A DNA stretch of 39,324 nucleotides from positions 1-39,324 of the IMG/VR virus record IMGVR_UViG_3300040801_002623; one strand, written 5' to 3'. The DNA comes from a virus. A model generated the notes under the pieces. That model was not told where the DNA came from, made no database searches, and saw only the letters and a program-made list of their open reading frames with translations. Below are positions 1 to 39,324 of the stretch, one piece after another. The translations under genes and the position numbers were made by a program. Numbering within the stretch: position 1 is the first letter of the stretch; the number at the start of each line of letters is the position of its first letter.

Positions 1-117
1 ATGGAATCGTGCGCCATCGCAGTGGACATGTTTAATATAATCGGGATCACTTTCAGCGGGTTCCTCTGGTGGATACGGCGGTCTATTTGTAGGGTCAATA
101 AAGATTGTGTCAGTCAT
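1..117 (-). CDS. Hypothetical protein, 3' end outside window
   Basis: Partial gene: 39 codons are visible before the window edge. Translation begins MTDTIFIDPTNRPPYPPEEP and is rich in proline and acidic residues, followed by an HVHCDGARFH stretch. The ATG lies 8 nt inside the end of the upstream gene (110-337), an arrangement seen throughout this window and suggesting translational coupling. A purine-rich stretch (GGAAATGAAG) sits just before the start. I do not recognise the family. It is probably the third gene of the small leftward operon driven by the sigma-70-like promoter at 508-537. Confidence 0.6.
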   Translation of the reverse strand, partial: MTDTIFIDPTNRPPYPPEEPAESDPDYIKHVHCDGARFH

Positions 118-337
118 CTTCATTTCCAATCAGAGCACGCAAGGCCCTCACAGCTTCATTGTGTTCGTCTGAAACCCATTCAGTATTTGGCATCCTGATC
201 GTTTCTGTTAATTTCGGAACGTATTTTTTTAATGCCGCTTCCAGTTCAGCGATACGACACCACGGACAATCTCTGTCCTTACCGCCATAGAGTCCGTGCG
301 CGTTTAGAGCACAGTACCCATTTTCTATGTCGCTCAT
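110..337 (-). CDS. Small hypothetical protein with a CPWC motif
   Basis: 75-residue protein. An N-terminal segment contains Cys9 and a CPWC pair (residues 24-27) that could form half a zinc ribbon or a redox-like pair. It is followed by an amphipathic helix (IAELEAALKKYV) and a second helical stretch near the C-terminus. The start is supported by a GGGAGAA ribosome-binding site 8 nt upstream. It is the second gene of a short leftward operon after a 33-residue membrane peptide, and its end overlaps the next gene by 8 nt. Small Cys-pair proteins with an 'AELEAAL' helix are common in phage accessory regions, but no specific function can be assigned. Confidence 0.75.
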   Translation of the reverse strand: MSDIENGYCALNAHGLYGGKDRDCPWCRIAELEAALKKYVPKLTETIRMPNTEWVSDEHNEAVRALRALIGNEDD

Positions 338-366
338 ATTTGATTCTCCCGTCCAAACATATTTTT

Positions 367-468
367 TTAAAAGTCAGTGAATATAACAATAGCGCAAAAT
401 ATCAACCACACGATGGTCATCCACAGACACCCTGTCTTAACATGCCAATCAGTAGGTTCGATTCTCAT
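367..468 (-). CDS. 33-residue single-pass membrane peptide
   Basis: A short ORF of 33 codons: MRIEPTDWHVKTGCLWMTI, then a hydrophobic run (VWLIFCAIVIF) and the end TDF. One transmembrane segment covers roughly residues 15-31, with a short N-terminal tail. It has a good ribosome-binding site (AAGGAA, 7 nt before ATG) and lies about 33 nt downstream of the predicted start of transcription from the promoter at 508-537, so it would be the first gene of that transcript. Tiny membrane peptides in phage early regions often act on host envelope or signalling proteins; here that is only an inference from context. Confidence 0.6.
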   Translation of the reverse strand: MRIEPTDWHVKTGCLWMTIVWLIFCAIVIFTDF

Positions 469-507
469 CTTAATTTCCTTCTGTATTATTTTATCTCTGA
501 CTAAAGT

Positions 508-537
508 AGTATATCACACACAATGACACCAAGTCAA
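508..537 (-). promoter_or_regulatory. Sigma-70-like promoter for the leftward genes 468 to 1
   Basis: On the minus strand, TTGACT (537-532) and TATACT (513-508) are separated by 18 nt, each one base from consensus. The predicted transcript begins near 501 and reaches the ATG at 468 after about 33 nt that include an AAGGAA site. It lies in the short gap between the lipoprotein gene and the membrane peptide gene, which fits a genuine promoter. Confidence 0.6.
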
Positions 538-542
538 ACATT

Positions 543-698
543 TTAAAATTTATCGGCTTCTACACAGGTACATTGTATCCCTATTGGACAATTGTTGGAC
601 CAACACCCTTCATCATTATCTTGGTGCAAAAAACTTTTACTGCATCCAACACCGCACAAAGTGCTTGATAAGAAAAGCATTAATATTACTTTTTTCAT
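543..698 (-). CDS. Small Cys-rich lipoprotein
   Basis: 51-residue ORF. The N-terminus MKKVILMLFLSSTLCGVGC is a short Lys-Lys plus hydrophobic signal peptide ending in a GVGC lipobox-like site; the first lipobox position is Gly rather than the usual Leu. The predicted mature part is about 33 residues with five or more cysteines (CWSNNC, CTC), probably a disulphide-bonded periplasmic peptide on an outer- or inner-membrane anchor. An AAAGGAGA site lies in the end of the upstream gene, 13 nt from the ATG, a long spacing. Phage lipoproteins of this kind include Rz1-type spanins and superinfection-exclusion proteins. No partner membrane protein is adjacent apart from the peptide at 367-468, so the role is open. 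Confidence 0.6.
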   Translation of the reverse strand: MKKVILMLFLSSTLCGVGCSKSFLHQDNDEGCWSNNCPIGIQCTCVEADKF

Positions 699-701
699 GT
701 T

Positions 702-1043
702 TTAAATCAATCTCCTTTTGTTGAACCACGGAATGTCGTCAATTTTAAAAACAAACATATCTGGCCTACCACTGAGACAAAAATACGTCCATTCTTCGTC
801 TGTCAGATCAACACATTTGAGAACATCAGTGACCTTGTGATTGCAGAATGTATGCATACTTTCGCCATTACGGGAGAGATGCAAGTTTCCTTCATTATCA
901 AACGCTGGGGCTGAATTAAACAGACTTATTTCACAATACCGGTTATCTGTATCAAAATTATCCAAGGCAACATAAGAACACTCGACAAGTGATATGTCTC
1001 TACCTATGATCTTGGCTAATTTTTTAGCATTAATTGTTTTCAT
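702..1043 (-). CDS. Member of the local 'LSG' paralog family
   Basis: 113-residue unrecognised protein. Its C-terminal part, VDLTDEEWTYFCLSG followed by FVFKIDD, matches the tails of three other small proteins in this window (1040-1507, 1538-1912, 7894-8367): a Leu-Ser/Thr-rich helix, an aromatic strand, a (L/M)S(G/N) turn and a final (F/W)-x-(I/V) strand. The N-terminus (MKTINAKKLAKIIGRDIS) looks like a short helix. The start overlaps the previous stop as ATGA with an AGGG site 12 nt upstream. It is co-transcribed with the upstream paralog and the downstream lipoprotein. I infer a small cytoplasmic protein of unknown role. Confidence 0.7.
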   Translation of the reverse strand: MKTINAKKLAKIIGRDISLVECSYVALDNFDTDNRYCEISLFNSAPAFDNEGNLHLSRNGESMHTFCNHKVTDVLKCVDLTDEEWTYFCLSGRPDMFVFKIDDIPWFNKRRLI

Positions 1044-1507
1044 AATTTTGTGACCCTAAACTGCAACTCAGAATAGTTATTGGACATTTTATAATATATG
1101 ATGTCTTCGTTTGAGTAAAAATTATGCATGCGAGTGAAATATTCATCTATATTTTCAAAATAACCAAATGGCACGGCCAGTGTGTCTTCTTCCGTGGCCG
1201 AACGCCAGCACCAATGGCGCGACCAGACCCAATGGCGCGAACAGACCCCCCCGGAGACTATTTTTGGTGGTTTTGTATGAAACCCAAGAAAAAAGAAACC
1301 AGATAACCAGTGTACCTGTTCCAACATATGATTAGGTACCAAAGCTGCCCAACGAAAAGACTCAATCTCCTTGCCTGTACGATAAAACAGAACTGAGCCA
1401 AGTTGGGAGGCTTCGTTGTTAATTTTTTTAACAATATGCAGGGGCAAAGTTCGCATGAATAGTAGTATATCATTTGCTGTCGGTGGAGTCAACCCCGACA
1501 TTGACAA
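1040..1507 (-). CDS. Member of the local 'LSG' paralog family, with a tandem repeat
   Basis: Up to 155 residues. The longest reading starts at a TTG (1507), but an ATG two codons later (1501) is also possible; a GAGGAA site lies just upstream of either. The C-terminus (NEDIIYYKMSNNYSELQFRV) aligns with the neighbouring paralog 1538-1912 (LIYLKLSGDFSELVWRI), and both share an upstream hydrophobic strand ending in GFH. Between them it carries a Trp/Cys-rich insert (two SRHW units) encoded by an 18-bp tandem repeat beside a run of seven C, absent from the paralog. It may be intact, or a slipped or expanded copy. It is divergently arranged with the paralog across a 30-nt gap. Confidence 0.65.
   Translation of the reverse strand: MSMSGLTPPTANDILLFMRTLPLHIVKKINNEASQLGSVLFYRTGKEIESFRWAALVPNHMLEQVHWLSGFFFLGFHTKPPKIVSGGVCSRHWVWSRHWCWRSATEEDTLAVPFGYFENIDEYFTRMHNFYSNEDIIYYKMSNNYSELQFRVTKL
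1211..1246. repeat. Two tandem 18-bp units
   Basis: Positions 1211-1228 and 1229-1246 are the same 18-mer (beginning CCAATGGCGCGA) with one mismatch (1223 versus 1241). They lie in frame inside the gene 1040-1507 and encode two SRHW-containing six-residue units. The stretch is GC-rich compared with its surroundings and runs into seven consecutive C (1246-1252), a possible slippage tract. Confidence 0.85.
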
Positions 1508-1529
1508 CAGTTCCTCAATGCATTATACT
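1501..1529 (+). promoter_or_regulatory. Consensus sigma-70 promoter abutting a start codon
   Basis: TTGACA (1501-1506), 17-nt spacer, TATACT (1524-1529). The ATG of the rightward gene begins at 1538, eight bases after the -10 box, so transcription should start at or within about two bases of the start codon, giving a leaderless mRNA. The opposite strand of the same 30 bases carries TATAAT (1527-1522), which could serve the leftward gene 1040-1507; no convincing -35 is seen for that one. Confidence 0.75.
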
Positions 1530-1537
1530 ATTGTTGC

Positions 1538-1912
1538 ATGGATACAGTACAATCCAAAATAATATGGAAAATATTAGAAGCGAACGATTCGATAAGGCTG
1601 AACAACTGGGACATTATGTATGGACTAAGTGAAAAACATTACCAATACATGTCTGTAGATTGGGCACGAGAAGGACGTCCCTCTGTACGAATAATCGACG
1701 ACGAGACCGTTGTCGTCGTAGGGTTTCATTATGAAGAGCCTACCTTCGACAGAACGCGAGGCGTGTGGGGATCAAGCGGCCCCCGTATTATAGTAGTACC
1801 TAACCACGATGTTATATTAAATCAAATACCATTATCCAATAGTGCGTTGATTTATTTAAAACTTTCAGGGGACTTTAGTGAACTTGTTTGGAGGATAAAG
1901 TATGATAATTAA
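1538..1912 (+). CDS. Member of the local 'LSG' paralog family, probably leaderless
   Basis: 124-residue unrecognised protein with a C-terminal segment (ALIYLKLSGDFSELVWRI) shared with three other small proteins here. A central hydrophobic strand VVVVGFH matches FFFLGFH of the divergent neighbour. There is no ribosome-binding site before ATG 1538; instead a consensus promoter ends 8 nt upstream, predicting a leaderless transcript. A downstream ATG (codon 26) has only a weak GGGAC before it, so 1538 is preferred. The gene is followed after 39 nt by another rightward gene that has its own late-type motif. Confidence 0.75.
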   Translation: MDTVQSKIIWKILEANDSIRLNNWDIMYGLSEKHYQYMSVDWAREGRPSVRIIDDETVVVVGFHYEEPTFDRTRGVWGSSGPRIIVVPNHDVILNQIPLSNSALIYLKLSGDFSELVWRIKYDN

Positions 1913-1913
1913 G

Positions 1914-1921
1914 AATAAATA
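1914..1921 (+). promoter_or_regulatory. Late-promoter-like motif (AATAAATA)
   Basis: AATAAATA 30 nt upstream of ATG 1952, in the short gap between two rightward genes. It resembles the T4 late promoter core TATAAATA and the copies found at equal distances before other genes in this window. Confidence 0.45.
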
Positions 1922-1951
1922 GTGTAAATAATACATTATTGAGAGTCCCCC

Positions 1952-2683
1952 ATGAGATTAACTGAAATTGTTCAAACTACACAAACTCTTCACAAAGGAT
2001 ACAATGCGTTACCGGACAGAGATAGCGCTGGACTTAGTAACAACGAAATTGATTTAGATGATTTTTCACAAGACGACGATTCTCGCCCACATGGTTCTTT
2101 TTATACAGTCGATGACATAGCAGATGATCCTGCCCTTATAAAAAAGTTTTCCCATCGACCAATATCAGACGATGCACACGCATTATATATCCAAACACTA
2201 ATAAGTCAGCGCTTGATGGGAGAAAACCCATATGCTCCGCGTGTGTATAACATGGAATCATATGTTGATTCTGGGGGGAATACCCATTATGACTTTGATG
2301 TTGAGCGGTTACTAACCTGTCAACAAGTCGCACCAGAATCTATTATCCATTTGTATGATTTGTTTGACACGAACACCATGAAGCGTTATAAAAGTTCGGT
2401 CGAGAAAGAGATATATCAAAGCAAAGCTCCCGATCAAAGCGAAATATCCAAGAGAATTACAAACGATCTAGCTTATGCATGTGGTACTTGTGTTGCAGGG
2501 GATACCCTCGATGTCGTTACGGATGAAAAATTGTTCGAACTTTTACGAACCATAAAAGGCCTGATGATGAGCTTAAAAAAGATTAACCAGTATACTCATT
2601 TTTATGACTTCCATCATGAAAACCTAATGTATAGACCAACCTCAGTAGGAATGCAACTTGTTATCAACGACCCAATAGCTTAG
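1952..2683 (+). CDS. Kinase-like protein with a possible capsid-targeting leader
   Basis: 243-residue protein. Near the C-terminus, YDFHHENLMYR (residues 218-228) resembles the catalytic loop of aminoglycoside-phosphotransferase-type kinases (D-x-H-x-x-N; D219, H221, N224). LVINDP (236-241) sits where the metal-binding Asp (D240) is expected, and the protein ends directly after it. No Gly-rich loop or clear ATP-binding Lys is evident in the N-terminal half, so this could be a minimal kinase or a non-catalytic relative. The N-terminus MRLTEIVQTTQTLHKGY closely matches that of the 2H phosphoesterase at 2680-3090. It ends tail-to-tail with that gene, the two stop codons overlapping by 4 nt. Confidence 0.65.
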   Translation: MRLTEIVQTTQTLHKGYNALPDRDSAGLSNNEIDLDDFSQDDDSRPHGSFYTVDDIADDPALIKKFSHRPISDDAHALYIQTLISQRLMGENPYAPRVYNMESYVDSGGNTHYDFDVERLLTCQQVAPESIIHLYDLFDTNTMKRYKSSVEKEIYQSKAPDQSEISKRITNDLAYACGTCVAGDTLDVVTDEKLFELLRTIKGLMMSLKKINQYTHFYDFHHENLMYRPTSVGMQLVINDPIA

Positions 2684-3090
2684 TTTATATATTTTAGTTG
2701 ACCCGAGATGCGAATTGGATTAATTTTGTCAAAACCTTGAGAAGCAATAACATCATTAGAGTGCACTGGTTTCCTGCCCTTCGATCTATCTAGAGACCAT
2801 GTTATGTGGTATCGTTTTCCATCTGGTCTAAATTCTTCACCATTCACTGCAATAACAAGTGCTTCTATACCGTCGTCTTCGGCATAACCAATGACATCTA
2901 TCGGAACTTCTTGATCATATGGAAGGGCCTCGTCCTTGGGTTTTCCAAAAGACAGGGTCGCGTGATGGCCTATCCATTCTGGATATTTTGGTGGGAAGTG
3001 TTTTTTTAGTTCAGATCGGATATTTTGTGGCAGGACATACGCGTCATACCCTTCATTTAAAATACTTTTTGAAATTTCAAATAAACGCAT
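2680..3090 (-). CDS. 2H-superfamily phosphoesterase (possible Acb1-like)
   Basis: 136 residues. Two H-x-T motifs of the 2H phosphoesterase fold are visible: HAT at residues 43-45 (within IGHHATLSFG) and HIT at 95-97 (within RYHITWSL), about 50 residues apart as expected. A conserved-looking KPVHSND follows at 107-113. Family members cleave 2',3'- or cyclic oligonucleotide phosphodiester bonds, and T4 Acb1, which degrades CBASS signal nucleotides, is one; this assignment to anti-defence is inference. The leader MRLFEISKSILNEGY contains L-N-E followed by Gly, like the (L/I)-x-E cleavage site of T4 prohead protease, so the first 13 residues may target it into the capsid. Confidence 0.7.
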   Translation of the reverse strand: MRLFEISKSILNEGYDAYVLPQNIRSELKKHFPPKYPEWIGHHATLSFGKPKDEALPYDQEVPIDVIGYAEDDGIEALVIAVNGEEFRPDGKRYHITWSLDRSKGRKPVHSNDVIASQGFDKINPIRISGQLKYIN

Positions 3091-3100
3091 GTTGTGTTCC

Positions 3101-3508
3101 TTAATCTTTGGTTCGTACCAGCCTTTTAAATTTATCTAAATGATCAGCATTTACCATTACGGGAACATATTCGTGTCCTAATTGGTATGCTGCAGCCAAC
3201 CTATGTCTTCCATTTGTGAAATCTACTTGTTTGGTATATGGGTTGTATCCGACAATTGCATAATCCATTGGTTGATTGGCTTGAAAATGTTGAATGGCCT
3301 TAGGCAATCTATAACTAAATGCATTCGGACCCCCAATTGGGTCGGTTACATCCAAAGCTATGTCTTGGTGGGTATTGTTAAATATATCTTTAATATTACA
3401 ATTTAGCAAAACATATTCATCCCTGTTGTTATAAGGATATGGATTTTGGGCTTGGTCTGCTGTTGCCCAACTAAGGGGCTTTTTACTAACATATTCAGTA
3501 CTTTTCAT
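3101..3508 (-). CDS. ParB/sulfiredoxin-like domain protein
   Basis: 135 residues. The C-terminal segment VDFTNGRHRLAAAYQLG (95-111), followed by a hydrophobic VPVMV strand, matches the ParB-like nuclease/Srx-fold signature, where the GRHR loop binds nucleotide. Upstream, ALDVTDPIGG and AIQHFQ would be the first strand and helix. No DNA-binding helix-turn-helix is present, so it is not a partition ParB; phage proteins of this size with this fold may act as nucleases or nucleotide-binding modifiers. The start at 3508 has no good ribosome-binding site (AAGGATT lies about 19 nt away). It is probably co-transcribed with the downstream 2H phosphoesterase gene, 10 nt away. Confidence 0.65.
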   Translation of the reverse strand: MKSTEYVSKKPLSWATADQAQNPYPYNNRDEYVLLNCNIKDIFNNTHQDIALDVTDPIGGPNAFSYRLPKAIQHFQANQPMDYAIVGYNPYTKQVDFTNGRHRLAAAYQLGHEYVPVMVNADHLDKFKRLVRTKD

Positions 3509-3563
3509 ATTGAGTTGTAGTTGTTATAATCCTTTTGCATTTTCTTATATTTAGCCAATAATA

Positions 3564-3571
3564 GATAAATA
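3564..3571 (+). promoter_or_regulatory. Late-promoter-like motif (GATAAATA)
   Basis: GATAAATA lies 31 nt before ATG 3603, leaving room for a 25-nt leader with an AGGAGA site 8 nt before the start. Same spacing class as other copies in the window. Confidence 0.5.
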
Positions 3572-3602
3572 TAATAAAATCACATATGTAGGAGAAAGAC
3601 AC

Positions 3603-4139
3603 ATGACCAACGACATGCGTAAATTAATGGAAGCTGCTGAAAAGTTTTTAGAAGATGCCCTAAATGAAGAAATTGATGGTTTTGAAGTAACCAACAAGGG
3701 CAGACCTCTTCGTAGAGAATTTAGCGGGACAATGTTTCTTCCATCCAAAGATGTTCGTGTTATTAACTTAGAAACTAAACAAGAACTGCTTGTACCTTGG
3801 GATCACGTTGAGCAAACATTGGGCAAAAAGGCCAACAGAGTGATGACGGAAGTAATGATGAATGGTTTTTATGAGGCCGGAAAGTTTAGAATAGAAATAT
3901 GGGAACCCAGAATGGACGATGTTAACGAGGGCTATGAAGAACTGCCACCCATCGACCGTGAGCGTTATACTGATTTGTCTGCGGAAAGATTAGAGGGGCC
4001 TTTCATGCTACGGAGCGGCAAAGTGGTCTATTATGATCCAAAGAAAGGGAGATATTATGATAGGGATTCCGATATGTACATGACTTATGCAGAATACGAA
4101 CTCCATAACAGGAACCGTACCCATGCAGAAGATAATTAA
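3603..4139 (+). CDS. Hypothetical phage protein with an acidic helical N-terminus
   Basis: 178 residues, cytoplasmic by composition. An N-terminal amphipathic helix (MRKLMEAAEKFLEDALNEE) is followed by a mixed central part and a Tyr-rich C-terminal part (VVYYDPKKGRYYDRDSDMYM). N-termini reading 'M-R-K-L-M-E-A' are common on T4-like phage proteins, sometimes as capsid-targeting leaders; here that is uncertain. The start has a strong AGGAGA site and an upstream late-type motif. Its last 17 nt overlap the following lipoprotein gene. I do not recognise a specific family. Confidence 0.75.
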   Translation: MTNDMRKLMEAAEKFLEDALNEEIDGFEVTNKGRPLRREFSGTMFLPSKDVRVINLETKQELLVPWDHVEQTLGKKANRVMTEVMMNGFYEAGKFRIEIWEPRMDDVNEGYEELPPIDRERYTDLSAERLEGPFMLRSGKVVYYDPKKGRYYDRDSDMYMTYAEYELHNRNRTHAEDN

Positions 4140-4479
4140 ACACGCCATTCTTCTGTGTATTGGTTTTGTTTCGTTGGTTTTGGTATCTTGTGATGATTCC
4201 AGATACGAGTATGATTTAAGTAGTTGTAACGACAATGATTCCATAATTCAATTACAAGTTAAAGTGTATGATTCTTATACCGAAATAGATAAGGCATATT
4301 CTGAATTCGTAGAAAAAGACGATGGGTCTCAGAGGTACGGATTTGCTCGATGGAATACAGAGCAGACCAAATGTATAGTGTATGTCCCAAAGATAAGATC
4401 CCCAAGAGATTCTCGAAAAATGGAAACGTGGGGGCATGAGTTAATGCACTGTGTATGTGGAAAATATCACCCAGAGTGA
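4123..4479 (+). CDS. Lipoprotein with an HExxH metallopeptidase-like motif
   Basis: 118 residues from ATG 4123, chosen over the upstream in-frame ATG because an AGGAA site lies 8 nt before it and it begins a typical lipoprotein signal peptide (MQKIIKHAILLCIGFVSLVL) ending in the lipobox LVSC. The mature protein ends in TWGHELMHCVCGKYHPE: HELMH is a zinc-metallopeptidase HExxH, followed by Gly and a further His three residues on (HExxH-x3-G-x2-H), close to but one residue longer than the metzincin signature. The Cys residues beside it may form a disulphide. It probably acts in the periplasm, anchored to a membrane, perhaps on peptidoglycan or an envelope protein. It is translationally coupled to the preceding gene. 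Confidence 0.7.
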   Translation: MQKIIKHAILLCIGFVSLVLVSCDDSRYEYDLSSCNDNDSIIQLQVKVYDSYTEIDKAYSEFVEKDDGSQRYGFARWNTEQTKCIVYVPKIRSPRDSRKMETWGHELMHCVCGKYHPE

Positions 4480-4494
4480 TGTTTTTCAGTGAGG

Positions 4495-4947
4495 TCAATG
4501 TTTAAATTGATTGAGAAAGGATCTTATTTCGTTGTTAGAATATCCAAGAAGTATTCCAACCTTCGCATGCCATAGACCAGTTTTTCCGGAATTCTTATAC
4601 CGGTCATAATTATTATATAATGTTTCTATTTTTTTAGCCCTCCATTCTTCTCCCTTTTGGGTTACACAATATCGTGTCCCGAGGTCGGGCGTGTTGAGCT
4701 TGAAAAAAGAAAACACCCCTTTCTTTATGAATGGTGCAAAAGATTGGAGTTGACTATAATCGTGGCACATTGTCGCTGGTTTCTTACCAAGTAACATCAA
4801 TATGAGATAACGGCCTTCGTGTGGTCCTTTCCATGGTTCGATAGTGTGCGCTGTTTGGTAGCGTTCCATACTATCTGCCGAAAGGTGGGCATCGTATGGT
4901 AGTGAGTGATCCACATCAGTCCGCTGGTATACTTCTCGAAGCAGCAT
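4495..4947 (-). CDS. Hypothetical protein, possibly with a short leader
   Basis: 150 residues, unrecognised. The N-terminus MLLREVYQ fits the M-x-L-x-E-(I/V) pattern of the proteins at 1952 and 3090. The C-terminal third is basic and ends in a compact helical motif (AKVGILLGYSNNEIRSFL). An AAGGGA site 6 nt before the ATG supports the start. It follows the large PcfJ-like gene after 9 nt and is likely co-transcribed with it. Convergent with the lipoprotein gene at 4479. Confidence 0.7.
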   Translation of the reverse strand: MLLREVYQRTDVDHSLPYDAHLSADSMERYQTAHTIEPWKGPHEGRYLILMLLGKKPATMCHDYSQLQSFAPFIKKGVFSFFKLNTPDLGTRYCVTQKGEEWRAKKIETLYNNYDRYKNSGKTGLWHAKVGILLGYSNNEIRSFLNQFKH

Positions 4948-4956
4948 TACTGTCCC

Positions 4957-6924
4957 TTATTCCGGTTCCTGCGGGGGCGCTGGCTGCGCTGCTGGGTTTT
5001 CTATCCCGGCCAATTGCTGCATACGACTCAAGTCAGTAGCCAACGATTTGGTGTTGGTCCTCATCATTTGAGAAAATATTGCTCCAACCTCAGCCAAATT
5101 ATCCAACACAAAGGACAAAGCTATATCGTTATCTATAACTTCCAAGCCACTTGCTACTGGGTCGGGGTCTCCCAAACCCGACAAAGGTGTGTCACTGTAG
5201 TCCGCATATCCGCGTCGGTCGGCCATGTTGTCCCAATCAGGGACCAACGAAGTATCATATGAAGCCCAGTCGATATACTGGTAATATTCATCATCGTAGC
5301 CATACTCTTCTCCTAGGGACCCTGCTTCTAATAAATCCAGCACCACACCAACACTTGTTCCGATAACCCAAGAATCATTAATAATGTCTCCCTTGGAATA
5401 AACCTCAAAAGACCACGGTCGTATGTCATACCCAACATCTGCGTATAATCTTAGTCTATCAATTATTTTTTGCTCAGCTATGCGATTGTGCTCTTTGAAC
5501 GACATTTTGTTTGCTACAAACCACTCAACCGCACTTTCTAACGTCTCAATTATGTTTTGTGATTCAAGGGAAGGGCTATTTTGTAGTAGTGGTGCAATGG
5601 GCGTTGGGGGATCTACTGACAAAATCGAGTATATATCGCGTATTGTAGTGGGGTGTGCATGACTTAATAACTCCTCTAGATTTTCGTTAACAAAATCAAC
5701 AGCGTCGATGAAGCCTTCCGTATCGGTCTCTTCTTCTGCGGCACGAACCTCATCTAACAATTCTAGTAACCCCATGACGGGGGTGTCGTCATAGTCTAAT
5801 GCCAAGTCCCTCCAATCGTCCCACACTTTTAAAATAACGATTGTATTTCTGGGGTTTGATGTGTCCCACTTTTCGATATCAAAATAGCTATAATCGACGT
5901 TCAATGAGTCCATGAGGTCAGTTATGGCGCTTATTGCTTTGTCGTATTCGCCACTGTCTAGCATGGTATTTATTGCTGTTATCGGACCCTCAAGATCTGG
6001 CTTTTCTTCTATCAAGGCGTCTCGTATGCCCTCATCCAAATCCATAATACTAAAATTATTTTCGGGTAAGTAGCCGCCGCCCTTGATGCCCCGGACAATG
6101 GGGTTTCTCAACAAGGCAACAATGTATAGGTGGTATTTCGGGTGTGGTTTTTCATTACCTCGTCCTTTCATTTCGCCTAACCAATTATTATCATCTAAAA
6201 TGAATGTTAATGCCGGTGCATAGTATTTTTTATCTCCAACTTGTATTTCTTTTCGTAAACTCAATATACTATCGCTCGTCCACTGCCTAGGAGAATTACC
6301 ACAGTGGCCCATGGCGCTTGCTTCTAAACTACACGACGCAGTATTCAAATTATACCATGCCCACCCATCACCAAAGTCTATCAACGTTTCAATTTCGCTT
6401 GTGTATACTTCGTGATCAATGAGCCTATTTTGATTATCGTTCCATTCTTTTTCTAAGTCGTTTAGGTCGTTTACTAACCTTTGTCTGGATTGCCATTTGA
6501 ATTCATAATTTTGAATTTCCGGTATTTCCAATGACATGAAATGTTCCAGCACCTGCTTGAAATCCCCGGTTCGAATAGAATCTAACGTATGGTTCAGATG
6601 TTCCAAATCAACGGAAGATTTGTGACATAACATGTTCTTTTTCTTATCTAGATAGACATCCAAGCCTTCGGGGTAATTCTTGGAATTTACAATGTTATCT
6701 AACATACTCAATTGAACTAGACGCATATACCATATCGCTCTGTCTTCGCGTTTGAGGACAGTTTTAACCCACTTTATTTCTCGTGCAATATGTTCTTTTG
6801 CTTTTGGGTCTATTGCGACTATACGATCAAACATTTGTCGCAAGCGATTTGCGGAAACATCTTCTGATAGTTGATCTATGCCAGATAATTGCAATAATCG
6901 TCGTATATATTCCTGATCTCCCAT
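4957..6924 (-). CDS. Large protein with a PcfJ-like block
   Basis: 655 residues from ATG 6924. The in-frame ATG at 6969 is rejected because 6924 overlaps the previous stop as TAATG and has a strong GGGGAGAGGA site. Around residues 190-275 lies a conserved block: a Cys, then MGHCGN, SLRKEI, a TFIL strand, GEMKGRGNEKP and KYHLY. This resembles PcfJ-like proteins of plasmids and phages, whose biochemical role is unsettled. The flanks are acidic and helical, with Asp/Tyr-rich stretches near the C-terminus. An N-terminal YIRRLLQLSGI and a C-terminal LSRMQQLAGI look like two copies of one helix. First large gene after the RMF-like gene in a leftward operon starting at 7793. Confidence 0.7.
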   Translation of the reverse strand: MGDQEYIRRLLQLSGIDQLSEDVSANRLRQMFDRIVAIDPKAKEHIAREIKWVKTVLKREDRAIWYMRLVQLSMLDNIVNSKNYPEGLDVYLDKKKNMLCHKSSVDLEHLNHTLDSIRTGDFKQVLEHFMSLEIPEIQNYEFKWQSRQRLVNDLNDLEKEWNDNQNRLIDHEVYTSEIETLIDFGDGWAWYNLNTASCSLEASAMGHCGNSPRQWTSDSILSLRKEIQVGDKKYYAPALTFILDDNNWLGEMKGRGNEKPHPKYHLYIVALLRNPIVRGIKGGGYLPENNFSIMDLDEGIRDALIEEKPDLEGPITAINTMLDSGEYDKAISAITDLMDSLNVDYSYFDIEKWDTSNPRNTIVILKVWDDWRDLALDYDDTPVMGLLELLDEVRAAEEETDTEGFIDAVDFVNENLEELLSHAHPTTIRDIYSILSVDPPTPIAPLLQNSPSLESQNIIETLESAVEWFVANKMSFKEHNRIAEQKIIDRLRLYADVGYDIRPWSFEVYSKGDIINDSWVIGTSVGVVLDLLEAGSLGEEYGYDDEYYQYIDWASYDTSLVPDWDNMADRRGYADYSDTPLSGLGDPDPVASGLEVIDNDIALSFVLDNLAEVGAIFSQMMRTNTKSLATDLSRMQQLAGIENPAAQPAPPQEPE

Positions 6925-7157
6925 TACTGGTCCTCTCCCCTCCGCGAAGCGTCCCACCCCCGTTTCCATTCAGTTATTTTGGCTTCCAATTGACGACGTT
7001 GTCGGTGTGTCATGTTAGCACCGGGAGAATTAGGGTGGTGTTTTGCCGAACTTTTGGTCTGTATATATCGAACAAACGCATGGTCTCTCATAGGAATTCT
7101 GGGCTTCCCCTCCATATGGGCCATTTTACCTAATCTATACGCTTCCATAAATATCAT
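6924..7157 (-). CDS. Ribosome-modulation-factor-like small protein
   Basis: 77 residues from ATG 7157, which overlaps the previous stop as ATGA and has GGAG 8 nt upstream; the in-frame ATG at 7172 lacks such a site. The pattern AYRLGKMAHMEGKPRIP followed later by ITEWKRGWDAS resembles ribosome modulation factor (G-x-x-A-x-x-G-x-x-R-x-x-P, then W-x-x-G-W), with a basic linker between the halves that is longer than in E. coli RMF. Known RMF binds 70S ribosomes and promotes dimer formation in slow growth. A phage homologue might act on host ribosomes; the similarity is by eye only. Coupled to genes on both sides. Confidence 0.6.
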   Translation of the reverse strand: MIFMEAYRLGKMAHMEGKPRIPMRDHAFVRYIQTKSSAKHHPNSPGANMTHRQRRQLEAKITEWKRGWDASRRGEDQ

Positions 7158-7480
7158 ATTTTTTTGCTCCATGGCTGGTAAAACAGGGAATTATCGTACG
7201 TTTCGTACCGACATTCATTGACTAAAAACAACCTCATTTGAAATCTTCCCGGAGAATCATACGTTATTATCTGTATTCGGGGTATTAAGGTTAGCCTATC
7301 ATTCAAATGTGCTTCTTTTAATATATTTAACCCACCAAATGGATCTCCACAAAAGGAACATTCCGTATACAAGGTATCCCAGACTTCGTACGTTAAAAAC
7401 CTGCGTGCGGTTTCTTCATCCCTAGCAATAATTGAATAATCATTGTTTGGGTTGTAATAATCGTGTATCACTAAATCCAT
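7154..7480 (-). CDS. Degenerate cREC-like receiver paralog
   Basis: 108 residues. It aligns with the adjacent upstream protein: ARDEETARRFLT versus ARTPEDARTLLA, and PRIQIITYDSPGRFQM versus PRIQLVTANPVGRSNM. The acidic active-site positions are altered: the DDVR near the N-terminus becomes HDYY, and FDHDLG becomes SFCGDP. This looks like a tandem duplicate that has diverged and probably lost the original catalysis while keeping the fold and the P-R-I-Q strand. Starts 1 nt after the preceding gene's stop and overlaps the following gene as ATGA. Confidence 0.7.
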   Translation of the reverse strand: MDLVIHDYYNPNNDYSIIARDEETARRFLTYEVWDTLYTECSFCGDPFGGLNILKEAHLNDRLTLIPRIQIITYDSPGRFQMRLFLVNECRYETYDNSLFYQPWSKKI

Positions 7481-7481
7481 T

Positions 7482-7793
7482 TTATTTGCTGACCTTTTTA
7501 TAATAATTTATAAAATCTGTCGTATAATATCCGGCATTTTTTAATGCGTTTCCCATGTTGGATCTTCCAACTGGGTTGGCAGTAACCAGCTGTATTCTTG
7601 GCACACCGTTTAAATAACCATTTTCCAATGCCCACACCAATATATCGTAGCCACTTTCAGCAGCACCAAGGTCATGATCAAAGCAGATACATTCCCAAGC
7701 AATTGACGATGCCAATAGTGTTCGCGCATCCTCCGGAGTCCTAGCGGTAAAATCGCAATTTAAATCTCTTACGTCGTCAATTAATAGCCACAT
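7482..7793 (-). CDS. cREC (cyclic-phosphate-processing receiver-like) protein
   Basis: 103 residues. MWLLIDDVRDL gives the paired Asp of a receiver fold (D6, D7) and R9. FDHDLG (38-43) and SGYDIL (47-52) supply further acidic residues, and IQLVTANPVGRSNM (67-80) is the conserved C-terminal strand and loop. These are the hallmarks of the small cREC family common in phages, proposed from sequence studies to process cyclic-phosphate ends of nucleic acids or nucleotides; activity has to be inferred. It is the first gene of a leftward operon (7793 to 4495), 26 nt after a GATAAATA motif, with GAAGG about 12 nt before the ATG. Confidence 0.8.
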   Translation of the reverse strand: MWLLIDDVRDLNCDFTARTPEDARTLLASSIAWECICFDHDLGAAESGYDILVWALENGYLNGVPRIQLVTANPVGRSNMGNALKNAGYYTTDFINYYKKVSK

Positions 7794-7818
7794 TGTGTTT
7801 TTACGCCTTCATTTATCC

Positions 7819-7826
7819 TATTTATC
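7819..7826 (-). promoter_or_regulatory. Late-promoter-like motif (GATAAATA)
   Basis: GATAAATA on the minus strand, 25 nt before the ATG of the cREC gene, in the divergent gap shared with the sigma-70 promoter at 7859-7887. Confidence 0.5.
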
Positions 7827-7858
7827 GCATTTAATATTAATGGCCATGATATCATTTA

Positions 7859-7887
7859 TTGACATAAATTGCAACCGATGTTATAAT
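7859..7887 (+). promoter_or_regulatory. Perfect consensus sigma-70 promoter abutting a start codon
   Basis: TTGACA (7859-7864), 17-nt spacer, TATAAT (7882-7887): both hexamers match consensus exactly. The ATG at 7894 is 6 bases after the -10 box, so the first transcribed base should be the A of the ATG, a leaderless mRNA. It would drive the rightward operon 7894-11381. Confidence 0.85.
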
Positions 7888-7893
7888 GTGGGC

Positions 7894-8367
7894 ATGAAAA
7901 AAATAAATTTAAATAATTTATCGAACATAGAATTTATCCATATCAGGGGAGATTCAAGGTACTATCATGATGGAAAAAAATCCTCAAACACACCCAACAG
8001 TGTTTCGGAAAAAATGTTATTAGAATTGGCCGGAGCTAAGTATCTTGTTATTCAGCTACAGGGAATGGATAAAATAAAAAACCAACAGATGGGAAACATA
8101 ATATCCTTAGTTAAAAAAAACAAAATAAAGCTTCATTCAAAAATGTGGGCGTGTTGGAACCAACCAACCTACCACGAGCCAGTTAAAGGGTGGACGTCGA
8201 TGGTGACTTCCGGCGAAGACCGGACAGCAATATACGTGGGAACAATTAACACAAAAGATCATGTTGACCTGTTGGATTTGTCCGATGAAGATATTGTTTT
8301 TTTATCTATGAGCGGAAAACACCTCAACGAAGAATCAATATTTGAGATAGAGGATCAATCTAAATGA
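7894..8367 (+). CDS. Member of the local 'LSG' paralog family, probably leaderless
   Basis: 157 residues from ATG 7894. The frame stays open further upstream (to 7795), but that extension would be coded by the promoter itself, so 7894 (MKKINLNNLSNIEFIHI) is chosen. No ribosome-binding site precedes it. The C-terminal LDLSDEDIVFLSMSG and SIFEIED match the paralogs at 702-1043, 1040-1507 and 1538-1912. The middle contains a helical hydrophobic part and a Trp-rich stretch. First gene of a five-gene rightward operon; it ends in an ATGA overlap with the next gene. The function is unknown. Confidence 0.75.
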   Translation: MKKINLNNLSNIEFIHIRGDSRYYHDGKKSSNTPNSVSEKMLLELAGAKYLVIQLQGMDKIKNQQMGNIISLVKKNKIKLHSKMWACWNQPTYHEPVKGWTSMVTSGEDRTAIYVGTINTKDHVDLLDLSDEDIVFLSMSGKHLNEESIFEIEDQSK

Positions 8368-8645
8368 GAGCAGAGTATATTGAAAGTATAGCCAAAGAAT
8401 ACGATTTGTTGATTATGTCAGAAGAATATGATGAGGCCATTGTGGGTGTGGTAAATCGCTGCGGATCAGACCCATTTGTTATATATGACGAAGACGCAGT
8501 TGTTTCCATTAACATGAAAATGGGGATGACAGAAGAAGAAGCATGGGAGTACTATACTGTAAATCAGTCGGGTGCTTGGGTGGGCGACGGTACTCCGGGA
8601 TTCTTAACTTCGTTGAAATATTTAGAAGAGGCGGGGGTATTATGA
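8364..8645 (+). CDS. Conserved small phage hypothetical protein
   Basis: 93 residues, acidic. The pattern EAIVGVVNRCG, FVIYDEDAVV, MTEEEAWEYYTVNQSGAWVGDGTPGF is one I have seen in many phage and some bacterial genomes as a small uncharacterised protein; the GAWVG-G-TP end is its signature. No enzyme motif is apparent. It overlaps the genes on both sides by ATGA, so its translation is coupled within the operon. Confidence 0.8.
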   Translation: MRAEYIESIAKEYDLLIMSEEYDEAIVGVVNRCGSDPFVIYDEDAVVSINMKMGMTEEEAWEYYTVNQSGAWVGDGTPGFLTSLKYLEEAGVL

Positions 8646-9193
8646 AACACCTGATGGTCGATATAGAATCGATGGGGAATTACAACGATGGAGCAATAGC
8701 TTCTATTGCAGCAAAATTCTTTGATTTAGATGATACCGATTCTGGTAAAGAGTTTTCAATAAACATAAGCCTAGACAGCGCATTGAGTTATGGCTTAACC
8801 GTCAACGAAAGCTGTTTACATTGGTGGTTCACGCAGTCTACAGAGGCACGTGAAGAAATTATGAAACCCCCACTGGTAAGCCTAGACAAAGCATTACAAA
8901 ATTTTGCTTTTTTTATCGATACAAATCGTAGAAATAAATTTAATATATGGTCTCACAGTACGTTTGATATGACTCTATTACATAACGCATATAACGCAAC
9001 TGGCATTAGTATTCCGTGGCATTATCGAAGTACTAGAGACATACGGACATTGCATTATATATGCAGGGGAATAACATTAGACACCTTTGAATTTGAAGGG
9101 GTTCCTCATGTTGCATTAGATGATGTTCGAAACCAAACAAAATATGTTGCTAATATGCTGGTAGCTTTGGAAAACTTAAAGAAAGGGGCATAA
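8642..9193 (+). CDS. DEDDh 3'-5' exonuclease (RNase T/Rv2179c-like)
   Basis: 183 residues from ATG 8642, which overlaps the previous stop as ATGA (a longer in-frame start at 8543 lies inside the neighbouring gene and is rejected). VDIES near the N-terminus gives D7 and E9, SHSTFDM gives D109, and HVALDD gives H156 and D161, the complete DEDDh set. The opening MVDIESMGN plus AIASIAAKFF is typical of the phage group of RNase T/Rv2179c-type exonucleases, which trim RNA or single-stranded DNA 3' ends. It is followed after 21 nt by the subtilase/PP-loop gene in the same operon. Confidence 0.85.
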   Translation: MKHLMVDIESMGNYNDGAIASIAAKFFDLDDTDSGKEFSINISLDSALSYGLTVNESCLHWWFTQSTEAREEIMKPPLVSLDKALQNFAFFIDTNRRNKFNIWSHSTFDMTLLHNAYNATGISIPWHYRSTRDIRTLHYICRGITLDTFEFEGVPHVALDDVRNQTKYVANMLVALENLKKGA

Positions 9194-9214
9194 ACAAACT
9201 ACTAAATATCGTGT

Positions 9215-10810
9215 ATGAATGATATGGAGTGGTGGCAAAGTTCTATTAGCTCGAATATAGACATAGAAGGGAGGCAAATTAAACGGCCTCCCCTGTATTG
9301 TGAGCAAACAACAGACACGATCATATACATCACCAATTACTCAGATAAACACACCGCCAATACCCTTGCACTATTATCTGGCGTTTTTCCGTCAATCACG
9401 ATAGACATAAAACACATCGATTCGGTTCAAAACGTAAATCGAATTTTAAACCATCTTAAAGACTATTCCAATGTATTTGTATTGTGCCAATGGCACACAA
9501 AACAACGCCAACCGGTCATAGAAGAGACCATTAAGAAACTAAGCATAGAAAATAATCTTGTATTTTTGTTTTCTAGTGGTAATAACATTGATTCTCCTAT
9601 ACGCCACAGCCCACTTACAAGCCCCTATGTATACAAAATAGGATCTTATAATAGACAAGGAAAACCTTCGACTTTTTGTAAGAACAGTTTGTGCGACTAC
9701 TATATGCCCGGCACTTCTATAAACGTAAACGGGAACCACGTCAAAGGCACGAGCTACGCGGTTGTTATCGCACTAATTGCTTTGTTGCTGTTGAAACACA
9801 ACACAAGGACCGAGCGGCTCAAGACATTGATGGATAAAGTATTACCAGAATATACAATGTTGTTCGACGGAAACAAAAAACGATTTATAACCAACAAAGT
9901 TTATCGTCCGGTCGAAGATGAAATAAGCGAAATAAGAATAAGTGAAATAGGGAAGTTAAAAAAAGACAACAGCGGCGGTCTCAATGTATATATTGATTAT
10001 CGCCCCTCAATAAAAAAACATAGCGACACTTTAATCGAGGCAGTAGGTACAGTACTAAAGAGGCATGAAAAAAATGGCTTAACTATTCCTATGAGTGGGG
10101 GGGCAGACAGCGAAGCAGTTGCGTATGCTTGCGTCAAATTTGACATAGATTTTACACCAACGATAATGCGGTATATCTATGATGGCGAAATACAAAACAC
10201 GGATGATTTTCATCATGCAGAAATATTTTGTGCCAAACACGAAAAGACGCCCCGTTATATTGATTTAGATTGTAATTATTTTTTTGATGACGAACTATAT
10301 TTGAAATATGTAACCGAGTATTATACGACCAGTCCCCAATTAGCCTGTCACGTTTGGGGTCTGTCGCACATGAAAGGATTTGTAGTATTCCCCGGAGATA
10401 TTCCCGTGGTGGCTTCGGATAAACTTTGTATGCCTCCTACACAATATTATTGTTATGATTACTATTTGCATAAACATGAGTTATCTGGGATAACCCATCT
10501 TTTTACCCACAACGAAGACATATTAATTAACGGAATGCGCCTATATCAAAAGGTAGAACATTTAAAAGATAAATACACTAAGAAAAGAATGTTTTATCAG
10601 TTGGGCGGTTTTGATATATCTACTGATATCGTTGAAAAAAAGACTGGGTTTGAAGGAATACGTAACGCAATTAGCGAAAAGTATCAAGAAAGATTGAGAA
10701 TATTTAATCAATTTTATAGATTTTCCAATTCCAGATACATACCTTTGTCGCATGTTGAACCCCCCAGCGTATATGTAGATAAAAAATACAAGGATTATAT
10801 GAATGAATAG
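9215..10810 (+). CDS. Subtilase-fold / PP-loop ATPase fusion
   Basis: 531 residues. Residues 30-195 follow the subtilisin (S8) pattern: an IIYIT strand, a helix starting DKHTANTLALLSG (possible catalytic H46), a VFLFSSGNN strand (oxyanion Asn, N123), KIGSYNRQG, DYYMPGTSI (like the APG loop) and GTSYA (nucleophile S180). The usual catalytic Asp is not evident: the first strand ends in TN and the Asp-His spacer is collapsed. Residues 285-530 are a PP-loop ATPase with SGGADS (294-299) and a GDIPV loop near 394, as in asparagine-synthetase or QueC-type adenylating enzymes. No clear ribosome-binding site is near ATG 9215. Such a fusion could couple peptide cleavage or recognition to ATP-dependent adenylation; the substrate is unknown. 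Confidence 0.7.
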   Translation: MNDMEWWQSSISSNIDIEGRQIKRPPLYCEQTTDTIIYITNYSDKHTANTLALLSGVFPSITIDIKHIDSVQNVNRILNHLKDYSNVFVLCQWHTKQRQPVIEETIKKLSIENNLVFLFSSGNNIDSPIRHSPLTSPYVYKIGSYNRQGKPSTFCKNSLCDYYMPGTSINVNGNHVKGTSYAVVIALIALLLLKHNTRTERLKTLMDKVLPEYTMLFDGNKKRFITNKVYRPVEDEISEIRISEIGKLKKDNSGGLNVYIDYRPSIKKHSDTLIEAVGTVLKRHEKNGLTIPMSGGADSEAVAYACVKFDIDFTPTIMRYIYDGEIQNTDDFHHAEIFCAKHEKTPRYIDLDCNYFFDDELYLKYVTEYYTTSPQLACHVWGLSHMKGFVVFPGDIPVVASDKLCMPPTQYYCYDYYLHKHELSGITHLFTHNEDILINGMRLYQKVEHLKDKYTKKRMFYQLGGFDISTDIVEKKTGFEGIRNAISEKYQERLRIFNQFYRFSNSRYIPLSHVEPPSVYVDKKYKDYMNE

Positions 10811-11381
10811 TTATTATGATGGATTAATTTTCAATGACAAGGGCGATATTACGCTCAGTACGTCGGTGTCTACTCTGCCCCAGCTTATTAGCCAAGGGGG
10901 AAGCTGGCCATTAACTTGCACGTGGGGATTTACTTTAAAGACATTGCCGGTTGGCGGGGGGTATCCGTGGCAGTTTAAGTTGACCGGTCAGAACCCATCA
11001 AGCCGAAGCGGAACATGGGTTGATCCGGGACTGACTGTCGGGGACGAAGACTTCACCGACAGATACAACATCAGGCTCACTGATAGCAGCTCTGGTGGGG
11101 GGTCTTTGGATATATATAATTGCCGTAATACCATAGGGAAGCGACCGACCGCAGTGTATGTACCGGGAACAACCGTACAAATAGGTTCTGGCGGTGTTGA
11201 TATTTCTTGGACCATCCAAGCAACCACCTCTGTTTCTTCTTCGGGAAGGTATCTGGGAGACGGGCTAACTGTTTTTGTCGCCCAAACACTCAACATATAC
11301 GATAGTTGGGATCCCGGTAATACTGGTTCTATCAGTTGGGGATTTGCTGTAACGAATAGTACCAACTTTGAATTGGAATAA
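10803..11381 (+). CDS. Gly/Ser-rich beta protein downstream of the PP-loop fusion
   Basis: 192 residues, unrecognised. Rich in Gly, Ser, Thr and Trp with alternating hydrophobic residues (TWGFTLKTLP, GGVDISWTIQAT), suggesting a beta-sandwich or fibre-like protein. No signal peptide or membrane segment. Starts 8 nt inside the preceding gene with AAGGA at proper distance, so it is made together with the subtilase/PP-loop protein and may be its partner or substrate, or simply a virion-type protein. Last gene of the rightward operon; it ends 4 nt from the convergent glycosyltransferase gene, and no terminator hairpin is visible in between. Confidence 0.7.
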   Translation: MNSYYDGLIFNDKGDITLSTSVSTLPQLISQGGSWPLTCTWGFTLKTLPVGGGYPWQFKLTGQNPSSRSGTWVDPGLTVGDEDFTDRYNIRLTDSSSGGGSLDIYNCRNTIGKRPTAVYVPGTTVQIGSGGVDISWTIQATTSVSSSGRYLGDGLTVFVAQTLNIYDSWDPGNTGSISWGFAVTNSTNFELE

Positions 11382-11385
11382 ATTT

Positions 11386-12327
11386 TTATTTATTTAGGTT
11401 ACGCAACGCATTAAGCTCTTCCTCGGTCATGTATGATCCTGTCCGAGGAAGACCCACATATGCTTTCTTGAAAAATATGCTAGAATTTTTATCTAAGTCC
11501 GCAACAGGCAGCGCCAGCTGATGACGTAATATTTCTCCGTAGTTAACTATACCATCCCAAAGGATATCCGTGGTGGGGTACTTATTGAGAAAGTTCGAAT
11601 CATACCAAAATTTATTAAGCCACGTAAAATCACGTACATTTATATAATCCCAGTCTGTTAGTGCCGTCATTTGACATCCCATTCTAGCTCCTAGCATTGA
11701 CCATAGTCCGTATTCAACGTCAGCCCCCACTGAACACCAGACTAACAGGCGATGATAATTCCCCCACCAAATAGTGTTCTCAAATTCCGAGGGGTCTACT
11801 TTTTGCCCCCGGTCAACGCTCATTTTGACGCCTTCGCGAAAACCAGCCCTGAATGCTTGGCGGGGAGACCCATTGGGATAGGTTTTGCAAAATATATTAT
11901 TCATCTGAACATAGGTATCCTCCCAACAAAAATCGATTTGATTGAGGTCATCTTCCGCGTTTTCGTGGGTTTTCATGTTCATGACATAGTCAACCGGCCA
12001 ACATTTTAGCCCACCATTGCCATACTGAAGACCGTTTATTTGATTTATAGCCGACCAGCTAACGACTTTGTCTTTGAATTTCGGGTGATCGAAATCTATT
12101 TCTTGATCAAAAAAAGCATCATCTACTATGTTATCTGCGTCGACGCTAATAAATCGATCCGTTGACGATTCTCGTGCGGCTGCTTTGTGAGCCGAATCCG
12201 ACCCTTCAACACCGTGAACTCGTTTGGCCCATGGCACCTTGGTCAAAAGATCTGCCCAATTTTTGTCGGCATTGTCTTCATCGTAAGAAATAAAAATTAC
12301 ATCAAACTTACTCAAAGGCGTTTTCAT
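11386..12327 (-). CDS. Glycosyltransferase-like protein
   Basis: 313 residues. The N-terminus FDVIFISYDEDNADKNW, then RVHGVEG and a helix, then RFISVDADN, is the layout of a GT-A nucleotide-sugar-binding fold with a DxD metal site (D63, D65). The rest (WPVDYVM, WEDTYVQMN) is consistent with the phage versions of family 2-type transferases. It probably adds sugar to phage DNA, virion proteins or host surface glycans; the target cannot be read from the sequence. Last gene of a leftward operon with two other glycosyltransferase-like genes; coupled upstream by an ATGA overlap and a GAGGAGA site. Confidence 0.75.
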   Translation of the reverse strand: MKTPLSKFDVIFISYDEDNADKNWADLLTKVPWAKRVHGVEGSDSAHKAAARESSTDRFISVDADNIVDDAFFDQEIDFDHPKFKDKVVSWSAINQINGLQYGNGGLKCWPVDYVMNMKTHENAEDDLNQIDFCWEDTYVQMNNIFCKTYPNGSPRQAFRAGFREGVKMSVDRGQKVDPSEFENTIWWGNYHRLLVWCSVGADVEYGLWSMLGARMGCQMTALTDWDYINVRDFTWLNKFWYDSNFLNKYPTTDILWDGIVNYGEILRHQLALPVADLDKNSSIFFKKAYVGLPRTGSYMTEEELNALRNLNK

Positions 12328-12707
12328 TTGTCTTTCTCCTCATTGCATGATTCTGATAATTTTTTATATACTTCGTAATTTTCCTTAGCCTCTTTGATCA
12401 TGTTTCCTATTTTTGGGTCTTTTGATATAATAGATTCCAGTATTGATTCAAACATTTCCATTTTATTTCGTAATTCTTTTATATCTTCAAATGCATCATA
12501 CACAATGTCCCCGCTACTAACCCAACTATACCCGGTGTTATCAGAACTAGTAACATAAATATCTCCACTGGTCGAAGAATACCAAGTAGTTTCGTCGGAT
12601 AGTGTTATGTCAGATGTCATTGAGATACCGCTCCCAAAGGTGACATTTTCAATTTCAGTAAAATGTTCCTCGTTATTGTTGGTGTTATTAGTATTATTAT
12701 CACTCAT
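12324..12707 (-). CDS. Hypothetical protein: Asn-rich head, repeats, helical tail
   Basis: 127 residues. An Asn-rich N-terminus (NNTNNTNNNEE) is followed by a Ser/Thr/Gly-rich middle with two related units (WYSSTSGDIYV and YSWVSSGDIVY). The C-terminal helical stretch (about 75-120) is rich in Glu, Lys, Met and Ile and could form a coiled coil. This looks like a small trimeric virion or fibre-associated protein; I do not recognise a family. AGGA lies 8 nt before the ATG, and the start overlaps the previous gene by 8 nt. Confidence 0.65.
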   Translation of the reverse strand: MSDNNTNNTNNNEEHFTEIENVTFGSGISMTSDITLSDETTWYSSTSGDIYVTSSDNTGYSWVSSGDIVYDAFEDIKELRNKMEMFESILESIISKDPKIGNMIKEAKENYEVYKKLSESCNEEKDK

Positions 12708-13320
12708 GTAGGTGTCCTTTAATTATCCCGGTTGTCATATATATAGTCTTGTTATTCAAATTGTAATTTGTGTTTATCGTTTTGTTAGCTATTAGTTCTG
12801 TTAAATTTATCACTATTGTTTCTAATAAAAAATTAGGGTTTAGGTAGGGGGTGACGTAAAAATATATCTTTTGATTTGTTTGATACGCCCCCGCTTCTAC
12901 TTGATTTAAATTTTCCAATTTAAATTCAATAACATTGTTGCTTAGCTGGGTAACCGATATATAAGGATAATCGGCAGTTTGTGTTTTTAACATTTGGTAT
13001 TTATGTGTGTTAAAAATAACATACTGCAACGCTGGGTCATATCTAAATATGTTGTATTTTCCTGTTCTGTCATCCAATACAAGCTTTGCGTTAAATAAAT
13101 CTTCTTCTCCAGACAGATAAGGCAATACATCATCGTATGTTAATATTTTGTGCTCGAATTTATCTGCCATACTTAGATCTTCATTCGGACTCAAGCACTT
13201 TATGTAAAAATTCTCATCGTGATAGACAACAAATGTGCGTTGGATGTTTGTTTTTTCTGCAGAGAGCAATTGTTGAAATAATTTTTTTTCTAGTTGGTGG
13301 GGGTCTATTTTATCTGTCAT
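12700..13320 (-). CDS. Hypothetical virion-type protein
   Basis: 206 residues from ATG 13320. The longer reading from 13350 is rejected because GGAG lies 7 nt before 13320. Mixed alpha/beta composition with an N-terminal helix (HQLEKKLFQQLLSAEK), a central Tyr/Asp-rich portion and a beta-rich C-terminus rich in Asn. No motif recognised. It overlaps the glycosyltransferase gene upstream by 11 nt and the small gene downstream by 8 nt, so it is translated as part of this operon. Possibly a tail or fibre attachment protein, by position only. Confidence 0.65.
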   Translation of the reverse strand: MTDKIDPHQLEKKLFQQLLSAEKTNIQRTFVVYHDENFYIKCLSPNEDLSMADKFEHKILTYDDVLPYLSGEEDLFNAKLVLDDRTGKYNIFRYDPALQYVIFNTHKYQMLKTQTADYPYISVTQLSNNVIEFKLENLNQVEAGAYQTNQKIYFYVTPYLNPNFLLETIVINLTELIANKTINTNYNLNNKTIYMTTGIIKGHLHE

Positions 13321-14161
13321 AATTGTTCTCCAAAACACCAACAATGTCATCGGTCAACCATTCATCTTTGTGATAATGGAACGGATGTTTTTGTATATAA
13401 TTATTGATTTGTATATTGCCGTTTTCATGGACATACGACCGAAAATGTGTCGGCCAATCGTCAGTCAGGTACTTTGGGCTGACGTTTTGCATTAGGCTTT
13501 TCATGTGCACGAAGGTAGGATATCTATACGCTGTTGTTTCGACGCTGTAATTTCCCAATAACTTAGCGGCCAATGCGTATGCAACGTCCCCACTTAACCG
13601 AGGTTTATTTTTCGATACGAGAAATTTGGTAGTAAAAAACTCATAATTATGGAAAATTATATCTACCATTCTAAACATTTCGGCTGATTTTTTTGTTTTT
13701 TGAAAATAGAAAAATCCAGTATAAATGTTAGGTAAATCATTATTTTCAAATAATTCTCTATACGCAGTGCCGGTCGATAATTCACCACGATACGTTAAAA
13801 CTTGCGTAGTAAATAAAATATCAAACTTAGCCATAAATTCCCACCAATGCGAGATATCAGTCGTAAATAGCATATCAGTATCCAATGCCACTGTTTCATC
13901 GTAAGGCGACATGTAATAGTACTTCCATTTGTTGTGTATTTTCCACTCAAATCCTTCTGCTGCATCTCCCCATGGAATTTCAATTATGTTATGAAATACT
14001 TTTCGATATTTTTCTGGAACTAAGGTTTTATTTTCGACGCAAATGGAAATATTTCTTATCGAGGTTTGTGTATTTTTTATACTTAACGCCAGCGCGTATG
14101 CTTGACGAATATAGTCAACTGTGCTGTTATTCTGGGCCAATACCAAATATCCTCTGCTCAT
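13310..14161 (-). CDS. GT8-like glycosyltransferase
   Basis: 283 residues. MSRGYLVLAQNNSTVDYIRQA is the first strand and helix of a GT-A fold. SPYDETVALDTDM places a DxD metal site at D94/D96, and a late His-rich end (HPFHYHKDEW) may supply the additional metal ligand seen in family 8 enzymes. It is clearly paralogous to the upstream gene 14158-15021 (same N-terminal MSxRGxLVxA-NN and (S/T)PYDET-D-D blocks). Likely a retaining sugar transferase using a nucleotide sugar; acceptor unknown. Start overlaps the previous stop as ATGA, with GAGGGGG upstream. Confidence 0.75.
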   Translation of the reverse strand: MSRGYLVLAQNNSTVDYIRQAYALALSIKNTQTSIRNISICVENKTLVPEKYRKVFHNIIEIPWGDAAEGFEWKIHNKWKYYYMSPYDETVALDTDMLFTTDISHWWEFMAKFDILFTTQVLTYRGELSTGTAYRELFENNDLPNIYTGFFYFQKTKKSAEMFRMVDIIFHNYEFFTTKFLVSKNKPRLSGDVAYALAAKLLGNYSVETTAYRYPTFVHMKSLMQNVSPKYLTDDWPTHFRSYVHENGNIQINNYIQKHPFHYHKDEWLTDDIVGVLENNYDR

Positions 14162-15021
14162 ACTACCCCCTCTAGTTTGTCTGCAAATTTAAGTAGTGAC
14201 CATTTATTCATGATATGGATGTCTCTCCCAACGGTTCGGGTTGCCAAATTGTTTTGTGTTTCTTTATTGTAGGCATTTATTATTATTGCACCATCGGGAG
14301 AAACATCGTAAATTTCGTCAGTATCAAACGCGCTTAATAGGCCGTTGCCGGGCAAACGAGTTGATACTGGCAATATATTTCCGAAATTTTGCATCATATG
14401 CAGCGCAATCGAAAAAGCATAGTCGTTTCTGAACATATGTGATGGCAGATCATACAGATCTACATAAAAGGGATAATTCTCTACCACGTGCCTTACGAAA
14501 GAGAACAGTTGTTCATTTTGTGTTGTTTTTTTGAAATACACCACAGTAGCCCAATACATGTTTATGCCGGTCGGACCTATGTGTCTTTCGACTGACTTCC
14601 TAGAGAACATAATTTCTTTACATCGATCCTCTATCATTAGATCAGAGCTTGCTCCCCAGCACCCAGCCAACAAATTACTCTGTATAAGGTAATCCGAATC
14701 AATTAGTAAAGTTTCGTCATATGGGGTTGCTTGGTATGCGGTATGACGAGATTTATTGTTGAATGATAGCTGAACGGGTTTGTTTTTGCCACTTCCATAC
14801 AAACGTTTGTTATGAGATTCCACCACCGCGTCATCTAACACAACAATGTTATCAAACAGCGAAGCAACGGCGTTGGAGGATTGAAAAGTATTAGAATCTG
14901 TTACTAAAGTAACCGGCACGTTTAAAAAACGTTTTATTAATGTTGTGTTAAGTGTAGCGATGCGTAAATAATCAATTTGCTGATTATTATGAGCATACAC
15001 TAATGCGCCTCTATTGCTCAT
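14158..15021 (-). CDS. GT8-like glycosyltransferase (paralog)
   Basis: 287 residues. Same architecture as its downstream neighbour: MSNRGALVYAHNNQQIDYLR, then TPYDETLLIDSDYL with a DxD site at D108/D110. The rest is diverged, and the His-rich end is less clear (GRDIHIMNKW). The pair probably arose by tandem duplication and may act successively on one acceptor. It overlaps the upstream small gene by 11 nt. Confidence 0.75.
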   Translation of the reverse strand: MSNRGALVYAHNNQQIDYLRIATLNTTLIKRFLNVPVTLVTDSNTFQSSNAVASLFDNIVVLDDAVVESHNKRLYGSGKNKPVQLSFNNKSRHTAYQATPYDETLLIDSDYLIQSNLLAGCWGASSDLMIEDRCKEIMFSRKSVERHIGPTGINMYWATVVYFKKTTQNEQLFSFVRHVVENYPFYVDLYDLPSHMFRNDYAFSIALHMMQNFGNILPVSTRLPGNGLLSAFDTDEIYDVSPDGAIIINAYNKETQNNLATRTVGRDIHIMNKWSLLKFADKLEGVV

Positions 15022-15370
15022 CTGTCAAGTCTAATATGCTTTTTACATCGCGGGATTGTTTCAATTTCTCATATTCTTCATGATATGAATTGGTGACTCT
15101 GAAGTATATATCTAGTAGCTCATCGAGAAATTCTTTCAAGTTGACTTTTATTGGATGGTCATTTACATCTAATAAAACCAGTGTTTCTACTGGCCGCAGC
15201 TGAGAAACAGAAAAAACAAACGATATTAGTTCCCTATTTACTACAAAACTCCCCCCATTGTGGAAGAGTGTTAATTCCGCTAATCCTTTGTCTTTAGCAA
15301 GCATTATTTGATTGGTTAGCGTGTCGCGGTAATGTGTGAATTCAAAAATTTCTTCTAAGCGTTTATCCAT
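15011..15370 (-). CDS. Small hypothetical protein, first gene after a terminator
   Basis: 119 residues, mostly helical and acidic, with a central beta segment (LTLFHNGGSFVVN) and a C-terminal helix. Small proteins with an F-x-x-T-x-x-R-x-x-x-x-N-Q start occur in T4-like marine phages, but I cannot name this one. Its ATG directly follows the seven-T tail of a strong hairpin (minus-strand reading). The only candidate ribosome-binding site, AGCAGGA, forms part of the hairpin's 3' arm, so its translation may depend on whether the hairpin folds. Confidence 0.7.
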   Translation of the reverse strand: MDKRLEEIFEFTHYRDTLTNQIMLAKDKGLAELTLFHNGGSFVVNRELISFVFSVSQLRPVETLVLLDVNDHPIKVNLKEFLDELLDIYFRVTNSYHEEYEKLKQSRDVKSILDLTDEQ

Positions 15371-15371
15371 A

Positions 15372-15414
15372 AAAAAATCCTGCTATATTTAATGTAATTA
15401 TAGCAGGATTTTTT
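15372..15414. terminator. Bidirectional intrinsic terminator overlapping a ribosome-binding site
   Basis: Arms 15376-15387 (AATCCTGCTATA) and 15399-15410 are perfectly complementary over 12 bp, extendable to 16 bp by the flanking A/T runs, with an 11-nt loop. A T-run follows on each strand: 15409-15414 on plus and 15377-15371 on minus. In the leftward direction it ends the transcript coming from the baseplate and fibre genes. The ATG of the next gene (15370) begins directly after the T-run. Confidence 0.85.
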
Positions 15415-15437
15415 ATAAAAGTCAATGACTTGGGGGA

Positions 15438-16352
15438 TTATCCTCCCGCTGACAATTCCGTTACAGTAGTAAATGTAGGGGACGTTATCGTAAAAACTCC
15501 GGTAGATCTTTTTTCATCAATATAGGAAGTTATTGTTCCATCTGGATTCCCTCCACTACCAGACGTATCAAAGGTTACTAAAAAGCTGACAACGTCTTTA
15601 GTAGCATCAACAAATTTGGCTTCTACCGTATAACTGTCGTCCGGGTAGCCAGTCGGTGATTTAGTCAATATGGTTTGATATGTGGTCGTTAGATCATAAA
15701 AGCCCGTAGTTGAACCCACTCCCTCCGTCGAAGAAGTTGACGTATGGTCCATCCACACCGTACCTAGACCAGACAGCGTGTTTGTAATGTTTGTGTTGGT
15801 GTCAATCGCTGAACCTCCGGTCCTGCTAGCAGAAAGCCTAATTTGGCCACCTGTGTTAAAAAAGTATCTAGCGTCATCGTATGATCCAAAATCTACTGTA
15901 AATTCATGAACAATAGGAATACTCCACGATGTTGTTCTTTGAGATTGCAATTTTGTGCCGTTGGTCGTTATCGTAGCATTAGAAAACGCTATGGTAAGTC
16001 GATTAGACACGATGTTGTTGATGATGGCCGTAGTTCCCGTAAGTCCATCGCTGAACGCGTCAATGATGTCTCCTGTCGCAACGGAAGTCGGCACATCACC
16101 AATGGCTGTTCCTTGGTGTTGAGCACAATCGGCTATTCGACTAAACATTACGTTCCATTGGGTGGCAGTGATTGTCTCGCCTGCCGCAACTGAGTTGGGT
16201 GGCGCGGTGAACTGACCATATCCTTTGTTTGCATCTGTTTCAACAGCAGAACCGGCATTTTCGTCTCCATAAATCGAATTGACTAACTCCAACATGGTGT
16301 TATAATCCGGGTCGCTGTTGGCGGTTATAATTTGACCATCAGCGTAAACCAT
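15438..16352 (-). CDS. Virion/fibre-type structural protein
   Basis: 304 residues. Thr/Ser/Gly-rich, beta-type composition throughout, with an N-terminal helical part (YNTMLELVNSIYG, then ITATQWNVMFSRIADCAQHQG) that looks like an assembly or neck region. The C-terminal part contains long stretches of alternating polar and hydrophobic residues typical of fibres or appendage shafts. I know similar proteins as 'virion structural protein' in marine T4-like phages but cannot name a T4 counterpart. It starts within the previous stop (TAATG) with a TAGGAG site. Last gene before the terminator at 15372-15414. Confidence 0.75.
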   Translation of the reverse strand: MVYADGQIITANSDPDYNTMLELVNSIYGDENAGSAVETDANKGYGQFTAPPNSVAAGETITATQWNVMFSRIADCAQHQGTAIGDVPTSVATGDIIDAFSDGLTGTTAIINNIVSNRLTIAFSNATITTNGTKLQSQRTTSWSIPIVHEFTVDFGSYDDARYFFNTGGQIRLSASRTGGSAIDTNTNITNTLSGLGTVWMDHTSTSSTEGVGSTTGFYDLTTTYQTILTKSPTGYPDDSYTVEAKFVDATKDVVSFLVTFDTSGSGGNPDGTITSYIDEKRSTGVFTITSPTFTTVTELSAGG

Positions 16353-17170
16353 TATTTAACTCCTACAACTGCTAATACTTTTCCATCTTTGCTGTCTTCT
16401 AATGCTCGTCCAAATACCGCAAAGGGAGACACCGCGTTGAGATCTGCAACTGCTTTGGCCTTTCCCGGAACCGAAGAAGAAACCAACCTCTCTCCTCGCT
16501 TGACATCTCCTTCGACACCAACATAAATCCGGCCAACCATACCAATTTTGGGGTGGGTTTCGTCGGGACCGGCTTCTGCATTTAATAGAGTTCCCGGCAT
16601 TTCGCTGACAACACCGAATACATCGGGGTCAGCTTCGTCGGCTGTTATAGTAACTTCGTTTTCTCCGCCCAGTTTCACTAACGTTCCGGGGAGATAATGG
16701 TCGTCTGCATGATATCTTTCCGCCAAGTCAGCATAGCGAGCTTGGGTCGCAATACCGTTTAAATTACCGTGGAACGTGTTGGCATAAACGTTGCAGAACT
16801 TAAGTGAGCTAGACCCAATGTCCGAGTATGGGGGGTTAGTGCCGCAGTCTTCCGCCGGAAGCAGGTGTCCGCCAATAACAAAATCTCCGTCAGCGGCACC
16901 ACTCAGCATAGATTCCCAAGCGGTTCCGTTGTAAACTTTCATAACAGTGTTGCCAGTATCATACCACTGTTGTCCAACAACGGGGTCGCTTGGCTCGGTT
17001 GAGTTAGCAAAATGTTCCATTAAATGAACAAAATTGGTTGCTATCTGTTCGCCATACCCCTGTGTGTTTTTGCCAACTAAACCAATGCTTAGTGCCGGGG
17101 TGGAATTAATTGAGCCGTCTTCAACTGTGATATCAGTCACGCCGTCGGATCGAGTAATTGTATATGTCAT
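16352..17170 (-). CDS. Tail-fibre/appendage-type structural protein
   Basis: 272 residues. The N-terminal part has a short pattern known from phage fibre proteins: YGEQIATNFVHLMEHF, then PVVGQQWYDT and KVYNGTAWESM (a 'G-x-x-W-Y-D-T ... YNG-x-x-W' motif for attachment). The C-terminal part (LAERYHADDHYLPGTLVKLG through RIYVGVEGDVKRGERLV) resembles the tip or assembly domain of phage appendages. No clear autocleavage residues can be assigned. Preceded by a pair of AATAAATA motifs and an AGGAAA site 12 nt before the ATG. Followed by the fibre-type gene 15438-16352. Confidence 0.75.
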   Translation of the reverse strand: MTYTITRSDGVTDITVEDGSINSTPALSIGLVGKNTQGYGEQIATNFVHLMEHFANSTEPSDPVVGQQWYDTGNTVMKVYNGTAWESMLSGAADGDFVIGGHLLPAEDCGTNPPYSDIGSSSLKFCNVYANTFHGNLNGIATQARYADLAERYHADDHYLPGTLVKLGGENEVTITADEADPDVFGVVSEMPGTLLNAEAGPDETHPKIGMVGRIYVGVEGDVKRGERLVSSSVPGKAKAVADLNAVSPFAVFGRALEDSKDGKVLAVVGVK

Positions 17171-17198
17171 TTTAAATATTTCCTATATTAATATAAAC

Positions 17199-17213
17199 TA
17201 TTTATTATTTATT
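17199..17213 (-). promoter_or_regulatory. Two overlapping late-promoter-like motifs (AATAAATA)
   Basis: On the minus strand AATAAATA occurs at 17213-17206 and 17206-17199, the nearer copy 28 nt before the ATG of the fibre gene at 17170. They lie in a 50-nt intergenic gap. Confidence 0.5.
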
Positions 17214-17220
17214 TTACCTG

Positions 17221-17793
17221 TTATTCTGCACTTCCCATCTGTATCCTGATGGTATATTCTATTTCAAATATTCTATTGAGTGCTTTTTGAACGGGATGAA
17301 AAATAACATGGGTTATCAATAGCCCACCGCCAGTCTCTATACCCAATTCATCAAATACGTAATCTCCGTCATTATTTAACGCGGTATCGGTCGTATCTTG
17401 CCCAGTAGGCTCTCCATATGCTAATGTTGCATTAAAATTAATATCAGCATAGTTGGTGTTGGTCAAACTCACAGTAATGTTGTTGTCGTCATCGTTGATA
17501 GACATGTCTTTGCTGTATGTTTGATTATACAGTGCGGCATTTTCGTCTCTGAGTGTGGTTACATTGGGGCTTCTGTAAGAAATCTCTCCTGTAGAAACAA
17601 CACTGGTCCCCCCGTTGCCGAAAACCATATATCTAGCATGGCCCGAATCATATGCAGCCAACGACAGCGCCACTGCTGCTGACAAATTACCAAAATGGAT
17701 AGCGTTTTTCTTTTCAACCAATACATTGCCGGTATTGGCATCTTTTATTTTCAAAAAACCTTCCGCAGAATCAATTAATGTTGTGGAAATCAT
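17221..17793 (-). CDS. Virion structural protein (beta-type)
   Basis: 190 residues. Starts with MISTTLIDSAEGFLKIKDA, then a hydrophobic helix (LSAAVALSLAAY) and a Gly-rich MVFGNGGTSVVSTGEISYRS block that I associate with structural proteins of T4-like marine phages following the baseplate genes. The C-terminal beta segment ends IEYTIRIQMGSAE. Begins directly after the small basic gene 17795-17920 (stop TAA, one base, ATG; GAGGATAAT upstream). Specific T4 equivalent unclear; could be a short-fibre or baseplate accessory protein (gp8-gp11 neighbourhood). Confidence 0.7.
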   Translation of the reverse strand: MISTTLIDSAEGFLKIKDANTGNVLVEKKNAIHFGNLSAAVALSLAAYDSGHARYMVFGNGGTSVVSTGEISYRSPNVTTLRDENAALYNQTYSKDMSINDDDNNITVSLTNTNYADINFNATLAYGEPTGQDTTDTALNNDGDYVFDELGIETGGGLLITHVIFHPVQKALNRIFEIEYTIRIQMGSAE

Positions 17794-17794
17794 A

Positions 17795-17920
17795 TTATCC
17801 TCTTTTATTTAAAATTTCTTTTTTAGAAGTTTTGTCGGTAATAATAAAACTATCAGCAGCTGTTCCCACAACCTTTTCGTTGGGTTTTTTGGGGTTAGCT
17901 TTTTGTTCTTTTTTACTCAT
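17795..17920 (-). CDS. 41-residue Lys-rich protein between virion genes
   Basis: Short ORF: MSKKEQKANPKKPNEKVVGT, then a small hydrophobic strand SFIITD and a basic tail (KTSKKEILNKRG). Has a GAGAAG site 5 nt before the ATG and ends one base before the next gene, so it fits the operon as a real gene. Lys-rich N-terminus, no Cys or Trp. Likely a small virion or assembly-associated peptide, perhaps DNA- or glycan-binding by charge; unrecognised. Confidence 0.6.
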   Translation of the reverse strand: MSKKEQKANPKKPNEKVVGTAADSFIITDKTSKKEILNKRG

Positions 17921-17931
17921 ATTATCTTCTC

Positions 17932-17939
17932 TATTTATC
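17932..17939 (-). promoter_or_regulatory. Late-promoter-like motif (GATAAATA)
   Basis: Exact copy of the motif on the minus strand in the gap between the giant baseplate gene and the small gene at 17920. It is only 11 nt before that ATG, closer than other copies; it could serve the 17793 gene instead. Confidence 0.4.
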
Positions 17940-17965
17940 ATACAAACAAAATCAAATTTCTAAAA

Positions 17966-20900
17966 TTAGCATTTACTCAGGAATCTAGTTTGATAATCAG
18001 TTAAATCATTCGTAGAATGAAGGTTCTTATTATACCCTATATTAAATGAATTAGAGCTTTTGGCGTCATACACTATGTCTCCGGCGGGATGCGCTGCTGG
18101 TGTAGACGTTCCATCCACCCCTCTGACTAAATTTTGCAACAGCAGTGTAGCTCCGGAATCATCGTAATCATGGTATGCTATTAGTTCACCATTGATCCAT
18201 ACAAATCCCGGAGATGACAATGTTGCTTCTTTAAATCCAGTAGATCCGATGTTATCTAATTCTATTTCGTAATCGTCGCTGTTGAGGTCGATAACCAACG
18301 TACCCGATTCATTCGAACATAGTCGATATCCAACATCATGACCAAGCGGGTTTAGATGATATTTAAACATGAATGGGTCGGGTAAATCACCAGTAGTTAA
18401 ATCATAATCAACAGTAATTACAGCATCAGCATCAATTAATTCGTTGACTTTAACTCCAATATCAGTGTCCCAAAGCGGAGCATTGCATCCACAACACGGA
18501 TCCCAACCCCAATCGTTAGCAGTGACTTCTTTAACAGTTATGTTATCAATTTCTCCCACAAAGTCATCCGATGCACGTAGTACAATATCTGTGCTGGCCG
18601 AGTCTAGCGTTACGATAGCGGTTAAGGTTCCGGTATCAGACAGTGTCCCTGCCGTTTCGTCTCCCACGAGCATCGTAATGGTGCCCGTGGTATGGCTCGT
18701 GACTTCCATGCTACATGAATATGATGTATATTGTGTCAGTGCACCAACCTGAGATAAATCTGCAATCGCAGATTGAGTTCCGTCGGACACTGCCACCCCA
18801 CCCGCTATAGACCAATTGGTGTCTTTTGTCCAGTCACTATCCGCATCGAACGTTCCATTAGTCACCAATTCGCTTCCCGTAATGGCAGTATCATCGTCCC
18901 AGCTGTGGTTTACTATTTCCAAGTTGCTAGTCGAAACCAAAACCTCGTCGTTGAACACTTCAATTGTCGCAGTGTCGATGTTTGCATTTGGTAACCAATA
19001 TATTTGCCCTGCGGAAGTTTCTGTTGCAACACAACGATACAATTCTCTCGTAATGGTTATTACCAGATCTTCATTAGCGTGTAATGGAACAAATTCTTCG
19101 GGAACATTGTCTAGCGCATATGGTTCTAAGAAAGATCCGCCATCAAACGGCAGTATATCATATACTTGTGTTTCAGAAAGCGCCGACGGAATGTCTTCAT
19201 CTAAGAAAACTAAAGCATTAATGCTACTGTCATACGAGAAATTATAATATTGTTTGTCATCGACAAAAACGTATGGACCGGCATCTATTTCGTTCCATGT
19301 CGGAGTAAAGTCAAGATACACAACGTTACCAGCTACCATTTTGACCTGTATATAGGTTACGTCTCCGATAAAATCAACATCCGCTCTTAAGTCAAAGTCA
19401 GTCTCGCTATCCGAAATAATTGTCTCGGTATATGTGCCATTTGCATTAATTGCAGTTCCCAACTTGCCACCAATTACCGGGGTTAATTCACCAGAAATAT
19501 AATTTTCGACAGTGAATATTACTTCGTACGAGTTTCCCTCCCTTGGAGTAATGGTTTGACTTAGATCGCTAATGTCCGTTTGTGAGCCATCACATGACGC
19601 CGCGTTACTCGCGATAGACCACCCATTTCCGGCTGTCCAATTGGATGCTGATATGAAAGTTGGGTCAGTTATTAGATTTAGACTTGGCAAAGTCATGTCC
19701 GGATCAATGAGATTGAATTGTTCTTCTATAGCCAACGTGTAGTCTGAAGCGCTATAATATGTAATGGGCATATCCCCGTCCCACGGATGATCATATGTTC
19801 CGTTGGTATATTGATCCCAGTCTCCAGCATCCCAAGGGTAAGTTGGAGATAATAATGAATATGCATTCCTAGTGTAGTAATTGCCAGAACAATCTGTATC
19901 AAAGATGTTTAATTCGGCAGATGTGCCAGACCCCGTACCCAAATAATACAGGGACACTGGGTTAGTTGGGTTGACCGTGTAATTTCCCCCGCTGATAACA
20001 CTGAATGTGTTTATGCCCCCCAAGGCATCAACCTCCGTCACCTCAATAGACATTGGTGTTCCTATGCCTCCAGCAACGTATAAAATGTCGCCCAATTCGT
20101 ATGACCGACCTTTCGTTACAACGGCTCCTACTTTACATGCGACTCTATTATATGTTAGTAATATTCTTTTGTTTGGAAATTCAGACGCATATCCCATGAC
20201 ATCTTCAACACCAGCGGATCTGCTAATGCTGTAGTCTCTAATTTTGGTTCGATATGGTTTAACAGATTCAATATAGTCAATAATGTTTTCTGTTTGATCA
20301 AGGACCAAATATGGTTCTTGTGTCAACTCAATCCCGCTCTGTTTCATGGTGAGGTAGGTTGACTTGAATACCCAATCGTTGTTTTTCTGCTCAGTTAGCG
20401 CATAATTTAACATGGCAAAAAAGAATTTATTCTTGTATATTTTGTAATCGCCTATGAAAATATTGTCTAAAATAAATTCAATATTTTCTCTTAGTTCAAA
20501 AACTCTGTCAATTCTTGCAATTGCTGACGGATCGTATAACACCTCTTGAAATTCTATAGTGCTAAATTCTCTAGCAATGACATTGTATTCTTGGTCTTCC
20601 AACGAATATACATAATATGCAATGTCAGTGTCGCTCTCCTTCACCTTTATAATTTCATTAGGCAACAATTGCTTGAGATTTTCCAACGCAACAACACTAG
20701 ATACCTGCCTTGAGGGGGTAACCGTTTCAGTTGACCATCCGTCTGCGTACCACGTAGCCCATTTCCATACACCTAGCGTAGAATCTTCTGACCCAAACGT
20801 TTCCTCCCATACAGGGAATTCTTGTTTCACCGATATGTTGCTTAATAAGTCGTTCATGACAAAAACAAAAACTTCCCTAGCATATAACATATTAGTAAAC

Positions 20901-23900
20901 CAAGTTTGCCGTGGTCTATATGAGGATCCATACTTTTCTGCTTCATTTAGGGATGGGTCTGGAACTAATAAAAAGCCTCTGTTATTTCCCGTGGCGCAAA
21001 AGCCTGATACGTCTGCCGTCCAATCAATGACTTTTGTTTGGCCCATGAGACTGTCGAGAAGTTTGTTCCAGTGGGTGTCCAAAATATTTGCGTCTTCGTT
21101 GTTTTCTCCAACCAAGTGCCATTCAGCGTGGCTGATAGCGTCTTCTGACAACTCGTTGTGGTTTACTTGGAATACAATGTCCCCTTTAGAAAGAAAATCA
21201 CTAGTATTACTTAGTAGAAATGCATTTCTATCTTCGACTTCTTCATATACACGATATGTGATATACAGTTTCGTTAATTTAACTAATTTATTCGCAATAA
21301 AATATATATTTTGTCCGTCTACTGTATAATCTATGTTTTCTATAAATATGTCTCCATCTCGATAAGAAGTCGTTGCCCACGATGGTACTGTAACTGCCCT
21401 GATCTGGAGATCTTCGAAATATTCGTCGGTAATAGTAAACCCATTAATATCTATATCAGTTATTATGTCATCAGAACCACTAATAAACAAAGACTTAGTT
21501 GAATCATCAGAAGCATAATATTGGGCATGCTTGCGATTGAACGCGTTGGTGTTAGAATGATAGTTTACTGGACTGAACCATGAATATCCGTATTTTTCTG
21601 GGTATTCGATAAGATTCGCCACACTGGTAGAGGACAGGGTGCGGCGACGAATACCTGTCGGAATATCTACCAAATTCTTGACCCAGTAGTAATACACAAT
21701 GGTATCAGACCTCAGGGTAGTGTCATACTCAACTAGTTCTACATATTCGGTAGTATTCTTGGGCGTCCCATCGCCATCATACTGATCTGGGGTTACATAG
21801 TTTCTGGTCCACTCGTATACGTCGACTGACGAGCCGGGGAACAACCTGCCCCACAGATCACGTCTTTCTCTGTTGGTTCCTTGTTCGTAATTTATATAAC
21901 GTAACGTAGAAACATCCCACCACAGTTGTCCTACTTGTTTGGCAGTAAATAGTTCGTTTTTATTAATGTGGGTTGGTATATCCGAGGTTGTATATCTAGC
22001 TGGATCAACTTCGGAAATGTAATCTATGTTCTGTAGTGCTGGTCCGGGAGCTAATCCTTTAAACGGATCATACACTGGTAACATTTTTAGTGTTTCCTTG
22101 GTTTCCTCTGAATATAAAAATCCATTTTTATATTTGTGGGTATCGACCATTGGTTTTTGAACCCTATAATAAATTTTTTCAACTTCGTTTTCAATAGTCG
22201 ACACAGAATAAGTATCCCACGTGTAGTTAACCGTGTTGAATTCCTCTATACTATACCGAACAGTTAGCTCACAACCAGTACCACCAGATGGCTCCACGGT
22301 GGTCGCAACCGCGTTCGTAGGCTTATTGCTATATGTTCCGGCAGACAATAACGAAACTTCATAAACGCCACCAGACTCATCTGTTACTTGAACTGTAAAT
22401 GTGGAAGCCAGTGATCCAGTTTCTAAAACTCCACCAACAACTGTCAAAATATCACCCTCGCTGTACCCTGTTCCGGTAGCCGAAACAGTGGCACTAATCG
22501 CAGTATATTGTGTTTCTGTTTCCGTTATAGTTCCGTCTGTTACTTCTTGAACTTCCCATAAACCATTATCATTGTCATCTATCCAAGACAAATCCCCCAC
22601 ATATAGCGCTCTCTCATTTTGATGTAGATCTTCGGCAACTGCATCTCGATGATCTGGGGAATTATAACGACAGCTATACATTCTCCACAGCCTACCGGTG
22701 TACAATGGGTCAGTTTCTAGTGACTCGATAACCCCCTGATCAAAAGAGAATTCTTCGTAGTCATTTGTGTACAGTTCATACTTGGATCCAAGCCCAGATG
22801 AATCATTATCAACCTTAACTATCCTAAAGGCCGCATATTCATTACGAGTATATAATGGATCTTTTTGTTCTACAATTCTTATATTTAATATGAAAATATC
22901 CGACAACACCCTTCTGTCGTCTGGATCGGGCGTGTATAGTGTGGTGGAATACATGTAGGTTTTGTTGTCTTCTTGTCGAAATGTGAAGTTGATTCCATAT
23001 TCAGCACCAACGTCTATAGTTCGGTATATATTCCATGTCGATGATAACCCAAAGTCTCTATTAGTTGTTAAGACTCTGGTTGGACCTACATTACACTTGG
23101 CTACAAAAATAGTAGGGTGATCCACCACATCCCATGTAACTTCGTCAGTATCTTTGTTATATGAAGCTATTTCATTTATTATTGGACATTGAGATGATCC
23201 AGTTTCCCACAAAGTAATGAAATCATTAATGTCAAACAACAGGTTATCAACATCATTTATGCTAGCCCATCCCGAATTGGGCAATGAAAACTGGGTTTCG
23301 GTTGTGGTTGGAACCAAATCTCCTAAACCACAGTACCGGGGTTTTCTTATCCATCTGTCTGGGTCATCAACATCAATATAAATGATATCATCGTAATCCA
23401 CGTCCGTTGTTATATCATACTGTACAACTGTTATGATTTTGTTTAGGCTATCATGATCCCATGGGTAATAATCCCAACCATAAGCATCCCACGATGAGTT
23501 GTCTAAATAAACCACCGGTTCGGTTATGTAACCGGCACCTTGTTCAATGATATCGATGCTGGTCAAGTACCCGGCAGCATCCAAATTAGCGGAAGCAATT
23601 GCTCCCCCTCCGTTACCATGATCATATGGTCCGCGATATATCTGAACGTCAGGAACGCCATTAGTATAGGGTTCCTCGGCATTCAGTATTAGAATTTGGC
23701 TTATATGTCCCGTTCGAGTATCGGGTGTATCAAGAACAATCAGCTGGGGTTCGGTTTTGATTTGAGAATTCTTTAAGCTTACATCAAATCGCTTTCTATC
23801 ACAAACGGAGCCGAAATCATAAAGTTTTAAACTCCATTCTTCATACGTACTTATATCTTGGTCCGATGTTACATATATGGATCTAAGAAGTTTTTTAATA

Positions 23901-26900
23901 CTTTCGTTTGTACCCTTCTCTCGTATCGCGCCTTGATAGAATTGAAACTGAACATCGTCATCCAGCTGAAGATTAGCTAAATAACTTTTTTCATCATATC
24001 CGATCAAATGTCTGGCCGCATCTTCGACCATTTTTATATCGAGTAAGGATTCGGTATCATGATAGCGTCTAATAGATTCGGTGGTATTTTCTATGTTAGG
24101 CGTTATGATGCCCCCGTTGTTTATTAAATAACCTTCCGCTTCATACTTACCAAACCAGTCTTTTGTTACAATGGCACTTATTCTTAATCGTGGCTGTCGT
24201 ATACCAAGCATTGGGTCATAGATAACATCGTCGAAGGTTGTTATGTTGTCAACAGTTACCGCATGTTCCGTTTCTGAAGTTGAAACCCTCATGTAATATA
24301 TTCTAACATCTTCGCCCAACGGAACAACTTCTATGTTCTTGTCATCCCTAAGCACTGCAGTCAGTCTTGGGTCAATAACTACCCCCTGTTCATCGAGGAG
24401 GCTATATACCCCATTGTTTGTGCGCTCCACTGCCATTGGATAACCACGTTCGACCTCCAATTTCGGGCCGTCGGCTAATGGACTCAGTGTAATCGCATTG
24501 TCTGGTGCAAATTCAGTAGCAACCCATATTAAATATTGCTTGCCAGCCTCCAAGAAATCATTAATAACATTTGTATACTCGCTGAGCCTTTCAAATTTCC
24601 AACCACGAGTTTCCAAATACTTACCATATCCTATCAATAAATCAAATACGTCTTGAGGGGTATCAAATACATCTCCATAATCTACTGATAACAGCGTATC
24701 TAAATTTCTATCTGGATAATAGCTCACTTCTACCCCACCATTGGTTGGTAACTGAGAAACCTTAGTCCAATCATCGGTGTTAAATCTATCGGCATAAAAA
24801 TCTACTTTAGCCCGATAATACACTGTGTTGTATCGGACATATTCCCCTGCTCGGTAAGATCTTTCTGGCAAGAACTCGCGGAATGGGGCGTCTTTTCCTC
24901 CCACATTGATTTCAAATATTCTACTATTTGGTTGTGGAGGATAATATTTAAAGGTTGGATCAATAACGTCATACCCATATACTTGGTATTTTCCGTTATC
25001 TAATACTCGAACGACAACACCACTATATGCGTATTCTTCTATACTAGGGCCTGTAACTAATTCAAGAGAAGTACTTTCTGTAGGGAGTAATAACGTATTA
25101 GTAGACGAGTCCGGTGATATGGTTTCAGAAAACAATTTAAAAACATTCTCTACGGTGAATGCGCCCATTCTATATCCGAGTTTGCTATTTAGGAATCGTA
25201 TTTTGTCTCCAAAATTAGTTTTAATGTTCTTGTTTAAAAAGTACAAACGATCCGATATCCACTGTTGATAGCCACTACGCAATATAACTTCACCATCAAC
25301 TGTTTCACCGTGAACGAGCAAATCTTCTGGTTTACTTCTTTTATATGTACTCGTGCTCACAATTTGCGTCGAATCAATAGCAGTGTTGATGGTTTCTTTG
25401 GTATCCCAATATAATTCACCAAATTGTGCTGGTTTTGTCAAATATAATAATTCCATTACAGAGAATGGATAATATGACGAAGTGGCCCACGCATATTCAA
25501 TTGGGGCGCAGTCGCCAAATTTCCACGTACCCTCTCGATCCGAATCAAGAGGTGGATATTGGGTTATTCCTATCTCAGTAGGAGTTCTTAAGTTTCCAGA
25601 ACTATCTACTGGCAAGTAATTTGCAACCAAGTCTAGTCTTACATATCTGGAGTCAGTACCCGCTCTGTCTCCTTGGGCTATCGTTCCAGTTTCAATGTCG
25701 TTCCACATTCCGGTATTCCCACTGCTATAATCAGTTCCATACTCAGATTCCCACCAGTCGGGCTGTATACTGAATCCTAACATTTCCCACGGAGTCGAGT
25801 GAGGGGTATAGGTGTCGTAATAGTATTTGTATATACCTCTCCAATTGCCCGGTACGTTAGATTCACGTAATCCATTTTCTCTATAATTATATGTCCATGG
25901 ATCACTCTCGTTATACGTATCATTTATCACCCAATTAGCTTTCATGGTTGTGGTCCATTTGATAAATGATGATTTTAATATGTCGTTTATTTCTTCTTTA
26001 GTATAATTAGTATTTCTAAATTTACCCGAGCATACGTCTGTAAATTGTAAAATAGGTTCATAATCATCCTTGTACTGGGCACAGACGCTATTGTATATTC
26101 TTTTTTCTAATTCTAGCAACAGAGTATCGCGAATATCATCGTATATTGGAAGCCGCGAACCGTCGTGTCCTATAATAATTCCAGTTCCACCGTTGTCGGG
26201 GGTGGGAAGAGTTGTATCTGAAATTATTTCTGGTCGAAACAAAGGGTACATTCCCATTTTGGTTGGGGTGGACGGTATATGCGAAGGAATAGTATCAGTA
26301 TACTGCCTTACATATAATCTGGATATACGGATTCTATCTTTAGTGGTAATATCAAAAGAAGCATTAATTCCCGTACCATACAGTCCATATGTTGGATTTG
26401 AAGGAATGCCCGTGCTTTCGTATTGGCCAGAATATAAAATTTCAAAATCAGCAATTGCCCCATCTGTTTCTATTGACGTTACCCGCAATTCCGCAGGTAT
26501 TCCTGTCCCGCCATCTAAAGTAATAATATCACCAATTGTATAACCAGTTCCGGCAGAATTAATAGATATTGTATCTAGCTCTTTATATTCTCCGGTTATC
26601 TGGAACCCTAGATCTTGTGGAAAACGCAACTGTATAGGAACATCCATTGATTCTATGTTGTAATCAACTCCTTCCAATAACATACGTTGCCCGTCCAAAA
26701 CGCTTCGTTCATCGTCGACGGCAAATATATATAAAACATTTTTAATATTGTTTAAATCTTGGTAATTATCTAAAGTAACAACAAAATCAGAACCGTCGAC
26801 CATGGTTTTGTCTGGGTCGGCTAGAACAGCAGAATCAATGATTTCTTCATCAAATACGGTACCAATCGCGATCATATTACTGTAATTAAATTGGCCATTC

Positions 26901-29900
26901 ATTTCGGACGAAAGATTAATTCTGTTGATTATTTCGTTGATCCATGCATCTATTCGAACATTATTATCGCTGTGTGTAATGTTAGAAAATTCATTTTTTT
27001 CGTACATGGTCAGTGCAGTTCTGATGAATTTATTCTTGAATCTTGAGTATTCCCTACCGGCCATTCGAATAGATTCAACGAGATCCACATCATCGTGTGA
27101 GGTTACAAACATTCCCTTTAATAGTGGAGACCTGTTTTGTAAAATATATTCGCCAACGGTGTTATCTTTTGGAGAATCTCGGTAAAGGGTTTTGTCCCCC
27201 AAAGTACTGGTATCTATGTTGTCTTGATTTCTTATGATAGAAACAAAATGTTTAGCGTAGTCGTTGTAACTATGAACTGATGGTTCTTCATTTGTAGGAT
27301 TGTTTTCTAATGATTGGGGGATTTCATAATAACCTCTTGCGGTATCCGATAGATGCTCGCTAGAAATATACGATACTGATAATATCTCTTCATCGACCAA
27401 CGTATCCCGAACGATTAGCGCTTTTTTGTCTGTAGTAAAATTGCTTATTGTTCCAGACACCGACCCAACAATGACTATGTCATCGGGATAGTCTGGTAAT
27501 TTAGCCAAAATAAATATATTATTATCTCCAGCAACAATAAACGTTTCCTCGCACTGATTTGTAGAATAAGTGAAAAATTCTAAAATTTGATTTTCTTCCA
27601 GTGAATGTAAAACCGTAACTGTGTTATTTAAAACAGTATAGTCTGTATTTTTAACCAAATAGTCCCCGTCTAGTTTTGCAATAACATCTTCTTGGTATGG
27701 AAGAACACTCAATTTATATGTTGTCTGTACAGTATCTTCTACAATGTATCTATCTATGACACGTTGCTTGGAATTGTCATTGTAAGACCAATTGTTAGAA
27801 TAGTCAGTCGTAAATGTCCCATCGTACTTTATATAGTGTAATGTGCCCGATCCGGCTGCAGTGATATTAACCGCTGATAGCAACACAGCATCTTCCATGG
27901 ATTCTGCCAGTTTAATAGTATTTTCATCAATTACAATAACATAATAAATATTATCCGGAGTAAGTCCCGTCGGAGCAGTTTGCGATACAGTAGTGGACAT
28001 TTTATATACAATTTTATCACCAGTACCCAAACCATGTCCGGTAACAGCAATCGTGTCGTTGACTTCGTCTACATCCGCAGATGCATCGAAATATATACTT
28101 CCAACACGACAGTTATGTGTCTTGTAAAAATAAAACCCTTCTATCTCTTCGTATGAATCGCCCGATACATATTCAAATCTATCTACGACTAGGTTATTAT
28201 CAAATAATACATCACCAGCCAATCCAAGACCGCTATATGACAATACAATGCCTAAATCGGGGTCTGGCGCTTCTGCTGAATCGCTCTCGGTGTAAGAGAA
28301 CAATTCTGAACCAAAAAAATTGCTATTAGGATAATTTATTTCGTCATCTAAAGCAATCCCTTCGTGGTCATATAATGTATATAATGGAAGAGCATTATTT
28401 TTTGTTTTTTGTACTTGAGCCTCTAACCATTCGATTCCATCGTAATAAAACGTTACACCATAGTTTATACTACCAGATAAACACAAAACAATATCTCCTT
28501 CCGAAGATTTAGTACTATTAGGCACGATGTCTATATACCCGCTATCGTCTATAATACTGAATATTGTGTTGGATATATCTCCGTTAGGCAAATCGTCTTC
28601 TTCAATAGTATGTATGCCGTCTGTGTACCCGGTGCCTCCGTTGCTTATACTTATATTGGTGATTTTTTGTTTTTCAGATACGATAGTGACATCGAAAGTT
28701 ACGATGGCATCTCCGTTCCCGCCTCCAGCGGTTTCCAACAAAGTCGCAGCTTTCCCAGTAGCTTCTAAATAACAATCTCCCTGTTCTGCAGATACATTGG
28801 ATAATATTTCAACAACAGTGCCGCCAACGACCTTGATCTGTATGGTTGGTTTGGTCGTTTGATTTGGAAAAATAACAGACATTCCGTTCGTGTAAGGGAC
28901 GTAATCAATATAACTCACCGTTCCCCATTCTTTTCCAATGTATGCATGGTATGGGTATCCATGCTCTGGATACGCATTTGCGGCATTAACATTTTGCACA
29001 TATCGATTTCCGGATTTATATAATTCGATTCCCTTGACAAATTCGATGATGGGGTGTGTAGCTCTTGTGGCCGCTTCCGTTATTGCTGAAAAATCCGAAT
29101 CCACAATTTCTGCCGCTGATTCTAATACATCGATGTGATACCAGCTGTTAGTACGAGACCAACCATTATAATCACATGCTCCTCGTTCAATGGTTATATA
29201 ATCCGTGTCTGGGTTTCCTAGTTGTGCATCCCAAGGCATCGTGTCCCAACACCCGACGTTGGCTGCACAGTAGGATGGATCTGTGACAAAATCCCATGGT
29301 ATATATTCGAATTGCTCGAATGGAAGATTATAATCTTGTTCTCCCACAAGCATTATGCTTCTTCCAACTCCCTCTACCCGATAGGTGTTTCCTTGATATA
29401 TACCAGAATCTGGGTCTCCAAAGGATATTGGTAGGCCACTTGTGAACGCTAGTGGTTCAGGTACGTCAGTAACCGAAATTGTTGTCCCGTTAGTGTACCC
29501 CGAGCCGGGTGCCACGACCGCTATACTGGATGCATCAATTTGGTTATTAACCACATCATAACTTAGTATTGCTTCGCCATCGCCGCCATCTGCGGTTGTC
29601 GTCAGGGCAATAGTGTAGTCAGTACCATCAACATAGGCACCTCCTCCCCAAACAACAATGGGGTTAGTAACTTCTCCACCCACCACGTCCACCGTTATGG
29701 TTGCGGTTGGGGCGTAGGTTTCGTGACCAATAATATTTTCGTTAATTTCCTGCTCAGACAATCCATACAAGGTTATAACTGGCAACAAATCTATATTTCC
29801 TAACCAGTAGTAATATTGATAATTTATAAATTTATCTATATCTATTGGGGGCGAAAAAGAATAGAAATCAGATTCAAACAATCTATCGTGATTGTTAATA

Positions 29901-30211
29901 TGACCCGTTCGATATTTTATATTATCCAGCAAATATTCATAAAATACGTGATTATCATCTGCAAACGTTTCTGGATCTTTTGTGTATGCAATTGGTTCTA
30001 GTTGATAGTTTGTTCGGTTAGCGGTCAATTCGCCTACATAATAGTCTTCTTGCGGAGAAAATACTCCACCCGTACGACGACCGATGACGCCGTCTGTTTT
30101 TCTACTATTGCGTTCGGATAACAATTGATCGACCGTTGAGTCGAAAAATTTCTTTAAAGTTTCAGTTTGTAATACGACTGGTAGCCGCTGAATATGCTTT
30201 CTTTCGCCCAT
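17966..30211 (-). CDS. Giant baseplate-wedge protein, gp7-position (4081 residues)
   Basis: 4081 residues, starting one base after the gp6 stop. In T4 the gene following gp6 is gp7 (1032 residues), so by position and by family-like motifs (YYWLGNIDLLP near 135; GHDGSRLPIYDDIRDTLLLE in the first half) this is a gp7-like wedge subunit or a marine-phage replacement for it, about four times longer. Six beta modules with the signature G-x-G-Y-x-x-G occur near residues 167-250, 450-540, 1210-1290, 2162-2237, 2569-2652 and 3359-3435. Two carbohydrate-binding-like modules lie at about 3512-3625 and 3779-3897. Extra domains probably decorate the outer baseplate and contact the host. Gene 7 identity is inferred from synteny, not a direct match. 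Confidence 0.75.
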   Translation of the reverse strand: MGERKHIQRLPVVLQTETLKKFFDSTVDQLLSERNSRKTDGVIGRRTGGVFSPQEDYYVGELTANRTNYQLEPIAYTKDPETFADDNHVFYEYLLDNIKYRTGHINNHDRLFESDFYSFSPPIDIDKFINYQYYYWLGNIDLLPVITLYGLSEQEINENIIGHETYAPTATITVDVVGGEVTNPIVVWGGGAYVDGTDYTIALTTTADGGDGEAILSYDVVNNQIDASSIAVVAPGSGYTNGTTISVTDVPEPLAFTSGLPISFGDPDSGIYQGNTYRVEGVGRSIMLVGEQDYNLPFEQFEYIPWDFVTDPSYCAANVGCWDTMPWDAQLGNPDTDYITIERGACDYNGWSRTNSWYHIDVLESAAEIVDSDFSAITEAATRATHPIIEFVKGIELYKSGNRYVQNVNAANAYPEHGYPYHAYIGKEWGTVSYIDYVPYTNGMSVIFPNQTTKPTIQIKVVGGTVVEILSNVSAEQGDCYLEATGKAATLLETAGGGNGDAIVTFDVTIVSEKQKITNISISNGGTGYTDGIHTIEEDDLPNGDISNTIFSIIDDSGYIDIVPNSTKSSEGDIVLCLSGSINYGVTFYYDGIEWLEAQVQKTKNNALPLYTLYDHEGIALDDEINYPNSNFFGSELFSYTESDSAEAPDPDLGIVLSYSGLGLAGDVLFDNNLVVDRFEYVSGDSYEEIEGFYFYKTHNCRVGSIYFDASADVDEVNDTIAVTGHGLGTGDKIVYKMSTTVSQTAPTGLTPDNIYYVIVIDENTIKLAESMEDAVLLSAVNITAAGSGTLHYIKYDGTFTTDYSNNWSYNDNSKQRVIDRYIVEDTVQTTYKLSVLPYQEDVIAKLDGDYLVKNTDYTVLNNTVTVLHSLEENQILEFFTYSTNQCEETFIVAGDNNIFILAKLPDYPDDIVIVGSVSGTISNFTTDKKALIVRDTLVDEEILSVSYISSEHLSDTARGYYEIPQSLENNPTNEEPSVHSYNDYAKHFVSIIRNQDNIDTSTLGDKTLYRDSPKDNTVGEYILQNRSPLLKGMFVTSHDDVDLVESIRMAGREYSRFKNKFIRTALTMYEKNEFSNITHSDNNVRIDAWINEIINRINLSSEMNGQFNYSNMIAIGTVFDEEIIDSAVLADPDKTMVDGSDFVVTLDNYQDLNNIKNVLYIFAVDDERSVLDGQRMLLEGVDYNIESMDVPIQLRFPQDLGFQITGEYKELDTISINSAGTGYTIGDIITLDGGTGIPAELRVTSIETDGAIADFEILYSGQYESTGIPSNPTYGLYGTGINASFDITTKDRIRISRLYVRQYTDTIPSHIPSTPTKMGMYPLFRPEIISDTTLPTPDNGGTGIIIGHDGSRLPIYDDIRDTLLLELEKRIYNSVCAQYKDDYEPILQFTDVCSGKFRNTNYTKEEINDILKSSFIKWTTTMKANWVINDTYNESDPWTYNYRENGLRESNVPGNWRGIYKYYYDTYTPHSTPWEMLGFSIQPDWWESEYGTDYSSGNTGMWNDIETGTIAQGDRAGTDSRYVRLDLVANYLPVDSSGNLRTPTEIGITQYPPLDSDREGTWKFGDCAPIEYAWATSSYYPFSVMELLYLTKPAQFGELYWDTKETINTAIDSTQIVSTSTYKRSKPEDLLVHGETVDGEVILRSGYQQWISDRLYFLNKNIKTNFGDKIRFLNSKLGYRMGAFTVENVFKLFSETISPDSSTNTLLLPTESTSLELVTGPSIEEYAYSGVVVRVLDNGKYQVYGYDVIDPTFKYYPPQPNSRIFEINVGGKDAPFREFLPERSYRAGEYVRYNTVYYRAKVDFYADRFNTDDWTKVSQLPTNGGVEVSYYPDRNLDTLLSVDYGDVFDTPQDVFDLLIGYGKYLETRGWKFERLSEYTNVINDFLEAGKQYLIWVATEFAPDNAITLSPLADGPKLEVERGYPMAVERTNNGVYSLLDEQGVVIDPRLTAVLRDDKNIEVVPLGEDVRIYYMRVSTSETEHAVTVDNITTFDDVIYDPMLGIRQPRLRISAIVTKDWFGKYEAEGYLINNGGIITPNIENTTESIRRYHDTESLLDIKMVEDAARHLIGYDEKSYLANLQLDDDVQFQFYQGAIREKGTNESIKKLLRSIYVTSDQDISTYEEWSLKLYDFGSVCDRKRFDVSLKNSQIKTEPQLIVLDTPDTRTGHISQILILNAEEPYTNGVPDVQIYRGPYDHGNGGGAIASANLDAAGYLTSIDIIEQGAGYITEPVVYLDNSSWDAYGWDYYPWDHDSLNKIITVVQYDITTDVDYDDIIYIDVDDPDRWIRKPRYCGLGDLVPTTTETQFSLPNSGWASINDVDNLLFDINDFITLWETGSSQCPIINEIASYNKDTDEVTWDVVDHPTIFVAKCNVGPTRVLTTNRDFGLSSTWNIYRTIDVGAEYGINFTFRQEDNKTYMYSTTLYTPDPDDRRVLSDIFILNIRIVEQKDPLYTRNEYAAFRIVKVDNDSSGLGSKYELYTNDYEEFSFDQGVIESLETDPLYTGRLWRMYSCRYNSPDHRDAVAEDLHQNERALYVGDLSWIDDNDNGLWEVQEVTDGTITETETQYTAISATVSATGTGYSEGDILTVVGGVLETGSLASTFTVQVTDESGGVYEVSLLSAGTYSNKPTNAVATTVEPSGGTGCELTVRYSIEEFNTVNYTWDTYSVSTIENEVEKIYYRVQKPMVDTHKYKNGFLYSEETKETLKMLPVYDPFKGLAPGPALQNIDYISEVDPARYTTSDIPTHINKNELFTAKQVGQLWWDVSTLRYINYEQGTNRERRDLWGRLFPGSSVDVYEWTRNYVTPDQYDGDGTPKNTTEYVELVEYDTTLRSDTIVYYYWVKNLVDIPTGIRRRTLSSTSVANLIEYPEKYGYSWFSPVNYHSNTNAFNRKHAQYYASDDSTKSLFISGSDDIITDIDINGFTITDEYFEDLQIRAVTVPSWATTSYRDGDIFIENIDYTVDGQNIYFIANKLVKLTKLYITYRVYEEVEDRNAFLLSNTSDFLSKGDIVFQVNHNELSEDAISHAEWHLVGENNEDANILDTHWNKLLDSLMGQTKVIDWTADVSGFCATGNNRGFLLVPDPSLNEAEKYGSSYRPRQTWFTNMLYAREVFVFVMNDLLSNISVKQEFPVWEETFGSEDSTLGVWKWATWYADGWSTETVTPSRQVSSVVALENLKQLLPNEIIKVKESDTDIAYYVYSLEDQEYNVIAREFSTIEFQEVLYDPSAIARIDRVFELRENIEFILDNIFIGDYKIYKNKFFFAMLNYALTEQKNNDWVFKSTYLTMKQSGIELTQEPYLVLDQTENIIDYIESVKPYRTKIRDYSISRSAGVEDVMGYASEFPNKRILLTYNRVACKVGAVVTKGRSYELGDILYVAGGIGTPMSIEVTEVDALGGINTFSVISGGNYTVNPTNPVSLYYLGTGSGTSAELNIFDTDCSGNYYTRNAYSLLSPTYPWDAGDWDQYTNGTYDHPWDGDMPITYYSASDYTLAIEEQFNLIDPDMTLPSLNLITDPTFISASNWTAGNGWSIASNAASCDGSQTDISDLSQTITPREGNSYEVIFTVENYISGELTPVIGGKLGTAINANGTYTETIISDSETDFDLRADVDFIGDVTYIQVKMVAGNVVYLDFTPTWNEIDAGPYVFVDDKQYYNFSYDSSINALVFLDEDIPSALSETQVYDILPFDGGSFLEPYALDNVPEEFVPLHANEDLVITITRELYRCVATETSAGQIYWLPNANIDTATIEVFNDEVLVSTSNLEIVNHSWDDDTAITGSELVTNGTFDADSDWTKDTNWSIAGGVAVSDGTQSAIADLSQVGALTQYTSYSCSMEVTSHTTGTITMLVGDETAGTLSDTGTLTAIVTLDSASTDIVLRASDDFVGEIDNITVKEVTANDWGWDPCCGCNAPLWDTDIGVKVNELIDADAVITVDYDLTTGDLPDPFMFKYHLNPLGHDVGYRLCSNESGTLVIDLNSDDYEIELDNIGSTGFKEATLSSPGFVWINGELIAYHDYDDSGATLLLQNLVRGVDGTSTPAAHPAGDIVYDAKSSNSFNIGYNKNLHSTNDLTDYQTRFLSKC
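18520..18877 (-). repeat. Carbohydrate-binding-like module, copy 2
   Basis: Encodes residues about 3779-3897 of the giant protein: NGTFDADSDW, TNWSIAGG, SDGTQSAIADLSQ, then FVGEIDNITVKEV. Repeats the layout of copy 1 (19335-19676): F-x-x-x-x-x-W, N/G-WSI, DG-(T/S)-Q, DLSQ, FxG-(D/E)-(V/I), VK-x-V. It resembles beta-sandwich carbohydrate-binding modules seen in phage tail proteins. Confidence 0.7.
19335..19676 (-). repeat. Carbohydrate-binding-like module, copy 1
   Basis: Encodes residues about 3512-3625 of the giant protein: DPTFISASNW, NGWSIASNAA, CDGSQTDISDLSQ, later FDLRADVDFIGDVTYIQVKM. About 155 residues separate it from copy 2. The two copies have clearly diverged, so the duplication is not recent. 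Confidence 0.7.
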
Positions 30212-30212
30212 T

Positions 30213-33200
30213 CTAATTTAATCTCATATTAGTGTCGGTTAACGTTGTAACAATTTCTACATCAAGGGGCGTGGCCGTTGATAAGAACAGTTCGTTTGGT
30301 TCTGCTTTAATTTGAAACAAATCGCCAAATTGTGATTCTGCTTTTGTTGGTACTATAATTACCGAAGCGATAATGGATGCCAACTCCTGATGAATGTATG
30401 CAGCCAGCTCAGTGTAATAAAATGATTCTCCAAAATCCCAGTTGTTAATATCAAAATAAGTGTTAACTGCCCTAATTACTCTGGATTTAATCTCGCTGTC
30501 TGACAAAAACGTAGAAGGCAACTTAATAACTTTAAATATAACTCGGTATTCGGGGTCAGCTTCCTCCCCGAAAATAACTTTAAATGCTGCAGATTGGTAT
30601 ATAATTTGATCCGATAGCATTTTATATTCATTCAAACCACCAAACTGTACCGTTAATTCGTCGGTTCGGGGTGGATCTGGAAAATCAGAAATAGGACGGT
30701 TTTCTTCTTTCCAAACCTGTACCTCACGATAATAACTAGTTGTCAATATATACATATCTATAATATTACTGATACTAGGATCTATTCTGTTATCTAATTG
30801 CGCGTAATGTTTCCATTTGAACCACATAGGAAGATAGTCGGTTGCAAATTCATCCAATGTTACTGTTCTGCCATTTTTTGTATAATGTTCATAATTGATC
30901 ACAAATTTAGACCAATTGTGGGTTATCTCGGGTACCGCTGGTGGGTTGGGAATTTCTATAAATGGTATTGTATAAAATATTCCTGTGTCCTTGTTATAAA
31001 TTATTTTATCTTCTAATAATTTGGCATAATCTTGCTGCCGTCCCCGAAGAACCGCTTCGGACACCTCGCTTAGAATTTCGGTAGAAGTAACATAATTTTC
31101 TATGTCTTCTATTTGCTGAACAAAGGTTAATATGTCGGACTTGTTTTGGAATATAAACAATCCAGTAGATTGAATAACTCTACCATTGTATTCTTCATAT
31201 GGACTTAATTCCCATCCCCCCATCATAGTAATGGTAGGGGTAGTTTCTATTTCATTATATCCAGTCTTCCATGGACGGTAATATTCGTATCCATCCATAT
31301 CTATGTATTGTTCGAAATATATAGTATCGTTTGGCTGGACAAATAGATCAAAACTTAATGGATCATCGGGGACACCATCGTTGTCTGTATCAAATGGAAC
31401 AATTTCCAATTTAGTTTGATCTAAATATCCGTCTTCGAGGTCATAAGATCTGTAGGCATTCCAGCCAATATGATCGTCTAATGTTCCCGCAGCAGAATTA
31501 TAAGTAATTTCAATTTCATCACCAGCAAACCAGTTATCAAACGAACTGGTATCTAACACGCCACGTTCGTTTATATCAGCCACCGAGATATTCACATAGC
31601 TGTTGGTGGTAGTAATACTCATATACTCTTCTCGGTCGATTATTGGCATCGGTATGCCGGTCGAAGAAGGATATTCATACGTATACGATGAGTCGCTTAC
31701 GGGTGCGTTTCTAAAAAACCCGTCGCCCCACAAATACCAAGTTTCTGTCGTTTCGACAGCAGGTTTTAAATTTTTATCTAAAATTACAATTTCATCAACC
31801 TTTTCCTTGCCGGTCGTAATGTCAATGGCTGGTTGATCTTCATCATAAAAAAACCTTACTTCGTTCAGTGATTCAAAAATGTATCTGGTTCCTCTCGAAA
31901 TTATTTCATAATATTCGTTGGAAGAAGACTGCTCATTTGGAACAAAATTAAAATATAATAACCACGAAGAATCAGTAACTGATCCACTGGTATCTAACAA
32001 AAAGTTGTCTTCGGTAATATCACCGATATCAATGTCGCTAGACTTTATGACTCTCCATGCCCCCAAACGAGGCACCGACGCGGAGGTATCAATGTCATAA
32101 GCTAATGCAAAATCGTTATTCAATTGCATTTCAGCCAAAATATCGGCCCGTTCGGAATCACTCAATTCAACTCTAAACGGAGGCATAATAGATGATAATT
32201 GCCATTGATCATTTATCTGTGCGCTCAATTCAATTGGGGCATCGTAAGTTGTCGTTGTAACTGGTATTCCTGAGTTGGTAATACCCTTTAAACTAACTAC
32301 GGCTGTATCTTCTGGTACATCAGGATCGTAAAAGTACAATACCGATCCCTTTTGTATGAGGCCGTTAATGGCCGAACCAATTTCAACTGGTTCTCTATAT
32401 TTGACCGTTATGGTGGCCCCATCTGCCGGAACATAATTATTGTAAATAACGATGTTCTTATTTCTAATGTAAAAATCATTTTCTGTTATCAATATTCCTG
32501 CTTCTACCGTATAGTCTAAATCTTTAATTGTAAGCGGAATATTAGTTACACCGGAAAGACTTTCGGATGCCAAGTATGTTGTGCCGGAAACGGGGTCTAT
32601 AGCCACCCACGTTGTAGTTGCAGAATCATACACCCAGTTAAATTCATACCAATCGTCGTTTCCATCCAAGAAAAATCCGGTACTCCCTCGCTTAGACTGA
32701 GGCAGCGTAGCCCAGCGATAATTCAGGGCATCGAGATCAAGTGTGTCAGAATAGCTATCCGAGTATTGTCTATAATATACATCATAGAAGTAATTACGCA
32801 TACGTTCGTTGGTCATAAAGAGGAATATCTCTTCATCTAGAACGTTTTCATAATTGGTTGATGTATCAATGTCTATGCGAGTTCTTTCCGGTTCGTACTC
32901 CTTATATATTGCCCCGTCTTCTGCGAACACCTTAACATTTTGTGTTATGCCGGTGGGGTCATTCAACGCAATAAACCTACTATGTCCAGCATGCGTTCGA
33001 TTAATCGCCTTGACTTTAACTACTTCATTGCCTCTGGTAAGTGGGTAAACCGCATAATCTTCCGCATTGACCATCCGGTTCTGAGTATAGAACACTGCGG
33101 GTGCATTGAGTTTTATAGTGTCATTGGTTTCCGATGGTGTGGAATTCTTAATCGTCTCTTCAAGTTCATAATAGACAGTTAATATATACTGTTCTCCGTT

Positions 33201-34364
33201 TTTACCTATATAGGGAAAACGAGCTGACAGGCCCGACACATCATCCGGCGATAATGAAAAATATTGATTCACGCTTTGACGATACCACAGTCGATAAAGT
33301 CCACGTGGAATACTTCCAAAATTACCATCGGCAAATTTTAGCTTTATTTGGTCATCAGTGTCGGTGATGACATTAAAAATATCTCGAATTTCCAATTCTA
33401 GACTATTGAAAATTACGTTGTTACCCACCAAAGCTGGGACTTGTGTCCACTCGGATATGACGGTACCAGACGAATCAATTTCTTGAAAATATACATCTTC
33501 TTGATTGATATTTTGTCCATCAACGTTAAGCACTCTGTTTTTGACAGGATAGTCCAGTTGATAATTAGCATTGATCATTGCTCCTTGTTTTAAAAATAAA
33601 AAGAAGCCAGTATCTTTAGAACCCAATCCCAAGCTATCGTTTCGATATATAATGTGCATAGCTTCGTCGGGGTCTGGGTGTCTTTCGTAAAACGTTTCCC
33701 CATCATTGAAATCTGGATTAACAATATTCCATGGCAATGTACCCGCCGGTATACTAATAGATAACGAAGATACAGGATCTCTTGGCAATACACTATTGAT
33801 TTGGTATAATTGCGTTGGTATATCGGAAATAATTCCGTTCTTTGATGGGCTACCAAACTGATTAGTCGAATTAAAGGCCGAATTTAAGATGGTTACGAAT
33901 TGTTCGTAACTGTCAGGATTATTAGCATCGTTCCAGAAAACGGTAGTTTGTGATAAATCTCTTCCCAAGCTGTCTGTTATTGGAGCATTTGTTTGTACCC
34001 CTGTAATTTTGAATAAACCCTTGGCAGGCAAATTTCTCGATGGGTTATAAGACAACATTCGAGCCAACCGTATAATACTTTCTCTTCTATCCGCAGTATC
34101 AAGAAAATTCTCCCTACTGTTGAGGTCGGTTCGCAAAGCCAAAGATGTTCCCAAATATGATAACAGCTCGATGATTGCAACAAATTCGGAGCTTTCAATA
34201 TAATCATTAAAGTCTTCGGGATAATGGCGTTGAATGTATTCCACTAATGCAGATCGTATTGTGTCGAAATCATAAGCAGTAAAATCTACGTCCTTGAAAG
34301 AACGGTAAACTTTTAAAAAGTCTTCTGCAGCAAATAAATTAGATTGTCTTATTGGTCCTGACAT
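30213..34364 (-). CDS. 6: Baseplate wedge protein, gp6-like (1383 residues)
   Basis: 1383 residues, about twice T4 gp6 (660). The first 130 residues fit the gp6 N-terminus closely: DVDFTAYDFDTIRSALVEYI, SSEFVAIIELLSYLG, NSRENFLDTADRRESIIRLA and MLSYNPSRNLPAKG. The centre contains beta-rich insertions of unassigned function. The C-terminal part includes DSEIKSRVIRAVNTYFDIN and YTELAAYIHQELASII, as expected for the J-like assembly core that pairs with gp7. gp6 dimers form the inner ring of the contractile-tail baseplate. It follows gp25 by 13 nt with GGAA about 9 nt before the ATG and precedes the giant gp7-position gene, conserved order for this module. Confidence 0.9.
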   Translation of the reverse strand: MSGPIRQSNLFAAEDFLKVYRSFKDVDFTAYDFDTIRSALVEYIQRHYPEDFNDYIESSEFVAIIELLSYLGTSLALRTDLNSRENFLDTADRRESIIRLARMLSYNPSRNLPAKGLFKITGVQTNAPITDSLGRDLSQTTVFWNDANNPDSYEQFVTILNSAFNSTNQFGSPSKNGIISDIPTQLYQINSVLPRDPVSSLSISIPAGTLPWNIVNPDFNDGETFYERHPDPDEAMHIIYRNDSLGLGSKDTGFFLFLKQGAMINANYQLDYPVKNRVLNVDGQNINQEDVYFQEIDSSGTVISEWTQVPALVGNNVIFNSLELEIRDIFNVITDTDDQIKLKFADGNFGSIPRGLYRLWYRQSVNQYFSLSPDDVSGLSARFPYIGKNGEQYILTVYYELEETIKNSTPSETNDTIKLNAPAVFYTQNRMVNAEDYAVYPLTRGNEVVKVKAINRTHAGHSRFIALNDPTGITQNVKVFAEDGAIYKEYEPERTRIDIDTSTNYENVLDEEIFLFMTNERMRNYFYDVYYRQYSDSYSDTLDLDALNYRWATLPQSKRGSTGFFLDGNDDWYEFNWVYDSATTTWVAIDPVSGTTYLASESLSGVTNIPLTIKDLDYTVEAGILITENDFYIRNKNIVIYNNYVPADGATITVKYREPVEIGSAINGLIQKGSVLYFYDPDVPEDTAVVSLKGITNSGIPVTTTTYDAPIELSAQINDQWQLSSIMPPFRVELSDSERADILAEMQLNNDFALAYDIDTSASVPRLGAWRVIKSSDIDIGDITEDNFLLDTSGSVTDSSWLLYFNFVPNEQSSSNEYYEIISRGTRYIFESLNEVRFFYDEDQPAIDITTGKEKVDEIVILDKNLKPAVETTETWYLWGDGFFRNAPVSDSSYTYEYPSSTGIPMPIIDREEYMSITTTNSYVNISVADINERGVLDTSSFDNWFAGDEIEITYNSAAGTLDDHIGWNAYRSYDLEDGYLDQTKLEIVPFDTDNDGVPDDPLSFDLFVQPNDTIYFEQYIDMDGYEYYRPWKTGYNEIETTPTITMMGGWELSPYEEYNGRVIQSTGLFIFQNKSDILTFVQQIEDIENYVTSTEILSEVSEAVLRGRQQDYAKLLEDKIIYNKDTGIFYTIPFIEIPNPPAVPEITHNWSKFVINYEHYTKNGRTVTLDEFATDYLPMWFKWKHYAQLDNRIDPSISNIIDMYILTTSYYREVQVWKEENRPISDFPDPPRTDELTVQFGGLNEYKMLSDQIIYQSAAFKVIFGEEADPEYRVIFKVIKLPSTFLSDSEIKSRVIRAVNTYFDINNWDFGESFYYTELAAYIHQELASIIASVIIVPTKAESQFGDLFQIKAEPNELFLSTATPLDVEIVTTLTDTNMRLN

Positions 34365-34377
34365 GTGCTATTTTCCA

Positions 34378-34770
34378 TTAGGTTCGTGGGTCTATTGCTT
34401 CGTATGTAGCTTCGGTATCCAGCTGATACGATACATATAGCGATTCTTGTAATTTCTGGGGTCCGTAGAACAGACTTATTTCGACAATTACTATATCAAC
34501 TTCGGCTGTCACTACGACTTCATTTAATTCTACTCTTGGCTCTTTGTTTACTATACGGACAGCATCATTTTTGATATCATCAACTGTTTGGTCATCCATC
34601 GGATCCATTAGCAAATCATATATAATGGTTCCAAAAGTAGGGCGCATAACGCGTTCACCCATTCTCGTTTGAAATTCATTTAAAATATCTCTTTTTATTA
34701 AATCTATATCCGTCAAGGTATATGATGGCGAATATTTGTCTATCGTACTAAAGCCAATGAAAGTTGCCAT
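34378..34770 (-). CDS. 25: Baseplate wedge protein gp25 (GPW_gp25 family)
   Basis: 130 residues from ATG 34770 (MATFIGFSTIDKYSPSYTLT). The longer in-frame reading from 34851 would cover an opposing promoter and is rejected. The core DLIKRDILNEFQTRMGERVM, RPTFGTIIYDLL, DIKNDAVRIVNKEPRVEL is the classic gp25 signature (GER-x-M-x-P-x-F-G and EPR-x-x-L). gp25 clamps gp6 dimers in the inner baseplate. A GATAAATA motif lies 23 nt upstream. First of a leftward run gp25-gp6-gp7, separated from the gp5 operon by an inserted rightward gene. Confidence 0.95.
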   Translation of the reverse strand: MATFIGFSTIDKYSPSYTLTDIDLIKRDILNEFQTRMGERVMRPTFGTIIYDLLMDPMDDQTVDDIKNDAVRIVNKEPRVELNEVVVTAEVDIVIVEISLFYGPQKLQESLYVSYQLDTEATYEAIDPRT

Positions 34771-34793
34771 AAGAAGTCCATTATGTTTTAACT

Positions 34794-34801
34794 TATTTAT
34801 C
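34794..34801 (-). promoter_or_regulatory. Late-promoter-like motif (GATAAATA) before gp25
   Basis: GATAAATA on the minus strand, 23 nt before the gp25 ATG, in the divergent gap shared with the sigma-70 promoter at 34834-34862. Confidence 0.55.
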
Positions 34802-34833
34802 TTAAAAATTATATACATACATAAAGATTGTGG

Positions 34834-34862
34834 TTGACAAAAACTAGCCACAATGGTATACT
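34834..34862 (+). promoter_or_regulatory. Consensus sigma-70 promoter
   Basis: TTGACA (34834-34839), 17-nt spacer, TATACT (34857-34862). The transcript would start near 34869 and reach the ATG at 34894 with an AAAGG ribosome-binding site. Confidence 0.8.
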
Positions 34863-34893
34863 AGTCCTACGTTTCGAAAATAAAGGTTAGATT

Positions 34894-35154
34894 ATGACTC
34901 GTTTAGATTACATCACTATACGCAAGACCGTGGAAAAACTTTTTTCGGAGGCAGACGCGTACAATTCGGCCAATGTACGAAGATTTTTCCCTATGCTGGG
35001 TCACAAGGACGGCAAAATGGTTGAGTTTGGTATGTATGACTATCAAACCAAGAAATACGTTTTGTTTGACATTTATTCCCTAGATCAACAGGCGCAGCTT
35101 AGAGAATTTGAAGAATTCTTTGAATCCTCTAAGGCAATTCCGGTAAAACGATAA
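34894..35154 (+). CDS. Small accessory gene inserted in the baseplate operon
   Basis: 86 residues, unrecognised. An N-terminal helix (YITIRKTVEKLFSEADAY), a basic middle (NVRRFFPMLGHKDGK), an FGMYDYQTKKYVLFDIY beta segment and a C-terminal acidic helix. Read against its neighbours from its own sigma-70 promoter and with its own AAAGG site; it ends 14 nt before the converging structural gene. This is the arrangement of a phage 'moron', an independently expressed gene within a late operon. Possibly made early, when the surrounding genes are silent. Confidence 0.8.
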   Translation: MTRLDYITIRKTVEKLFSEADAYNSANVRRFFPMLGHKDGKMVEFGMYDYQTKKYVLFDIYSLDQQAQLREFEEFFESSKAIPVKR

Positions 35155-35168
35155 TCGCCCCGGCGGTC

Positions 35169-36554
35169 TTAGGACGGGGTAGATAAGGTAAGGCTTATCT
35201 TTGGTTCAGGAAATGTACCGCCCATTATTGGCTGCAGATCGTCGAGCACGAAACCGACCAATTGTTCCCAACTAAAATTGCCTATTTTACTTACTAGTTC
35301 ATTCCATGCCTGTTGAATCTGTAATTCGGTTTGTTCAATTTCACGTCGAGGATAATTCGAAAGGGAGTCTGGATCAAAATTGTATTCATCTAAATTTGCA
35401 CCTATTTTTACATACGTGTCGTATATTTCAGGTAAAATAGAATCCAAAGGCGGTGGTAAAGGAATCAATGCCATAATGGCTTCCATGGAGATGGGCAAAC
35501 CAACTGTATCATTAATTGCATCTACCAAGTCCAATATTGCTATGAGTTCGGAAAAGGAAGGGAATCCCGGAAACAACTGCTGTATGACACTGTCTACCTC
35601 AGGATAATCATCTAAGTCACGTATATCATCAATAACCAGACCAGATTCTCTCGTAATTTGTGCTTGGACGCTAGCTAGTTGACTTTCTATGTTACTTTTG
35701 ATTGTCGGGAGTGTGGCCATCATGTCTTGCCAACCCGCGATGGCGCGACCGACAATAGCGTTAACGCTAGTAATTAAACCCATTAGCGTTGCAAATCCCG
35801 GAATATAAGTATACGCTGCTGTTTCAAGCAATTGAAGAAATTCAGCTCTTGTCATGCCTTGTACCGACTCTATAGTAGATGTTACTGTTTCCCACGCACT
35901 TATTATTGGATCTGCTAATTCCCCCAAGGCATCAAGTACCTGATTCACTAATCCCATAACATATGTCAGTAAACTATTATTAATATAATCCTGTAATACT
36001 TGAAAAAATACCTGAACAGCAACTACAGTGGGCTGTATGTAAGTAGTATAGAACGATTCCATACTCAAATTTACCGCTGTTCCATTATTCATGGCTGTTT
36101 CGATTGTTTCTAAATTATCCTCTATATATTCAATTATATCATTGATAATACTGTCCCCGACTTCAACGTTTACTTCAATGACCGCTTCTCCGCTTGGGGC
36201 AGCGTTTATGGTGGTGGATATTCCACCAACTCCCAAAATATCCATAAATGTTATATCGGGTGGTATTACTGGTATCGCGGGGAATGCCGCTGTAGCCCCC
36301 AAAAACAGTAACAATGGAAGCGCAGTTGAATAACTCATTGCTAATTGTTCGGTAGTTTCGATCCCTTCAACAAGAAAGATTTTTTCCATGGGGTACGATC
36401 TGTATGGCAACGTAGAGAAATCTGGGAGGGCAGGCAATGGACACGACAGTGGCTCGGCTGTATCATCAAGTGCAAGATCAATTTGTGTTCTAAGCGTGTT
36501 TTTGGGAGAGCCAAAAAGATCAGTTAGACCCAATTCCAACGTCGCTGTGGTCAT
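35169..36554 (-). CDS. Structural protein between gp5 and gp25
   Basis: 461 residues. Hydrophobic segments (ALPLLLFLGATAAFPAIPVI near 78-97) and long amphipathic helices in the middle (SAWETVTSTIESVQGMTRAE), with acidic ends. No enzyme motif or signal peptide recognised. Located directly after the gp5-like gene (TAATG overlap) and before gp25, where marine T4-like phages often carry an unassigned virion protein; a tail-tube initiator, baseplate hub or packaged internal protein are options. High Ile, Leu and Pro content and many short helices suggest a folded assembly component rather than a fibre. Confidence 0.65.
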   Translation of the reverse strand: MTTATLELGLTDLFGSPKNTLRTQIDLALDDTAEPLSCPLPALPDFSTLPYRSYPMEKIFLVEGIETTEQLAMSYSTALPLLLFLGATAAFPAIPVIPPDITFMDILGVGGISTTINAAPSGEAVIEVNVEVGDSIINDIIEYIEDNLETIETAMNNGTAVNLSMESFYTTYIQPTVVAVQVFFQVLQDYINNSLLTYVMGLVNQVLDALGELADPIISAWETVTSTIESVQGMTRAEFLQLLETAAYTYIPGFATLMGLITSVNAIVGRAIAGWQDMMATLPTIKSNIESQLASVQAQITRESGLVIDDIRDLDDYPEVDSVIQQLFPGFPSFSELIAILDLVDAINDTVGLPISMEAIMALIPLPPPLDSILPEIYDTYVKIGANLDEYNFDPDSLSNYPRREIEQTELQIQQAWNELVSKIGNFSWEQLVGFVLDDLQPIMGGTFPEPKISLTLSTPS

Positions 36555-38635
36555 TAATCTAATATCCTATACGTAAGGTTGTTTTCGAAAATGCTGCTCT
36601 TTTCTTCCACCTTACCGGTGTTTTCATGTTCCACACACGGTTCATGCGTCATTAGCCGTCGAGAAATAGTTTCTATAGTCTGTGTATGATAGGTTAAATC
36701 GTATAATTTATTTCCATTTTCTTTTATCGTAGGCAATACGTTATTTTTTGCATAAATCCCCGGCACCGGAGATAAATTTGCAGCCGAAGCCGTTGTCGCT
36801 CGGTCAGGCCAAACTGTTAAATTCGGAAATGCGTTATAAAAATTATTCTCATCAGCATCAACTGCTACCGTAGCAGGCGAACCCATTATATCAACCGTGG
36901 GGGCATTGATGATTATTATGCCCGAAGCATGCATATGGGTTTCTAACAACGCATCCAAATGCATGCTTCCGTAGGTTTTAATGTGCATATCTCCGGGTAC
37001 GCCGTCTGTACGGCGTAAAGCGCTAGTTACATACATATCATCCCCGCTTAAATGAAATTCTTCTAGATCAATGACTGTCTTATGCAATGCACTATCATCG
37101 ATCACTCTCCCTGTATCGTCGAACTTGACTGGTCGTGCATCTATATTCAGATTATATCCTTCTAATAATATAGTTACATCTCCTCGATATAATTGCTTCG
37201 TATCTTCCAATACACTGAAATCATAGTCCCCACCAACTGTATGAGTTGTCTTGGCTCCTGACACAATGTCCATGGTCGTTCCGGCAGTTAGTTTATAACT
37301 TGTTCCAACGAGATTCTCGGAACGCAACCCTACCGTAGTTTTCATATTGACTGCTGCGAAAACATCTATATCTCCGCCCTCGGCGGTCCACATGCTGTTG
37401 GTTGCGGCATTCATGCACAAATCGGCTTTACTTTGGATATAGATATCTCCGCCCTCTCCCAAGCCTTCACCAATGATGTGACTTCCTCGCTCAAGTGCTT
37501 TGAGTTGAACTGCGCTTAGATTTTCGTTATCTTCGGTGATATAATCTTCTGGGTTTTCGACGTAATCTTTGGCAGCTTTTATGTTTATATTGCGTCCTGC
37601 CTCCACGTTTAAATCTCTATCCGCTCTAAAATTTATATCCTTTTCGGACCGAACGGAGATGCTGTTGGCTGCAAAAATATCTACATGCCCAGACTCACTC
37701 ATTTCCAGCCAAGCAGATCCGTCTCGATTGGTAATATATACGATACCGTTTGTTTCATCCAATATTAATTCAGCGCCAGAACGTGTTCTTAATTTTATAT
37801 GTTCATGATCTTCGTGGTCATCTAAAATAAATTGGTGTCCGCCTTTTCTAGTAACTAACTCTTTTTCACCAGTCTTTGCTTTGATCGGGTTAACTGCTTT
37901 TTTATTAGTTGCTGAGTAAACTACTTTTTGCTTGCCCCCTTCTTCAACCGTTGCCACTGGTCCGGGCGTGCTTAGGCCAAACACTTTCGAAGGAGCCTCG
38001 CGTCTAGCTGAAGAGGTTGTTATCCCTCTGACCTCGTCGTAAATTAAACCCTGTACTTTTAAGCCCTCGGACACAAATGGCTGAACTGGTTTTTTCTCAG
38101 TATTGGGTATTATTTTTGATTTGTCTCTTTTTCCGGAATATTTGTTGTATTCAGCAGTAGGTAACGGGCATTGATCGGAATTCAATGATGGCCCATAGTG
38201 TTGTTTAGAGTCCGAAGAGGCGATCCCCGGAACCATCTGATTCATGTATGCATCGAACACACAAGAAAACCAATATCCGCGTGAGGAGCTACCGGCAGCA
38301 AAAGCAACCAAAACTCTAGTGTCTACGTCGGGCGGGACTGCCCACCACCCATATGAGGTCTGCGTGGTGTTGTATGACTTCAGATCAGATTCAACAAACT
38401 TTACAGGGGTGGCTCCCGCAAAAGGACTCGCATACCCACATGTTATCCATGTGTTTTGGTCGTCGGGATCTCCACCCATTTCTGGAATGAAGACTTTCAA
38501 GTTACCCATATTATGCTCGTCTCGGTTGTCCTTTACGAAACCAACATATATGCCGGTGCGTAATGCAACCGTGTTTTCTCCTCTTTCTCCTTGTCCCGGA
38601 GACGGTATTGATCTGTCGGACGGCATCTTGAACAT
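36554..38635 (-). CDS. 5: Baseplate spike, gp5-like, without a lysozyme domain
   Basis: 693 residues. Residues 25-130 form the gp5 OB-fold (TGIYVGFVKDNRDEHNMG, LKVFIPEMGG, YASPFAGATP). Two stretches of repeated beta strands (about 285-360 and 392-500), such as DINFRADRDLNVEAGRNINI, form the triple-stranded beta-helix needle. Unlike T4 gp5, the link between them (about 130-285) is short and polar and shows no T4-lysozyme catalytic pattern, as in other marine T4-like phages. It trimerises at the tail tip and punctures the outer membrane. AGGA lies 5 nt before the ATG, right after the upstream hub gene. Confidence 0.9.
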   Translation of the reverse strand: MFKMPSDRSIPSPGQGERGENTVALRTGIYVGFVKDNRDEHNMGNLKVFIPEMGGDPDDQNTWITCGYASPFAGATPVKFVESDLKSYNTTQTSYGWWAVPPDVDTRVLVAFAAGSSSRGYWFSCVFDAYMNQMVPGIASSDSKQHYGPSLNSDQCPLPTAEYNKYSGKRDKSKIIPNTEKKPVQPFVSEGLKVQGLIYDEVRGITTSSARREAPSKVFGLSTPGPVATVEEGGKQKVVYSATNKKAVNPIKAKTGEKELVTRKGGHQFILDDHEDHEHIKLRTRSGAELILDETNGIVYITNRDGSAWLEMSESGHVDIFAANSISVRSEKDINFRADRDLNVEAGRNINIKAAKDYVENPEDYITEDNENLSAVQLKALERGSHIIGEGLGEGGDIYIQSKADLCMNAATNSMWTAEGGDIDVFAAVNMKTTVGLRSENLVGTSYKLTAGTTMDIVSGAKTTHTVGGDYDFSVLEDTKQLYRGDVTILLEGYNLNIDARPVKFDDTGRVIDDSALHKTVIDLEEFHLSGDDMYVTSALRRTDGVPGDMHIKTYGSMHLDALLETHMHASGIIIINAPTVDIMGSPATVAVDADENNFYNAFPNLTVWPDRATTASAANLSPVPGIYAKNNVLPTIKENGNKLYDLTYHTQTIETISRRLMTHEPCVEHENTGKVEEKSSIFENNLTYRILD

Positions 38636-38637
38636 TG

Positions 38638-39324
38638 TTATCCTGCTGCTCCGTTTGAACCGCCCTTAATATTGCTCATCATATCTCTCACTGCATTTAG
38701 TGTCTGTGTGAATTTGCCTTTCTCAAAGTTATTATCTAAATATAAGACCTGAAATATCCCCGTTATCATATTACTTCTGTTCATCGCCATATATCCGGTT
38801 TCATCCGGTTCTTCGGGAACGCCAGTAGTCAATGCAAAAAATAACGCGCCTTTTCCTTCTCTGTCTAGTGGGGCTTCCAGATACCAATATGGATCCCCTA
38901 CTATTTTGAGGTTAATATTTATAAATTCCGCTCTTGTTCCCATCACCGTGTTGGAAAACAAGGTAGCGGTCTTGTGCGTTCCTCCGCCCTTGGGGTTACC
39001 TACGAACGTAGTCGCATGTGCGCTGCTGGCATCTTCTCTACACGTTATACATTTACTATAATCTAGCCCATATTCTATATTACCATGATGTAGGTATTTT
39101 GGAGCATTAAGGCTAGCAGTCGGGGGACCAGAACCAGAAGGGTTTAATGCTTTCTGTCGTTCTTCGTTTGTTTTTTCATCTCGGGCCGGGCTGGCCGTGG
39201 AACCTTCGTTATCCTTGGATACATGCAATAAGCCCGAAGATGACGATGCATAATTTGTATTATGGCCACCTCCCTTTGCAAGAGCAGTATACCATGCCAA
39301 GTTTATTTTAAAATCAAAATCAAT
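38638..39324 (-). CDS. Baseplate/tail-hub structural protein, 5' end outside window
   Basis: The reading frame stays open to the window edge (IDFDFKIN precedes the TTG codon at 39300), so the true start lies outside; 228 residues are visible. They include Gly-rich and Asn-rich segments, a CITC pair, and a beta block RAEFININLKIVGDPYWYLE that I associate with hub or tail-associated structural proteins of T4-like marine phages; the C-terminus is helical with a Gly-rich end (NIKGGSNGAAG). Two bases separate its stop from the gp5-like start. Probably the gene preceding gp5 in the tail-hub module (gp27/gp53 neighbourhood); exact T4 equivalent not assignable here. Confidence 0.75.
   Translation of the reverse strand: MDFDFKINLAWYTALAKGGGHNTNYASSSSGLLHVSKDNEGSTASPARDEKTNEERQKALNPSGSGPPTASLNAPKYLHHGNIEYGLDYSKCITCREDASSAHATTFVGNPKGGGTHKTATLFSNTVMGTRAEFININLKIVGDPYWYLEAPLDREGKGALFFALTTGVPEEPDETGYMAMNRSNMITGIFQVLYLDNNFEKGKFTQTLNAVRDMMSNIKGGSNGAAG

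Follow-up and report, generated by a model that had tools for sequence, protein, structure and literature searches.

A phage protein that joins a degenerate subtilase region to a PP-loop ATPase

We describe a phage protein in which a degenerate region derived from the S8 (subtilase) family and a PP-loop ATPase domain occupy one continuous reading frame. Its gene lies in the window, the whole 39,324-base stretch of an IMG/VR virus record analysed here, which is a fragment of a jumbo myophage whose baseplate wedge protein is about 37-47% identical to those of PA5oct-, Atu_ph07- and GAP32-type phages. The fusion is real. A sequencing join had been raised as the alternative, and this is excluded because the same domain order occurs in a second jumbo-phage lineage, the contigs L140, L141 and L142. 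The novelty lies in the fusion itself, the ATPase half being a member of a large, mostly stand-alone phage family, and the protein is a new combination of known domain families whose mechanism is unproven. A search of 5.4 million open papers turned up no description of such a fusion, in line with the preliminary description, whose author knew of no enzyme with this order.

The fusion frame and its two halves

The gene is a single uninterrupted frame of 531 codons with an ATG start (Table 1). All motifs read from it earlier are present, namely H46 in DKHTAN, SSGNN from residue 120, PGTS from 165, GTSYA from 178 and SGGADS from 294, so that an S8-derived region and a PP-loop ATPase do stand in one protein.

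Table 1 Features of the fusion gene and its neighbours in the window
Feature	Position	Strand	Basis
DEDDh exonuclease, Rv2179c-like	8642..9193	+	PF16473 2.8e-44; phrog_255
S8-like/PP-loop fusion protein, 531 aa	9215..10810	+	Same architecture in L140/L141/L142
Degenerate short subtilase (S8) region, aa ~33-195	9311..9799	+	PDB matches nearly all subtilases
H46, likely subtilase His (DKHTAN)	9350..9352	+	Aligned with DKHGHRA of L140
SSGN oxyanion-Asn motif, aa 120-123	9572..9583	+	Alignment to proteinase K
GTSYA nucleophile-Ser motif, aa 178-182, S180	9746..9760	+	Motif
PP-loop ATPase domain, aa ~269-500	10019..10714	+	Family alignment; Foldseek
SGGADS PP-loop, aa 294-299 (family SGGxDSE)	10094..10111	+	23-row alignment
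Small beta-rich protein, 192 aa, candidate substrate	10803..11381	+	ATG 8 bp inside the end of the fusion
GLIFNDKGD motif, N-terminal, aa 7-15	10821..10847	+	Also in three L115 proteins and L203
Unnamed protein, ISYDE...RFISVDADN type	11386..12327	-	Homologs in PP-loop loci

The S8 assignment was examined by family, structure-database and motif comparisons. Pfam Peptidase_S8 (PF00082) is the top family for the window protein (E 0.097), at a score of 12.4 bits that lies below the gathering cut-off of 21.8. A phmmer search of residues 1-240 against the PDB yielded 17 matches, 16 of them to subtilases and the best to the N-terminal cyanobactin protease (E 0.003), and a shuffled copy of the same residues, used as a control, yielded zero. 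A profile that included the L140 and L142 orthologs reached PDB subtilases at 1e-8, a value driven largely by these two orthologs. The window region shares the SGN oxyanion and GTS nucleophile motifs of S8 subtilases such as the PatA/PatG cyanobactin protease, mycosin and proteinase K, and it retains H46, N123 and S180; H46, singled out earlier for a check of conservation, has its counterpart in L140 (Table 1). Unlike these enzymes it is short and fused to an ATPase and, exactly as first read, it has lost the catalytic Asp together with the normal Asp-His spacing, leaving the S8 set of Asp, His, Ser and oxyanion Asn incomplete. Weak when taken alone, the S8 matches are backed by the L140/L142 ortholog, since it has the same domain order and an S8 domain above the cut-off. 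For the compact S8 fold first proposed, the sequence matches point to kinship with subtilases, in a region that is short, degenerate and poorly modelled.

Structural checks, which had been recommended for each half, gave unequal results. In the AlphaFold model the PP-loop half is confident over residues 271-390 (pLDDT 83-97) and mixed beyond, whereas the S8 part mostly falls at 40-60, with a predicted order of strands and helices compatible with S8; the linker between them (residues 196-268) is long and of low confidence. Foldseek matches obtained with the window model were limited to the PP-loop half. When the S8 regions of the window protein and of L140 were aligned directly, the result was no better than with shuffled sequence, and a phage-virion S8 profile, which recognised neither of the two, was uninformative as a test.

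The C-terminal domain carries an SGGxDS loop on a PP-loop fold, as HUP ATPases do, and is a member of a broad phage family, so far unnamed, of 270-330-aa proteins, some of whose BFVD neighbours are called asparagine synthase. In contrast to the window protein, members of this family usually stand alone. The S, G, G, D, S and E of the loop are invariant across a 23-row alignment, most rows of which had been preselected by a similar motif, and in the family alignment a single Cys is invariant, QueC proteins being marked by a zinc site of four C-terminal Cys. By itself the window half is weak (Pfam NAD_synthase, E 0.1). MnmA and NAD synthetase, both matched by a family profile, score best by sequence, with LarE and WbuX as further sequence matches, whereas the best PDB folds by Foldseek, with modest TM-scores, are beta-lactam synthetase, carbapenam synthetase, AsnB, LarE and GMP synthetase; sequence favours MnmA/NAD synthetase and fold favours AsnB/LarE. 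What the matched families have in common is ATP-dependent adenylation. The window protein resembles the amide-forming enzymes AsnB and beta-lactam synthetase in its loop and its best fold matches, yet it has an S8 region where these have an N-terminal Ntn glutaminase domain, none being recognised here, and it stays below the family cut-offs. It gave no asparagine-synthase match, its relatives scoring under the cut-off, and no match to QueC (PF06508). Membership in QueC was rejected for the family, as all members tested fall short of the Pfam cut-off, the closest (L222) reaching 21.0 of 22 bits.

Relatives in phages and bacteria

Queries with the full-length protein or its halves returned no homologs among phages, in IMG/VR or in 50 baseplate-related records; relatives came to light only through searches based on a motif or an alignment. 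A degenerate DNA pattern for MSGGxDSExhA matched 56 IMG/VR stretches, most of which encode PP-loop proteins of 270-330 aa. The nearest pattern-found relative of the window PP-loop domain is the stand-alone protein of L115 (E 8e-48); L143 and L145 likewise encode the PP-loop protein without an S8 half. On three phage contigs (L105, L106 and L127) two or three SGGxDSE PP-loop genes stand in tandem.

An alignment search retrieved L140, L141 and L142 (310, 17 and 306 kb), near-identical contigs of one lineage that encode a 557-aa protein with the same domain order. Among the relatives found, the S8 fusion occurs in the window and in these three contigs only. The S8 domains of L140 and L142 score 23.6 and 25.5 bits, above the Pfam cut-off. 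The L140 domain is matched along its extent by a fungal alkaline protease (1e-7) and also resembles mycosin (2e-8) and the PatA/PatG cyanobactin maturation protease (E 6e-5). By motif and alignment D36, H64, N155 and S219 are in place in L140, indicative of an apparently complete catalytic set as in S8 subtilases. The L140 AlphaFold model was set aside as evidence, its S8 part being too poor for use. The PP-loop parts of the window and L140 share 32% identity over 243 residues, and between the fusions as a whole PP-loop identity is about 29-32%.

A genome scan with the close subfamily gave no hits, and three loci in bacterial MAGs emerged from GTDB contigs when the profile of the broad family was used. 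In one of them, L222 from a Pseudobdellovibrio MAG, the PP-loop protein is 25% identical to that of the window, and about 1.2 kb away lies a subtilase-like gene fused to a Hint-type domain (E 2.7e-6). The PDB matches of its product are mostly subtilases and, by our reading of the alignments, the aligned Asp, His, Asn and Ser are all replaced. An Asp/Asn beta-hydroxylase-like gene adjoins the L222 PP-loop gene; the pseudo-subtilase/Hint gene (L222 positions 5807-7549) stands in a run with it, convergent with the PP-loop gene. In a tree of PP-loop domains, the window, L115, L140/L142, L143/L145 and L222 form one clade with support of 94/97, of which L222 is the basal member. The fusions do not resolve as one clade, and the sequences neither show nor exclude a single fusion event. 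S8 proteins or domains, fusions included, occur in 15 of the 37 PP-loop phage records, many of these phages encoding a separate subtilase; we claim no enrichment.

The overlapping beta protein and the surrounding genes

The fusion had been proposed to be made together with a DEDDh exonuclease and a beta protein. Both neighbours are confirmed, the exonuclease gene 22 nt upstream on the same strand and the beta-protein gene overlapping by 8 bp, but the exonuclease is of an ordinary phage type, related proteins occurring in about 500 phage records, and was not seen adjoining the L140 or L115 relatives. Beside the L115 PP-loop gene stand three similar small proteins, one beginning 4 bp after it, and they share with the window protein the N-terminal motif G-[VL]-[VI]-[FY]-N-x-K-G-D. 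Chance is an unlikely explanation for this placement beside related PP-loop genes, because the motif, picked out post hoc, matches as a DNA pattern just 20 stretches in all IMG/VR, most of the others internally and in unrelated proteins. Outside the motif, the likeness of the beta proteins is not clearly above shuffle noise by full-length profile. L203 encodes a motif protein on a 30-kb contig devoid of the PP-loop gene, and searches of the L140, L142, L145 and L117 records yielded no such protein; a single pattern match in the L140 record was discarded owing to an in-frame stop.

Downstream, the 11386..12327 product has no family match and, judged by eye, is perhaps glycosyltransferase-like. 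One homolog is encoded near the L115 PP-loop gene (E 7e-25), and further ones in the PP-loop loci L093 and L167-L169. Tail genes lie close to the fusion gene. Elsewhere in the window, the protein at 16352-17170 has a Peptidase_G2-like match (intramolecular chaperone autocleavage) just under the Pfam cut-off and also matches tail fibre families, and an open frame of 4081 aa (17966-30211) adjoins the baseplate genes.

The loci of relatives hold further genes. A Rieske-type-looking gene, recognised by eye, is present in 16 stand-alone PP-loop loci, including L083, L085, L100 and L103, and overlaps the PP-loop gene in at least one. A glycosyl hydrolase family 6 gene (cellulase-type, Pfam 9e-43; L172 positions 5457-6293) lies near the PP-loop gene of a 328-kb phage. 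The L140 phage carries, some 4-7 kb upstream of its fusion gene, a QueE-like radical SAM gene (L173 positions 234-1970; Pfam below cut-off, QueE by eye) and a TGT/DpdA-like gene (2082-2984; by eye, no Pfam match), and this pair possibly serves 7-deazaguanine DNA modification.

Proposed function and its alternatives

We tentatively favour a two-part protein-modifying enzyme, in which an S8-derived binding module and an ATP-using PP-loop domain act on the beta protein; a small-molecule or nucleobase role comes close behind. The sequences establish the fusion and its recurrence, the eroded S8 catalytic residues, the intact PP-loop, the overlap of the two genes and the motif held in common; substrate, chemistry and purpose are what we infer. 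The subtilase-derived part would mainly provide a cleft holding the substrate, perhaps still able to cut in L140. The PP-loop part would spend ATP on adenylating a carboxyl or acyl group and would form a bond with a small partner protein, at its N-terminus or close to it. In the window this partner is most likely the beta protein, via GLIFNDKGD. The purpose may be decoration of the virion or tail, since tail genes lie nearby.

The early suggestion of a peptide-binding module feeding an adenylating domain is plausible. The S8 fold was probably retained for substrate binding as catalysis eroded, because S8 is apparently intact in L140, part-broken in the window and dead, as a separate gene, in L222, with the PP-loop intact each time. 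The protein-modifying enzyme is further supported by the resemblance of both the L140 and the window S8 regions to cyanobactin proteases, and by the tight spacing of beta-protein and PP-loop genes in the window and in L115. A precedent exists in Cap9, a PP-loop enzyme of the QueC family that conjugates a base to the N-terminal glycine of a partner protein, with QatC proposed to act likewise (PMC11996544, PMC13279940); the window protein is also a PP-loop enzyme, but its candidate partner motif begins at residue 7 and is not an MGxS at the very end. The substrate would not be constant across the family, because no motif protein is found in the L140/L142 records. Counting against this reading are the motif protein of L203, the S8-free proteins of L115, L143 and L145, the near-noise likeness of the beta proteins outside the motif, the split PP-loop subfamily signal and the low S8 pLDDT.

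Lasso cyclases offer a further analogy for PP-loop enzymes acting on a protein N-terminus. Of the lasso-type RiPP set of precursor, leader protease, AsnB-like cyclase and RRE, the window has protease-like and AsnB-like parts, and its Gly...Asp motif spacing is suggestive only. It is a long shot that the fusion is a maturation enzyme for peptides or proteins, in which the S8-derived domain serves recognition (or cleavage) and the coupled beta protein is processed just ahead of the GLIFNDKGD Gly, the AsnB-like ligase joining this Gly to the Asp eight residues on (a lasso-like ring) or to another group.

It is possible, if somewhat doubtful, that the PP-loop domain instead works on small molecules, sugars or nucleobases within a modification pathway of the phage, as an enzyme of amidotransferase, thiolase or deazaguanine type, with the S8 remnant as a scaffold or dimerisation module. 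The sequence matches to MnmA, NAD synthetase, LarE and WbuX point this way, as do methyltransferase genes near the L145 and L172 PP-loop genes, a GNAT gene in L172 and a similar one in L224, genes of Rieske, QueD/QueE and GTP-cyclohydrolase type (named by eye) near relatives, and the QueE-like gene about 4 kb upstream in the L140 phage; methyltransferase and/or GNAT genes in loci of the clade also weigh on the protein-modifying side as fitting small-molecule chemistry too. However, none of these genes was recognised beside the window gene, the family members tested miss the QueC cut-off, and an S8 partner in two settings plus a coupled beta protein would be left unexplained. A chance or relic fusion whose S8 part is decaying with no functional link is unlikely: the loss of the Asp and spacer and the rarity of the fusion (the window and one near-identical group) would fit, but the order is repeated where PP-loop identity is about 29-32%, an S8-like protein neighbours the basal member L222, and the frame is intact over all its codons.

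Quite unlikely, too, is self-processing, whereby the S8 domain cuts a polyprotein to free the PP-loop enzyme and persists as a fold remnant where cleavage is lost. The apparently complete L140 catalytic set, the long linker, the prevalence of stand-alone PP-loop proteins and the Hint domain of L222 are consistent with it; the missing Asp of the window copy speaks against it, as does L222, where the S8-like protein is a separate gene and there is nothing to free. The anti-host activity that had also been suggested is not supported, and an effector that binds or cuts a host protein with its S8 part and modifies it with its PP-loop part is highly improbable. It is a lineage-specific phage gene adjoining small unknown genes, and QueC-like PP-loop proteins are known in defence systems (PMC11996544, PMC13279940), but the window protein has no PADLOC match, tail genes stand beside its gene, and relatives are also found on bacterial contigs.

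With this fusion, a large unnamed phage PP-loop family gains a protein-binding partner and a candidate enzyme-substrate pair. A fused enzyme that has kept a protease fold for binding would also be of interest to studies of enzyme evolution. If the beta protein is indeed modified, phages would own an ATP-driven protein tailoring of their own, alongside the defence-linked QueC-type systems.
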